Shown here: one piece after another, positions 1 to 48,498 of the stretch
How the letters are laid out: each line of letters begins with the position of its first letter
Numbering within the stretch: position 1 is the first letter of the stretch
From: Candidatus Cloacimonadaceae bacterium
GTDB lineage: Bacteria; Cloacimonadota; Cloacimonadia; Cloacimonadales; Cloacimonadaceae
Length of the DNA: 48,498 bases
Assembly: GCA_030693415.1 (NCBI GenBank)
Contig: JAUYAR010000152.1
Location: 1 to 48,498, forward strand
Reading direction: 5' to 3'
Position numbers and translations under genes: made by a program
Notes under the pieces: generated by a model
The model's database searches: none
What the model saw: the letters and a program-made list of their open reading frames with translations, nothing else
Told to the model about the DNA's origin: nothing

Positions 1-136
1 CATTAACCGAAGCCCACAGTGAATTATGCCGGTCTCTTACATGAGATACCTGTTTTCTGGAGAGCCGTATGCGGGAAAACCGCACGTACGGTTCGGAGGG
101 AGGGGAGCCAGTAATGGATAACTCCCCTACCCCTAT
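1..136 (+). mobile_element. 3' end of a group II intron (domains V and VI)
   Basis: Positions 62-94 fold as the highly conserved catalytic domain V: lower stem 62-68 pairs with 88-94, upper stem 71-74 pairs with 80-83 and is capped by an A-rich loop. Domain VI follows: GGGGAG at 102-107 pairs with CTCCCC at 122-127, with unpaired adenines at 118-121 that could hold the branch-point A. The intron 3' splice site is estimated near 136 from the usual pyrimidine-A-pyrimidine ending; it could be a few bases off. The rest of the intron, including any reverse transcriptase gene, lies left of the window. The 3' exon is the end of an IS element (see 144-154). Confidence 0.75.
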
Positions 137-143
137 CATATCA

Positions 144-154
144 TGGACGGGACA
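144..154 (+). repeat. Right terminal inverted repeat of an IS3-like element
   Basis: The reverse complement of this segment reads TGTCCCGTCCA. It matches TGTCCCGTCC at 48362-48371, which begins an IS with a transposase start codon 43 bp further in. The TG...CA termini are typical of the IS3 family. The element extends to the left out of the window, with a group II intron lying immediately inside this end. Confidence 0.6.
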
Positions 155-210
155 TCTTGCACCACAATAATCTGGTTCTTGCGCCAACATAATCTGGTTC
201 TTCCCCCTTT

Positions 211-268
211 GCATTACGGAATCAATACGGACTCATTACGGACTAAGTCCGTATTGACTCCGTAATGC
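211..268 (-). repeat. 58-bp palindromic repeat, copy 1
   Basis: The two arms begin GCATTACGGA and end TCCGTAATGC and are near-perfect inverted repeats of about 22 bp. The loop again contains CATTACGGACT, a third partial copy of the arm. It is the exact reverse complement of the copies at 27398-27455 and 48292-48349. It probably forms a long hairpin; a small non-autonomous element or bidirectional terminator is possible. Just upstream, at 167-202, the phrase AATCTGGTTCTT occurs twice. Confidence 0.85.
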
Positions 269-434
269 TAAGGAGCAAGACAAGGTAGTCCGTTCATTAT
301 CAACAACTTAAAACTTAGCGGGAAAATCGGATAATCCCTGAAAGCTTTCTTGTCCGCAACCCCGGCAATTTCAAAACTTGACAAAAGTGGGGCTTTGTCC
401 ACAGTGAAACAAACATAAATAAACAGGATGCAAA
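269..434. other. Leader region of the malic enzyme gene
   Basis: No gene is seen. A TTGACA at 378-383 could be a -35 element, but no good -10 lies at the usual spacing. GACAAA (380-385) and TTTGTC (394-399) form a short inverted repeat that could be an operator or chance. AGGA at 425-428 is the ribosome binding site for the gene starting at 435. Confidence 0.35.
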
Positions 435-1895
435 ATGGTAAAACTCAAACCGGATCTATCGAACCTAAAGGAATATTTCACAATGCATTATCCTCCGGAG
501 AAAGTGGCGGCGGCGCAGACCGCTTTCCTCAAAAAACTCTCCGAACTGATGCATGCCCACTATCGGGGAAAGATGCAGACCCTGCCCAAAACCGGGATCT
601 GGGGTTTCAATTGGTTCAATGTTTGGTACACGCCGGGCGTGTCCGCGGTTTCGACATCCATCCGAGATGACGAAGAGCGATCCTATGATCTTTCCAACCG
701 TGGAAACCTCGTCGCGGTGGTTAGCGACAGCACTCGGGTGCTCGGAGATGGAGATTGTCATCCCTCCGGCGGGCTTGGTGTGATGGAAGGCAAAGCCATG
801 CTGATGAAATACTTAGGCGGTCTGGACGCCATCGCGTTGTGTGTCAATAATCGCGATGCCAATGGCAAACCCGATCCGGCGCGTTTAATCGAATTTGTCA
901 AAATGCTTGAGCCATCCGTCGGCGCGGTCAATCTTGAAGATATCTCACAGCCAAATTGCTACCGGGTGTTAGAGGAACTACGCGAAAGCTGCGGCATCCC
1001 GGTTTGGCATGACGACGCGCAAGGAACCGCTTGCGTGACTTTGGCGGGTTTGATCAACGCTTTGCGGCTCACGGATAGAAAGATGGAGACTATCAAGACC
1101 GTGCTTTTTGGCGCAGGAGCTTCGAACACGACCATTGCCAGCTTCCTTTTGCAATCCGGTCTCGATCCTGCCAACCTCATCATTTTCGACAGTCGCGGTG
1201 CGCTGCATAAGGATCGAGCCGATATCAAAACCAATCCCGATAAATACAAACAATGGGATATGGCACAAAAAAGCAATCCCCAAAAACTGAATACGATGGA
1301 ATCAGCAATGACCGGAGCAGATGTGTTGATCGCGCTTTCCACTCCGGGACCGGATACGATCAAGCCGGAATGGATCAAGCTGATGGCTAAAAAAGCAATC
1401 GTTTTTGCCTGTGCCAATCCCGTTCCGGAAATCTATCCCCACGCGGCAAAAGCGGCAGGAGCATATATCGTTGCCACCGGCAGGGGTGATTTTCCCAATC
1501 AGATCAACAATTCCTGCGGTTTTCCCGGCATCCTCAAAGGCGCTTTGTTAGTGCGGGCGAGCAAGATTACGGATAATATGGCAATCCGCGCCGCGCATTC
1601 ATTGGCGGATTTTGCGTTGCGTCGCGGCATCAATCCCGAAAATATCGTTCCGACTATGGACGAAGCGGAAGTCTTTGCCGTGGAAGCCGCCGATGTGGCG
1701 ATGCAGGCAATCGCCGATGGCGTGGCACGGGTTTCCAAAACCAGAGATCAGGTCTTCAATGAGGCAATGCGGGATATCGGTCATGCCCGTGCTATGTGCC
1801 AAAAGCTGATGCAGGACGGATTTATCTCTCCTCCGCCGGAAGCTTTGATAGACAGGGCTTTGGAGCATAGCTGCCACCTGATCAATCCTGCCTGA
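435..1895 (+). CDS. Malic enzyme (malate dehydrogenase, oxaloacetate-decarboxylating)
   Basis: The 486-residue protein converts malate to pyruvate and CO2 with reduction of NAD(P) in the cytoplasm, linking the C4-acid pool to pyruvate. Seen directly: the N-terminal malic signature YTPGVSAVS, the VVSDSTRVLG segment followed by GVMEGKAML, the metal-binding NLEDI, IPVWHDDAQGTA leading into the nucleotide domain, and the Rossmann loop GAGASN. The family commonly has HDDQQGTA or HDDIQGTA, so HDDAQGTA is a mild variant. At 486 residues it is somewhat longer than the shortest bacterial forms (about 390-440). NAD versus NADP preference cannot be read from the sequence. ATG 435 has AGGA six bases upstream. 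The gene stands alone, with the next gene 42 bp downstream in the same direction. Confidence 0.9.
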   Translation: MVKLKPDLSNLKEYFTMHYPPEKVAAAQTAFLKKLSELMHAHYRGKMQTLPKTGIWGFNWFNVWYTPGVSAVSTSIRDDEERSYDLSNRGNLVAVVSDSTRVLGDGDCHPSGGLGVMEGKAMLMKYLGGLDAIALCVNNRDANGKPDPARLIEFVKMLEPSVGAVNLEDISQPNCYRVLEELRESCGIPVWHDDAQGTACVTLAGLINALRLTDRKMETIKTVLFGAGASNTTIASFLLQSGLDPANLIIFDSRGALHKDRADIKTNPDKYKQWDMAQKSNPQKLNTMESAMTGADVLIALSTPGPDTIKPEWIKLMAKKAIVFACANPVPEIYPHAAKAAGAYIVATGRGDFPNQINNSCGFPGILKGALLVRASKITDNMAIRAAHSLADFALRRGINPENIVPTMDEAEVFAVEAADVAMQAIADGVARVSKTRDQVFNEAMRDIGHARAMCQKLMQDGFISPPPEALIDRALEHSCHLINPA

Positions 1896-1937
1896 TATGA
1901 GTTTCCCTACCAATACGACTGATCGGGATTGGGTCTG

Positions 1938-2819
1938 ATGATCAAGCTGAAACCGCTTCTCAAGCCGCTGTTCTTTGCTCTCAAACTGCTATTGACGGGA
2001 TATATCCTGTGGCGGATATTTGCCAGGATCGCTTTCGTGGATGTGCTGCAAAGCATTTTGGAGTTGCCCACCTGGCTGATCCTGTTTCTGATCCTCAGCA
2101 GCGTGTTGCGGCATCTGATCCAATACCAAAACTGGCGATTCTCTTTGCAGCTCAATCCTTTTTACCGTGAAAACAAACGCGATGTTCTCACCTCCTATCT
2201 GATCGGTTTGCCCTTGAGATTTCTGATCCCCGGAGGTTCCGCCAGCATGGGAAAAGTGCTGTTTGTGGATAACAGCAGCCGCCACGCTTCCCTGTTTTCC
2301 TTTGGTGCGGAGAGGGCTTTTCAGACCTGGGCGACCTGGACTTTTGCCCTCGCGGCAGGGCTTTTCTATTTTGGCGGCAGTGCTTTGGTATGGGTGCTTG
2401 TCGGTTTTGCCGTCATCGCTTTGGCGCCGCTTTGGGCTTATGGGATTTTTGGTTTGTTTGAAAAGAGCCGTGTCCTGATGGACGGATATCGCCAAAAAGC
2501 ACCCAAAATAGCTTCCTTGCAACTCTTTGGCGCTCTCATCATGCATCTGCAATACTGGTTGATCCTCCGGCAAAGCGGTGTGATTCCATTGTTTCAATCC
2601 TTGATGCGGATGTCTTTGACCAATTTTGCAAACAGCATTCCGGTCACAGTAGCCGGCTTAGGCTTGAGGGAATCCTTTGCCATTCATTTCCTCGCGGACG
2701 CGGGTTTCAATCCCGCTCAGGCAGTGGCGGCGACGCTCACACTTTTCATCTTTCAGGATATTCTTCCCGGCATCGCCGGTGCTTTTGTGCTGCTCTCGGC
2801 AAAGCGCAAAACCTATTAG
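1938..2819 (+). CDS. Flippase-like integral membrane protein (LPG synthase transmembrane / UPF0104-type)
   Basis: A strongly hydrophobic protein of 293 residues with several transmembrane helices. The layout resembles the lysylphosphatidylglycerol-synthase transmembrane family (UPF0104, YbhN-like): the mid-protein LIGLPLRFLIPGGSASMGKVL and the late segment SIPVTVAGLGLRESFAIHFLADAGFNPAQA, with its GLGLRE core, are typical. Members are linked to lipid or glycolipid translocation, but the substrate here is unknown. ATG 1938 is chosen over an in-frame TTG at 1929 because ATG is the stronger codon; neither has a strong Shine-Dalgarno sequence. It may be co-transcribed with the malic enzyme gene, but no functional link is evident. 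Confidence 0.7.
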   Translation: MIKLKPLLKPLFFALKLLLTGYILWRIFARIAFVDVLQSILELPTWLILFLILSSVLRHLIQYQNWRFSLQLNPFYRENKRDVLTSYLIGLPLRFLIPGGSASMGKVLFVDNSSRHASLFSFGAERAFQTWATWTFALAAGLFYFGGSALVWVLVGFAVIALAPLWAYGIFGLFEKSRVLMDGYRQKAPKIASLQLFGALIMHLQYWLILRQSGVIPLFQSLMRMSLTNFANSIPVTVAGLGLRESFAIHFLADAGFNPAQAVAATLTLFIFQDILPGIAGAFVLLSAKRKTY

Positions 2820-2974
2820 CTGAAGCCATTCCCGTTTCAAAACTCGCAGTGCGCCATTGCTTGGTATTAAAGGGCTTAGGACATTCCCCAAACGGTGGAT
2901 TTAATCCGGCAAGTTATATTTTGCTTGACAGAAAGAGGGAAAAAAAACTTTTGGCAAAACCTAATCAAAAAAGT

Positions 2975-3049
2975 GGTCCAGTAACTCAGCGGTAGAGTAT
3001 CTGCCTTTTAAGTAGAGAGTCGCTGGTTCGATCCCAGCCTGGATCACCA
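2975..3049 (+). tRNA. tRNA-Lys (anticodon TTT)
   Basis: The acceptor arms GGTCCAG and CTGGATC pair, with one G-T. The anticodon stem TCTGC/GTAGA encloses the loop CTTTTAA, giving anticodon TTT. The T-arm has GGTTCGATCC and the CCA end is encoded. A TTGACA at 2925-2930 may be the -35 of the tRNA promoter, though no clear -10 was found. Confidence 0.93.
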
Positions 3050-3058
3050 TTAGTTTGC

Positions 3059-3133
3059 GACCCCTTCGTCTATCGGTCAGGACTCAAGATTTTCATTCTT
3101 GCAAGAGGGGTTCGATTCCCCTAGGGGTCGCCA
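3059..3133 (+). tRNA. tRNA-Glu (anticodon TTC)
   Basis: The acceptor GACCCCT pairs fully with AGGGGTC. The anticodon stem CAAGA/TCTTG encloses TTTTCAT, giving anticodon TTC. The T-loop GGTTCGATTCC and an encoded CCA are present. It begins 9 bp after tRNA-Lys, so the two are surely one transcript. Confidence 0.93.
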
Positions 3134-3173
3134 AATTATATTGGAAAGTGAGCAGGGGTATCATCGGATTTGC

Positions 3174-3249
3174 GTCCCGTTCGTCTAGTGGCCTAGGACT
3201 CGTGATTCTCAGTCACGCAACAGGGGTTCGATTCCCCTACGGGATGCCA
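3174..3249 (+). tRNA. tRNA-Glu (anticodon CTC)
   Basis: The acceptor GTCCCGT pairs with ACGGGAT, with the first pair G-T. The anticodon stem CGTGA/TCACG encloses TTCTCAG, giving anticodon CTC. The T-loop and CCA end are present. It is the second glutamate isoacceptor, 40 bp after the first, and together they cover GAA and GAG. Confidence 0.92.
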
Positions 3250-3376
3250 CAAATCGCCTGCCCGATTTTCTATTCTCAGTTATTCTCCGAATATTTTCTC
3301 AAGTGGTTTGCTAATTGCATCATAATGGACAAACTCATACATAGCAAAATAATAGCAATGGAACATAAATTACAAT

Positions 3377-4318
3377 ATGTTGGATGAAAAAAAACAGAGC
3401 GAATTGCTCGAGCCGGAAATCTTTCCGAAGAAACGTCTGAAGCTCAGCTATCAGTATGGTGGAGTGAAGCGCACGCTGAAGTTGCCGCCCTTTTACATGG
3501 GGATCATTTTGGTGATCTTCGCGGGGATGCTTTTTTCGACCGTTTTGATGTTATTCAAAGGTGGTTCAGCCGGTAATGCGCAGTTTCAAAGCAGGCTGGA
3601 ATCGGAAAACAAACTGCTTCGCGCCAAGCTGGATATCTATTCCACCACGGTGGATTCCATCTATCAAAAGATCGATTCGCTGCAAGTGAGAAGCACCTCA
3701 ACCGACAAAGCTCAGGACTATCCCTATTACAGCGGCGGCGGAGCTTTCTCATCGGCAAAGAGCGGCGGCGATCCTGCGCTGCGTGCCAGGCTCAGCGAGA
3801 TCGACAGCAAACTGATGTATATCCTCGCGTTTTTGGGCAGTGACGTTCCGCAGGGACTGATCATCACAGACCACAGCGAAACCATCCCCAAAAGCGGAGA
3901 CGGTATTCCATCGATCTATCCCACTTTCGGAAGAGTGTCCGATGGCTGGGGTTTGCGCTTTCATCCCATATTTGGAACCCTCGAATTTCACAACGGCATC
4001 GACATTGCCAACCACACCGGCACCCCTATCTATGCCACTGCCGATGGTGTGGTGCATACCGTGGATTATGACAGCGGCTATGGCAAGCGCATCATCGTTT
4101 CCCACGAAGAGGGCTATGAATCCATGTATGGGCATCTCTACAGCTATCAGGTGCAGCTCGGGGATCGCGTGAGAAAGGGTCAAATCATTGCCCTGATGGG
4201 GGACACAGGTATTTCCACGGGTCCGCATCTGCACTATGAAGTGATTCAAAACGGAGAAAAGATCAACCCCATCGCCTATCTGAACAGGATCGATACCGAT
4301 CAATTCGCCGGTCGCTGA
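3377..4318 (+). CDS. M23 family peptidoglycan endopeptidase, membrane-anchored
   Basis: 313 residues: a short basic cytoplasmic head, one transmembrane helix at about 40-60, a coiled-coil-like stretch at about 68-105, then a C-terminal peptidase M23 (LytM) domain at about 180-305. The zinc ligands are intact: H205 and D209 in HNGID, and H284/H286 in GPHLHYE. An active DD-endopeptidase cutting peptide cross-links in the periplasm is therefore expected, rather than an EnvC/NlpD-type dead activator. The coiled coil plus M23 layout is common in cell-shape and division hydrolases. It lies downstream of the tRNA cluster and 8 bp before the thiamine pyrophosphokinase gene, so the two are probably co-transcribed. 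Confidence 0.88.
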   Translation: MLDEKKQSELLEPEIFPKKRLKLSYQYGGVKRTLKLPPFYMGIILVIFAGMLFSTVLMLFKGGSAGNAQFQSRLESENKLLRAKLDIYSTTVDSIYQKIDSLQVRSTSTDKAQDYPYYSGGGAFSSAKSGGDPALRARLSEIDSKLMYILAFLGSDVPQGLIITDHSETIPKSGDGIPSIYPTFGRVSDGWGLRFHPIFGTLEFHNGIDIANHTGTPIYATADGVVHTVDYDSGYGKRIIVSHEEGYESMYGHLYSYQVQLGDRVRKGQIIALMGDTGISTGPHLHYEVIQNGEKINPIAYLNRIDTDQFAGR

Positions 4319-4326
4319 GTCCAGCC

Positions 4327-4956
4327 ATGAAACGTGCCTGGCTCTTTCCAGATCACTGTCCCGGAGAGCTTTTTTCAGGGTATGACAGCATCGACTACCG
4401 GGACACGATCATCGCCATCGACGCGGGACTGGAGTTTCTGCATCAAAAAGGCATCATGCCGAATCTCATCATCGGAGATTTCGATTCTCTATCCCCCGAT
4501 CTCTTAAAAGCTTATGCCGATGTGCCTCTGCAATCTTTTCCATCAATAAAGAACGAAACCGATAGCGAACTGGCGCTGGATTGGTGTCTAAAAAACGATA
4601 TCCGCGAGATCATCATCTGCAACGATCTCGAAGGCAGATTTGATCACGCGCTGGCTTTGATCCAAAACATGCTCAAAGCGCACAGGTGCAACACTTCATG
4701 CCGCATCGAAAGCGAGCGGCAATGCGCATTCTTTCTGGCATCCCACACTTCGCTGCCATCATTGAACGGAGCCACCCTTTCCCTACTCAGTTGGGGGGAA
4801 AAAGCCATTTTCGGCTTTAGCGCCGGGCTTGCCTATCCGCTAAACGGTCTAGAGCTTCGGGATACGCTTTCACGCGGGCTCAGCAACATCATCACCTCCG
4901 ATGAATGCAGTATCAAGCTGGTCTCAGGCACCGTATTGGCGATCATCACGAAATAA
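4327..4956 (+). CDS. thiN: Thiamine pyrophosphokinase
   Basis: A 209-residue cytoplasmic enzyme that transfers pyrophosphate from ATP to thiamine, making thiamine diphosphate. Motifs seen: GDFDS at 50-54, KNETDSELAL starting at residue 75 (the classic K-x-x-TD-x-E active-site motif), and GRFDH at 103-107. The C-terminal thiamine-binding beta domain is less conserved but includes SWGEKAIFGFSAGLAYPLNGLELRD. The length agrees with bacterial family members. No thi biosynthesis genes are adjacent, which fits thiamine salvage, but the rest of the genome cannot be seen. Confidence 0.88.
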   Translation: MKRAWLFPDHCPGELFSGYDSIDYRDTIIAIDAGLEFLHQKGIMPNLIIGDFDSLSPDLLKAYADVPLQSFPSIKNETDSELALDWCLKNDIREIIICNDLEGRFDHALALIQNMLKAHRCNTSCRIESERQCAFFLASHTSLPSLNGATLSLLSWGEKAIFGFSAGLAYPLNGLELRDTLSRGLSNIITSDECSIKLVSGTVLAIITK

Positions 4957-4959
4957 CAA

Positions 4960-4988
4960 TTGACAGAAAATCTCTACTTATTTACTTT
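4960..4988 (+). promoter_or_regulatory. Candidate sigma-70 promoter before xseB
   Basis: TTGACA at 4960-4965 and TACTTT at 4983-4988 are separated by exactly 17 bp, in the short gap before xseB. This is a sequence match only. If real, it starts the xseB-prenyl synthase-dut-nadA run. Confidence 0.5.
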
Positions 4989-5017
4989 GACAGGTAAAAC
5001 ATGATGAGTGTGACAGC

Positions 5018-5251
5018 ATGAACGAAGAAATGAAAAACCTTAGTTTCGAACAGGCAATGAAAGCCCTCGAAGATGTGGTAGCGCGCCTATCCGACAGGGA
5101 TACGACCCTCGACCACATGATCGTCCTTTATGAAGAGGGGATGAACTTTATGAAGCTCTGCCGCGTCAAACTGGCGGAGGCGGAAACCAAAATCGAGATC
5201 CTCAACAGCAAGTTTGCTCAAGAAAACCTCAAAGAGGGAGAAAATGGATAG
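5018..5251 (+). CDS. xseB: Exodeoxyribonuclease VII small subunit
   Basis: 77 residues, the usual size. The family pattern is plain: LSFEQAMKALEDVVARLSDRDTTLDHMIVLYEEGMNFMKLCRVKLAEAETKIEIL, two helices that pack into the coiled coil of the nuclease. XseB binds several-fold in excess to XseA, which degrades single-stranded DNA. The large subunit is not in this window. The gene overlaps the downstream prenyl synthase by 8 bp; an xseB-ispA pairing is a common bacterial arrangement, which supports both calls. Confidence 0.9.
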   Translation: MNEEMKNLSFEQAMKALEDVVARLSDRDTTLDHMIVLYEEGMNFMKLCRVKLAEAETKIEILNSKFAQENLKEGENG

Positions 5252-6134
5252 AAAGGTGTTCCTCAAAAAGGACATGAAAGAAAAGCAGGAGCTGGTCAAT
5301 ATCATCCTCGACCGCTTCCTTCCCCGCAAGGATGAATATCCTAAAAACATCCATAAGGCCATCCGCTACAGTGTCTTCGCGGGCGGAAAACGCCTGCGCC
5401 CCTATCTCACCATGCTGGCTTTTCAGATGTATGATAAAAACGTGGAGACGATCACTCCCGTGGCGGCGGCGATCGAAATGATCCACACCTTTTCCCTGAT
5501 CCATGACGATATGCCGGATATCGATAACGACGACTTTCGCCGCGGCAAGAAATCCTGCCACGCGCTCTTTGGCGAAGGGGAAGCGCTGCTCTCCGGGGAC
5601 GCGCTTTTGATCGGCGCTTTTGAGCTAATCACCCATGCAGAGATCGATGCCAAACTGCGCATCCAGTTTGTTCGCGAGCTTGCCGAACAATGCGGCATCA
5701 ATGGTCTGATCGCCGGTCAGATGGTGGATATCGAATCTGAAGGCAAGAAAGTGGACAAAAAGACCCTGCATTATATCCATAACAACAAAACCGCCAAGCT
5801 GATCAACCTGAGTCTCCGCTTTGGCGCCATCGCCGGCGGCGCTCCACAGGAAGAGCTCAAGATCATTGAAGTATATGGCAATTACATCGGCTTGGCATAT
5901 CAGATCATCGACGATCTTTTGGATATCGAAGGCGATCCCGAAGAAATGGGAAAATCCATCGGCAAAGATGCCAACGTCCAAAAAGCCACCTTCCCCTCCG
6001 TCTATGGCATCGAACAATCCCACAAACACGCGCAGGAAATGATCTCCAGGGCAAAGCAAAGCATCGCCAAACTCGGTGATAAAGCGATACTGTTGAGCAT
6101 TTTGGCGGATTATCTGCTCACCCGTAAATCATGA
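5244..6134 (+). CDS. ispA: Short-chain trans-prenyl diphosphate synthase (farnesyl/geranylgeranyl type)
   Basis: A 296-residue isoprenoid synthase that condenses isopentenyl diphosphate with allylic diphosphates. The first aspartate-rich motif, DDMPDID at 88-94, and the second, DDLLD at 223-227, are both intact, as are GGKRLRP at 48-53 and LIAGQMVD. HTFSLIHDDMPD is the IspA-like sequence usual for farnesyl or geranylgeranyl products, but chain length is not certain. ATG 5244 is chosen over an upstream in-frame TTG-type start because GGGAG at 5236-5240 is correctly placed and the reading then overlaps xseB by only 8 bp. It is coupled to dut through an ATGA overlap. Confidence 0.88.
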   Translation: MDRKVFLKKDMKEKQELVNIILDRFLPRKDEYPKNIHKAIRYSVFAGGKRLRPYLTMLAFQMYDKNVETITPVAAAIEMIHTFSLIHDDMPDIDNDDFRRGKKSCHALFGEGEALLSGDALLIGAFELITHAEIDAKLRIQFVRELAEQCGINGLIAGQMVDIESEGKKVDKKTLHYIHNNKTAKLINLSLRFGAIAGGAPQEELKIIEVYGNYIGLAYQIIDDLLDIEGDPEEMGKSIGKDANVQKATFPSVYGIEQSHKHAQEMISRAKQSIAKLGDKAILLSILADYLLTRKS

Positions 6135-6565
6135 AGATACGCTATCGCCTGCTCACCCCTTCCGCGGTTTCCCCATTGAAGATGACTGAACACAGCGCCG
6201 GCTTTGATCTCAGTGCCGATCTCAGCGAAGCATTGGTTTTGCCGCCCGGCGACCGTTTTGCCGTTCCTACCGGAGTGGCGATTGAAATCCCCCATGGACA
6301 TGAGGCGCAGATCCGCCCTCGCAGCGGTTTGGCGATCAAATTGGGTTTAGGAGTTTTGAATAGTCCGGGAACCATCGATTCCGACTACCGCGGAGAGATC
6401 AAGGTCATCCTTTTCAATGCCGGAGCACAGGACATCGTTGTTCAACCGGGCATGCGCATCGCTCAGATGGTCATCTGCCCCGTCAGCATCTGCACTTTGG
6501 AGGAAACCGAGCAGCTAAACGAAAGCGAGCGCGCGGAAGGCGGGTTTGGGCATACCGGACATTAG
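6131..6565 (+). CDS. dut: Deoxyuridine 5'-triphosphate nucleotidohydrolase (dUTPase)
   Basis: A 144-residue trimeric dUTPase that hydrolyses dUTP to dUMP, keeping uracil out of DNA and feeding thymidylate synthesis. All five motifs are present: AGFDLS (23-28), RPRSGLA (62-68), NSPGTIDSDYRGEIKVILFN (77-96, with the catalytic Asp in GTIDSDYRG), GMRIAQMV, and the C-terminal ERAEGGFGHTG that closes over the substrate. The start overlaps the prenyl synthase stop as ATGA, so translation is coupled. Confidence 0.94.
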   Translation: MKIRYRLLTPSAVSPLKMTEHSAGFDLSADLSEALVLPPGDRFAVPTGVAIEIPHGHEAQIRPRSGLAIKLGLGVLNSPGTIDSDYRGEIKVILFNAGAQDIVVQPGMRIAQMVICPVSICTLEETEQLNESERAEGGFGHTGH

Positions 6566-6576
6566 GGGATTTGACA

Positions 6577-7482
6577 ATGAAAAAGCTAATATCTCAGATA
6601 AATAAACTGCGCGAGGAAAAACAAGCGATCATTTTGGCGCACAACTATCAGGCGGTTGAAATCCAGGAAATCGCGGATTTCACCGGCGATTCATTGCAGC
6701 TTTCGATCATGGCGAGCAATACCGATGCCAGGATCATCGTCTTTTGCGGAGTGCTATTCATGGCGGAAACGGCAGCGATGCTCAATCCCTCCGCCAAGGT
6801 TCTGCTTCCCGCTCTCGATGCAGGCTGTCCCATGGCAAACATGGTCACTGCGGCACAACTCATACAGTTCAAAGCGGAGTATCCAAACTCGGTGGTGGTC
6901 TGCTACGTCAATTCCAGCGCGGAAGTAAAAGCGGAAAGCGATATCTGCTGCACATCTTCAAACGCTGTCAAAGTGATCCGATCGATCCCTGCCGACCAGC
7001 CAATCCTCTTTGTTCCTGATCAAAATCTTGGTTCCTGGGCGGGGAAAGAAGCCGGTCGCGAGGTCATCACCTGGGACGGTTATTGCCCGATCCACCATTG
7101 GGGGATAGATATCAACCACGTGAAAAAAGCCCGTAAAGCCCACCCCGATCACGCTTTGCTCGTTCATCCCGAATGCGACGAAGGCGTGGTGGAGCTTGCC
7201 GATTACGTGATGTCCACCAGCGGGATGGTAGATTATATCGGGAAACATGACAAGGCGATCATCGGCACGGAGCTCAATCTAAGCTTGATGCTGAAAAAGA
7301 AATATCCGGAGAAATCCATCGTCCCGCTCAGCCGCGCCGCCGTGTGCAAAAACATGAAGAAAACCACCCTGCAACTGGTATTGGAAGCCTTGATCCACGA
7401 ACAGCACCACATTCAGGTGGAAGAAAGCGTTGCCGCGCGGGCGATTAACAGCCTGAATCGCATGATGGAGCTTTCTGGGTGA
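6577..7482 (+). CDS. nadA: Quinolinate synthase A
   Basis: A 301-residue oxygen-sensitive 4Fe-4S enzyme that condenses iminoaspartate with dihydroxyacetone phosphate to quinolinate in de novo NAD synthesis. The three cluster cysteines fit the family spacing: C84 (DAGCPMA), C170 (WDGYCPIH) and C257 (AAVCKNMK). Other signatures are AHNYQ, GDSLQLS, YVNSSAEVKAESD and HPECD. ATG 6577 is preferred to an in-frame TTG at 6571, since AGGGGA at 6564-6569 lies 7 bp before it and overlaps the dut stop. NadB and NadC are not in the window. Confidence 0.94.
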   Translation: MKKLISQINKLREEKQAIILAHNYQAVEIQEIADFTGDSLQLSIMASNTDARIIVFCGVLFMAETAAMLNPSAKVLLPALDAGCPMANMVTAAQLIQFKAEYPNSVVVCYVNSSAEVKAESDICCTSSNAVKVIRSIPADQPILFVPDQNLGSWAGKEAGREVITWDGYCPIHHWGIDINHVKKARKAHPDHALLVHPECDEGVVELADYVMSTSGMVDYIGKHDKAIIGTELNLSLMLKKKYPEKSIVPLSRAAVCKNMKKTTLQLVLEALIHEQHHIQVEESVAARAINSLNRMMELSG

Positions 7483-7487
7483 GAGCG

Positions 7488-7560
7488 TGGAAAGGTGCTG
7501 ATCGAGTGCAAGGTTCAGAGATTTTTTCACCACAGAGCGACAGAGGGATCAGAGTATGAG
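7488..7560 (+). repeat. 73-bp direct repeat, unit 1
   Basis: Runs from TGGAAAGGTGCTGATCGAG to CAGAGTATGAG. It is repeated at 7580-7652 with only one visible mismatch (GAGCGAC against GAGAGAC). The unit period is 92 bp. Confidence 0.9.
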
Positions 7561-7579
7561 AAACGGAGAATTGGAAGGA

Positions 7580-7652
7580 TGGAAAGGTGCTGATCGAGTG
7601 CAAGGTTCAGAGATTTTTTCACCACAGAGAGACAGAGGGATCAGAGTATGAG
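7580..7652 (+). repeat. 73-bp direct repeat, unit 2
   Basis: Second copy of the 7488-7560 unit. The near-identity implies a recent tandem duplication. Confidence 0.9.
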
Positions 7653-7800
7653 AGATCAGAGATGAGAGAAAAGACCTGGATTCCAGCCTCCTTCGCTGGA
7701 ACGACGGGCGCAGAGCCTGTTCACCCTTCCAACTTTCCACCCTTTCACCTTTCAACCTTTTCACCTTTCAACCTTTTCACCTTTCCACCAGTCAACAATA

Positions 7801-8418
7801 GTGATCCGCGTCGATCTTCCCTTTGCCGGTAAATACCTCGATCAGGACAAAGACGCCCAGGCGGTTTCAAGCGTTGCTGCGGCTTTGCAAAGCGCCGTGA
7901 TCCAAGGCTGCGACGAATCCCCAAGACGTGTGCTTGAATTTGGCAGTGGTTGCGGGATCGTCAGCATCATGTTAGCGCTGCAAAGACCACTTTGGCAGAT
8001 TACCGGAATCGAGATCCAAACCCCTCTGCACAAGCTCGCTCTTCAAAACGCAGCGCGCTGCGAAGTGTCGGTCAGCTTGATCAATTCTGATATCAGAACC
8101 TTCACGGCAGATGAGAAAGCGGATTTGATCGTCTCCAATCCACCCTGGCAAAAATCCGGCAGCGGCATCCTGAGCCCCTTTGACAGTAAAAACATCAGCC
8201 GTTTCGAGATCAGGTGCACGATGGAGGAACTGCTGGAATCCGTGAAACGAAACCTTCATCCATCCGGAAGCGCGTATCTCATCTATCCCCGCGATCGCGA
8301 AAAAGACCTGCAAATAACGGCAAACAAGACTTTTCTTGACATAAATGACAGCCTTGCCGCTGCTGACCTCAAAAATCATATTATCTGCCATATCAGGCAC
8401 AAAGGAATGAATTCATGA
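7801..8418 (+). CDS. TrmN6-like N6-adenine methyltransferase
   Basis: A 205-residue class I SAM-dependent methyltransferase. The SAM loop EFGSGCG lies at 46-52, and the catalytic NPPW motif at 113-116 is of the N6-adenine/N-methylase type. The GIEIQTPLHKLALQNA segment resembles YfiC/TrmN6, which methylates A37 of tRNA1(Val), so a tRNA target is the best guess; the exact substrate is not provable. The start is GTG 7801, with no good ribosome binding site. The stop overlaps the next gene as ATGA, beginning a chain of five overlapping genes up to 12595. Confidence 0.75.
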   Translation: MIRVDLPFAGKYLDQDKDAQAVSSVAAALQSAVIQGCDESPRRVLEFGSGCGIVSIMLALQRPLWQITGIEIQTPLHKLALQNAARCEVSVSLINSDIRTFTADEKADLIVSNPPWQKSGSGILSPFDSKNISRFEIRCTMEELLESVKRNLHPSGSAYLIYPRDREKDLQITANKTFLDINDSLAAADLKNHIICHIRHKGMNS

Positions 8419-9260
8419 AAGCACATTTTTTCCTGACCATCGTGCTGATCACAATCGTGCTGATCGGTTGGACATACATCAACTACAGTTTTGAACATAG
8501 CAAACAGGCAAAGCTGGATCAGCTTTCCCGGCTGCCGGTCTATATCTACGTGGCGGACACTACGAAAGTGGCGCCTTTGATGATTGCCTTGGCGGAACAC
8601 ACCGAATTACAAAGAATCAGCCTGGAAACGGGCTTGCAGGCAGTGCGCGAACTCGCCGAAGCCTATCAGCTCCCGCATACTCAGTCCATGCTTGAGGAAT
8701 ACAGCTATCCGGACGTCATCACTTTGGTCTTCAAACCGATCAAGGAGTCCTTGACCGCCAAAGCCGGAATCATCAATGCCATCATGCTGCAGCAGATAGA
8801 GATGACGGATATCGACAGCCAGTCCAACGCTTGGTTGATCGTGGAAACGGAGCTTAAAGTGCTGAACCTGCAGTGGTTGATATTTACTCTGTTCACCGGG
8901 CTGATCCTCATGGTGCTCTTTGTTTTCGCCCGCTTGAGTTTGGAGCTCAGGGTACTCCTGAAACAAAAACGCCGCCTCGTATCGGTGGTCGATCTGATCC
9001 GTCATAAGAGCAGTACAAACCGCCACACCTGGATGCTGTTAGTGATCCCCATCCTCGTATCCGTCGGAATCTATTATCTTGCCAATGTTCTGGATTTTAT
9101 CAAAGCACCGGTGGATTGGATCTTTGTCGCTATCCAGTTAGTTCCGCTGATATTGGGGACTCTTGTCATTCTCATCATCCTCAATCTATATTCGCACGAT
9201 GCCAGCCTTGGTCTCGAACCCATCGTGGAGGGCGAAAGCTTTGATGCGCGGGATTCCTAA
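8415..9260 (+). CDS. Membrane protein with FtsX-like topology
   Basis: 281 residues. A helix at about 5-22 is followed by a roughly 125-residue extracytoplasmic domain, then three further helices at about 149-172, 203-225 and 233-260. This one-plus-three layout with a large first loop is that of FtsX, the permease-like partner of FtsE that controls peptidoglycan hydrolases in division. Sequence identity to FtsX is not obvious to me, and no ftsE lies next to it. Treat the assignment as topology-based. It overlaps the methylase by 4 bp and pgsA by 17 bp. Confidence 0.5.
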   Translation: MKAHFFLTIVLITIVLIGWTYINYSFEHSKQAKLDQLSRLPVYIYVADTTKVAPLMIALAEHTELQRISLETGLQAVRELAEAYQLPHTQSMLEEYSYPDVITLVFKPIKESLTAKAGIINAIMLQQIEMTDIDSQSNAWLIVETELKVLNLQWLIFTLFTGLILMVLFVFARLSLELRVLLKQKRRLVSVVDLIRHKSSTNRHTWMLLVIPILVSVGIYYLANVLDFIKAPVDWIFVAIQLVPLILGTLVILIILNLYSHDASLGLEPIVEGESFDARDS

Positions 9261-9798
9261 CGCGCTCACCTTGCTGCGGGTGTTGCTCATCCCGGTATTT
9301 CTGTATTACACCTTTTCTCCCCAGGGATCGATCGCGATCGCACTGATCATTTTTGCCGTCGCGTCCTTCACGGACTTTCTGGACGGATATCTGGCACGGC
9401 GGATGAAGGTGATCAGCAATTTTGGCAAGCTGATGGATCCGTTGGCGGACAAGCTTCTGGTGCTTTCAGCGTTGGCGGGGCTCACCTGGCTGCCTCCTTT
9501 CAGGCTGCATATTGCCATCTTTTGCGTCATCCTTGTGCGTGAGCTTGCCATCACAATCCTGCGTGAAATCTACAAGAAAAAAGGCATCATCGTGCCGGCG
9601 GACAAACTTGGTAAGATCAAGACCCTCATGCAGATGAGCGGAATCATCGCCGCCTATGCGCTTTGGGCATGGCATGACCCCATCCCATCAGAGCTGATAA
9701 CGATCATCGCGATCTGGTTTTGGCTGGTTGCGGGGATTACATTATCTAGCGGATTGAATTATCTCATCGGCGTCAAGCTGCCGCGGGAGGAATCATGA
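9244..9798 (+). CDS. pgsA: CDP-diacylglycerol--glycerol-3-phosphate 3-phosphatidyltransferase
   Basis: A 184-residue inner-membrane enzyme that makes phosphatidylglycerol phosphate, the committed step to PG and cardiolipin. The CDP-alcohol phosphotransferase motif is complete: D44-x2-D47-G48-x2-A51-R52-x8-G61-x3-D65-x3-D69. Several hydrophobic helices follow. The product type (PgsA rather than another CDP-alcohol transferase) rests on the RGIPNALTLLRVLLIPVF start and overall size. ATG 9244 is chosen over upstream in-frame starts because GGAGGG at 9227-9232 precedes it and longer versions run deep into the upstream gene. Confidence 0.88.
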   Translation: MRGIPNALTLLRVLLIPVFLYYTFSPQGSIAIALIIFAVASFTDFLDGYLARRMKVISNFGKLMDPLADKLLVLSALAGLTWLPPFRLHIAIFCVILVRELAITILREIYKKKGIIVPADKLGKIKTLMQMSGIIAAYALWAWHDPIPSELITIIAIWFWLVAGITLSSGLNYLIGVKLPREES

Positions 9799-10859
9799 AA
9801 TACGCCTTTTTGACAATGCTCGCCTTGCTGCTGGCTCTTTCATCCTGTGGAAGAGGCGACGGAGACAAGGGCTTTTACACAAAGTTTAATGACCTGATTG
9901 ATCACTCCAAACCCATCGCTTTCGGCGAGGATGAAGATATCTATGTCTTTTGCGGAACGCAGAACTGGGCAAGGCTCGAAACCCTCATCCGCTCTTCCGT
10001 CGAGCGCGAAGTGGCACTGGTTTACAACGAGAAGTACTTCTTCATCACCCCCGCCGATATCAAGGAGATTGATCAACTCAGCAAGTATAAAAACCTGCTT
10101 TTTATCGGCAGCTTGGAAGCCGGCGATCCGGTATCCAACCATATCCGCCAAAGTCTATCCCCGGATCTGATTGATCGGGTTAAAACCAGCGGCGGTGATC
10201 TCTTTATCACCAAAAACCGCTTCACGCGTGATCAACTCATCCTGCATCTGGTGGCAAAGGACGATGGCCGCTTGGTGGATCTCGCCAATATCCAGGCAAA
10301 CAAGATTTTCGACACCTTGCTGGATCGCTATCGCAAACGCCTTGCCTACCACGCCTATCAGATCAAAGTGATCACTGAGGATTTCTTCCAACCCTATCCT
10401 TTTTCACTGAAAATACCGGAAAACTACAGCCTCTATTCCAACGATCCGAAAAACAACTTCCTGTCCTTTATCTACCGCGCCCGCTTGCAAAACCGCGAGA
10501 TTCCGGATAAATATATCTCCGTCCATTGGGTGGAGATGGAAACCGATAAAGTGGACGAAGCCTGGCTGCTGCAAAAAAGAATCGAGATCGGGGAACGCCA
10601 TTTCGATGGTGACGTGCTCGATCCCACCAAACTGCGCACGGAGAAATTCAACTTTGCCGGCTTTGAAGGATTTCGCCTCAGCGGTCCTTGGGAAAACCGC
10701 AAACACATGATCGGCGGCGCGTTTCAGAGCTATGCTTTCTGGCATCCCCAAAGCAGGAAGGCGTATTTTGTGGACAACAGCGTCTATTTCCCCGCCGGAA
10801 ACAAGCTCCCCATCTTAGCTGAGCTGTTTATGGTATCTTCCAGCCTGAAGATTAAATGA
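9795..10859 (+). CDS. DUF4837-like lipoprotein
   Basis: 354 residues with a lipoprotein signal: hydrophobic helix 3-14, then LSSC with C18 as the lipidated cysteine. The body is a mixed alpha/beta protein without a motif I can tie to an activity. Overall form and size resemble the DUF4837 family of Bacteroidetes-type lipoproteins, from memory of its features and not from a search. It is coupled to pgsA by an ATGA overlap and to the next lipoprotein by another, implying envelope function in the same pathway or a shared housekeeping operon. Confidence 0.6.
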   Translation: MKYAFLTMLALLLALSSCGRGDGDKGFYTKFNDLIDHSKPIAFGEDEDIYVFCGTQNWARLETLIRSSVEREVALVYNEKYFFITPADIKEIDQLSKYKNLLFIGSLEAGDPVSNHIRQSLSPDLIDRVKTSGGDLFITKNRFTRDQLILHLVAKDDGRLVDLANIQANKIFDTLLDRYRKRLAYHAYQIKVITEDFFQPYPFSLKIPENYSLYSNDPKNNFLSFIYRARLQNREIPDKYISVHWVEMETDKVDEAWLLQKRIEIGERHFDGDVLDPTKLRTEKFNFAGFEGFRLSGPWENRKHMIGGAFQSYAFWHPQSRKAYFVDNSVYFPAGNKLPILAELFMVSSSLKIK

Positions 10860-12595
10860 GGACATTTTTCCTCACCGGCATCGCGATCTTCACATTGATC
10901 GTAATCTCCGCCTGTTCCGCCAATAAAACCGATTCGCGGTTGATGCCGGAAACCGGCAGTCCAAACCCATGCTTCCAATCCATCTATTACTATACGGTGG
11001 CGTCTTTATTCCATCATCGGGCGGACTTTGCGACTGCCGATCAGCTCTATAGAAAAGCGCAGGACAAAGATCAGAACAGCTATCAGATCCAAAAACAGAT
11101 ACTGCTAAATTCTGTCTATATGTTTGGCAATAAACAAATAACGCAGGAAGCCCTGCAGAGCCTGCTGGAACGCGGCAAAAAAGAGATTCTCTTTGATAAT
11201 GAACTCCTCAACGCCGCTTATTCTTTCTATAACAACGTTGCCGACACCGCCAATCTGACCTGGGCGATCAACGAATTGGAGAGCCGTTATCCCAGTGCCA
11301 GATCGATGATGATGCGCTATCTATTTGATGCCATGCACAGCGGCAGGGTGGACACCGGGCGGCTTTTTATCGCCTTGGATAGAGCGCAAAAAAGTCCCGA
11401 AGACCTGATGCTGATGGCGCAGCTATTTGGCCCAACTATACCCAATATCTCGATCCCCGCGCTTGTCCGGCTTGGCGAGATAGCTCCATCGGAAGAATCC
11501 GGTAAGATGCTGGCCGAGTTGATCCTCAGCCTTGATGACGACTCCAAGGCAAGAGCTCATTTCAACGCCTATCTCTATCCTCAGGACAAAGCATCGATGT
11601 TGTTTTTCCTCAACCAGGCTTTTGAGCTTAAGCGTTTTCGACTGATCACGTCTCTGGCTCCTTTGATCATCTCCACGCTTGATTATGAGTGCTGCTATGT
11701 GCTTGCCTACACGGCGTTTACTGAGCATATACCGGATTTGAGCGAGCAGATCGATCAAGCTTTTCGCAAAAGCGGAATCGGCAACTTTCCAGATACCTTT
11801 CTCTTTTCGCTATTGGTCACGGACGGATTGATCAGCGGCAGAGACATCCGGCATCTTCTTCCACGCCTGCAAAGCGCGAAGGATTTTGAAAACATCCTCA
11901 CCTACTATTCGATCAAAGGCAAGATATTGCTTGAGGAAGGACTTCTCAGCGGGAAAGAAAACATCTACGCAGAATTTGTCGATATTGCCATCGAAAGCCT
12001 TCCCGAATCGCCGGCGCGGGCTTTTCTTGTTCTGATGGCTCAATCGATCGCGGAAAATAAAGAGTTGCCGGCCTTGCTCGAGGCGAAACGCAATCTGGTC
12101 TTGCAGCTCTTTGCGCAAGAATACTATAACCGCGACGATATCGAATTTCTCGGCGACTATTATTTCCGCAACAAGCTTGATGACAAACGGATAGCCCTGC
12201 TCTACAAAGCCGTGGAACTCTATCCTGAGGATGCGGACTTTCTGAACGATCTCGGCTATACTTTGTTAGTTAATACAGATCACATCGCCGAAGCGGGAGA
12301 CCTGATCAACAGAGCGATCGCCATCGAAGCAGACAACCCCTTCTATCAGGATAGCATGGCTTGGTATTTATATCTGATCGGAGATTATTCCGCAGCCCGA
12401 AACCACATCAACATCGCCATCAAGCATGAGACCCTCCCCTCAGAGATATACTATCACGCCGCCATGATCCATCTGAAACTGGGAGATACCGAGAACGCCA
12501 GACTCCATTTTCAAAACGCGATCGACCAAAACAACGACGAACAATATGTGAACCTGTCCAAGGCGGAGCTAAAGAAACTCCGCGCGGTTAAATAA
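10856..12595 (+). CDS. TPR-repeat lipoprotein
   Basis: 579 residues. The signal ISAC places the lipid-modified cysteine at C20. The rest is all-helical, with clear tetratricopeptide repeats in the last 150 residues (ALLYKAVELYPEDADFLNDLGYTLL, AGDLINRAIAIEADNPFYQDSMAWYLYLIGDYSAARNHINIAI, AAMIHLKLGDTENARLHFQNAI), and probably degenerate repeats before them. It should be a periplasmic or outer-membrane-attached scaffold. It is the last gene of the overlapping run from 7801. No specific partner can be named. Confidence 0.75.
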   Translation: MRTFFLTGIAIFTLIVISACSANKTDSRLMPETGSPNPCFQSIYYYTVASLFHHRADFATADQLYRKAQDKDQNSYQIQKQILLNSVYMFGNKQITQEALQSLLERGKKEILFDNELLNAAYSFYNNVADTANLTWAINELESRYPSARSMMMRYLFDAMHSGRVDTGRLFIALDRAQKSPEDLMLMAQLFGPTIPNISIPALVRLGEIAPSEESGKMLAELILSLDDDSKARAHFNAYLYPQDKASMLFFLNQAFELKRFRLITSLAPLIISTLDYECCYVLAYTAFTEHIPDLSEQIDQAFRKSGIGNFPDTFLFSLLVTDGLISGRDIRHLLPRLQSAKDFENILTYYSIKGKILLEEGLLSGKENIYAEFVDIAIESLPESPARAFLVLMAQSIAENKELPALLEAKRNLVLQLFAQEYYNRDDIEFLGDYYFRNKLDDKRIALLYKAVELYPEDADFLNDLGYTLLVNTDHIAEAGDLINRAIAIEADNPFYQDSMAWYLYLIGDYSAARNHINIAIKHETLPSEIYYHAAMIHLKLGDTENARLHFQNAIDQNNDEQYVNLSKAELKKLRAVK

Positions 12596-12770
12596 GTTGC
12601 GCAGGATGCCGATCCTGCGGAGCGATAGGTCTCAATCTTGGTCTCACACTTGGTCTCCACATGTGTCTCAACAACTGTCTCCAAACTGTCTCACAACTGT
12701 CTCAAAACTGTCTCAAAACTGTCTCACATCTCACCTCCTCGCAGCAACGACAAGCTGCGCTACATCCAAA
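12596..12770. repeat. REP-like hairpin and CTGTCTCA low-complexity array
   Basis: 12597-12620 is a GCGCAGGATGCCGATCCTGC hairpin of the dispersed REP-like family. From 12629 to 12728 runs an irregular tandem array built on the word ACTGTCTCA/TTGGTCTCA, six or more near copies at roughly 11-bp spacing. A partial REP-like half, AGCTGCGCTAC, lies near 12753. No gene is seen. Confidence 0.75.
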
Positions 12771-12818
12771 GCGTTAATCAAGCGTAATAAAACTAACGCT
12801 TGATTAACGCTTGATTAA
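12771..12818 (-). repeat. TTAATCAAGCG palindromic element, left part (split by IS)
   Basis: Units of GCGTTAATCAAG and its complement CTTGATTAACGC flank a core TAATAAAACTA. The same element occurs in the opposite orientation at 18983-19056 and 34008-34058. This copy is interrupted after 12818 by the IS at 12819-14913 and resumes at 14914. Confidence 0.85.
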
Positions 12819-14913
12819 CCCAACTTTACCACTCTCACCCTAAAAAATGCCCATTTTGGGCATAAATCGGCATTTTCCGAATTTGGGCAAATCGCCTAAC
12901 AGCATATATGGCACACCTATACCCGTTTATCATTTTTCCCAAAAACACCGCTAAGTCAAATGTAGTGACCATAACATTCAGATTTATCTTGACGGAAATT
13001 CAGCCCTCAACATTGTGGCTCTCATGTATATTAGAAAGATGACTAAAACAAACAAAGGCTCCGGCAAGCAATACGACGAGTATCGCTTGGTGAAGAGCTG
13101 TCGCAACGGGGACAAGGTAAGCCAGACCATCATTTTGGTCATGCAGGAGATACGTGTGCCGCAGCAGCAATGGAAAGCATTGGCTACGGCGATTGAGGCT
13201 TTGATCAACGGTCAGGAAGTGCTGTTTCGCGAGCAAGCTATCCAGGCAGAAGCAGAGCGCTGGGTCAGTGCTTATCTGTCCAAAAAGTCCAGGGATACGA
13301 TGCCGCTGGAAATCAATCCCAAAGATGATGAAGACTATGAAAGCGTCAGTATCAGCAGCATTTCGAATCGTCAGCCCAAGAGCATTGGCGCGGAGCACAT
13401 ATCCTTGAGTATATACCGCGAGCTTGGTTTTGAAGGCATCTTTCAGGAACTGGGCTTCACCGGTAAGCAAAGAAATGACGCGGCACTGTCAATATTGGGC
13501 AGAATGTTGGAGCCGGGCAGCGAGAATGCAACTGCCGGTTGGAGCAGGATTCATACAGGTTTGGGGGAGCTTCTGGGAGCAGACTTTTCCAGATTATCGC
13601 ACAATGCGCTGTACCGGATAACCGATCAGATCTATAAGCATAAAGAGCATATCGAGAGGAAATTACGTGAAAACGAATGCAGCATCTTCGACCTCAAGGA
13701 GAGCATCTTTCTTTATGATCTCACCAACACCTATCTGGAGGGCATGGCAAGGGGTATTTCCAAGGCTCGCTTTGGTTTTTCCAAGGAAAAGCGCTCCGAT
13801 TGCAGATTATTGACCTTGGGTCTCGTTTTGGATGACCTGTGTTTTCCCAAAAGAAGCCGGGTTATGGAGGGTTCCGTAAGTGAATCTGCCGCCTTGGGAA
13901 AGATGATCGAGTATCTGAGCGATGAAGACGACGGGAAAGCCGTTACCGTGGTCATCGATGCCGGGATTGCCACGGAAGCCAATCTTGCCTATCTGAGAAA
14001 AAAGAAATATCATTATGTCTGCGTTGCCCGCAACAAACCCATTCCTGAAACACAGATCGATAAGGCGGAATTCGTGCCCGTCTCCAATAAAGGCGGCAAT
14101 CAGATCCACGCTCAAGTTTTCAAGAAGGAGAATGAATGTGTCCTCTATTGTGAAAGCGAAAAGATGGGACTCAAGGAAAAGGCGATGCAGGAGAAGTTCT
14201 GTTCCCGCTTTGAAGCTGAATTGAACAAGCTCCGTGATGCCCTTGCAGCAAAGAAGGGGAAAAGGAATTTTGAATATATCCAAGACCGGGTTAGCCGGCT
14301 CAAAGAACGCTTCAAATCGGTGAGTTCTTTCTATACGATAGACATATCACGGGAAGATGACAAAGCCGGCTCTCTCCAATACGCCTGTGACCGTCAGGGA
14401 GCTCTTGACACCAAGTACTCCGGATCATACTTTCTTCGCACCAGCCACATGGATCTCAGCAGTGACAAGATCTGGTCTATCTATATGATGCTGAATACGG
14501 TGGAAAGCGCATTCAGAACCCTCAAATCAGAGCTTCATTTCAGACCCGTTTACCATCAAAAAGAATCCCGCGCGGAAGCACACCTCTTTGTCGCTGTCCT
14601 GGCATATCATGTGGTCAACGCTATTCACCACAGATTGCAGGAGCATAAGATCACAATTTCTTGGAATACCCTCCGTAAAATGATGCGCAACCATCAGTTG
14701 ATCCTGACGACCATGCAAACCAGAAAAGGTACGACAATCACTATTCTCGATACCACAGTCGCTGAAGATAACCACAAGCAAATCTATAATGCCCTCAATC
14801 TCAGCCATAATCCAATCAAAAGAAGGGTCACCAAGCACAAACACGTGTAGTAACCATAGGTTATCTAAGTGGACGTAGGACAGGTAGATACATATTGAAA
14901 TGGTAAAGTTGGG
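12819..14913 (+). mobile_element. Complete IS1634-type insertion sequence
   Basis: 2095 bp bounded by perfect 13-bp inverted repeats: CCCAACTTTACCA at 12819-12831 and TGGTAAAGTTGGG at 14901-14913. It is flanked by TTAA on both sides (12815-12818 and 14914-14917), a likely target duplication. It carries one transposase gene. A short hairpin at 12847-12863 (ATGCCCA/TGGGCAT) sits upstream of the gene and may block incoming transcription. Intact ends and reading frame suggest a recent insertion. Confidence 0.88.
13024..14850 (+). CDS. IS1634 family (IS4-like DDE) transposase
   Basis: 608 residues from ATG 13024; an in-frame GTG at 13015 is also possible, but MYIRK is the typical family start. 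The N-terminal region is followed by an RNase-H-like DDE core: first Asp in LYDLTNTYLEG, second in VVIDAGIATEANLAYLRKKKYHYVCVARNK, and the Glu in NTVESAFRTLKSELHFRPVYHQKESRAEAHLFVAVLAYHV, which is the YREK-like region. No frameshift or stop was seen, so it should be active. It lies inside well-formed inverted repeats (see 12819-14913). Confidence 0.88.
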   Translation: MYIRKMTKTNKGSGKQYDEYRLVKSCRNGDKVSQTIILVMQEIRVPQQQWKALATAIEALINGQEVLFREQAIQAEAERWVSAYLSKKSRDTMPLEINPKDDEDYESVSISSISNRQPKSIGAEHISLSIYRELGFEGIFQELGFTGKQRNDAALSILGRMLEPGSENATAGWSRIHTGLGELLGADFSRLSHNALYRITDQIYKHKEHIERKLRENECSIFDLKESIFLYDLTNTYLEGMARGISKARFGFSKEKRSDCRLLTLGLVLDDLCFPKRSRVMEGSVSESAALGKMIEYLSDEDDGKAVTVVIDAGIATEANLAYLRKKKYHYVCVARNKPIPETQIDKAEFVPVSNKGGNQIHAQVFKKENECVLYCESEKMGLKEKAMQEKFCSRFEAELNKLRDALAAKKGKRNFEYIQDRVSRLKERFKSVSSFYTIDISREDDKAGSLQYACDRQGALDTKYSGSYFLRTSHMDLSSDKIWSIYMMLNTVESAFRTLKSELHFRPVYHQKESRAEAHLFVAVLAYHVVNAIHHRLQEHKITISWNTLRKMMRNHQLILTTMQTRKGTTITILDTTVAEDNHKQIYNALNLSHNPIKRRVTKHKHV

Positions 14914-14932
14914 TTAAGGCTTGATTAACGCT
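14914..14932 (-). repeat. TTAATCAAGCG palindromic element, right part
   Basis: Begins with the duplicated TTAA and continues GGCTTGATTAACGCT, restoring the arm that the IS split from 12771-12818. A REP-like half (GTAGCGCAGC) follows at 14939-14949. Confidence 0.8.
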
Positions 14933-14950
14933 GTCAAGTAGTAGCGCAGC

Positions 14951-16010
14951 TCACATCCCCCCGTTTTTCATGCAGGGGATTTCCAGTTGCATATAATCCC
15001 TCCTCACGCCCTTGAATTTATCAACATTGTACCTTGAAACATGGGCAAAGCAAAGCGATACTATACCGGAAAGTTTATAGTAAACAAAGCCATATATCTT
15101 CTTCCATTTTTTTTTGGAGTAGTTCATGTAATGCGGAAAAGCCATCATGATTTGTTCTGCAATACGTTTCAACGAATAGAGATAGCTCATTGCCAAGAGC
15201 AGGACTTGATTCATGTTTTTGAGCCTCAGATATGATGTTAATTGAATGTCTTCCCACCCGTATTCTTGCTTGATATGCTTATGCACCTCTTCAATCTTCC
15301 ATCTCAAACGGTACATCCTGATTACCTTTTCCATGATCTGATCATCTGATAAATGTGGCAGGACTGGAAAATTGCAGAAGAAATAGAAATATCCTTGCTT
15401 GCCATGCTTGTTGGGGCTGAATTTGGCAACAACCAAATAGAGCTCAACGGTCTCGGGATGCTTTTTGGGATGAGAATCCAGTCTAAGTTTAACACGCTTG
15501 AGTCCGCACATGATCTGTTGTCCGTTTTCTTTTACTTCGATTCTTGTGGTCAAACTTACAGATTTGGCCACCTCTTTGAAAGGACGCTCTTTATCGCCAA
15601 CAATAATGTTTCTGATGCCCATGCTCCTGACAATAAAATTCATGTCATGGAGTCCGAGAAATCCAAACAATCCCCTCTCATCATACCCTCGATCAAATAG
15701 ATAAACACCTTTATTGCCGGAAGCTATCGTTATTTCAATCAGGCGATCCTCGAGAATCTGGGATACGCCATCCAATTCGGTATCACGTGCGATCAAATCA
15801 CTGCTTAGCGGCTTAATCTGATACCCATCTCCATCTTTATCGTAGGCTATAATGTTTAAAAGATCATATCCTAACTTGTTGTTTTTCCCGGAGCTGCCAT
15901 CCCTTACGAATTGGATGCCTTCCATTTTTGTGGCGCTTGATTTGACGATATCGCTCTCATCCACAATTATGCCGGTGTCCATATCAAATCCGCGGCATTC
16001 TTTGTTTATT
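14951..16010 (-). pseudogene. IS4-like transposase, 5'-truncated
   Basis: Readable as about 350 residues of an IS4-type DDE transposase. It has a first Asp in GIIVDESDI, a second in YLFDRGYDERG, and the catalytic Glu region YRLRWKIEEVHKHIKQEYGWEDIQLTSYLRLKNMNQVLLLAMSYLY. The family normally has 100 or more residues before the first Asp; here only a few transposase-like codons precede it, before the sequence changes into unrelated DNA near 16010-16030. The open frame continues to 16096, but that stretch overlaps the start of the opposite-strand gene and does not look like transposase. No start signal or inverted repeats were found, so I call it a remnant. The exact junction is uncertain. Confidence 0.7.
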
Positions 16011-16030
16011 ATGGAGGCTTGAGAATTATC

Positions 16031-16978
16031 ATGGGCATCATACTCACAGTGTGTATTTGTGTAGTTGCTGGCATATCCACATTGAAACCAACACATGATA
16101 AAATCGACATATGGATATCGCGATCAGAATATGGGAAACTGGATACTTTTCTATCAAGTCAGGCATTCAGCACTAAACAGGCATCCTCCAACGATCTCTC
16201 CTACTATTGTCTCATAGAAACGCTTGAAACAAACTTCTCTATGTTTGAAAAGCATGGTCTGGCATTTCTATCGTCAGCGGTACAGGAAGAATCGTTGAGA
16301 TTTAGAGTTCTTGATATTTATACGAAGAACGCTGTTAATAATCCTAAATATGCATTTTCGCTATTGTCAAATTATAAACATTTCCCGGCTGGATCGAATA
16401 AGCCTGTGTCAGCAACCTTAGCTTCTTACTCACCCGGTTTTGTAGATAGCCTATTTGTCTGTTTGTTTAAGTCAAAGGGGATTACGATAAATACTCCAGC
16501 CTCGCTAATTATTTCCACTGTGATTCCATATATGAGGTTAGCTCTCGAGGAATATCCCAAGGTAAAAAAAATAATTGAATATACAAAAACGCTTGATGAG
16601 TTTATTGAATTGAAGAAAGGATTTGACAAAGGACTGACAGCGCTCATTGCCTTTAAGGAAAATGTTGAAAAAGCGCTTAATTATAGCGATTATAGTGGTT
16701 TAGATGAAGAGCAGCTTAATCAAATGATTGAACTTACTGAGTATTTATATAAGCTCAATACCCTGTTTGGTAGCGGTAATAACGAATTTCATCCCGGCCA
16801 ACTGAGGGAATACTACAGTATTGAAGACTATAGCTCATTAGAAACCGAATCCGACCAGCTTAATCGGATGATAAAGGCGGCGGACAATTCTATAAACGAA
16901 TGTACAAAAGGAAACAAAATAGTGCACGACAAAAGCGCGATAGTTAAGAGTGACTTAATAAATCTGCTTAATGATTAG
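16031..16978 (+). CDS. Hypothetical protein with N-terminal signal/anchor, AT-rich
   Basis: 315 residues that I do not recognise. A hydrophobic start (IILTVCICVVAGIS) suggests a signal peptide or single anchor; the rest is mostly helical, with a charged C-terminal third (EKALNYSDYSGLDEEQLNQMIELTEYLYKL). Base and codon use are visibly more AT-rich than the housekeeping genes on either side. It sits directly against a transposase remnant, which points to transfer or rearrangement. ATG 16031 is preferred to TTG 16019; GGAGG at 16013-16017 is slightly far from the ATG but too close to the TTG. It may itself be truncated at the 5' end. Confidence 0.5.
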   Translation: MGIILTVCICVVAGISTLKPTHDKIDIWISRSEYGKLDTFLSSQAFSTKQASSNDLSYYCLIETLETNFSMFEKHGLAFLSSAVQEESLRFRVLDIYTKNAVNNPKYAFSLLSNYKHFPAGSNKPVSATLASYSPGFVDSLFVCLFKSKGITINTPASLIISTVIPYMRLALEEYPKVKKIIEYTKTLDEFIELKKGFDKGLTALIAFKENVEKALNYSDYSGLDEEQLNQMIELTEYLYKLNTLFGSGNNEFHPGQLREYYSIEDYSSLETESDQLNRMIKAADNSINECTKGNKIVHDKSAIVKSDLINLLND

Positions 16979-17326
16979 AATGATGGTATCCGAACCAATA
17001 ATAATATCACCCTCCAGAGCTACTGACATTCCAGCCTTTTTTCGGACGGGCTTATATATAGGGGGATCGACGATGGTTACGTAAAGTTGAAAAACCCTCT
17101 TTTTCAATCCTCTTCGCCGAATTGCTCGGACATCTTATCGACACAAGCATTTGATCCATAACCGACAACTCTGGGTCTATATATGGGTTTAACTCAATTC
17201 TCGCACTCTATCATCAGCGGGTTGCTGGATATTTTACAGGGCTTATTTTATTTGAAAAGTCAATTTCATTATCGGTTGTGAGGGCTCGATATCATAGTGG
17301 TTTAAGTCATAACGGAAAGCAAAGAC
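16979..17326. other. Intergenic region without recognised features
   Basis: AT-rich spacer between the orphan gene and the convergent flavoprotein gene. No open frame, tRNA, clear terminator or known repeat was recognised. It may be decayed mobile DNA continuous with the preceding zone. Confidence 0.6.
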
Positions 17327-18517
17327 TCAAAAGCAAAGCCCCGCCAGCCATCCTGTGGAAATGGCAGCTTGGATGTTGAATCCGCCGCTGGGGAGATTGT
17401 AGTCCAATATCTCGCCGGCGAAATGCAAGCCGGGGTGGAGCTTGGATTCGAGATTTTGGGCGCGCACTTCTTTGAGAGAAACTCCTCCGGCAGTGAGCAT
17501 CGACGTGGAAAGGCTTTCGATTTCGTTGACGGTGAATTCCAGGTGGCTCAGGATCGAGACGATTTGAAAGCGCGTAGTTTTTTTGACCTGTGCCGCAGGT
17601 TGAGCGGGGTCAATGTTCTTTGTGGATAAAAGCGCCAGTATCAATGCTTCCGGCAAGCCACTGTGTTTCATGCAATTGAGCAGATTCTGACGGGCATATT
17701 TATCCAATAACAGCGGTATTCTTTGTTCCGCGCGGGGTAGCAATTCCAGAATGATGCGGTCTGAACCACTTAAAAGATGAGAGTTATCGAGGATGAGGGG
17801 ACCTGATAAGCCGCTGTGGGTGAAGAGGATGTCGCCTTCGACAACAAAACGTTTTAATGGATTGATCAGAATAGCTTTGATCCTTTTCAGCGAGATCCCG
17901 GAGCAGGAAACGAAGCTTTTGTAAGCGCGAATCTTGACGCTTGCCAAGGCGGGACGGGGTTTCACGATCTTGTGCCCAAGCTGCTTTGTTAGCTCCATAG
18001 CCGAACCGTCCGATCCGGTTTGCGGATAAGAACAGCCTCCTCCGGCGATGATCAGTTTGCGGCATTGATACTCGCTTCCATCTTCGCAGATTACTTGAAA
18101 GCCTTCTCCCGGAAACACTTTCACCACTTTCTTGTCATACTCGATCCGAGACCCTTTTGCCAAAACCAGACGCAAAAGAGTATCTCTCACATCCTCCGCG
18201 TTGAAGCTGGCGGGAAAGACCTTTCCATCCGCGCGCACCGCCACTGGGCAGCCGTTTTCGGTCATCAGGTCTATCAAACCTTGGCTGTCCATTGCAAAGA
18301 GCGAGGGTTTGAGAAAAGCGCCGAACTGTCCGCACTTGAGCAGAAACTCCTCACGGCTCAAGTCATGGGTGAAATTGCATTGTCCCGAACCGCTGAGCAA
18401 AAGTTTCTTACCGGCAATAAGATTGCGTTCCAGGATCAGGCATGGCACGGACGAAGAGATCGCCGCCGCCAAGCCGGCAGGACCGGCACCAATGATAACG
18501 CACGCGAGCCTTTTCAT
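17327..18517 (-). CDS. HI0933-type FAD-dependent oxidoreductase (BaiN/RdsA-like)
   Basis: A 396-residue flavoprotein. The FAD-binding GAGPAG lies at 10-15, then GKKLLLSGSGQCNFTHD, AGGGCSYPQTGSDGSAMELTKQLGHKI, FTHSGLSGPLIL, AGGVSLKEV and the C-terminal FAGEILDYNLPSGGFNIQAAISTGWLAG, all hallmarks of the HI0933/YhiN family. The reaction is unknown for most members; the BaiN assignment used in some annotations should not be taken as function here. The gene starts inside the stop of the TetR-like gene (ATGA), so the two are translationally coupled. Confidence 0.85.
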   Translation of the reverse strand: MKRLACVIIGAGPAGLAAAISSSVPCLILERNLIAGKKLLLSGSGQCNFTHDLSREEFLLKCGQFGAFLKPSLFAMDSQGLIDLMTENGCPVAVRADGKVFPASFNAEDVRDTLLRLVLAKGSRIEYDKKVVKVFPGEGFQVICEDGSEYQCRKLIIAGGGCSYPQTGSDGSAMELTKQLGHKIVKPRPALASVKIRAYKSFVSCSGISLKRIKAILINPLKRFVVEGDILFTHSGLSGPLILDNSHLLSGSDRIILELLPRAEQRIPLLLDKYARQNLLNCMKHSGLPEALILALLSTKNIDPAQPAAQVKKTTRFQIVSILSHLEFTVNEIESLSTSMLTAGGVSLKEVRAQNLESKLHPGLHFAGEILDYNLPSGGFNIQAAISTGWLAGLCF

Positions 18518-18738
18518 ATTGTATCCTCTCTGGCGAGCCTGCCATAGACGATGAGCGCGTCTTTGCCGGAATAGTATTTGTAAAAGGTGGCCTTGCTCAC
18601 TTTTGTCGTGGCGCAGACATCTTCGATGGTCACGCGCTGAAAACCGTGTCTTTTGAACTGCGAAAATTCCGTATCCACCAACGCAGCTTTTTTTTTTCCA
18701 ATCCCTTCCGGGATCAGAGCTTCAATGATTTCGTCCAT
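18514..18738 (-). CDS. TetR-type HTH-only protein
   Basis: 74 residues. Positions about 20-65 form the TetR DNA-binding domain, with the helix-turn-helix TIEDVCATTKVSKATFYKYYSGKDALI. TetR proteins are normally about 190 residues with a ligand-binding C-terminal domain, which is missing here. The frame is open to a stop that overlaps the flavoprotein start by 4 bp, and a coupled start argues for a real short protein rather than random decay. It could bind DNA as a small dimer, or be a truncated gene that keeps translation of its partner going. It probably controls its own operon, but no operator was identified. Confidence 0.6.
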   Translation of the reverse strand: MDEIIEALIPEGIGKKKAALVDTEFSQFKRHGFQRVTIEDVCATTKVSKATFYKYYSGKDALIVYGRLAREDTI

Positions 18739-18841
18739 GATATACGTTTATCCTCTATATTTATGTTTATGATGCCAGTGATCTATTTGCATATATTATG
18801 TCCAGCGAAAGTTCATGGTTAAACTTGCTGAAACACTATCT

Positions 18842-18866
18842 CCGCAGCATCGGCATGCTGCGCTAC
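18842..18866 (-). repeat. REP-like palindrome
   Basis: CCGCAGCATCGGCATGCTGC then GCTAC. This is the reverse of the GTAGCGCAGCATGCCGATGC form at 27488 and 33774. The central GCAGCAT/ATGCTGC arms form a hairpin. Confidence 0.85.
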
Positions 18867-18982
18867 CCATTGGGAAGCCAAACTCTGATTCGGCAGTGTG
18901 GAATCTGGAAATCGGACGGAATCGGAATTCACCACCACCAAAAAAGATCACTTTGCCCTTCCCGCTTGACTGCGTCTATCAT

Positions 18983-19056
18983 GCGTTAATCAAGCGTTAA
19001 TCAAGCGTTAGTTTTATTACGCTTGATTAAGGCTTGATTAAGGCTTGATTAACGCT
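18983..19056 (+). repeat. TTAATCAAGCG palindromic element, longest copy
   Basis: GCGTTAATCAAG units, then the core TTAGTTTTATTA, then the complementary CTTGATTAA units repeated three times and ending AACGCT. Arms are iterated, so copy lengths vary between sites. It can form a large AT-rich cruciform or hairpin. Confidence 0.85.
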
Positions 19057-19270
19057 TTGGAAAGAGAGCAAAAGCGGAAAACACTGTGCTGCAGCGACAT
19101 GGGTGTATGATGGATAGGAGGATAGATGGAATAGATCATATCTCCCTTCAAGTGAACAGGTGAACGGGTGAATGGGTGAATAAGTGAATGGATGAGCTGC
19201 AGCGCGGGAACCGACGGGGACGTCGGTAATTCCATATTCCGTCCTACGGACTGATCAAGGTTGAAATTGA

Positions 19271-19367
19271 TATCATCTCTCTTATCTTATCTCTCTTATC
19301 TCATCTCTCATCTCTCATCTCTCATCTCTCTTATCTTATCTCTCATCTCTCATCTCCCATCTCCACT
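19271..19367 (+). repeat. (ATCTCTC)n / (ATCTCTTATCTT)n low-complexity array
   Basis: An almost pure pyrimidine-rich tandem array of ATCTCTC and ATCTCTTATCTT words, running up to the end of phoU. It lies just downstream of the phosphate operon. Repeat number is likely to vary by replication slippage. Confidence 0.85.
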
Positions 19368-20021
19368 TCAATCCGCATCCGCGTGGTGTTTGATCACTTT
19401 TCCCTGTGCCAGATAGACGGTGTTTTCCGCGATATTGGTGGATAGATCGGCAATGCGTTCGAGGTTTTTGGCGATGCGCAAGACGTGCAGAAAGTCTTCG
19501 ATGATCTGGGGACTTTGTTTCATCAGTTCGATTAGGTGGGCGGTGATGCCGCGGTTGAGGTCATCCACGATGCTATCGTCATGGCAGATTTGGCGGGAGA
19601 GTTCCACGTCCTCGTTGGTGAAGGCGGTGATGCTTTGTTTGAGCATGGCAAGGGCTTTGACCTTCATCTCCATAAGTTCTGGGATCAGATTCAGGATCGG
19701 GTTTCCACTGAGGATGGAAGAGCTTTCGGCGATATTCACCGCCTGGTCTCCGAGCCTTTCCAAATCGTTATTTATCTTGTATATCATGAGGATGACGCGC
19801 AGGTCTTTGGCTTCCGGTTGATATAGTGCGATCAGGCGTGTGCAGAGGTTTTCGATCTCGATCTCGAGTTGGTTGACGCGGGTTTCAAAGACCATCACGT
19901 CTTCGAGACTGCCACCGCTCACGCTTTTGATACCGGTGAAACACATCGCCACCATATTTTCCACCAGTCCGGCTTCCGCCATCAGCAACTTTTTCAGTTC
20001 GCTAATCTTTTCTATGAGCAT
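19368..20021 (-). CDS. phoU: Phosphate transport system regulator PhoU
   Basis: A 217-residue cytoplasmic all-helical protein with the two PhoU repeats. The metal-binding E/D-x3-D signatures are DLERLGDQAVNIAE in the first repeat and NLERIADLSTNIAE in the second. PhoU damps PhoR signalling when phosphate is plentiful, acting with the Pst transporter. GGAG sits upstream of the ATG. It is the last gene of the pst run, 36 bp after pstB, and is followed by repeats rather than a clear terminator. Confidence 0.93.
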   Translation of the reverse strand: MLIEKISELKKLLMAEAGLVENMVAMCFTGIKSVSGGSLEDVMVFETRVNQLEIEIENLCTRLIALYQPEAKDLRVILMIYKINNDLERLGDQAVNIAESSSILSGNPILNLIPELMEMKVKALAMLKQSITAFTNEDVELSRQICHDDSIVDDLNRGITAHLIELMKQSPQIIEDFLHVLRIAKNLERIADLSTNIAENTVYLAQGKVIKHHADAD

Positions 20022-20057
20022 TCAAATCTCCTTCTATTGTATAAATTAATCAAGACA

Positions 20058-20816
20058 TCAACCAAACACACCGGTTAAATATGCTTCGGTGCGGGAATCC
20101 GTGGGAACGGTGAATACCCGTTGGGTTTCGCCAAATTCTACTAATTCACCCAGATACATGAACGCAGTGTAATCCGAGATTCTGCCTGCTTGAGCGATGT
20201 TGTGAGTGACGATCAGGATGCTCACCTGTTTTTTGAGTTCCACGCAGAGCTCTTCCACTTTGGCGGTGGCTTGGGGATCGAGCGCGGAGGTGGGTTCGTC
20301 CAAAAGCAGGATGCGGGGGTTGTTTGCCAAAGCCCTCGCGATGCAAAGTCGCTGTTGCTGTCCACCGGATAGGGACATCGCGGATTCGTTTAATCTATCT
20401 TTCACTTCATCCCAGAGCCAGGCGTCCCGGAGGCTTTTTTCCACGCGGGTGTGAATCTCGCACTTGGAATATTTGCCCTGAATGCTGAGTCCGAAGGCGA
20501 CGTTGTTGTAGATGGATTTGGGGAAAGGATTTGGCTTTTGAAACACCATGCCGACGCGCGAACGAATGTTTGTGACCATTGCCCCCGGGGCATAGATGTT
20601 TTCAGCGTCGAGCAGGACTCTGCCTTCGATGCGGGTGCCGTCGATGAGGTCGTTCATACGGTTGAAGCAGCGTAGCAGGCTGGATTTTCCGCAGCCTGAA
20701 GGGCCGATCATGGCGGTGATGCGATGTTCGAACACGCAGAGATTGACATCATGCAGCACGTGGTTCTGTCCGAACCAAAGATTCAGACTTTCAGTGCGAA
20801 TGTGGGCTTTTACCAT
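20058..20816 (-). CDS. pstB: Phosphate ABC transporter ATP-binding protein PstB
   Basis: A 252-residue ABC ATPase that powers phosphate import at the inner membrane. Walker A is GPSGCGKSS at 38-46; the Q-loop lies in [12 protein letters not shown], a PstB-diagnostic sequence. The signature is LSGGQQQR, Walker B is ILLLDEP, and the switch histidine is in VTHN. The FNRMNDLI segment also fits PstB. It overlaps pstA by 7 bp. Confidence 0.96.
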
Positions 20817-21658
20817 TTTCTTTTTCTCCTGATGTGATAACGGATGGCGATGGCGAGAGAGCTGACTCCCAAGACAAGGATAAGCAGAACCACGGCGGAG
20901 CCATAGGCGATGGGGGTCTGCAATTTGGAGTTTGAACCCTCGGTCATCAGCGCGAATATGTGATATGGCAGAGCCATGACTTCGTGAAAGATGGATTTGG
21001 GCAATTGCCGCGAATAGAAGGTCGCGGCGGTGAACATGATCGGAGCCGTTTCTCCGGCGACGCGTCCCACGCTGATGATGGCGCCGGTGAGGATGTTTGG
21101 CAATGCAGTTGGGAGAATTATCCGTAAAATAGTCTGTCTTTCGGTGGCGCCCAAAGCCATCGAGGCGTCGATGAAGTCTCTCGGAACGCCGCGCATGGCT
21201 TCTTCCGAGGCATTAATGATGATCGGCAATGCCAGGATCGCCAGAGTGAAGGCGCCGGCGATCAGCGAGACGTCGAACTTCATCAGATTCACAAATACCG
21301 CCATGCCAAAGAGACCGTAGATGATCGAAGGGATGCCTGCCAGAGTGTTGATTGAGATCCTCACGATCTGCATCAAGAGGCGCGGCTTGCCATAGTTATT
21401 CAGATAGATCGCGGTGAAGATCCCCAATGGCAAGGCGATGCTGATCGATAGCAGGGTCAGATACAAAGTGCCCAGAATGGCGGGATAGATGCCTCCGGAG
21501 GTCATTGCATCCCGCGGTGGCTGGGTCAAAAAGGTCCATGATATGGAGCTCAGACCCTTGCTGAAGATGCTGTAAAGAAAGATGATAAGCGCGATCGTCG
21601 TGAAGATGATGCAGGCTCCGAGGATACCAACGCCGAGGACGTTCTTCAGCTTTCTCAT
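20810..21658 (-). CDS. pstA: Phosphate ABC transporter permease PstA
   Basis: A 282-residue permease with about six membrane helices. The EAA loop region appears as [41 protein letters not shown], which contacts PstB. The motif [15 protein letters not shown] is typical of Pst permeases. Its ATG overlaps the pstC stop (ATGA), ensuring equal synthesis of the two permeases. Confidence 0.95.
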
Positions 21659-22524
21659 CGTTTCACCCTCTTCAGAAAGACGAGTTCCGTGACCAGATTG
21701 GTCACCAAAGTGATGACGAAGAGCACGATCGCGATGGCAAAGAGCGAGCGGTAGTGCAGATCTCCGACTACGGTTTCACCCATTTCCGCAGCTATGGTGG
21801 AAGTCATTGGTCGGATCGATTGAAAGATGCTGGATGGGATCTGAGCCGAACCGCCAGCTACCATCAACACGACCATCGTTTCACCGATAGCCCTGCCAAA
21901 TCCCAAAAGGATGCTGCCAATGATGCCGCTTTTTGCAGCAGGAACGACCACGCGGGTGATGGTTTCCCATTTCGTCGCTCCCAATGCGAATGAAGCTTCC
22001 CGCAGAGCTTTCGGAACGCTGGAAAGCGCGTCCTCGCTCATGCTGGCAATGATCGGAACCACCATCAAACCGAGGATGATCGAGGAGGTCAGCATATTCA
22101 AACCGGTGGGCAGATCGAAGGTTTCGCGGATCAGGGGAGCCAAAAAAGCCATTCCAAAGAGTCCATAAACCACTGAAGGGATTGCCGCTAACAGTTCGAT
22201 CACCGGCTTTGCCATTTCCCTGAGGCGAAAACCAGCTATCTCGGAGATGAAAATGGCGGATCCGAGCCCCAGCGGAACGGCGATGATCAAAGCTCCCAAT
22301 GTAGCATAAAACGAACCCGCGATCAGAGTCCAGATGCCAAATTGCGCGTCCTCGTGGGTGGGATACCATGCCTTGGTGAATAGAAACTCCAAAAAACCAA
22401 CCGACTTGAAGAGCGGTATCCCCTCATAGAATACGCTGGCAATAATGCCAAACAAAAACAGAATCGTTGCCAGCGCGGCAACGTAAGTGATCATCTTGAA
22501 AGTCTTTTCTTTAAATGCTTCCAT
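21655..22524 (-). CDS. pstC: Phosphate ABC transporter permease PstC
   Basis: A 289-residue permease partner of PstA, with about six helices. Signatures are AIPSVVYGLFGMAFLAPLIR and the EAA loop EDALSSVPKALREASFALGATKWETITRVVVPAAKSGIIG. It lies after pstS, separated by an 83-bp gap that contains a strong hairpin. Confidence 0.95.
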   Translation of the reverse strand: MEAFKEKTFKMITYVAALATILFLFGIIASVFYEGIPLFKSVGFLEFLFTKAWYPTHEDAQFGIWTLIAGSFYATLGALIIAVPLGLGSAIFISEIAGFRLREMAKPVIELLAAIPSVVYGLFGMAFLAPLIRETFDLPTGLNMLTSSIILGLMVVPIIASMSEDALSSVPKALREASFALGATKWETITRVVVPAAKSGIIGSILLGFGRAIGETMVVLMVAGGSAQIPSSIFQSIRPMTSTIAAEMGETVVGDLHYRSLFAIAIVLFVITLVTNLVTELVFLKRVKR

Positions 22525-22544
22525 ATTGCACCTTATACGGCTTC

Positions 22545-22571
22545 GGCACCGTGGAGCGAATCCACGGTGCC
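22545..22571 (-). promoter_or_regulatory. Intercistronic hairpin between pstS and pstC
   Basis: GGCACCGTGGA (22545-22555) and TCCACGGTGCC (22561-22571) form a perfect 11-bp stem with a 5-base loop. There is no T-run after it on the transcribed strand, so it is more likely an mRNA-stabilising or partial attenuation element that raises PstS over the permeases than a full terminator. Confidence 0.7.
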
Positions 22572-22607
22572 AATGCAGCCGAGTAGATTATGAGTAAGGA
22601 GGTTCAT

Positions 22608-23423
22608 TTAGTTTAGGGTGATAAAGCCCTGTTTTCTGACGATCGCCTGACCTTCTGCAGATTGGATGAAGGCGATGAACTTGCCGATCTCGCCGGTGGC
22701 TTTGCCGTTTGTGTACATATAGAGCTTGCGGGAGATCTTGTAAGTTCCGGATTTGATCGTGCTTTCACTGGGCATGATCTTTTCGACGGTCAGGACCTTG
22801 ACGTCGTCCGTGATATAGCCCAATCCCGCATAGCCAATGGCTCCCGGTGTGCTGGCTACGGTGGTGACCACGGCGTTGTTTGAGGCGAGCAATTGGGCGG
22901 AGGGATCGACCTTGGCGCCGCCGAGGGCTTTTTCGTTGAAGACTTCAAAGGTTCCGGAAGCCACGTCTCTGGAGACGACTACGATCGGCAGGCTGGGTCC
23001 GCCCAGCTCTTTCCAGTTTTTGATCTTGCCGGTATAGATGCCTTTGATCTGGGCAATAGTGATATCCTTGACGCCATTTGTGCGGTGCACGACCATGGCG
23101 ATGCCGTCATTTGCCACGGCATAACCGATGGGGTTGATGCCCTTGGATTTGGCGGTGGAGATCTCTTTGGATTTGATCGGACGTGAGGAATTGGCGATAT
23201 CGACGGTGCCGTTTTGCAGAGCGGCAATGCCTACTCCGGAACCACCTCCGCGAACGGAGATGTTGACGCCGGGATGTTTGTCCATGTAGGCTTCAGCTCC
23301 TGCCTGAGCAACCGGAAGGACGGTGGTGGAACCTGAACAGGTGATCTGGTTACCCTTCTGGGCAAAGAGCGGAAGCGAGATCAGCAGGGCTGCGACGATG
23401 AGGATGATGATAGTGTTTTTCAC
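22608..23423 (-). CDS. pstS: Phosphate-binding periplasmic protein PstS
   Basis: 271 residues with a signal peptide (hydrophobic 4-19, likely cut after LFAQ). The phosphate-binding loops SGSTTVLP, RGGGSGVGIAAL, NSSRPIKSKE and SRDVASGTFEVFNE are all present. The GTG start at 23423 is chosen because GGAG lies just upstream and the signal peptide begins there; a longer reading from 23462 adds residues with no signal character. It begins 11 bp after the porin stop, so porin and PstS are co-expressed, as suits a phosphate uptake pathway across both membranes. Confidence 0.95.
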   Translation of the reverse strand: MKNTIIILIVAALLISLPLFAQKGNQITCSGSTTVLPVAQAGAEAYMDKHPGVNISVRGGGSGVGIAALQNGTVDIANSSRPIKSKEISTAKSKGINPIGYAVANDGIAMVVHRTNGVKDITIAQIKGIYTGKIKNWKELGGPSLPIVVVSRDVASGTFEVFNEKALGGAKVDPSAQLLASNNAVVTTVASTPGAIGYAGLGYITDDVKVLTVEKIMPSESTIKSGTYKISRKLYMYTNGKATGEIGKFIAFIQSAEGQAIVRKQGFITLN

Positions 23424-23434
23424 TGAAAACTCCT

Positions 23435-24553
23435 TTATTTTATGGTGCTGGAAAAGCGCCATTTGAGCTGTGCCATGACCTGAAGCGCGTCTTTCATGCC
23501 ATTGGCGTAGGAGGGGCCGGACTCGTCTTCGTTGTAGGTCTTTTGGGTAACGTTGAGCTGCACCTGAAACTTCGGATTGAAGCTCTCGTCGTGCATGACG
23601 TTATAGTTCACTCCGCCGGTGATGGCGTTTTGCAGATACTTGGAAGCTGCGACGGGATTGTCGGTTTCGTCCCATTGATCATATCTGCCGATGATCTGGA
23701 TGTCGGTACCGATCAAAGAGTAGAGATTCAGGATCGGCATCAGCATAAAGCCATTGGCAGCATAATCTTTGGCGGGATCGTTGGGAAACTTCATGTCTTT
23801 GGAGATATATTCCGCCCAGACATCCACAGGACCATAGGCAAGGCGCAGCACGCCATCCATGAGAGCTTGTTCCTGATAAGTGGCGACGGCGCTGTTGTCG
23901 GAAAGCTTCTTTTCGCGCTCGACGCTGTTGGTCATATAGGAACCGCCTATGGTAATGCCGGGGATCGGTGTAAGGCGCAGATTGGCAAGGTATTCCATGC
24001 GGGTGTTGTCTTTGAGGTTGACGCCAAACTTCTTGTAGCCTTCGCCATTATAGACGCCAAAGGCATACTCGCCGAATCCGGCGGGCAGGAAGCCATTGAG
24101 GGTCACGCCATAGTCTGCGGAAATGGCTACTTTGTATTCATCGGTGGGGGCTTTGCCGATCAGGGTGTAGTTCCAGTCATAGATGGTGCCGAAATACACT
24201 TTCTGCAGACCCACGGTCAAGGTCATATCCGGAACGGGGACGAGATTGGCAAAATCCACAAAGCCATACTTGAGTTTGAGACCGGCGCCGTCGCCGATCA
24301 GGTCTGTGGAAAACATATCGACGGTGAAGCGGGCGTTGGTATTTTCGCTAAACTTGGTTCTCAGATCGACGTAGCCGCGATCGAGGGCAAAATAGTTCTT
24401 TTTCACGATGTTGCTGCTATCCGCGGCGGATTTTCCGCTCTCCATGGTCCAGCGGCTCCAAAATTCGCCGCCCAATCTGGTTTCTTGCGCCGTCATCATT
24501 GCCGGCACCGCGATGATCGCGATAAGTAAGATAATCCAAAGCTTGGATCTCAT
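23435..24553 (-). CDS. Outer-membrane beta-barrel porin, probable phosphate-linked
   Basis: 372 residues with a signal peptide (LLIAIIAVPAMMTAQ) and alternating amphipathic strands throughout, ending LKWRFSSTIK. Features resemble OprO/OprP-like phosphate-selective porins, for example the early LGGEFWSRW and FALDRGYVDLRTKF strands. Selectivity is inferred from its place as the first gene before pstS, not from identified lysine ladders. GGAG precedes ATG 24553. The candidate Pho box lies 62-89 bp upstream of the start. Confidence 0.75.
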   Translation of the reverse strand: MRSKLWIILLIAIIAVPAMMTAQETRLGGEFWSRWTMESGKSAADSSNIVKKNYFALDRGYVDLRTKFSENTNARFTVDMFSTDLIGDGAGLKLKYGFVDFANLVPVPDMTLTVGLQKVYFGTIYDWNYTLIGKAPTDEYKVAISADYGVTLNGFLPAGFGEYAFGVYNGEGYKKFGVNLKDNTRMEYLANLRLTPIPGITIGGSYMTNSVEREKKLSDNSAVATYQEQALMDGVLRLAYGPVDVWAEYISKDMKFPNDPAKDYAANGFMLMPILNLYSLIGTDIQIIGRYDQWDETDNPVAASKYLQNAITGGVNYNVMHDESFNPKFQVQLNVTQKTYNEDESGPSYANGMKDALQVMAQLKWRFSSTIK

Positions 24554-24599
24554 GTGGTCTCTCCTTTTTCGGGTATGTTTTTTTTGTTCATACGCTCTG

Positions 24600-24642
24600 A
24601 TAATACGAAGAGATTGTTAGGTTTTGATGAAGGCTGTGTTAA
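24600..24642 (-). promoter_or_regulatory. Candidate Pho box and -10 for the porin-pst operon
   Basis: Read on the minus strand: TTAACA (24642-24637), TTCATC (24631-24626) and CTAACA (24620-24615), spaced by exactly 11 bp as in PhoB/PhoP direct-repeat sites. Nine bases further comes TATTAT (24605-24600), a -10 at the distance seen when a Pho box replaces the -35. No other -35 is evident. The pattern is visible in the sequence; the binding is inferred. Confidence 0.6.
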
Positions 24643-24721
24643 GATAGCTTTATTGTTTGTGGCGCTCAGGAGGAGAGAGCTTGCCTGATCATGGATGAAG
24701 CCCTCAGGCAGGGCAAAAGGG

Positions 24722-24750
24722 GGCCAAAAGCCCTAAATGGCTTTTGGGCC
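24722..24750 (-). terminator. Hairpin at the end of the sigma-factor gene
   Basis: GGCCAAAAGCC (24722-24732) pairs with GGCTTTTGGGCC (24739-24750) across the stop codon of the sigma gene. On the minus strand it is followed by a C-rich then T-rich stretch rather than a pure T-run, so it may attenuate rather than end transcription. Confidence 0.45.
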
Positions 24751-25254
24751 GGAGCTGCTGCTTTTGAGGCGGCGCAAAGCTTTCTGGCGGAGTAGCTTGA
24801 CCCTCTCGTTGCTGATCGAAAGAGCGCACGCGATCTCTTTTATGCTGAGGCGCTTCTCATAGCTGAGGATCAGGATCTGTCGCTCCAGAGGAGGCATGTC
24901 ATCGGGGAGCCCCAAGTCCGTGTCTGCCGATGGTTCCGGCTCCGCTGAGATCTGTTCGGGAAGCTCATTGCCACCGGCCTGGGCAAGGTTTCCGCTTTCA
25001 CGGTCGATGGCTTCCAGTACGCGTTTCTTGATCCAATAGACGGCATAGGTGGAAAACTTGGCTTCGTAACCCTGTTCAAAGCGCTTGTAGGCTTCCAAAA
25101 GACCGATCAGCGCCTCTTGTTTAAGGTCTTCCACCGGAACGCTGGAGCGACGGTAGGAAAGCGCGATGCTGAAAGCCAGGGGAGCATATTCGCCGATCAG
25201 ACTGTCCTGATCGGCTGGAAAGCCTTTATCCACAGTACTTTTCGTTGGTTTCAT
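24733..25254 (-). CDS. Small sigma-70 family RNA polymerase sigma factor
   Basis: 173 residues. Region 2 at about 17-87 includes VEDLKQEALIGLLEAYKRFEQGYEAKFSTYAVYWIKKRVLEAID, close to the -10-reading and core-binding sequence of group 1-3 sigmas. A short acidic linker follows, then region 4 at about 118-165 with the helix-turn-helix LSIKEIACALSISNERVKLLRQKALRRLK. Regions 1 and 3 are absent. The start overlaps phoR by 29 bp, so it is translated in the phoBR unit. A sigma factor is not a standard member of the Pho system; it could redirect polymerase under phosphate limitation. Confidence 0.85.
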   Translation of the reverse strand: MKPTKSTVDKGFPADQDSLIGEYAPLAFSIALSYRRSSVPVEDLKQEALIGLLEAYKRFEQGYEAKFSTYAVYWIKKRVLEAIDRESGNLAQAGGNELPEQISAEPEPSADTDLGLPDDMPPLERQILILSYEKRLSIKEIACALSISNERVKLLRQKALRRLKSSSSGPKAI

Positions 25255-26560
25255 CGTTTGGTAACAGGATGGAAAACTGCGTTCCTTCTCCGGGAACGCT
25301 GCTCACGTTGATCGTTCCACGATGCAATTGAACGATGTGTTTCACTATCGCCAAGCCGAGTCCGGTTCCGCCCTTGGCACGGTTGCGTGAGGAATCCGCC
25401 ACATAGAAACGCTCAAAGATCCTGGGCAAATGCTGTGCCGAGATACCGATACCGCTGTCCCTGACAATGATCTTTACCTCATTGTCATCAGCTTCGACGG
25501 AAATGAATATCCCGCCCTGCTCGGTATAGCGGATGGAGTTTTCCACCAGATTGATGAAGATCTGTTCAAATTTGAAGGGATCCACCCAGGCATATCTGTT
25601 TCTATCCTTGATGTCGATGTCCAGCGTGAGCTTCTTTTCCTGCGCGAGGGGTTTGAGGATCATGGCAAGGTTGTCAAAAAACACTCCCAGCTTTGTCTTT
25701 TGGGGTGAGATGGGTCTGGCGTGTTCGAGGCGGATCAGATCCTCCAGATCGCTGATCAGCCTGATCAGGCGCATGGTGTGGTTTGTGATGATGCTCACAT
25801 AGCGGACGTCCTCGCCTTTGGCATTATCCGCCAAAGCTTCGGCAAAGCCTTTGATCGCGGTGAGAGGTGTGCGCAGTTCATGCGCCAGATTCACGATAAA
25901 GTCCTTCTTCATCTGTTCCGCCTGCCTGAGTGGATCTATGTTTTGCAGGGTGAAGATCATGCGGTCGGCTTCCTCATTGCGTGAAGCGATGATCAGGTAG
26001 TAATGCTCATCCAGCACAAATTCCTTGATCTGCCTTTGGGATTGTTTGCCGAATTCACCGATGAAATCAGCCAGATCGGGATCGCGGATCAGCTCCCAGT
26101 AATGCTGTTTCTGATCCGGATTGAAGCCTGGAAAGAGCTTGCTGAAGGCATCATTTGCCCACCAGATGCGTCCGTCTCCGCTTTGAGACCACAGTGCTTC
26201 CTCGATCGAGCCAATGATCAGGCGCAGTTCTTCACGGTGCACCGATAGGTGTCCGATCGTATCATCCAGAGAGCCGATCATCTGGTTGATGCTCCTGCCG
26301 ATGGTGTCAAATTCCTCCACATCCAGGTCCGGAATGCGTTCGCGCCTTTCTCCGCGTGTGATCTTCTGCGCGATGCGGTCGATCTTGCCGATCTGGCGGT
26401 TGAAACGCAGGATGGTGAAGAATACGATCAAAAACGTGGAGCATGTCATCGTGAGCAGGACATATTGGATCCTGATTCCGGCAAGCAGCAGGATCGCCAG
26501 CAAGCCGAGATTGAAGAGGTTCAAGACCACCAGCGCCCGGTTCAGACTGTGCTTTTCCAT
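25226..26560 (-). CDS. phoR: Phosphate sensor histidine kinase PhoR
   Basis: A 444-residue membrane kinase. Two hydrophobic segments at about 10-28 and 31-50 leave almost no periplasmic loop, as in PhoR. A HAMP-like linker (55-105) and a PAS domain (about 108-205) follow, then HisKA with the phospho-accepting H227 in AHELRTPLTAIKG and the ATPase with NLVENSIRYT, DSGIGI and GGTGLGLAIV. It should sense phosphate through contact with Pst/PhoU and phosphorylate the adjacent PhoB. The start is 6 bp after the phoB stop. Confidence 0.88.
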   Translation of the reverse strand: MEKHSLNRALVVLNLFNLGLLAILLLAGIRIQYVLLTMTCSTFLIVFFTILRFNRQIGKIDRIAQKITRGERRERIPDLDVEEFDTIGRSINQMIGSLDDTIGHLSVHREELRLIIGSIEEALWSQSGDGRIWWANDAFSKLFPGFNPDQKQHYWELIRDPDLADFIGEFGKQSQRQIKEFVLDEHYYLIIASRNEEADRMIFTLQNIDPLRQAEQMKKDFIVNLAHELRTPLTAIKGFAEALADNAKGEDVRYVSIITNHTMRLIRLISDLEDLIRLEHARPISPQKTKLGVFFDNLAMILKPLAQEKKLTLDIDIKDRNRYAWVDPFKFEQIFINLVENSIRYTEQGGIFISVEADDNEVKIIVRDSGIGISAQHLPRIFERFYVADSSRNRAKGGTGLGLAIVKHIVQLHRGTINVSSVPGEGTQFSILLPNDETNEKYCG

Positions 26561-26566
26561 CTATCC

Positions 26567-27259
26567 TCAATCCTCCGGGTCGCTATCGAACTTATAGCCC
26601 ATGCCGCGGATGTTTCGGATCATGGTGGCAAACTTCCCGATCTTCTCACGCAGGTTTTTGATATGGACGTCCACGCTGCGTTCGATCACGATCTTGTCCG
26701 TGCCCCAAAGATAATCGAGGATCTGCGCGCGTGAATAGACCCACCCCGGTCTTTTGGTGAGGAGCTGCAAGATTTTGAATTCGGTGAGCGTGAGGTCGAT
26801 CCTTTTGCCTTTGATAAATGCCTCAAAGCGGTTGAAATCCAGCTTGAAGCCATGAGCGATCACCAGTACGTTTTTGTGCGTCTCCCAACCGGCTCTGCGC
26901 AGCACGGCATTTACGCGCGCGATCAGTTCTCCTCCGTCAAAGGGCTTGGTGATATAATCGTCCGCGCCAGTCTCCAGTCCCTTGACCTTGTCCTCGATAT
27001 CCACTCTCGCGGTGAGCATGATGATCGGTATTCCGGCAAAGCGTTCTTCCTTTTTGAGCACCGCGCACAATTCCATGCCATCCATGTCCGGCAGCATCAG
27101 ATCGAGCATGATCAGATCCGGAACCAGCTCTTCCAACGCGGGGAAAAGGTCTTTCGCCACGGGGTAGCAGCGTACGTCAAATCCGCCCCCGCGCAGTTTC
27201 AGAGCGATCAGTTCCATGATGTCGGCTTCGTCTTCCACGATGTAGATGAGTTTTTGCAT
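26567..27259 (-). CDS. phoB: PhoB-type response regulator (OmpR family)
   Basis: 230 residues. Receiver domain (2-118) with the acidic pair ED at 9-10, phospho-acceptor D53 in MLDLMLPDMDG, a conserved T in MLTAR and K in ITKPF. The C-terminal winged helix (130-228) has the LTEFKILQLLTKRPGWVYSRAQILDYLWG and SVDVHIKNLREKIG segments of PhoB. ATG 27259 is chosen over an upstream TTG at 27274 since GGAG lies 8 bp before it. It leads the minus-strand phosphate run and is followed by phoR. Confidence 0.88.
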   Translation of the reverse strand: MQKLIYIVEDEADIMELIALKLRGGGFDVRCYPVAKDLFPALEELVPDLIMLDLMLPDMDGMELCAVLKKEERFAGIPIIMLTARVDIEDKVKGLETGADDYITKPFDGGELIARVNAVLRRAGWETHKNVLVIAHGFKLDFNRFEAFIKGKRIDLTLTEFKILQLLTKRPGWVYSRAQILDYLWGTDKIVIERSVDVHIKNLREKIGKFATMIRNIRGMGYKFDSDPED

Positions 27260-27291
27260 TCTCAGGTTCTCCAATTTTTGCTGATGATGTC

Positions 27292-27319
27292 AAGATAGTC
27301 TCATGCCATTAATTGACAA
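27292..27319 (-). promoter_or_regulatory. Candidate promoter of phoB
   Basis: On the minus strand TTGTCA (27319-27314) and TATCTT (27297-27292) are 16 bp apart, 33 bp before the phoB start codon. Upstream, at 27334-27356, is an AT-rich stretch with repeated TTAAC words on the plus strand that could be another PhoB site, but spacing is irregular. Confidence 0.5.
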
Positions 27320-27397
27320 GCGAAAAAGGGGAATTAACGGTTAAATATTCTTAACAGAATTGCACGATATCGCCAGGGCTGGAATCCCTTCACCTTT

Positions 27398-27455
27398 GCA
27401 TTACGGAGTCAATACGGACTTAGTCCGTAATGAGTCCGTATTGATTCCGTAATGC
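27398..27455 (+). repeat. 58-bp palindromic repeat, copy 2
   Basis: Starts GCATTACGGAGTCAATACGG and ends GATTCCGTAATGC. Identical to 48292-48349 and the reverse complement of 211-268. Confidence 0.9.
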
Positions 27456-27487
27456 TAAGGGGGAAGAGTGAACGGGTGAACAGGAAA

Positions 27488-27512
27488 GTAGCGCAGCATG
27501 CCGATGCTGCGG
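27488..27512 (+). repeat. REP-like palindrome
   Basis: GTAGCGCAGCATGCCGATGC then TGCGG. Forms a head-to-head pair with the partner at 27548-27572, like BIME arrangements of enterobacterial REPs. Confidence 0.85.
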
Positions 27513-27547
27513 AAACGATGGTTATGTTTGATAGTTTTTTTTTACCT

Positions 27548-27572
27548 CCACAGCAGTGGCATGCTGCGCTAC
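27548..27572 (-). repeat. REP-like palindrome, diverged partner
   Basis: CCACAGCAGTGGCATGCTGC then GCTAC. Opposite orientation to 27488-27512, with two or more changes in the 5' arm. Confidence 0.7.
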
Positions 27573-27753
27573 AGGCGTTTCTTTCAACCTTTGTTTGATC
27601 AATAGGCAAATAAATAGTTGACAAAAACTGCCGCAAAATAGCTTATGAGGGCACTTACTTGGTAGATACTGATCTGATGCCATGGTTTCGCTGACAGAAC
27701 GAATACAAGGCATTGTCGAACAAGCACTTAAATTGAGGTCAAAGGAGTATATG

Positions 27754-30561
27754 ATGCAGAGCGATAGTATTACTCAGCAGCAATCAGATTCTGCAGATAC
27801 TGGTCTGACGCAAATTATCAATGAGATTATCCGTCAATATCCCGAGCTCTCTGATCTAATAAATAAACTGCAAATCGAGCTTGATGGATTTAGGCGGGAA
27901 AATGACTGTCTGAAGCGTGAGCATATACATTTCCGCACTTGTCTTGAAAATACCACGGACATCATTGCAAGCCTTTCATTAGACGGTTTTATTGCTTCCG
28001 TAACCCCAAACTGGAAAGAGGTTATGGGACATGAGCCGAGCGAGATAATCAATCAATCGCTCTTTGAAAAAGTCATTTATCCGGCGGATGTGTCAGATTT
28101 TGTAGAGGTCTATCAAAGAGTCATCAGCACCGGTGAGAAACAGTCCGGCATCGAGTACCGGGCGTTGCATCGGGATGGTTCGATTCGTTGGCATACGACC
28201 AGTCTATCTCCCATTTTTGATAATATGGGCAACGTCACATCGATCCTGGCGATTGCGAGAGATACTACGGAACTGAAACTTGCCGAAGACAAGCTCAGAT
28301 CGACAAAGCTGGCTTATGAATCCTTGTTCCTTAAAGCGCCGGATGGAGTAATCCGGATCGATCACCAGAGCAACTTCACCTATATCAGTCCTTCCACAAG
28401 AAAGATGTTTGGCTATGCGGAGACGGAGCTGACGCCCTCTTCTCCTATGGAATTGATTCATCCTGATGACCTTCCCATGGTGTTTGAAGCTTTGAGTAAG
28501 CTGGTGGCTGATCCAAGCTATGTGCCGACTCTTGAATGCCGGATTCATCACCTTGACGGTTCGTGGAAGTGGATTGAAGCTACATTTTCAAATCTGCTTG
28601 AGGATATAATTGTGCACGGCATTGTGATCAATTTTAGAGATATAAGCGAACGCAAACACGCGGAAAACATCATCAAGGAGAGTGAAGCCAGATACCGTCA
28701 TTTGATCGAGACCATGAACGAAGTGGTCGTGTATGTCGATAATGACGATGTGATTAAATACATAAACCCCGTCTGTTACAAGGTCTATGGATACACACCG
28801 GAAGAATTGACCGGGAAAGTAGGCTATGAATACTTGGTTCACGAAGATGATAGGCATATCATTATCGAAAAAAACAAATCCCGGATAGAAGGCAAGACCG
28901 ATTCTTATGAAGCTAGGGGAAAAAAAAGAACTGGAGAGACGATCTGGCTCAAGATGAGCGGGTCTCCGATGCGCGATGCCAACGGCGAAGTGATTGGCTC
29001 GGTAGGGATAATCGACGATATATCCCACAGCAAATCTTTGATGGAGCAGTTGCTTGCTACCCAAAAGATGGATGCCATCGGTCTGCTTGCCGGAGGAGTT
29101 GCTCACGATTTTAACAATCTACTTGGCATTATAATGGGTTATGCCGAGGATATCCATAGCAGCCTGCCATCACAAAGCCCGCTCATGCCGGAAGCAGAGG
29201 AGATCGTCAAAGCCTGTAAACAGGCATCCATTCTCACTCATCAGTTGCTTTCCTTTAGCCGCAGCCAGATATTGCAGCCCATAGCTCTGAATCTGAGCGA
29301 ATCAGTCTCAAATATACTGCCGCTTTTACCGCGATTGATCGGTAGTGAGATCGCAATCGAGACCATTTTGGCAAATGATCTGGACAAAGTAAAGGCTGAT
29401 CCGAGCCAGCTCGATCAGGTCATCGTAAACCTTGCCTTGAACGCCAAAAACGCAATGCCCAAAGGTGGGAAACTTACCATTGAGACCGCTGGTGCCGAGA
29501 TTGATGAAGACTCTGGCTACATCCATCCGGATATGAAACCCGGGCACTATCTAACGCTATCCGTCAGCGATACCGGCTGTGGAATGACCAAGGAAATCCA
29601 GAGCAGAATATTTGAGCCATTCTTCACTACTCAGGAAATGGGTAAAGGTCTGGGGCTTGGCTTATCCACTGTTTATGGCATCGTGCAACAGTCTGAGGGC
29701 TACATCCAAGTGATCAGCAAGCCGGGAATCGGGACAAAGATGAAGATTTTTCTGCCGGCGGATTACTCTCAGTCTGAGCCAAAACTCCAGCCCAAGCAAG
29801 AGTTGACAGGATACAGGGAGCTTATTCTGATCGTCGATGATGATGAATCTCTCGGCATTATGGTCAAGAATATGGTGGAAAAGAAGGGTTACCGAACGGA
29901 AGTGGTATTATCCCCAACGGTTGCGCTGGCTGCCATTGAAAATGGGTTGAGACCGGATCTGGTCATCACGGATGTAGTGATGCCGGAAATGAATGGCAAA
30001 GAGATGGTTGACCGGATCTTTGGCATCATTCCGGGACAGAAAGTGCTGTTTATGTCCGGCTTCACCGATAACGCGGTCGTGCGTAATGGAGTGAAGAATC
30101 ATGATTTCCCGTTCATCCAAAAGCCATTTTCCTTTAGAGATATCATAGCCCTGATCCACAAATTGCTGCTGAAGCCACAGGAACCCGTCAAACGCACTGC
30201 CGCCATCCTGATGCTCGATGACGATGAGAATATCCGGGAATTGGTGAAACGTTCCTGCACCAAGCGGGGGCACAGCTTTGTGGGTGCCGGCAATCTCGAA
30301 GAAGCGCTCACTTCGCTATCCACGCAGGAGTTTGATATTCTCCTGGTCGATTTGCAACTGATCGGCATGAGCGGGATAAAAGCTCTGCAAAAGATACGAG
30401 AGGCGGGATTCACAACTCCCGCAATCATTCTGTCCGGGTCCCCCGGGCAGATCGATGACAATTTCCTGATTCCACTGGGGGTGACCAAAACGATAGAGAA
30501 ATCAGCAGATAACCTGCCCCTCGTGCTCTGTATCGAAGAACTGCTTGCCGGTAAGCACTGA
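27754..30561 (+). CDS. Hybrid sensor histidine kinase: three PAS domains, kinase, two receivers
   Basis: 935 residues, with no clear membrane helix, so a cytoplasmic sensor. Three PAS domains lie at roughly 60-175, 185-300 and 310-430. HisKA follows with H451 in AHDFNNLLG, and a HATPase with NLALNAKNAMPKGG, DTGCGM and GLGLGLSTVYGIV. The HDFNN-type H-box is that of the NtrB-like HisKA subgroup. Two C-terminal receivers carry Asp in LVITDVVMPEMNG and LLVDLQLIGMSG. AAAGGAG at 27741-27747 supports ATG 27754 (27751 also possible); the frame is open from 27682 but lacks a ribosome site. The ligand is unknown. It converges with the response-regulator gene only 10 bp away. Confidence 0.85.
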   Translation: MQSDSITQQQSDSADTGLTQIINEIIRQYPELSDLINKLQIELDGFRRENDCLKREHIHFRTCLENTTDIIASLSLDGFIASVTPNWKEVMGHEPSEIINQSLFEKVIYPADVSDFVEVYQRVISTGEKQSGIEYRALHRDGSIRWHTTSLSPIFDNMGNVTSILAIARDTTELKLAEDKLRSTKLAYESLFLKAPDGVIRIDHQSNFTYISPSTRKMFGYAETELTPSSPMELIHPDDLPMVFEALSKLVADPSYVPTLECRIHHLDGSWKWIEATFSNLLEDIIVHGIVINFRDISERKHAENIIKESEARYRHLIETMNEVVVYVDNDDVIKYINPVCYKVYGYTPEELTGKVGYEYLVHEDDRHIIIEKNKSRIEGKTDSYEARGKKRTGETIWLKMSGSPMRDANGEVIGSVGIIDDISHSKSLMEQLLATQKMDAIGLLAGGVAHDFNNLLGIIMGYAEDIHSSLPSQSPLMPEAEEIVKACKQASILTHQLLSFSRSQILQPIALNLSESVSNILPLLPRLIGSEIAIETILANDLDKVKADPSQLDQVIVNLALNAKNAMPKGGKLTIETAGAEIDEDSGYIHPDMKPGHYLTLSVSDTGCGMTKEIQSRIFEPFFTTQEMGKGLGLGLSTVYGIVQQSEGYIQVISKPGIGTKMKIFLPADYSQSEPKLQPKQELTGYRELILIVDDDESLGIMVKNMVEKKGYRTEVVLSPTVALAAIENGLRPDLVITDVVMPEMNGKEMVDRIFGIIPGQKVLFMSGFTDNAVVRNGVKNHDFPFIQKPFSFRDIIALIHKLLLKPQEPVKRTAAILMLDDDENIRELVKRSCTKRGHSFVGAGNLEEALTSLSTQEFDILLVDLQLIGMSGIKALQKIREAGFTTPAIILSGSPGQIDDNFLIPLGVTKTIEKSADNLPLVLCIEELLAGKH

Positions 30562-30571
30562 TTGGGATTTC

Positions 30572-31006
30572 TCAAGTAGTTGGAGGCGGCTCATTGATCA
30601 CCAGCCAGTATAAGCCCAGATATTTCACCGCCTCTGCAAACTGATTGAAATCCACCGGCTTTCTGATAAAACTATTTGCTCCCAAGTCGTAGCTGTTGCC
30701 GATGTCCACAGTTTCTCCAGATGAGGTCAGGATTACCACTGGGAGGCGTTTGGTGCGTTCGTCTGTCCTGATGCGTCTCAAGACCTCCATGCCATCCACA
30801 ACGGGAAGTTTCAGATCAAGTAAAATCAAGGTGGGCAGACTGGCTTTACCGGGTTTGCCGCATTCTTCAAAAAGGTAAGTTAGAGCCTCCAAACCGTCTT
30901 CTTTCACGATCAGTTCATTTCCGATCCGGCTTTTTGACAGGGCTCTTTTGGTCAATTCGATGTCGCTGGGATTATCCTCCACCAGCAGGATTGTCTTATC
31001 TAACAT
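30572..31006 (-). CDS. Rcp1-like single-domain response regulator
   Basis: A 144-residue lone receiver. Acidic pair in VEDNPSDIEL, phospho-acceptor Asp in LILLDLKLPVVDG, T in LTSSG and K in IRKPVDF. The insertion DGLEALTYLFEECGKPGKASLPTLILLDLKLP is characteristic of Rcp1-type partners of phytochrome-like kinases. It overlaps the upstream kinase gene by 7 bp, so the pair is one system. There is no output domain, so it must pass its signal by protein contact. Confidence 0.85.
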   Translation of the reverse strand: MLDKTILLVEDNPSDIELTKRALSKSRIGNELIVKEDGLEALTYLFEECGKPGKASLPTLILLDLKLPVVDGMEVLRRIRTDERTKRLPVVILTSSGETVDIGNSYDLGANSFIRKPVDFNQFAEAVKYLGLYWLVINEPPPTT

Positions 31007-33612
31007 TTATTCTCTCCTAATGTAAAGTAAAACGTAGCACCCTCATCCGGCTCAGTCTCTACCCAGATAGTTCCGCCATGACGTTCAATAATGCGTTTCA
31101 CTGTCGCCAGCCCGACACCCGTTCCCGGGAAATCAGTAGTTTTGTGCAATCTCTGGAAGGCGCCAAAGAGTTTCGTCGCGTAAGACATATCAAATCCTGT
31201 CCCATTATCGCGCACATAAAAGACGGTTTCATTATCTTTGGCGATCCTGCCCAATTCTATCTTGGCGCAATCCCGCCTGCCGGTAAATTTCCAAGCATTA
31301 TACAAGAGATTGGTCAATGCCACTTCCATCAGTTTCGCATCCGCTTGAACGATTAACCCGGGCTGGATATCTGCTTCGACGACGCGCTGGGGATCTTCTT
31401 CCCGCAGCCTGATCATGATGTTTTTTGCCAGAATCGCAAGATCTATGGGCTCTGGACTGATGGCTAATTTGCTAATTCGTGAGAGCTTGAGCAGTGTTTC
31501 GATCAAGTGTCCCATGCGTTGGGTTTCATTGGCGATTCTATCCAGATATTTGGACGCCTGCTCATCCAGTTTACCATGATAATCTTCACTCAATGCCTGG
31601 CTCCAACCCGCTATTCCTCTAAGCGGAGAACGAAGATCGTGCGATACTGAATAGGAGAAAGCTTCCAGCTCCTTGTTTGTGATTTCAAGCTCAGCCGTCC
31701 GCTCCGCCACTTTTTGTTCCAACTCTTCATTGAGTTTTCTGATTTCCTCATCAGCCTTCTTCTTCTCCGTGATGTCTCTAAAGAATGCCACCATCCGGTT
31801 TAGACCCGTATTCATGGCATGCACTTCAAAGGCTCCGGCTATTATTCCGTCGGCATACACAATCTGGTCATTACTGTAGTTTTCGCCTCCCAAAGCAATC
31901 CTGCGATAGATCTCGGGAAGTCCCGATCCGGCATTGCCGGGAAAGGCTTCGAGCAGCTCCTTACCGATCAGGTTTCGATGATCCAATCCCAGTATCCGAT
32001 CAGCGGACAAGTTTGCCGCCACAAGGATTAAACGATTATCCGGTTGAAACAGGTAAGAGTGTGCCCCAAAGGGAGCACTGTCAATGATCTCTCTCAGCCG
32101 TTCCTCACTCTCCCTGATAAATTGCTCAGCTTTGATTCTTTCTGTGATATCATTGATGATAAGCACGGATCCGATGAACTCACCTGCATCATCCCGGATG
32201 GGATCGACAGATACAAATATCCACTTGTCTCCCAGTTTTATCTCGGCACTCGCTCTTTTCCCGGTCTCTTTTAGTACCAACGTCGGACATTCTTTGATGG
32301 CTTCTTCAGTTCCATAGACTACCTTCCAGCAATAGTTTCCTACTATTCGCTCAGAAGTTAAGTCCAGCATTTGAAGAGCGGATTTATTTGTCTGGATGAT
32401 CATGAAATCAGCATCCAGCAGCATGATTACATCGCTGATGCTATCAAAGGTGGTCATCCATCCCCTGGCTATCTTTTGATAATCATCCTGCAGCTTGGCT
32501 TTGTCTTGTTCCAGTACCAGTTGTTGGCGTAACCGCTCGATATTATTGCGCCGCGCCATATAACCGAGCGTCAAGGCAATGGCGAATACTAAAATCAGAG
32601 ATGCCAGGACGGTGATATAGACTCTTGTCCTAAGCGGATGGTAAAGCTCCCGCTTGTCCATTTTGGCAGTAACATACAAGGATGTATCCGGCACCTTGCG
32701 AGAAGCTGAAATCACCCGTTCCCCGCGGTAATCGATGCCCTCGATTACGTCAACTATGCCCTTGACGGCACTGACGCCAGGACGATTGGTGTGAATATCA
32801 AGGTTTAGCCGGAACTTCAAGGCAGAGTCTTTTTTAAATCGAAGTTCGTTTAGATATAGGACACAATTTCCCTCGCGACGCACCAAAGTCGTCTCTGCCG
32901 TTTTACTTGGCGTGGGCCATGATTGCACAATGGGGTACAAATGCCGGTATGGATCGATCTGGAAGACCCATACGCCGATTGGCTTTGAGTTTTCCCGGTT
33001 CGGGTTTTTCACTGGGATCAAAAACTCTGATTTGATATCGGGGTTTCCTGCCATCGGTTGATCACTCTCAAGGTGGAGAGGCACCAAGACAATCTCATTA
33101 GTTTCAAGAGCTTTTTTTATGTGTTGACCAAGGTCGCAGGACAGAGTTTTCCGCTCGGAAGGGAAAGAGATCAGGACTTTGCCGTGTTTATCCAGCAAGG
33201 CGAGCCATGAATAATCACTGTCGCGTTTGTAGGACATCATCCATTGGATAATCTGAGAATCTTTATGTTTGGAGCTGGGATCGGAGAGAAATTGTGAGCA
33301 TAATTCCTGGATCATGGGAGTTTGGAGGATTTGTCTGGCATCCCTCATGCGCTCCTGATTCCATTCATTGATATGATTTACCTTCAGATCGGCTATAGCG
33401 GATATGCTTTCCAGAGCGTTTTTTTTAAGCAGTTTGGTCTCATGGTGGACATAGTAAATCCCCCCGATTCCCAAAGCGATGATCAGAAATATAAGAATGA
33501 TCACAGAACGTCGGGTTATTTTTCCAAAACTGGCTCGCTTGGATGTGCCACATGGCTGCGAATCAGCTTGAATACGCTGATGCTCGGAATCTGCCTTCTG
33601 GTTTCGATTCAT
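31000..33612 (-). CDS. Membrane sensor histidine kinase with periplasmic sensor and two PAS domains
   Basis: 870 residues. A transmembrane helix at about 36-55 and another at about 335-357 enclose a roughly 280-residue periplasmic sensor, probably Cache-like from size and position. Two PAS domains follow (about 385-500 and 510-625), then a coiled coil EEIRKLNEELEQKVAERTAELEITNKELEAF and HisKA/HATPase with SVSHDLRSPLRGIAG, the phytochrome-type H-box. The ATPase ends FPGTGVGLATVKRIIERHGG. AAGGGAG precedes the ATG. The response regulator downstream is its likely partner. The signal is unknown. Confidence 0.85.
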   Translation of the reverse strand: MNRNQKADSEHQRIQADSQPCGTSKRASFGKITRRSVIILIFLIIALGIGGIYYVHHETKLLKKNALESISAIADLKVNHINEWNQERMRDARQILQTPMIQELCSQFLSDPSSKHKDSQIIQWMMSYKRDSDYSWLALLDKHGKVLISFPSERKTLSCDLGQHIKKALETNEIVLVPLHLESDQPMAGNPDIKSEFLIPVKNPNRENSKPIGVWVFQIDPYRHLYPIVQSWPTPSKTAETTLVRREGNCVLYLNELRFKKDSALKFRLNLDIHTNRPGVSAVKGIVDVIEGIDYRGERVISASRKVPDTSLYVTAKMDKRELYHPLRTRVYITVLASLILVFAIALTLGYMARRNNIERLRQQLVLEQDKAKLQDDYQKIARGWMTTFDSISDVIMLLDADFMIIQTNKSALQMLDLTSERIVGNYCWKVVYGTEEAIKECPTLVLKETGKRASAEIKLGDKWIFVSVDPIRDDAGEFIGSVLIINDITERIKAEQFIRESEERLREIIDSAPFGAHSYLFQPDNRLILVAANLSADRILGLDHRNLIGKELLEAFPGNAGSGLPEIYRRIALGGENYSNDQIVYADGIIAGAFEVHAMNTGLNRMVAFFRDITEKKKADEEIRKLNEELEQKVAERTAELEITNKELEAFSYSVSHDLRSPLRGIAGWSQALSEDYHGKLDEQASKYLDRIANETQRMGHLIETLLKLSRISKLAISPEPIDLAILAKNIMIRLREEDPQRVVEADIQPGLIVQADAKLMEVALTNLLYNAWKFTGRRDCAKIELGRIAKDNETVFYVRDNGTGFDMSYATKLFGAFQRLHKTTDFPGTGVGLATVKRIIERHGGTIWVETEPDEGATFYFTLGENKC

Positions 33613-33773
33613 CTCTTCTCCCTTGATATTGACGCAAGGTCACCAAGACTCGCTTGCTAAAGCAATACGATCCCAACTTAAGGGAGAGGTAATCATCGTC
33701 AAGATAAAAATCGCTGCCCTATCTGTTTATGGTTTTTGCCTCAACCGGTCTCGCCCTTCTCAATGAGTGAGAT

Positions 33774-33798
33774 GTAGCGCAGCATGCCGATGCTGCGG
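33774..33798 (+). repeat. REP-like palindrome
   Basis: GTAGCGCAGCATGCCGATGC then TGCGG, identical to 27488-27512. It faces the copy at 33971-33992. Confidence 0.88.
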
Positions 33799-33970
33799 GA
33801 GTGGGGTGGGGAATTCCGATTCCCCACAGCTTTGCAACCACAGCCGAATCGGAGTTCGGCATCCCAATGGGTAGCCGCGTCTATTTCCGCTTCGGCATGA
33901 GCGCCAAATCTTGATCATCGTTTTTTATCATTTTTTATCATCGTATGGATCATCGTATGGATCATCGTTG

Positions 33971-33992
33971 CCGCATCGGCATGCTGCGCTAC
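33971..33992 (-). repeat. REP-like palindrome
   Basis: CCGCATCGGCATGCTGCGCT then AC; opposite orientation to 33774-33798. Confidence 0.85.
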
Positions 33993-34007
33993 TTTACCTC
34001 TTCCACG

Positions 34008-34058
34008 GCGTTAATCAAGCGTTAATCAAGCGTTAGTTTTATTACGCTTGATTAACGC
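34008..34058 (+). repeat. TTAATCAAGCG palindromic element, short copy
   Basis: Two GCGTTAATCAA units, the core TTAGTTTTATTA, then one complementary unit CGCTTGATTAACGC. Same orientation as 18983-19056. Confidence 0.85.
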
Positions 34059-34225
34059 TGTCCAGTGGTAGAGCGGCTTGCCGCCACACTGGAAAAGACA
34101 ATAATGGGGAATAATGGGGAAATCCACCACCAGTCCATCACCAGTCCAATCTCAATTCTCCATTGATATGTTGAGAAATTTGAACAGGCGCGGGCACAGC
34201 CAATTATTCATCAAACATAAAGCAA

Positions 34226-34254
34226 TTGACTAAACCATGGTAATCGCATAGTTT
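34226..34254 (+). promoter_or_regulatory. Candidate promoter of the primase-helicase gene
   Basis: TTGACT (34226-34231) and TAGTTT (34249-34254) with 17 bp between. GAGGAAAG follows at 34263-34270 as ribosome binding site for ATG 34272. Confidence 0.55.
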
Positions 34255-34271
34255 ATTAGCATGAGGAAAGT

Positions 34272-36725
34272 ATGACATCTGGTAAGAATGAGATACATGA
34301 GCAATTGAGAAAAGCCTTCATCAGGATTGGTGAATTTGAGAGAGAAAACGCACAACTAAAGAACAAACTCATCACGCACGAGAAAGAGAATGCAACTCAT
34401 GACGCACAAACATCGTATCTGACGGGAGAAAATGGCATTAACCAACCTAAAAATGAATTGAGTATCCCTGATTCACCGGCATCGGTCAATAGCTCTTCAA
34501 CTCCGGAAAAGAAAGTTACTTTGTTCAAAAACCTGTTTCGCGGCAGAGAAGACGTGTTTGCTATGCGGTGGACAGGCAAGGACAACAAATCAGGATACTC
34601 TCCAGCCTGTATCAATGACTGGAAACTTGGGGTCTGTGGGAAATACAAGAAAATTGCTTGCGCCAATTGCGAAAATAGAAAGATGATTCCGCTGGAAATA
34701 AGGCAGCTATACCGACATCTGAAGGGCGAGATTGTGATAGGAGTTTATCCCTTGCTGGACGATGATACCTGTTTCTTCCTCGCCTTTGACTTCGATAAAA
34801 AGGAGTGGAGGGAAGACGTGCTTGCTCTGATGGAAACTTGCTCAGTTTATACAATACCGGCTTACGTCGAAAAGTCCCGATCGGGCAATGGAGCACACGT
34901 TTGGGTATTCTTTGAAGATGCCGTGGCAGCATCGTCTGCAAGGAAGTTTGGCACTGCACTCTTGACCGCGACAATGGAACGGAGGCATCAAATCGGACTT
35001 GATTCCTATGACAGGATTTTCCCAAATCAAGATACAATGCCCAAGGGAGGATTTGGAAACCTCATCGCGCTGCCTTTACAGAAACAAGCCAGAGAACATG
35101 GGAACAGCATGTTTGTTGACGAGAGTTTGAAGCCGCTTGAAGATCAGTGGAAGCACTTGGCTCATATTGAGAAGCTCACTCAACAGAGATTGAGTGACTT
35201 ACTTAAAGCGTTATCTGCGAATCACAGTCCGATCGGCAAACTTGTAGCATCAACCGAGGAAGAGCTGCCTCCCTGGGAGAAAGCACCCCCTGATAGAGAT
35301 GGTTACGGCGTTTTACCATCACAGGTAAAGATTGTTTTCAGCAACATGGTCTATATCGAAAAAGAATCATTGCCGCCAAAGCTATTGAATCGGATCATCA
35401 GACTCGCGGCTTTTCAGAATCCGGAGTTTTATCGGGCTCAGGCGATGAGGATGCCGATCTACAATATCCCCAGAATCATTAGTTTATCCAGCGAAAGCGA
35501 TAAATACTTGGCTGTCCCCAGAGGCTGCAAAGAAGATTTGACCAAGCTGTTCGACCAATTACATATCGAACCATTGATCAAAGATCAAAGAAATGCCGGC
35601 ACAAAACTTGAGGTTCATTTCATGGGCAAGCTAAGCCCGGAGCAAGTGTTGGCAGGTAAAACGCTACTCGAACACGAGAGTGGAATACTCTCTGCCACCA
35701 CCGCCTTTGGCAAGACAGTTGTAGCAATCTGGATGATTGCTCAGAGGCAGACAAGTACTCTGATTGTAGTTCATAGACGCCAATTGATGCAGCAGTGGAT
35801 AGAGAGATTGAAGTGTTTCCTTGCAGATGCTGAAGTAGGCGAGATTGGAGGGGGCAAGGAAAAGAGAACAATGAAGATAGACGTAGCGATCATCCAAAGC
35901 CTTTATCATGAGCGCAAAGTGAAGGAATACGTTCAGGACTATGGCATGGTGATTGTAGATGAATGTCACCATATTTCTGCCTTCAGCTTTGAGCAAGTTC
36001 TCAAGGAAGCCCAAGCAAAATATGTGTATGGTTTTACAGCCACCCCGATCCGCAAAGACGGTCAGCATCCGATAGTTACGATGCAATGCGGTCCTATCCG
36101 CTATAGGGTTGATTCGAAATCTCAGCTTGCATTCAGAGCCTTTAGCCATAAAGTGATAGTGCGTTATACAAACTTCAAAATGCCAGATCATCTGATCAGC
36201 GCAGACCCCAAGATCACGGACATCTATCAGGCATTGGTTGATGACCGCGCAAGAAATGATCTGATCCTTGACGACATCATCACTGCCATTGTTGCCCGCA
36301 GAAGTCCATTAATTCTTACTGAACGCACCGCTCATGTTGAATTCTTTGCCGAGAAACTTGCGGGGTTTTCGAAGCATGTCATCTCGCTGAGAGGAGGTAT
36401 GGGCAGAAAACAGCTCATGGTAGTGATGGATAAGATTCACTCCATTCCGGACTGTGAGGAAAGGGTGATCATTGCGACAGGTAAATACATTGGAGAGGGT
36501 TTTGATGACAGCAGGCTGGATACGCTGTTTCTGACAATGCCCATATCCTGGAAAGGAACCCTGCAGCAGTATGCCGGACGGCTACACAGAACTCACGACA
36601 ATAAAACCGAAGTCATAATCTACGATTACGTTGATCGGGAGGAGCCGGTGTTAGCTGCTATGTATAGAAAGAGGATAAAGGGTTATGCGGGGATGGGGTA
36701 TAAAATAACCGAGGACTGTAACTAA
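34272..36725 (+). CDS. TOTE-type archaeo-eukaryotic primase fused to SF2 helicase
   Basis: 817 residues. A short coiled coil (10-40) is followed by a four-cysteine zinc-finger-like motif (C113, C122, C130, C133). An AEP primase core follows, with D173/D175 in LAFDFD, H209 in SGNGAHVW and an acidic motif at FPNQD (250-254). From about 450 comes an SF2 helicase: Walker A TTAFGKT (476-482), DECH (563-566), FTATP, and motif VI QYAGRLHR. This architecture is that of the primase-helicases in TOTE conflict systems, a predicted class of anti-mobile-element systems; the name is from family knowledge, not a search. It converges on sbcC with a 4-bp overlap of the gene ends. No separate nuclease or effector gene adjoins it in the same direction. 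Confidence 0.8.
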   Translation: MTSGKNEIHEQLRKAFIRIGEFERENAQLKNKLITHEKENATHDAQTSYLTGENGINQPKNELSIPDSPASVNSSSTPEKKVTLFKNLFRGREDVFAMRWTGKDNKSGYSPACINDWKLGVCGKYKKIACANCENRKMIPLEIRQLYRHLKGEIVIGVYPLLDDDTCFFLAFDFDKKEWREDVLALMETCSVYTIPAYVEKSRSGNGAHVWVFFEDAVAASSARKFGTALLTATMERRHQIGLDSYDRIFPNQDTMPKGGFGNLIALPLQKQAREHGNSMFVDESLKPLEDQWKHLAHIEKLTQQRLSDLLKALSANHSPIGKLVASTEEELPPWEKAPPDRDGYGVLPSQVKIVFSNMVYIEKESLPPKLLNRIIRLAAFQNPEFYRAQAMRMPIYNIPRIISLSSESDKYLAVPRGCKEDLTKLFDQLHIEPLIKDQRNAGTKLEVHFMGKLSPEQVLAGKTLLEHESGILSATTAFGKTVVAIWMIAQRQTSTLIVVHRRQLMQQWIERLKCFLADAEVGEIGGGKEKRTMKIDVAIIQSLYHERKVKEYVQDYGMVIVDECHHISAFSFEQVLKEAQAKYVYGFTATPIRKDGQHPIVTMQCGPIRYRVDSKSQLAFRAFSHKVIVRYTNFKMPDHLISADPKITDIYQALVDDRARNDLILDDIITAIVARRSPLILTERTAHVEFFAEKLAGFSKHVISLRGGMGRKQLMVVMDKIHSIPDCEERVIIATGKYIGEGFDDSRLDTLFLTMPISWKGTLQQYAGRLHRTHDNKTEVIIYDYVDREEPVLAAMYRKRIKGYAGMGYKITEDCN

Positions 36726-39700
36726 TTAGCATCAGCTATGGCTCTGCACCCAATTCCCTTGAGCTGGCTGACTCCGCCAGCTTGCGGGATTACCTGAATC
36801 TGGTTTGTGATCCTGTCCTTGATGGCGGCAACGTGTGAGATGATACCGATCAACTTTCCCTCGTTGTTTAAAGCGGCAAGGTTTTCCATGGCGATTTCCA
36901 GGCTGTCTTCATCCAGGGAACCAAAGCCTTCATCAAGAAAGAGGGAATCGATGCTCACGTTTTTGCTGGACATTTTTGACAGCCCCAAAGCAAGCGCCAG
37001 ACTGACGATGAAACTTTCTCCGCCCGAGAGATTTTTCACTGTGCGGATCTCGCCAGCCTGGTAATCGTCTATGATATACAGGTCCAAAGGGGCATTGTCG
37101 CTATTGATCAGCAGATAGCGGTCGGAAAGCTTCTGCAACTGGACATTGGCGTGGGCGATCAGCAACTCGAAGGTGATCCCTTGGGCAAAAGTGCGGTATT
37201 TTTTTCCGTCCGCGGAACCTATGAGTTCATACATCTTTTCCCAGCGGTTTAGAACCTCATTATGAGTATTGATCTTCCGGATTTGTTCTACGTGCGTCCT
37301 TAGCTGTTTGGAGTTTTCGTTGAGCTTTGTTTCCAGAGCACCACGCTCCCTGTTAGCACTGTCTATTCTGGACTGGCAATCGTTTGCTTCGTTCTGCAAT
37401 TCTGTCCATTCTATTTCGGAAAGCTTTTTCCCCTGTTCCGCTTTTAACATAATGGAGTTTTCGGAGATCTGAGCGTTAATCCTTTTCTGTTTTGAAGTTA
37501 GCGACTCCTCTCTCTGCTGAAGCTCGTTAAGGTTGTCTTGGTCGATGAGACATGCCAGGAATTCTTCGATCCCGGTAAAGCCATTCTTTTGCAGACCCTT
37601 GAGAAAGCTTTCTTCTGCCTTTTGCAGTGCTGGAGACAGCTTAGCGATCAGTTTGGCTGATTTCCGCGCTTGCTCTTCGTTGGAATGAATCAGCGTGGCT
37701 TTTTGTTCGCTTAACAATTCCGATTCCCTTAGATCTGTCCTCAAATTCATCAGTTCCTTCTGCCAGTCCGTTTCAACCTCCTCAACGCTGGTATTTCCGA
37801 GCAGCCGGTATCTGTTCTCCGTATTGTCCTTCAATTCCTTTTCCATCCGCTTTTGGCTTGCCTTGATAGTATCGATCTCCTGTTGCTGGCTGTTCGACAA
37901 TTGCTTTTTGCCATTTAATACTGCCCTCAGTTTTTGGATCCCGGTCTGGAGGCTTTTTGCCCGGGAAATGCTTTGCTCCCAGGTATTTTTTTTGGTTTCC
38001 AAAATGGGGATGAGCAGTTGTGGATCATACTGTCCGTCCAGTACCAACCCGAATGGCGTTAACTCCTCCGTGAGTTTCTTACGCTGGGTAAATTCGCTGT
38101 CATGTAGCTCCTTGAGTGTGGTGGAGCATTGGACAAATTGTTCCTTGATCGACTGAAACTCTAGCTCGGTTTTCCTGCGTTTCTCTTTCTGCGCGTCCAG
38201 TTGCGTCTGTAACTCAAGTTTCTTTTTCTGTAGTTCACCCTGTTTGGTATGCAGTCTTTCAGCCTGTTTGATCAACGATTCCAGGGTTTCAATATACTTG
38301 CTATTCTGTTCTTGTAATTCTTCCAGAATAGCATCCGATACATCCACGATTCCCAATTGCGCGCTTTTTTCCGCCAGATACTTGCCCATAGATTCCACGT
38401 TGCTTTCCTTCTGGGATTGCTGATTCAGCTTATGCCTGGCCGCGGTCTCACCATGCAGTTTTTCCAGTTTCCTGATCTTTGACTCGATGGATTTCAATCC
38501 GACTTGAGCCTGCTCCAGGGCCGTTTCCTGTAGGTCTGTATCCGGTAATTCCGCTGTGGCAAAGGGATGCACGGTTGAACCGCAGAGGGGACAGGGTGTG
38601 TTTTCCTGCAGCTTTATGCGTTCATCGTTAAGGTCCAGTATCTTGTTGGTGTGCCTCAGCTTCTCCATACTATCCTGCACCATTGCATCAGCTGTCTCTT
38701 TGTCTTTGTTTAATCCCTGAAGTTCAGCTTCAAGCTGGGCTAAGCTTATCTTGTCCTTGGAAATCGCGGCTTCTGTCTGTTCGTGTTTGACCTGCGCTTT
38801 CCCGTGGCTTTCATAGCTGGCGCGTAGCGCGCCCAGAGCCGTTGCCCTCCGGTTCGCCGCCTGCAGCAGCGACCTGTATTCCGCCAGGGTATTTGCGGAT
38901 AGGAGTTCGGTAAGCCCTTTGCCCGCCGAATCAAGTGCTATATTCAGCTTACGCAGTTCCTCTTCAACGGATCCGATCTGCTCTTGTATCTTGTTCAATT
39001 CCGCCTGTTTGACGGTCGTACCGGCTTTTTGACACTTTTCCCGATACTTAATAATATCCTTCTGAATTGTCCGCAGCTGTTCAAATTGGTTTACCAGGGC
39101 TTTGAGCGAGGACATCAATTCAGCATCCTCGGGGTGTTCAGTGAGATATTTTTCTGCTCTATCTTGTTCCTTTTCCATGTCCATGATTTCCTGCTCGAGT
39201 TGAGCCATCTCTTTTCCGAGTTCATTAAGCTTTTTGATTCTGGATTTGAGATCCGCTTTCTGCACTGCGACGCTCTTTTTCTGTACTTTAATCCCGCTAT
39301 CCAACTGGCGGATATTGTTGAACAGCTTTTGCTTGTCCGGATTCTGCGCTTCCGCTTGTTTGAGACTTACTTGCCGTTTCTCCAATTCGGGTTTTAACTT
39401 TGTCTGTTCAGCTATCAGATTGGTTTCCTTTTCCTGAAGTTCAGTCTGTTCCTTTATTACTTCCTGCAAGCGGTACCGCCAGGATTCGATTTCCTGTAAA
39501 TCCGGTCTCAAAGGTAGCGCCCGGCGCGCTTTATCTAGCTTTTCACGATCCGGTGCGAATATATGGATCTCTTTCTCAACATCTTTCAGGCGGTTTTCTT
39601 GTGTCCTAATCTCACTTTTCAGGCGCTCGATGTTTTCCGCCCATTTTAGCTTGGCGGCGATCTCTATTTGGCTTTCTTTCATTTTTTTTTCTGCCTGCTT

Positions 39701-40384
39701 GGACTGCGTCAGACTGTCCTGCAGTTCCACGCATTCTTCGCTGCTGAGCAGTTGTATGGACCCCAAGGCGGCAAGCAGTTCTTTGTGCTCGTTCTGCAGT
39801 GCGTTTTTCCGATTATACACTTCTATGGATATTTCGCTGTAGATATCGGTTCCCGTGATCTCTTCCAGGATTGAAGAACGTTCGTTGACATCTGCCTTCA
39901 GAAAGGCGTCAAAACCTCCTTGTGCCAGCAGCATGGACCGCGTGAAACGAGTAAAATCCATGCCGGTGACCTCTTCGACCTTGGCCTTCACTTGGGTGGT
40001 TTTTTCCTCCAGCAGCTTGCCAGTTCCTACGTCTGAGATATCGTGCTTGGGCTGTTGTAGTTCGCCGCCAGGTTTGTTGCGTGCGCGTTTCTGGCTCCAA
40101 TAACACCGGAAACTGCCTTTATTGGTGTTAAATTCCACTTCAGCAAAACAGTCTCCGGTCCGGCGGGACATCAGTTCGTTCGTGCCCTTGCTGATCCTGC
40201 TCAAGCGCGGAGTTTCGCCATACAAGGCCAAACAGATAGCGTCCAGGATGGTTGATTTCCCGGCTCCTGTGGGTCCGGTGATGGCAAATATCCCGCTTTC
40301 GGTGAAAACCTTGTGGGAAAAGTCGATTTCCCATTCCCCTGCCAGCGAATTCAGATTCTTAAATCTCAGTTTTTGGATCCTCAT
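36722..40384 (-). CDS. sbcC: Exonuclease subunit SbcC (Rad50-like ATPase)
   Basis: A 1220-residue SMC-type ATPase. Walker A is GPTGAGKST (37-45). About 900 residues of coiled coil carry a central zinc hook CPLC at C598/C601. The C-terminal half has the signature NLSGGESFIVSLALALGLS and Walker B DSLFLDEGFGSLDED. With SbcD it opens and cuts hairpins and protein-blocked DNA ends, and limits long palindromes. ATG 40384 is 8 bp after sbcD. In this window, dense in long palindromes, its substrate is abundant. Confidence 0.93.
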   Translation of the reverse strand: MRIQKLRFKNLNSLAGEWEIDFSHKVFTESGIFAITGPTGAGKSTILDAICLALYGETPRLSRISKGTNELMSRRTGDCFAEVEFNTNKGSFRCYWSQKRARNKPGGELQQPKHDISDVGTGKLLEEKTTQVKAKVEEVTGMDFTRFTRSMLLAQGGFDAFLKADVNERSSILEEITGTDIYSEISIEVYNRKNALQNEHKELLAALGSIQLLSSEECVELQDSLTQSKQAEKKMKESQIEIAAKLKWAENIERLKSEIRTQENRLKDVEKEIHIFAPDREKLDKARRALPLRPDLQEIESWRYRLQEVIKEQTELQEKETNLIAEQTKLKPELEKRQVSLKQAEAQNPDKQKLFNNIRQLDSGIKVQKKSVAVQKADLKSRIKKLNELGKEMAQLEQEIMDMEKEQDRAEKYLTEHPEDAELMSSLKALVNQFEQLRTIQKDIIKYREKCQKAGTTVKQAELNKIQEQIGSVEEELRKLNIALDSAGKGLTELLSANTLAEYRSLLQAANRRATALGALRASYESHGKAQVKHEQTEAAISKDKISLAQLEAELQGLNKDKETADAMVQDSMEKLRHTNKILDLNDERIKLQENTPCPLCGSTVHPFATAELPDTDLQETALEQAQVGLKSIESKIRKLEKLHGETAARHKLNQQSQKESNVESMGKYLAEKSAQLGIVDVSDAILEELQEQNSKYIETLESLIKQAERLHTKQGELQKKKLELQTQLDAQKEKRRKTELEFQSIKEQFVQCSTTLKELHDSEFTQRKKLTEELTPFGLVLDGQYDPQLLIPILETKKNTWEQSISRAKSLQTGIQKLRAVLNGKKQLSNSQQQEIDTIKASQKRMEKELKDNTENRYRLLGNTSVEEVETDWQKELMNLRTDLRESELLSEQKATLIHSNEEQARKSAKLIAKLSPALQKAEESFLKGLQKNGFTGIEEFLACLIDQDNLNELQQREESLTSKQKRINAQISENSIMLKAEQGKKLSEIEWTELQNEANDCQSRIDSANRERGALETKLNENSKQLRTHVEQIRKINTHNEVLNRWEKMYELIGSADGKKYRTFAQGITFELLIAHANVQLQKLSDRYLLINSDNAPLDLYIIDDYQAGEIRTVKNLSGGESFIVSLALALGLSKMSSKNVSIDSLFLDEGFGSLDEDSLEIAMENLAALNNEGKLIGIISHVAAIKDRITNQIQVIPQAGGVSQLKGIGCRAIADAN

Positions 40385-40392
40385 TTCTTACC

Positions 40393-41610
40393 TCACTCCG
40401 CGTTTGCGTCCCTATCCGCCAGACTTTGCAGGACCTCGTTGTAGCAGGCACAAAGCTCCTTCGCGAGGGGCGCTTCGATCTTGTGCCGTTCCAGACATCG
40501 TTTGAAGACCTCCTGGGGATCGAGGTCATCCAAGGTTTCCTCCAGTTTTTGCCGGGACAAAGCTTTCTGTGTGATGCGCTCGTTTCTGAGCCGCAACAGT
40601 TCGATGTCACTGTCTTCGATCAGGTCCAATACGTCCTGTTTCAGGTCAGACCGCAGGTCAAAACCCGTGTAGTTTATATCCAACCAGCAGGGAAGCGATT
40701 CCGTGAGCAGGGATTCCAGCACCCTGTTGATCTCGTCCCAATCACCATCGATCTGGACAAGCTTGACGGTTTGCGGTACTTTCACTGCTTTAATGGTCGC
40801 TTTTGCGCCTTTGATATCGACTATGAGCACCTGTTTATCAGACTCAGCCTCTTTGAAGGAAAGGGGGATCGGCGACCCGGAATAGCGGCAATTCGCCCGC
40901 TTGCCCACGCTTTGCTGCCTGTGTAGATGCCCCAATGCGATATAGCTCAACTCCTTGGGGAAAACGCTGTCCGCAACCTGTGCCAGATTGCCGATATACA
41001 GGTCCCGCACCGCTTCGCCATCACTCAAACTAGCCCCTTTAGCGAAAAGATGCCCCATCGCGATCACCGGTAGTTTTTGGGCGAGCGAAAAAGAGTGCGT
41101 GAACACGTCCTGATAGTGTTTTTTAATCCCAGCGATCAGCTTTTCCTCTTTGTTCGCGATCGATTCGCCGCTTTCCACAAAACGCAGATCCCGCTCCCTG
41201 AGAAAGGGAACAGCGCAGACAAACAACTGGGCTTTGCCTGCATCATCTTTAAGAAGCAAAACCTCGTCTTCCGCAGAATCCGTCATGCATCCGACAACGT
41301 GGATATTGAGATATTTCAGCAATTCGCCGGGAGCGTTGAGCAAAGTTGGGGAATCGTGGTTTCCGCCGATGATGACGACATGGCGGCAATCCGTGAGATT
41401 AACCAGATGGAGGAAATTATAATAGAGTTCCTGAGCCCTATTGCTAGGCGAGGAGGAATCGAAAACGTCGCCGCTGACCAGCAAAATGTCGATCCTTTCA
41501 TCCCGGACCAGTTCGATCAGCCACTCCAGAAAGGTCAGCTGTTCTTCGTATCGTTTCCTGCCAAAGAGGCTGCATCCCAGATGCCAGTCCGACGTATGCA
41601 ATAATCTCAT
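40393..41610 (-). CDS. sbcD: Exonuclease subunit SbcD (Mre11-like nuclease)
   Basis: A 405-residue metallophosphoesterase nuclease. The manganese-binding motifs are HTSDWHLG at the N-terminus, VSGDVFDSSSPS, GGNHDSP, AMGHLF and ALGHLHRQQ. It is the nuclease partner of SbcC and lies immediately upstream in the same transcript. The C-terminal capping region is helical and ordinary. Confidence 0.93.
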   Translation of the reverse strand: MRLLHTSDWHLGCSLFGRKRYEEQLTFLEWLIELVRDERIDILLVSGDVFDSSSPSNRAQELYYNFLHLVNLTDCRHVVIIGGNHDSPTLLNAPGELLKYLNIHVVGCMTDSAEDEVLLLKDDAGKAQLFVCAVPFLRERDLRFVESGESIANKEEKLIAGIKKHYQDVFTHSFSLAQKLPVIAMGHLFAKGASLSDGEAVRDLYIGNLAQVADSVFPKELSYIALGHLHRQQSVGKRANCRYSGSPIPLSFKEAESDKQVLIVDIKGAKATIKAVKVPQTVKLVQIDGDWDEINRVLESLLTESLPCWLDINYTGFDLRSDLKQDVLDLIEDSDIELLRLRNERITQKALSRQKLEETLDDLDPQEVFKRCLERHKIEAPLAKELCACYNEVLQSLADRDANAE

Positions 41611-41707
41611 TTCTTTTACCTATTACTTATTTACAAATTACAGACTCTATTCATTCAAACTGCTGGGTACTTAGTCTAAAAAACTTGGGTTCTTCATGAA
41701 TCGGGAT
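41611..41707. other. Spacer between dprA-like and sbcD genes
   Basis: 97 bp, AT-rich, with no gene or obvious terminator. A separate promoter for sbcDC here is possible but none is clear. Confidence 0.4.
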
Positions 41708-42844
41708 TTAATCCAAATCTATTGTCTGCTGAGCATCATTTGCATTTTTAACTTTGTATTTGTTTGCCCGGCCAATTTTTATCTGCTCCACGGTGTCTGT
41801 CTTTTTTAATAATTTGGTCATTCGCATAGAGGTCCAGCCGCAATTGAGCTTATCGCAGATTTCTTTCGCTGTGAGAGCCTTGTCAGTAATCAAGTAGAGA
41901 ATCCTATCGAGGATATCCTCATTTGACGCATTATCGGGTGATACGTTCTCAGCAGTCGATTGATCTGCCAATAGCTCACCATAGAAATCTACTTCCCTGG
42001 CGCCCATAGAAATCAGCAGATCATTGGCATTTGCTTCACCTTCCTCCGGTTTGCGGACATAGATTATCCGTCCCTTACGAAGTCCGTCCCTCACTCCCGA
42101 CCAGGTTCCACCGGAATTGAACGAGTCAGCCACATAAATGTGCTTTGCCAGGCCATAGATGATGGGATTCCGTGCCATTGCCAGTTCCACTTTCCAAGGC
42201 GCCTTGGGGTGAAATGTGCTGAGAACCAGCACATTTCCCTCAATGATCTGTTTATAGTAGGTCTTATAGCCTGATCCAAAGGTCAGCACACCCTGGGGAA
42301 GCACAATGATGCTATGACCATTATACTTTAGTGTGGAATCCAGAGCGGCTTTATCGATACCCTTGGCAAATCCGCTGACGACCACCTGATAGTTATCAGT
42401 GCCTCTTTTGGCAACGTTATCAGTAAATTGCATACCTTGTGCACTTGCGTTTCGTGATCCCACAATGGCTATGGAATCCTCCTTCAGTAGTTGTTTGTTT
42501 CCTTTTATATATAGTACCGGTGGCGAATACGCGAGTTTCAGGTTCTCCTTTAAAGTGGGTGAATAATCCGGATCATTGAGCGGGATGAGCTCGAAGCCTT
42601 GATTTAGAAGACTCTCCGCAAGAAATGCATTGTTGGCTATCTGCTCTTTAGCCTCTAACAGCGAGGCGCAGTAATGTTCTTCCAGTGAATACACGCTCTT
42701 CCAGACCTCCGTTTCGAGAGCAAAGAACGCCTCCAAATCTGAGTTATTGTCAAAATAGATGGCTTTAATCAGGGCATTAATTCGGCCATTCGTCCAGCGC
42801 TGAAGATGAGCAATCGTGATCCAGTAAGCGGCATGATTTATCAT
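41708..42844 (-). CDS. DprA-like DNA-processing protein
   Basis: 378 residues. An N-terminal helical region is followed by the DprA/Smf Rossmann (SLOG) domain at about 85-300: IAIVGSRNAS (125-134), VVVSGFAKGID (154-164), HSIIVLPQGV, FHPKAPWKVELAMARNPIIYGLA and SGGTWSG (244-250). A winged helix closes the protein (about 310-370, DKALTAKEICDKLNCGWTSMRMTKLLKK). Classical DprA loads RecA on incoming single strands; SLOG relatives also occur in defence systems as partners of phosphoribosyltransferases. It lies 30 bp after the RecQ-ComFC gene. FHPKAPW in place of the usual EYPPG..P segment marks it as a divergent DprA. Confidence 0.8.
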   Translation of the reverse strand: MINHAAYWITIAHLQRWTNGRINALIKAIYFDNNSDLEAFFALETEVWKSVYSLEEHYCASLLEAKEQIANNAFLAESLLNQGFELIPLNDPDYSPTLKENLKLAYSPPVLYIKGNKQLLKEDSIAIVGSRNASAQGMQFTDNVAKRGTDNYQVVVSGFAKGIDKAALDSTLKYNGHSIIVLPQGVLTFGSGYKTYYKQIIEGNVLVLSTFHPKAPWKVELAMARNPIIYGLAKHIYVADSFNSGGTWSGVRDGLRKGRIIYVRKPEEGEANANDLLISMGAREVDFYGELLADQSTAENVSPDNASNEDILDRILYLITDKALTAKEICDKLNCGWTSMRMTKLLKKTDTVEQIKIGRANKYKVKNANDAQQTIDLD

Positions 42845-42874
42845 CTATCATCCTTTGTTTGAGTAATTATCATC

Positions 42875-44890
42875 TTATAATCTATCCCCACCCACAGTTT
42901 TTGCCAATACTAACGGAGCAATCATCGCAGCACCGCAGTTGGTCAAGTATTTCCCCACTTCCTTGATCGTGGCGCCGCTGTCAAAGATATCGTCAATCAG
43001 CAGGACATACCGGCCACTGACAATGTCGGGATTGCTCAGCATAAAAGCGCCTGACACATTTTCGGCTTTGAGGGCGAAATTTTCATAAGCCTTCTGTTCG
43101 TGAGTATGCCTGATCTTGGTGAGATCATGGGAGATCGGAACTTTTAGGGTAAATGAAACTTTCTCCGCCAGGTGGCGGACAAGATCGCCTGAAATAGAGG
43201 GCGGAATGTACAGTATCAAATCAATTCTGTCTTTCCCGAATCTTTTAGAATACGCTTTGAGCAGCAGGGAGATCAGAAAGTCCGGGAAATCACCGCCCTG
43301 CTCATACTTGCTGCGATGAATGGCGGAGCCGACATTGGAAACCCCGTAATAGGACGCTGCTATCCCATTGATCAGATTGCTGCCTTTAGTCTCGACCTCG
43401 AGTTCCGGAAAGTAGCTTTCACGGAATCGCTCCAGCTTGGTAGACCACTCCGGAGTATGCGTGATCCTGTGTTTGGGTAGCCCGGTGTTATCGCAATTCG
43501 CAAAGTTCCTTCCGTCGCTATCACCGAGGTAATTGCACAGATATGACATCCGGGATTGGGTGGATTCGGCATAATCCATCATGGCTTCCAATTCCTTCAT
43601 TTTCGCTGCTCTCAGCTCTTCAAACTGGCTGGGATCAAAGGGTTTGGCATTGCGGACATACTCATATCGCTTGGTTTTGCCGATGAACACTTCCCTGATA
43701 ATTCCCTGATCCATCAGATCAGCACGGATGACTCTGATTTGGGTTTGGCGGAGATTGGTCTTTTTCATCAGTTCCCGCTCCCCCAGCATCTCGCTTTGCA
43801 AGGCTGCGATCACTTGTTCGTATTTTGCGGTTGCAGGTTTCGCGCCCTCGATGAAAGCTTCAGGCAGATCTCGATCAGATGGATTGTATAAAAGAATGAT
43901 CACCGTGGGTAATCCATCTCTACCCGCACGGCCAATCTCCTGATAATAATGCACTGGAGATTGGGGAAATTGGGTATGGATGATAAATCTGAGATCAGGT
44001 TTATCAATTCCCATACCTAAAGCATTGGTCGAGATCACACATTTCCAGGTGTTGTTGATCATCCCTTGTTCCACCTCGATCCTGGATTCAGTGTCTAACC
44101 TGCTGTTGTATGATCTGCATGGAATATTAAGATACTCAAACCACTTACTGACGACTTCTGTTTCAACTACGGTTCCGGAATATATTATACCTGTCCCGGT
44201 TAGCTTGTTTATATTCTGTCCGAGCCAGATCAGCTTGTCATCATCTGAGGCAACATCGATAACATACAATTTGAAATTATCTCGCACCAGATTACCGCGG
44301 ATCACTTTCAGGTCGCCAGAGATTTGTGAAGCTACATCTCGTTCAACCCTCTTGGTGGCAGTTGCAGTGGTAGCCAATACCGGCAGTCCCTTTGGGAGGA
44401 GATTGACCAGATTGATGATCCTTCTGTAGGCGGGACGAAAGTCGTGACCCCATACCGAGATACAATGCGCTTCATCCACGACTACCATGGCAAGCTTCAT
44501 GTTTCGCACTTCTTCCAGCCATAGGGAGTTTTCCTGGCGTTCCGGAGCTATATAGAGGATACTCAAGGAGCCCTGTTTCGCCTCGGCAATGACCGCCAGA
44601 TTTTCTTCAACGGTTTGATTGCTATTGATGCACTTTGCGGCGATTCCCAATGCTTGAAGTTTTGACACTTGATCACGCATCAGTGCGATAAGAGGAGAAA
44701 AGACGACCGTCAGACCAGCAAACTGCACAGCCGGAAACTGGAAACACAGAGATTTCCCATATCCGGTCCGTTCGATCAACAGAACCCTTTCCCCCCTCAG
44801 AATACGGGAGATGGCTATCCATTGCTCATCGTAGAAGTGATCCAACCCAAAGCGAGATTTGAGAATCTTCTCGGCTTGATCTCTATCCAT
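42875..44890 (-). CDS. RecQ-like helicase fused to a ComFC-type phosphoribosyltransferase
   Basis: 671 residues. The RecQ helicase core (1-335) has Walker A RTGYGKS (41-47), DEAH (139-142), the aromatic loop CISVWGHDFRPAY and motif VI QEIGRAGRDG (317-326). The zinc subdomain region keeps the exact C-x16-C-x2-C-x2-C spacing but reads S446, F463, C466, T469, so three of four ligands are gone. After a short linker, residues about 500-671 form a PRTase of ComFC type: LTKIRHTHEQKAYENFALKAENVSGAF, then the PRPP loop DDIFDSGAT (633-641). The HRDC domain of full-length RecQ is replaced by the PRTase. ATG 44890 has AGGGG 11 bp before it. It leads a minus-strand run with the DprA-like gene. Confidence 0.85.
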   Translation of the reverse strand: MDRDQAEKILKSRFGLDHFYDEQWIAISRILRGERVLLIERTGYGKSLCFQFPAVQFAGLTVVFSPLIALMRDQVSKLQALGIAAKCINSNQTVEENLAVIAEAKQGSLSILYIAPERQENSLWLEEVRNMKLAMVVVDEAHCISVWGHDFRPAYRRIINLVNLLPKGLPVLATTATATKRVERDVASQISGDLKVIRGNLVRDNFKLYVIDVASDDDKLIWLGQNINKLTGTGIIYSGTVVETEVVSKWFEYLNIPCRSYNSRLDTESRIEVEQGMINNTWKCVISTNALGMGIDKPDLRFIIHTQFPQSPVHYYQEIGRAGRDGLPTVIILLYNPSDRDLPEAFIEGAKPATAKYEQVIAALQSEMLGERELMKKTNLRQTQIRVIRADLMDQGIIREVFIGKTKRYEYVRNAKPFDPSQFEELRAAKMKELEAMMDYAESTQSRMSYLCNYLGDSDGRNFANCDNTGLPKHRITHTPEWSTKLERFRESYFPELEVETKGSNLINGIAASYYGVSNVGSAIHRSKYEQGGDFPDFLISLLLKAYSKRFGKDRIDLILYIPPSISGDLVRHLAEKVSFTLKVPISHDLTKIRHTHEQKAYENFALKAENVSGAFMLSNPDIVSGRYVLLIDDIFDSGATIKEVGKYLTNCGAAMIAPLVLAKTVGGDRL

Positions 44891-44998
44891 AGCTTCAACG
44901 CCCCTTTTTCAATTGCTAATTCCATGATGCTGGACGGGTTGAGAACGATTTCGATAGAATCTCCAGGTTAAGCTCACCGACGACAATGATGCCACATT

Positions 44999-45448
44999 CT
45001 AACCTTTCGATTCTAAATACTTTTCCAGCAAGAGGATCGAGCTGGCGATACACAGCGGGCATTTTTTTTCAAAGAGTCCTTTCCGGATGGCTTTTTCCCT
45101 GGCTTTGGGTTTGGACACATCCATCCCAATGATGTCCTTGCATTCGGTGCTGCCGTTGAAGATTTTGAAATTGGCGGTAAATTCTTCCGTCCGCTCCTCA
45201 ATTTTCTGTTTGCTAAGCTGATCGGCTTCGGAAAATCCAAAGCCGAGACCCAACACCATCAACGCGCCTGTCAGGGCACCGCAGGTTCGTCCCATGCGCA
45301 TTCCTCCTCCGAAACAAGAAGCAATCTTACTTGCGGCTATGCGCGATAATCCCAAATCCTTGGCAAATTGCATCAACACTGCTTGGGCACAGTTAAAACC
45401 GTTGGCATGATCCGTTATGGCATTCATTACTTTTTTTGATGATAACAC
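44999..45448 (-). CDS. C_GCAxxG_C_C family redox-type protein
   Basis: 149 residues. The spaced cysteines match the family name: C in GFNCAQAV, then CFGGG, TCGALTGALM (the GCAxxG part), ECKDIIG and the terminal KKCPLC. Such small proteins are thought to bind metal or act in redox chemistry, but function is unsettled. GTG 45448 is chosen because AGGAGG sits 4 bp upstream; an ATG at 45472 extends it by eight residues without a ribosome site, and the frame is open further. It is divergent to glgP. Confidence 0.7.
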   Translation of the reverse strand: MLSSKKVMNAITDHANGFNCAQAVLMQFAKDLGLSRIAASKIASCFGGGMRMGRTCGALTGALMVLGLGFGFSEADQLSKQKIEERTEEFTANFKIFNGSTECKDIIGMDVSKPKAREKAIRKGLFEKKCPLCIASSILLLEKYLESKG

Positions 45449-45612
45449 TCTTCCTCCTATAGGAATCTCCATGCTCTTGATGCACATGTTTCGTGTCAAG
45501 ATATTTCTCAAACAGCAACAACTGACGCGCGGAATTTGGCATTTTTCCGATGGCAATTCAGATGAAAACGCTTATGTTATTTGATAGCGCATATCCCTTT
45601 TAGGAGGAAGCG

Positions 45613-48075
45613 ATGAATCAGGCTCTTACAGATATGATCGGCACCACGCACCTTGATGGTTCGTCCGCGGAGATTATCACCCGTTTTGTCCATCATCTCA
45701 AATATAACCGCGGCAAAGATCAGTATTCCGCCACTCCGTTGGACTGTTATCTCGCCTTTGCCACCACCATTCGGGACATCCTGCTGGATCGGTGGCTGGT
45801 CACGCAACCCGCTGCCTATCATTCGGATAGAAAACGCGTCTATTATCTCTCCATGGAATATCTGATCGGCAGGTCTTTGGGAAATGCCATAATCAATCTT
45901 GATCTGCAGCGCCAGAGCATCAAAGCCTTGTCCGAGATGGGTTTCGATCTTTCCCTGATCTGTGAACTGGAATGGGACGCCGGATTGGGAAACGGAGGTT
46001 TGGGACGTTTGGCGGCATGTTTTCTGGATTCGATGGCAACCCTTGAGATTCCGGCTTATGGATATGGCATCCGCTATGAATACGGCATTTTCTTTCAGCG
46101 TATCAAAAACGGCGAGCAGATTGAAACCCCGGACAATTGGCTGCGCTATGGTTCCGTGTGGGAGATCCAGCATCCGGAACACCTCTTCCCCGTTTATTTC
46201 GGTGGACACGTGCAGGAAGTGATTGATGACAAAGGGCACAAATCCATGCAATGGATTCACAGCGAATATGTGATGGCAATGGCTTGCGACTATCTTATCC
46301 CAGGCTATAAGAACGGCTTTGTCAACACCTTGCGTCTGTGGTCGGCAAATTCCACCCGCGATTTTAATCTCAGCTATTTCAACGAAGGGGACTATGTCCA
46401 GGCGGTCGCGGATAAAAACAACTCCGAGATGATCTCAAAGGTGCTCTATCCAAATGACAACAAGATGTGCGGCAAGGAGCTGCGGCTCAAACAGGAGTAT
46501 TTCTTCGTCAGCGCCACTTTGCAAGATATCCTGCGGCGTTTTGCAAAAAAGATCACTGATCTGAACCGGCTGCCGGAATTTGTCGCCATCCAACTCAACG
46601 ACACGCACCCCGCCATCGCCATTGCGGAACTGATGCGCGTCCTCGTGGACGAAAAGAAACTGAATTGGGAAAGCGCCTGGGAGATAACGCAACGCTGCTT
46701 TGCCTATACCAATCACACGATTCTGCCGGAAGCCCTGGAAAAATGGCAGGTTGATCTCTTCCATCGTTTGTTGCCGCGTCATTTGCAGATCATCTATGAG
46801 ATCAATCACCGGTTTCTTTATAGCATCCGTCTTACCGGAAACGGCGATGACGCCACTCTGCGCAATGTCTCGCTGATCGTGGAAGAGCCGATCAAATCCA
46901 TTCGCATGGCGCATCTGGCGATCGTAGGTTCGCACAGCGTGAATGGGGTCTCAGAACTGCATACCCAGATACTTAAAGACAAGATTTTCAAGGACTTCCA
47001 CCATATCTATCCGGAGCGTTTCAACAGTAAAACCAATGGCATCACACCCCGTCGCTGGCTATTTTTGGCAAATCCTCGCCTAACCGATCTGATCACCAAA
47101 GCCATTGGCGAAACCTGGTTGAAAGATATCGAAGTTATGACCAAACTTAATGATTTCGCCGGAGATTCCGCTTTTCTCGAAGAGCTTGGCAAGGTCAAAC
47201 AGGCAAATAAAGAGGATTTCGCCGCCTACTATTGGGATATCCACCATCGTAAGCTCGATCCGGAGAGTATATTCGACTTTCAGGCAAAGCGCATCCATGA
47301 GTATAAACGGCAGTTGCTCAATGCCTTGCACATCATTCATTTGATCCACCGCATCCGCGACGGCAAGGGGAAAGATATGCATCCGCACACCTTCTTTTTT
47401 GCCGGAAAAGCGGCACCGGGATACTATATCGCCAAGCTGATCATCCGTTTCATCTGCGCCATCGCGGCTTATGTGGAAAAGGATAAGGATCTGCTCAAAC
47501 TGATCCGGATCGTCTTTTTGCAAAACTACCGGGTGAGCCTGGCGGAAAGAATCATGCCCGCTTCCGAAATCTCCCAACAGATTTCCACCGCCGGAACCGA
47601 AGCCTCGGGAACCGGAAACATGAAGTTTGCCATCAACGGCGCCCTCACAGTCGGCACCCTCGATGGCGCCAATATCGAGATCCGCCAAGCGGTGGGAGAG
47701 GACAATTTCTTCCTCTTCGGCATGAAGGACAGTGAGGTGCAAGCCCTCAAGCAGAGCGGCTATCACCCTTATGGAATCATGAACGCCAATGAAACGATCA
47801 AGCGCATCTTCGATTTCATCACCGCCGACGAGCTTTCCCCCCTGCTACCGGGTCTTTTTCAACCCTTGGTGAACCGCTTGCTCTATCAAGGCGACGATTA
47901 TTGCATCATCGCCGATTTGCTGGATTACATACGTGTCATGGAGAATGTGGACAAAGCCTATCTGAACAGAACCTTATGGAATAAAATGTCGCTGGCAAAC
48001 ATCGCCAATATGGGCAGATTTTCTTCCGATGAAACGATCAAACGCTATGCCACGGAGATCTGGGGAGTGAAGTAA
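45613..48075 (+). CDS. glgP: Glycogen/alpha-glucan phosphorylase
   Basis: An 820-residue PLP enzyme, the usual length, that releases glucose-1-phosphate from alpha-1,4-glucans with phosphate. Early signatures are YYLSMEYLIGRSLGNAI and ELEWDAGLGNGGLGRLAACFLDSMAT. The cofactor lysine is K671 in SGTGNMKFAINGALTVGTLDGANIEI. QAKRIHEYKRQLLNAL is also diagnostic. TAGGAGG at 45601-45607 is a strong ribosome site 5 bp before the ATG. The gene stands alone, without other glycogen genes nearby, and may serve starch or maltodextrin use as well as storage. Confidence 0.96.
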   Translation: MNQALTDMIGTTHLDGSSAEIITRFVHHLKYNRGKDQYSATPLDCYLAFATTIRDILLDRWLVTQPAAYHSDRKRVYYLSMEYLIGRSLGNAIINLDLQRQSIKALSEMGFDLSLICELEWDAGLGNGGLGRLAACFLDSMATLEIPAYGYGIRYEYGIFFQRIKNGEQIETPDNWLRYGSVWEIQHPEHLFPVYFGGHVQEVIDDKGHKSMQWIHSEYVMAMACDYLIPGYKNGFVNTLRLWSANSTRDFNLSYFNEGDYVQAVADKNNSEMISKVLYPNDNKMCGKELRLKQEYFFVSATLQDILRRFAKKITDLNRLPEFVAIQLNDTHPAIAIAELMRVLVDEKKLNWESAWEITQRCFAYTNHTILPEALEKWQVDLFHRLLPRHLQIIYEINHRFLYSIRLTGNGDDATLRNVSLIVEEPIKSIRMAHLAIVGSHSVNGVSELHTQILKDKIFKDFHHIYPERFNSKTNGITPRRWLFLANPRLTDLITKAIGETWLKDIEVMTKLNDFAGDSAFLEELGKVKQANKEDFAAYYWDIHHRKLDPESIFDFQAKRIHEYKRQLLNALHIIHLIHRIRDGKGKDMHPHTFFFAGKAAPGYYIAKLIIRFICAIAAYVEKDKDLLKLIRIVFLQNYRVSLAERIMPASEISQQISTAGTEASGTGNMKFAINGALTVGTLDGANIEIRQAVGEDNFFLFGMKDSEVQALKQSGYHPYGIMNANETIKRIFDFITADELSPLLPGLFQPLVNRLLYQGDDYCIIADLLDYIRVMENVDKAYLNRTLWNKMSLANIANMGRFSSDETIKRYATEIWGVK

Positions 48076-48090
48076 TCAGAGACTATATTT

Positions 48091-48124
48091 ACCCATAGTT
48101 TCCCGGAGGGAAGGGGAAACGGGT
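48091..48124 (+). terminator. Possible terminator hairpin after glgP
   Basis: GTTTCCC (48098-48104) pairs with GGGAAAC (48114-48120), extended by ACCC/GGGT on the outside across a 3-base bulge. No T-run follows, so its strength is doubtful. Confidence 0.35.
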
Positions 48125-48220
48125 AAGAGATGAGAGATAAGAGATGAGATAAGCTGACGCAGATAGAAACAATCATCAGCACACTGCACATCCCTCATCT
48201 CATCTTGCCACCTTTCCACT

Positions 48221-48245
48221 CCGCAGCATCGGCATCCTGCGCTAC
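48221..48245 (-). repeat. REP-like palindrome
   Basis: CCGCAGCATCGGCATCCTGC then GCTAC; one change from the consensus in the 3' arm. Confidence 0.8.
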
Positions 48246-48258
48246 ATTTCCACCTCCC

Positions 48259-48280
48259 CGGCATCGGCATGCTGCGCTAC
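48259..48280 (-). repeat. REP-like palindrome
   Basis: CGGCATCGGCATGCTGCGCT then AC; same orientation as the copy 14 bp upstream. Confidence 0.8.
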
Positions 48281-48291
48281 CTTCCCCGTTA

Positions 48292-48349
48292 GCATTACGG
48301 AGTCAATACGGACTTAGTCCGTAATGAGTCCGTATTGATTCCGTAATGC
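48292..48349 (+). repeat. 58-bp palindromic repeat, copy 3
   Basis: Identical to copy 2 (27398-27455). It ends 12 bp before the terminal repeat of the IS at 48362. Confidence 0.9.
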
Positions 48350-48361
48350 AAAGGGGAAAGA

Positions 48362-48498
48362 TGTCCCGTCCTAAAAAAGTTGACACCAAATCAACTTCTA
48401 AGGAGAAGAGAAAATGAAAGAAAAGAAGCCCGTAAATCGTTATAGCATGGCTTTTAAAATGCGTGTTATTGAGGATGTCGAAAACGGTCTGATTTGCG
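48362..48498 (+). mobile_element. Left end of an IS3-like insertion sequence (partial)
   Basis: Begins with TGTCCCGTCC, the inverse of the terminal sequence at 144-154. It is followed by a short leader, AAGGAG at 48400-48405 and a transposase start at 48414. The element is cut by the end of the window. Confidence 0.7.
48414..48498 (+). CDS. IS3-type transposase OrfA, N-terminal fragment
   Basis: Only the first 28 residues are visible: a basic start, then YSMAFKMRVIEDVENG, the usual opening of the OrfA helix-turn-helix of IS3-family elements. It runs off the end of the window. The downstream orfB and frameshift site cannot be seen. Confidence 0.6.
   Translation, partial: MKEKKPVNRYSMAFKMRVIEDVENGLIC

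Follow-up and report, generated by a model that had tools for sequence, protein, structure and literature searches.

PsyrTA of Pseudomonas syringae is a validated toxin-antitoxin family (Sberro et al. 2013, as cited in PMC4670107 and PMC8790059) in which, by the account given in PMC4670107, PsyrT is toxic without PsyrA. The E. coli pair, from strain F11, was named RqlH-RqlI by Russell and Mulvey 2015 (PMC4670107). The two genes form an operon and their products physically interact; the PRTase domain of RqlH is genotoxic unless RqlI is present to relieve the toxicity, and mutation of the PRPP pocket (DIVD663), which is needed for toxicity, abolishes most effects. The same study reports RqlH without RqlI in many bacteria, including nearly all Gram-positives that carry RqlH. 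For RqlH of Mycobacterium smegmatis, both 3'-5' translocase activity and unwinding have been reported (Ordonez et al. 2012, as cited in PMC5512222). DprA and PRTase proteins also make up the anti-phage system ShosTA, and Rousset et al. group ShosTA, PsyrTA (printed 'syrTA') and RqlHI as systems whose antitoxins are DprA homologues (PMC9122126). One E. coli PsyrTA gave no detectable phage protection in either its native host or K-12 (PMC12409345).

Identity and architecture of the pair

We analysed a stretch of 48,498 nucleotides from a Candidatus Cloacimonadaceae bacterium (hereafter the window), on the minus strand of which psyrT is followed, after a spacing of 30 bp in the ORF coordinates, by psyrA (Table 1). 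Against the PADLOC-DB profiles, the psyrT product matches PsyrT with 832 bits (E 9e-251; residues 3-669 of 671 on profile positions 5-688 of 689) and the psyrA product matches PsyrA with 244 bits (E 8e-73; residues 5-365 of 378 on positions 8-396 of 398). The RecQ-type helicase core and C-terminal PRTase thus span the full PsyrT profile, and the DprA-like PsyrA gene lies immediately 3' of psyrT. Because both matches are full length, the pair is the already named PsyrTA/RqlHI, and the window holds an ordinary copy of this described system in a new host. Taking identity and mode of working together, we consider it very probable that these genes make up a PsyrTA (RqlHI) operon of the toxin-antitoxin type.

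Table 1. Features of the PsyrTA locus and its neighbours in the window.
Feature	Position	Strand	Description and evidence
psyrT (rqlH)	42875..44890	-	671 aa; PADLOC PsyrT, Pfam, AlphaFold2 model, Foldseek
PsyrT, RecQ-type SF2 helicase	residues ~1-340		Pfam, AlphaFold2/Foldseek
PsyrT, Walker A region ERTGYGKSL	residues 41-49; 44744..44770	-	T42, G43, G45, K46 and S47 invariant in 20 relatives
PsyrT, helical/winged-helix-like and degenerate zinc segment	residues ~354-468		Pfam, AlphaFold2/Foldseek
PsyrT, degenerate RecQ zinc segment	residues 446-469; 43484..43555	-	Aligned to homologues from E. coli and Acinetobacter
PsyrT, C-terminal ComF-like PRTase	residues ~510-665		Pfam, AlphaFold2/Foldseek
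PsyrT, PRPP-binding loop DDIFDSGAT	residues 633-641; 42968..42994	-	Alignment of relatives
psyrA (rqlI), putative antitoxin/regulator	41708..42844	-	378 aa, DprA-like SLOG; PADLOC PsyrA, PF02481
sbcD, sbcC (exonuclease subunits SbcD, SbcC)	36722-41610	-	Directly 3' of psyrA
817-aa protein	34272-36725	+	TOTE conflict-system archaeo-eukaryotic primase domain (PF22548, 1.9e-100) fused to SF2 helicase
DDE_Tnp_1 transposase gene	13015-14850	+	Domain match
DDE_Tnp_1 transposase gene	14951-16096	-	Domain match

The domain content of PsyrT is evident from Pfam matches to DEAD (9.5e-26), Helicase_C (7.8e-18), RecQ_Zn_bind (5e-6) and, across residues 574-662, Pribosyltran (1.7e-7), with no HRDC domain among them. 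Against the models of the ComF family the matches are weak, and that to TIGR00201 (3.9e-7) falls under its cut-off. An AlphaFold2 model built from 20 aligned relatives (mean pLDDT 88, pTM 0.84) has the RecQ catalytic core 4tmu as its best PDB match in Foldseek (E 4e-33), and a PDB sequence search with the PRTase part, using an approximate query with a few wrong leading residues, returned no significant match. PsyrT is nevertheless not a canonical RecQ: it scores 352 bits against TIGR01389, for which the cut-off is 640, it has no HRDC match and it has lost zinc ligands. The E. coli homologue has four cysteines in the zinc segment, whereas three of the four are lost in the window clade. The window protein keeps C466 and has S446, F463 and T469 at the other positions; C452, which lacks an E. 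coli counterpart, is invariant within the clade together with C466.

In the PRPP loop, D633, D634, S638 and T641 are invariant among the aligned relatives and D637 is nearly so, and the T..Q motif (T596..Q599) is also kept. The acids of the PRPP pocket are intact, reading DIFD at residues 634-637 where E. coli RqlH has DIVD. Since the Walker A, DEAH and PRPP-loop acid positions are all invariant or nearly so among relatives, PsyrT has probably retained both helicase and PRTase activities. PsyrA contains the DprA core (PF02481, 8.8e-39) and scores 104 bits against TIGR00732, the model for true DprA, under its curated cut-off of 191, so that it is correctly labelled divergent DprA-like; its C-terminal stretch, to which no model matched, reads as a winged helix. 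An initial annotation of the window, made from the letters alone, had described a RecQ core with a ComFC-type PRTase (TxxQ and DDIFDSGAT motifs) and no HRDC end, followed 30 bp downstream by a divergent DprA-like SLOG gene, and the domain matches, motif alignment and coordinates agree with it on every one of these points.

Gene order and domains are the same in the window and in P. syringae PsyrTA, with full-length profile matches; sequence divergence is the sole difference, the toxicity of the window protein being putative. The E. coli RqlHI pair likewise has a RecQ-PRTase toxin 5' of a DprA-like antitoxin, with the pocket acids kept in both. The window proteins share 32% (PsyrT) and 25% (PsyrA) identity with homologues encoded on an E. 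coli plasmid, and the window PsyrA (378 aa) is shorter than RqlI of F11 (400 aa) or the plasmid copy (462 aa). M. smegmatis RqlH, as described in PMC5512222, belongs to the same clade of RecQ-like helicases as the window PsyrT and likewise has a PRTase domain; unlike nearly all RqlH-bearing Gram-positives, the window has an RqlI-type partner (PMC4670107).

Conservation and spread

Full-length or near-full-length PsyrT is patchily distributed among the 98 relatives examined, and at E 1e-120 it occurs in 14 of 125 Cloacimonadota genomes. Where it does occur, the pairing holds. In all 15 Cloacimonadota loci whose downstream side could be read (genomes G002, G003, G034, G035, G038, G040, G041, G055, G058, G065, G068, G070, G083 and G086, and the window) psyrA lies directly 3' of psyrT, the pair being more divergent in G002, G058, G065 and G068. 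The same is true of 29 of the 30 assessable loci from a wider genome-wide collection; these loci are mainly from Bacteroidota and include records titled Fibrobacter/Fibrobacteria, Ignavibacteriae and Dehalococcoidia. The two genes mostly overlap by 1-4 bp or are separated by a gap of at most 30 bp. This pairing is conserved far above chance and occurs without a competence operon, thereby withstanding the test set by the initial annotation, which would have abandoned a two-gene system had the genes been rarely adjacent or confined to competence operons.

The sole exception (L055, ~7965-11182) has a full-length PsyrT and no PsyrA; the gene behind it looks like an aromatic biosynthesis gene of the DAHP synthase/chorismate mutase type. 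Such orphans, together with those described for RqlH, imply that PsyrT alone is not always toxic. The nearest named relatives, at 81% over the N-terminal half (L060) and 62% (L039), are contigs of Candidatus Cloacimonadota and come from two genomes of the window's own family (G003 and G039 in the kinship table), which places the window in this phylum. Few full-length relatives were found on plasmids, where 8 of 58 records cover at least 80% of PsyrT, and no record in the phage search covers 80%.

One locus departs from this layout in another way: in G065 (L035, ~3293-7874) the frame encoding PsyrT extends to 1,022 aa, owing to an extra N-terminal stretch of ~330 aa matching part of PsyrA, with a full PsyrA also present downstream. 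This could be a toxin-antitoxin fusion or duplication, or an open frame read 5' of the start.

Proposed mechanism

By analogy, we infer that the window copy behaves like the E. coli pair. PsyrA would bind PsyrT and keep it inactive, as seen for the E. coli proteins (PMC4670107), while the helicase part would most likely load PsyrT onto DNA. Were PsyrA lost, inactivated or diverted, with single-stranded or invading DNA as one plausible trigger, the PRTase would be freed to use PRPP to alter nucleotides or DNA, its presumed substrates. The outcome would be DNA damage, SOS and growth arrest, and the arrest might serve defence of the abortive-infection type.

Genomic context and a possible role in defence

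Homologous pairs occur inside recognised defence clusters in several distant branches. In E. coli (L073 and L079) the pair is nested in a type I restriction operon, flanked by the specificity subunit gene hsdS and the restriction subunit gene hsdR, once on a plasmid and once in a chromosomal island adjoining an integrase; among 5,426 complete genomes of this species, 53 have a near-identical allele, which is nearly always chromosomal. An Acinetobacter plasmid carries the pair within a BREX cluster, with pglX on one side and pglZ on the other, and in the Cloacimonadota genome G002 (L033, ~4277-12382) a divergent PsyrT-PsyrA-like pair is found directly 3' of BREX pglZ and brxL. In the second protein of L033 the PsyrA match is limited to the N-terminal half (residues 1-210) and the C-terminal part matches PDC-M45B and PDC-M19A, two models of candidate defence proteins, so this antitoxin may be a hybrid.

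Nesting in type I restriction and two BREX clusters favours defence and constitutes good circumstantial evidence for such a role in the E. coli, Acinetobacter and G002 branches. The initial annotation had proposed scoring nearness to known defence genes, and on this the picture is divided: distant relatives are embedded in restriction and BREX clusters, but in the window's own branch the neighbours of PsyrTA are mostly housekeeping genes. Scattered matches to BrxL, PglZ, DpdE, DpdF, AbiEii and ZorD among 81 flanking proteins are descriptive only and are not read as enrichment. Taken alone, an anti-phage purpose of PsyrTA seems to us slightly the better bet; the nesting in distant phyla lends it useful circumstantial support which is not decisive.

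Alternative explanations

The initial annotation had suggested a two-gene, toxin-antitoxin-like unit and a helicase-armed version of ShosTA. Its assignment of a PRTase effector, a DprA-like control protein and kinship to ShosTA is upheld in outline, but the system is not a new candidate. Both systems combine a PRTase toxin with a DprA-like antitoxin, and the ShosT and ShosA models do match the window proteins at a low level; however, ShosT (a 237-position model) has no helicase, and the scores of 20 bits for ShosT and 108 bits for ShosA are far below those of the full-length PsyrT and PsyrA matches. The helicase-PRTase fusion is moreover the defining trait of known PsyrTA. On these grounds we reject membership of ShosTA, which is a cousin of the window pair and not its match, and we give next to no credence to a new, helicase-armed type of anti-phage system. 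The main value of the result is a correct identification: with nothing but the sequence, the initial annotation arrived at a system that was already known.

Competence, the main alternative in that annotation, is not supported. The ComFC-like and DprA-like parts might process incoming DNA during natural transformation, a possibility discussed by Russell and Mulvey (PMC4670107) and consistent with the kinship of the domains to ComFC and DprA. The host genome, however, has separate DprA, ComF and ComEC genes, all on other contigs, so the pair is not its competence DprA/ComFC. Scanning the neighbours of related PsyrTA loci turned up no competence operon, some relatives sit in restriction and BREX operons, and the pair is patchily present. 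We therefore reject a DNA-uptake unit, on genome content and neighbourhood, as most improbable. The helicase pair might also cooperate with the SbcCD nuclease as part of a DNA-repair operon of the chromosome, psyrT-psyrA-sbcD-sbcC. Such an operon is suggested by the start of sbcD 97 bp past psyrA on the same strand, with sbcC next, and would accord with the DNA-directed beneficial role proposed by Russell and Mulvey. The linkage is not conserved, however: SbcC and SbcD matches were absent near PsyrTA in all related loci scanned, only 8 of the 50 genomes of the family have a close SbcD homologue, and in G040, the one other genome among these with PsyrTA, SbcD is on a different contig. SbcCD, unlinked in related loci and patchy in the family, is thus treated as a local neighbour and rejected as a third PsyrTA component, and we regard the repair operon as very unlikely. 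A related idea, that the Cloacimonadota/Bacteroidota branch has shifted from toxin-antitoxin or defence functions towards DNA maintenance, perhaps with SbcCD in the window strain, draws on the reduced zinc site and the mainly non-defence neighbourhoods of that branch; we consider it very unlikely. A PsyrTA operon of the toxin-antitoxin type accordingly remains our preferred reading.

Other genes in the window

The 817-aa primase-helicase gene and sbcC are convergent and their ends overlap by 4 bp; the primase-helicase may represent a further gene for conflict or repair in the vicinity of PsyrTA. Elsewhere in the window, the two DDE_Tnp_1 genes face each other and mark mobile elements.
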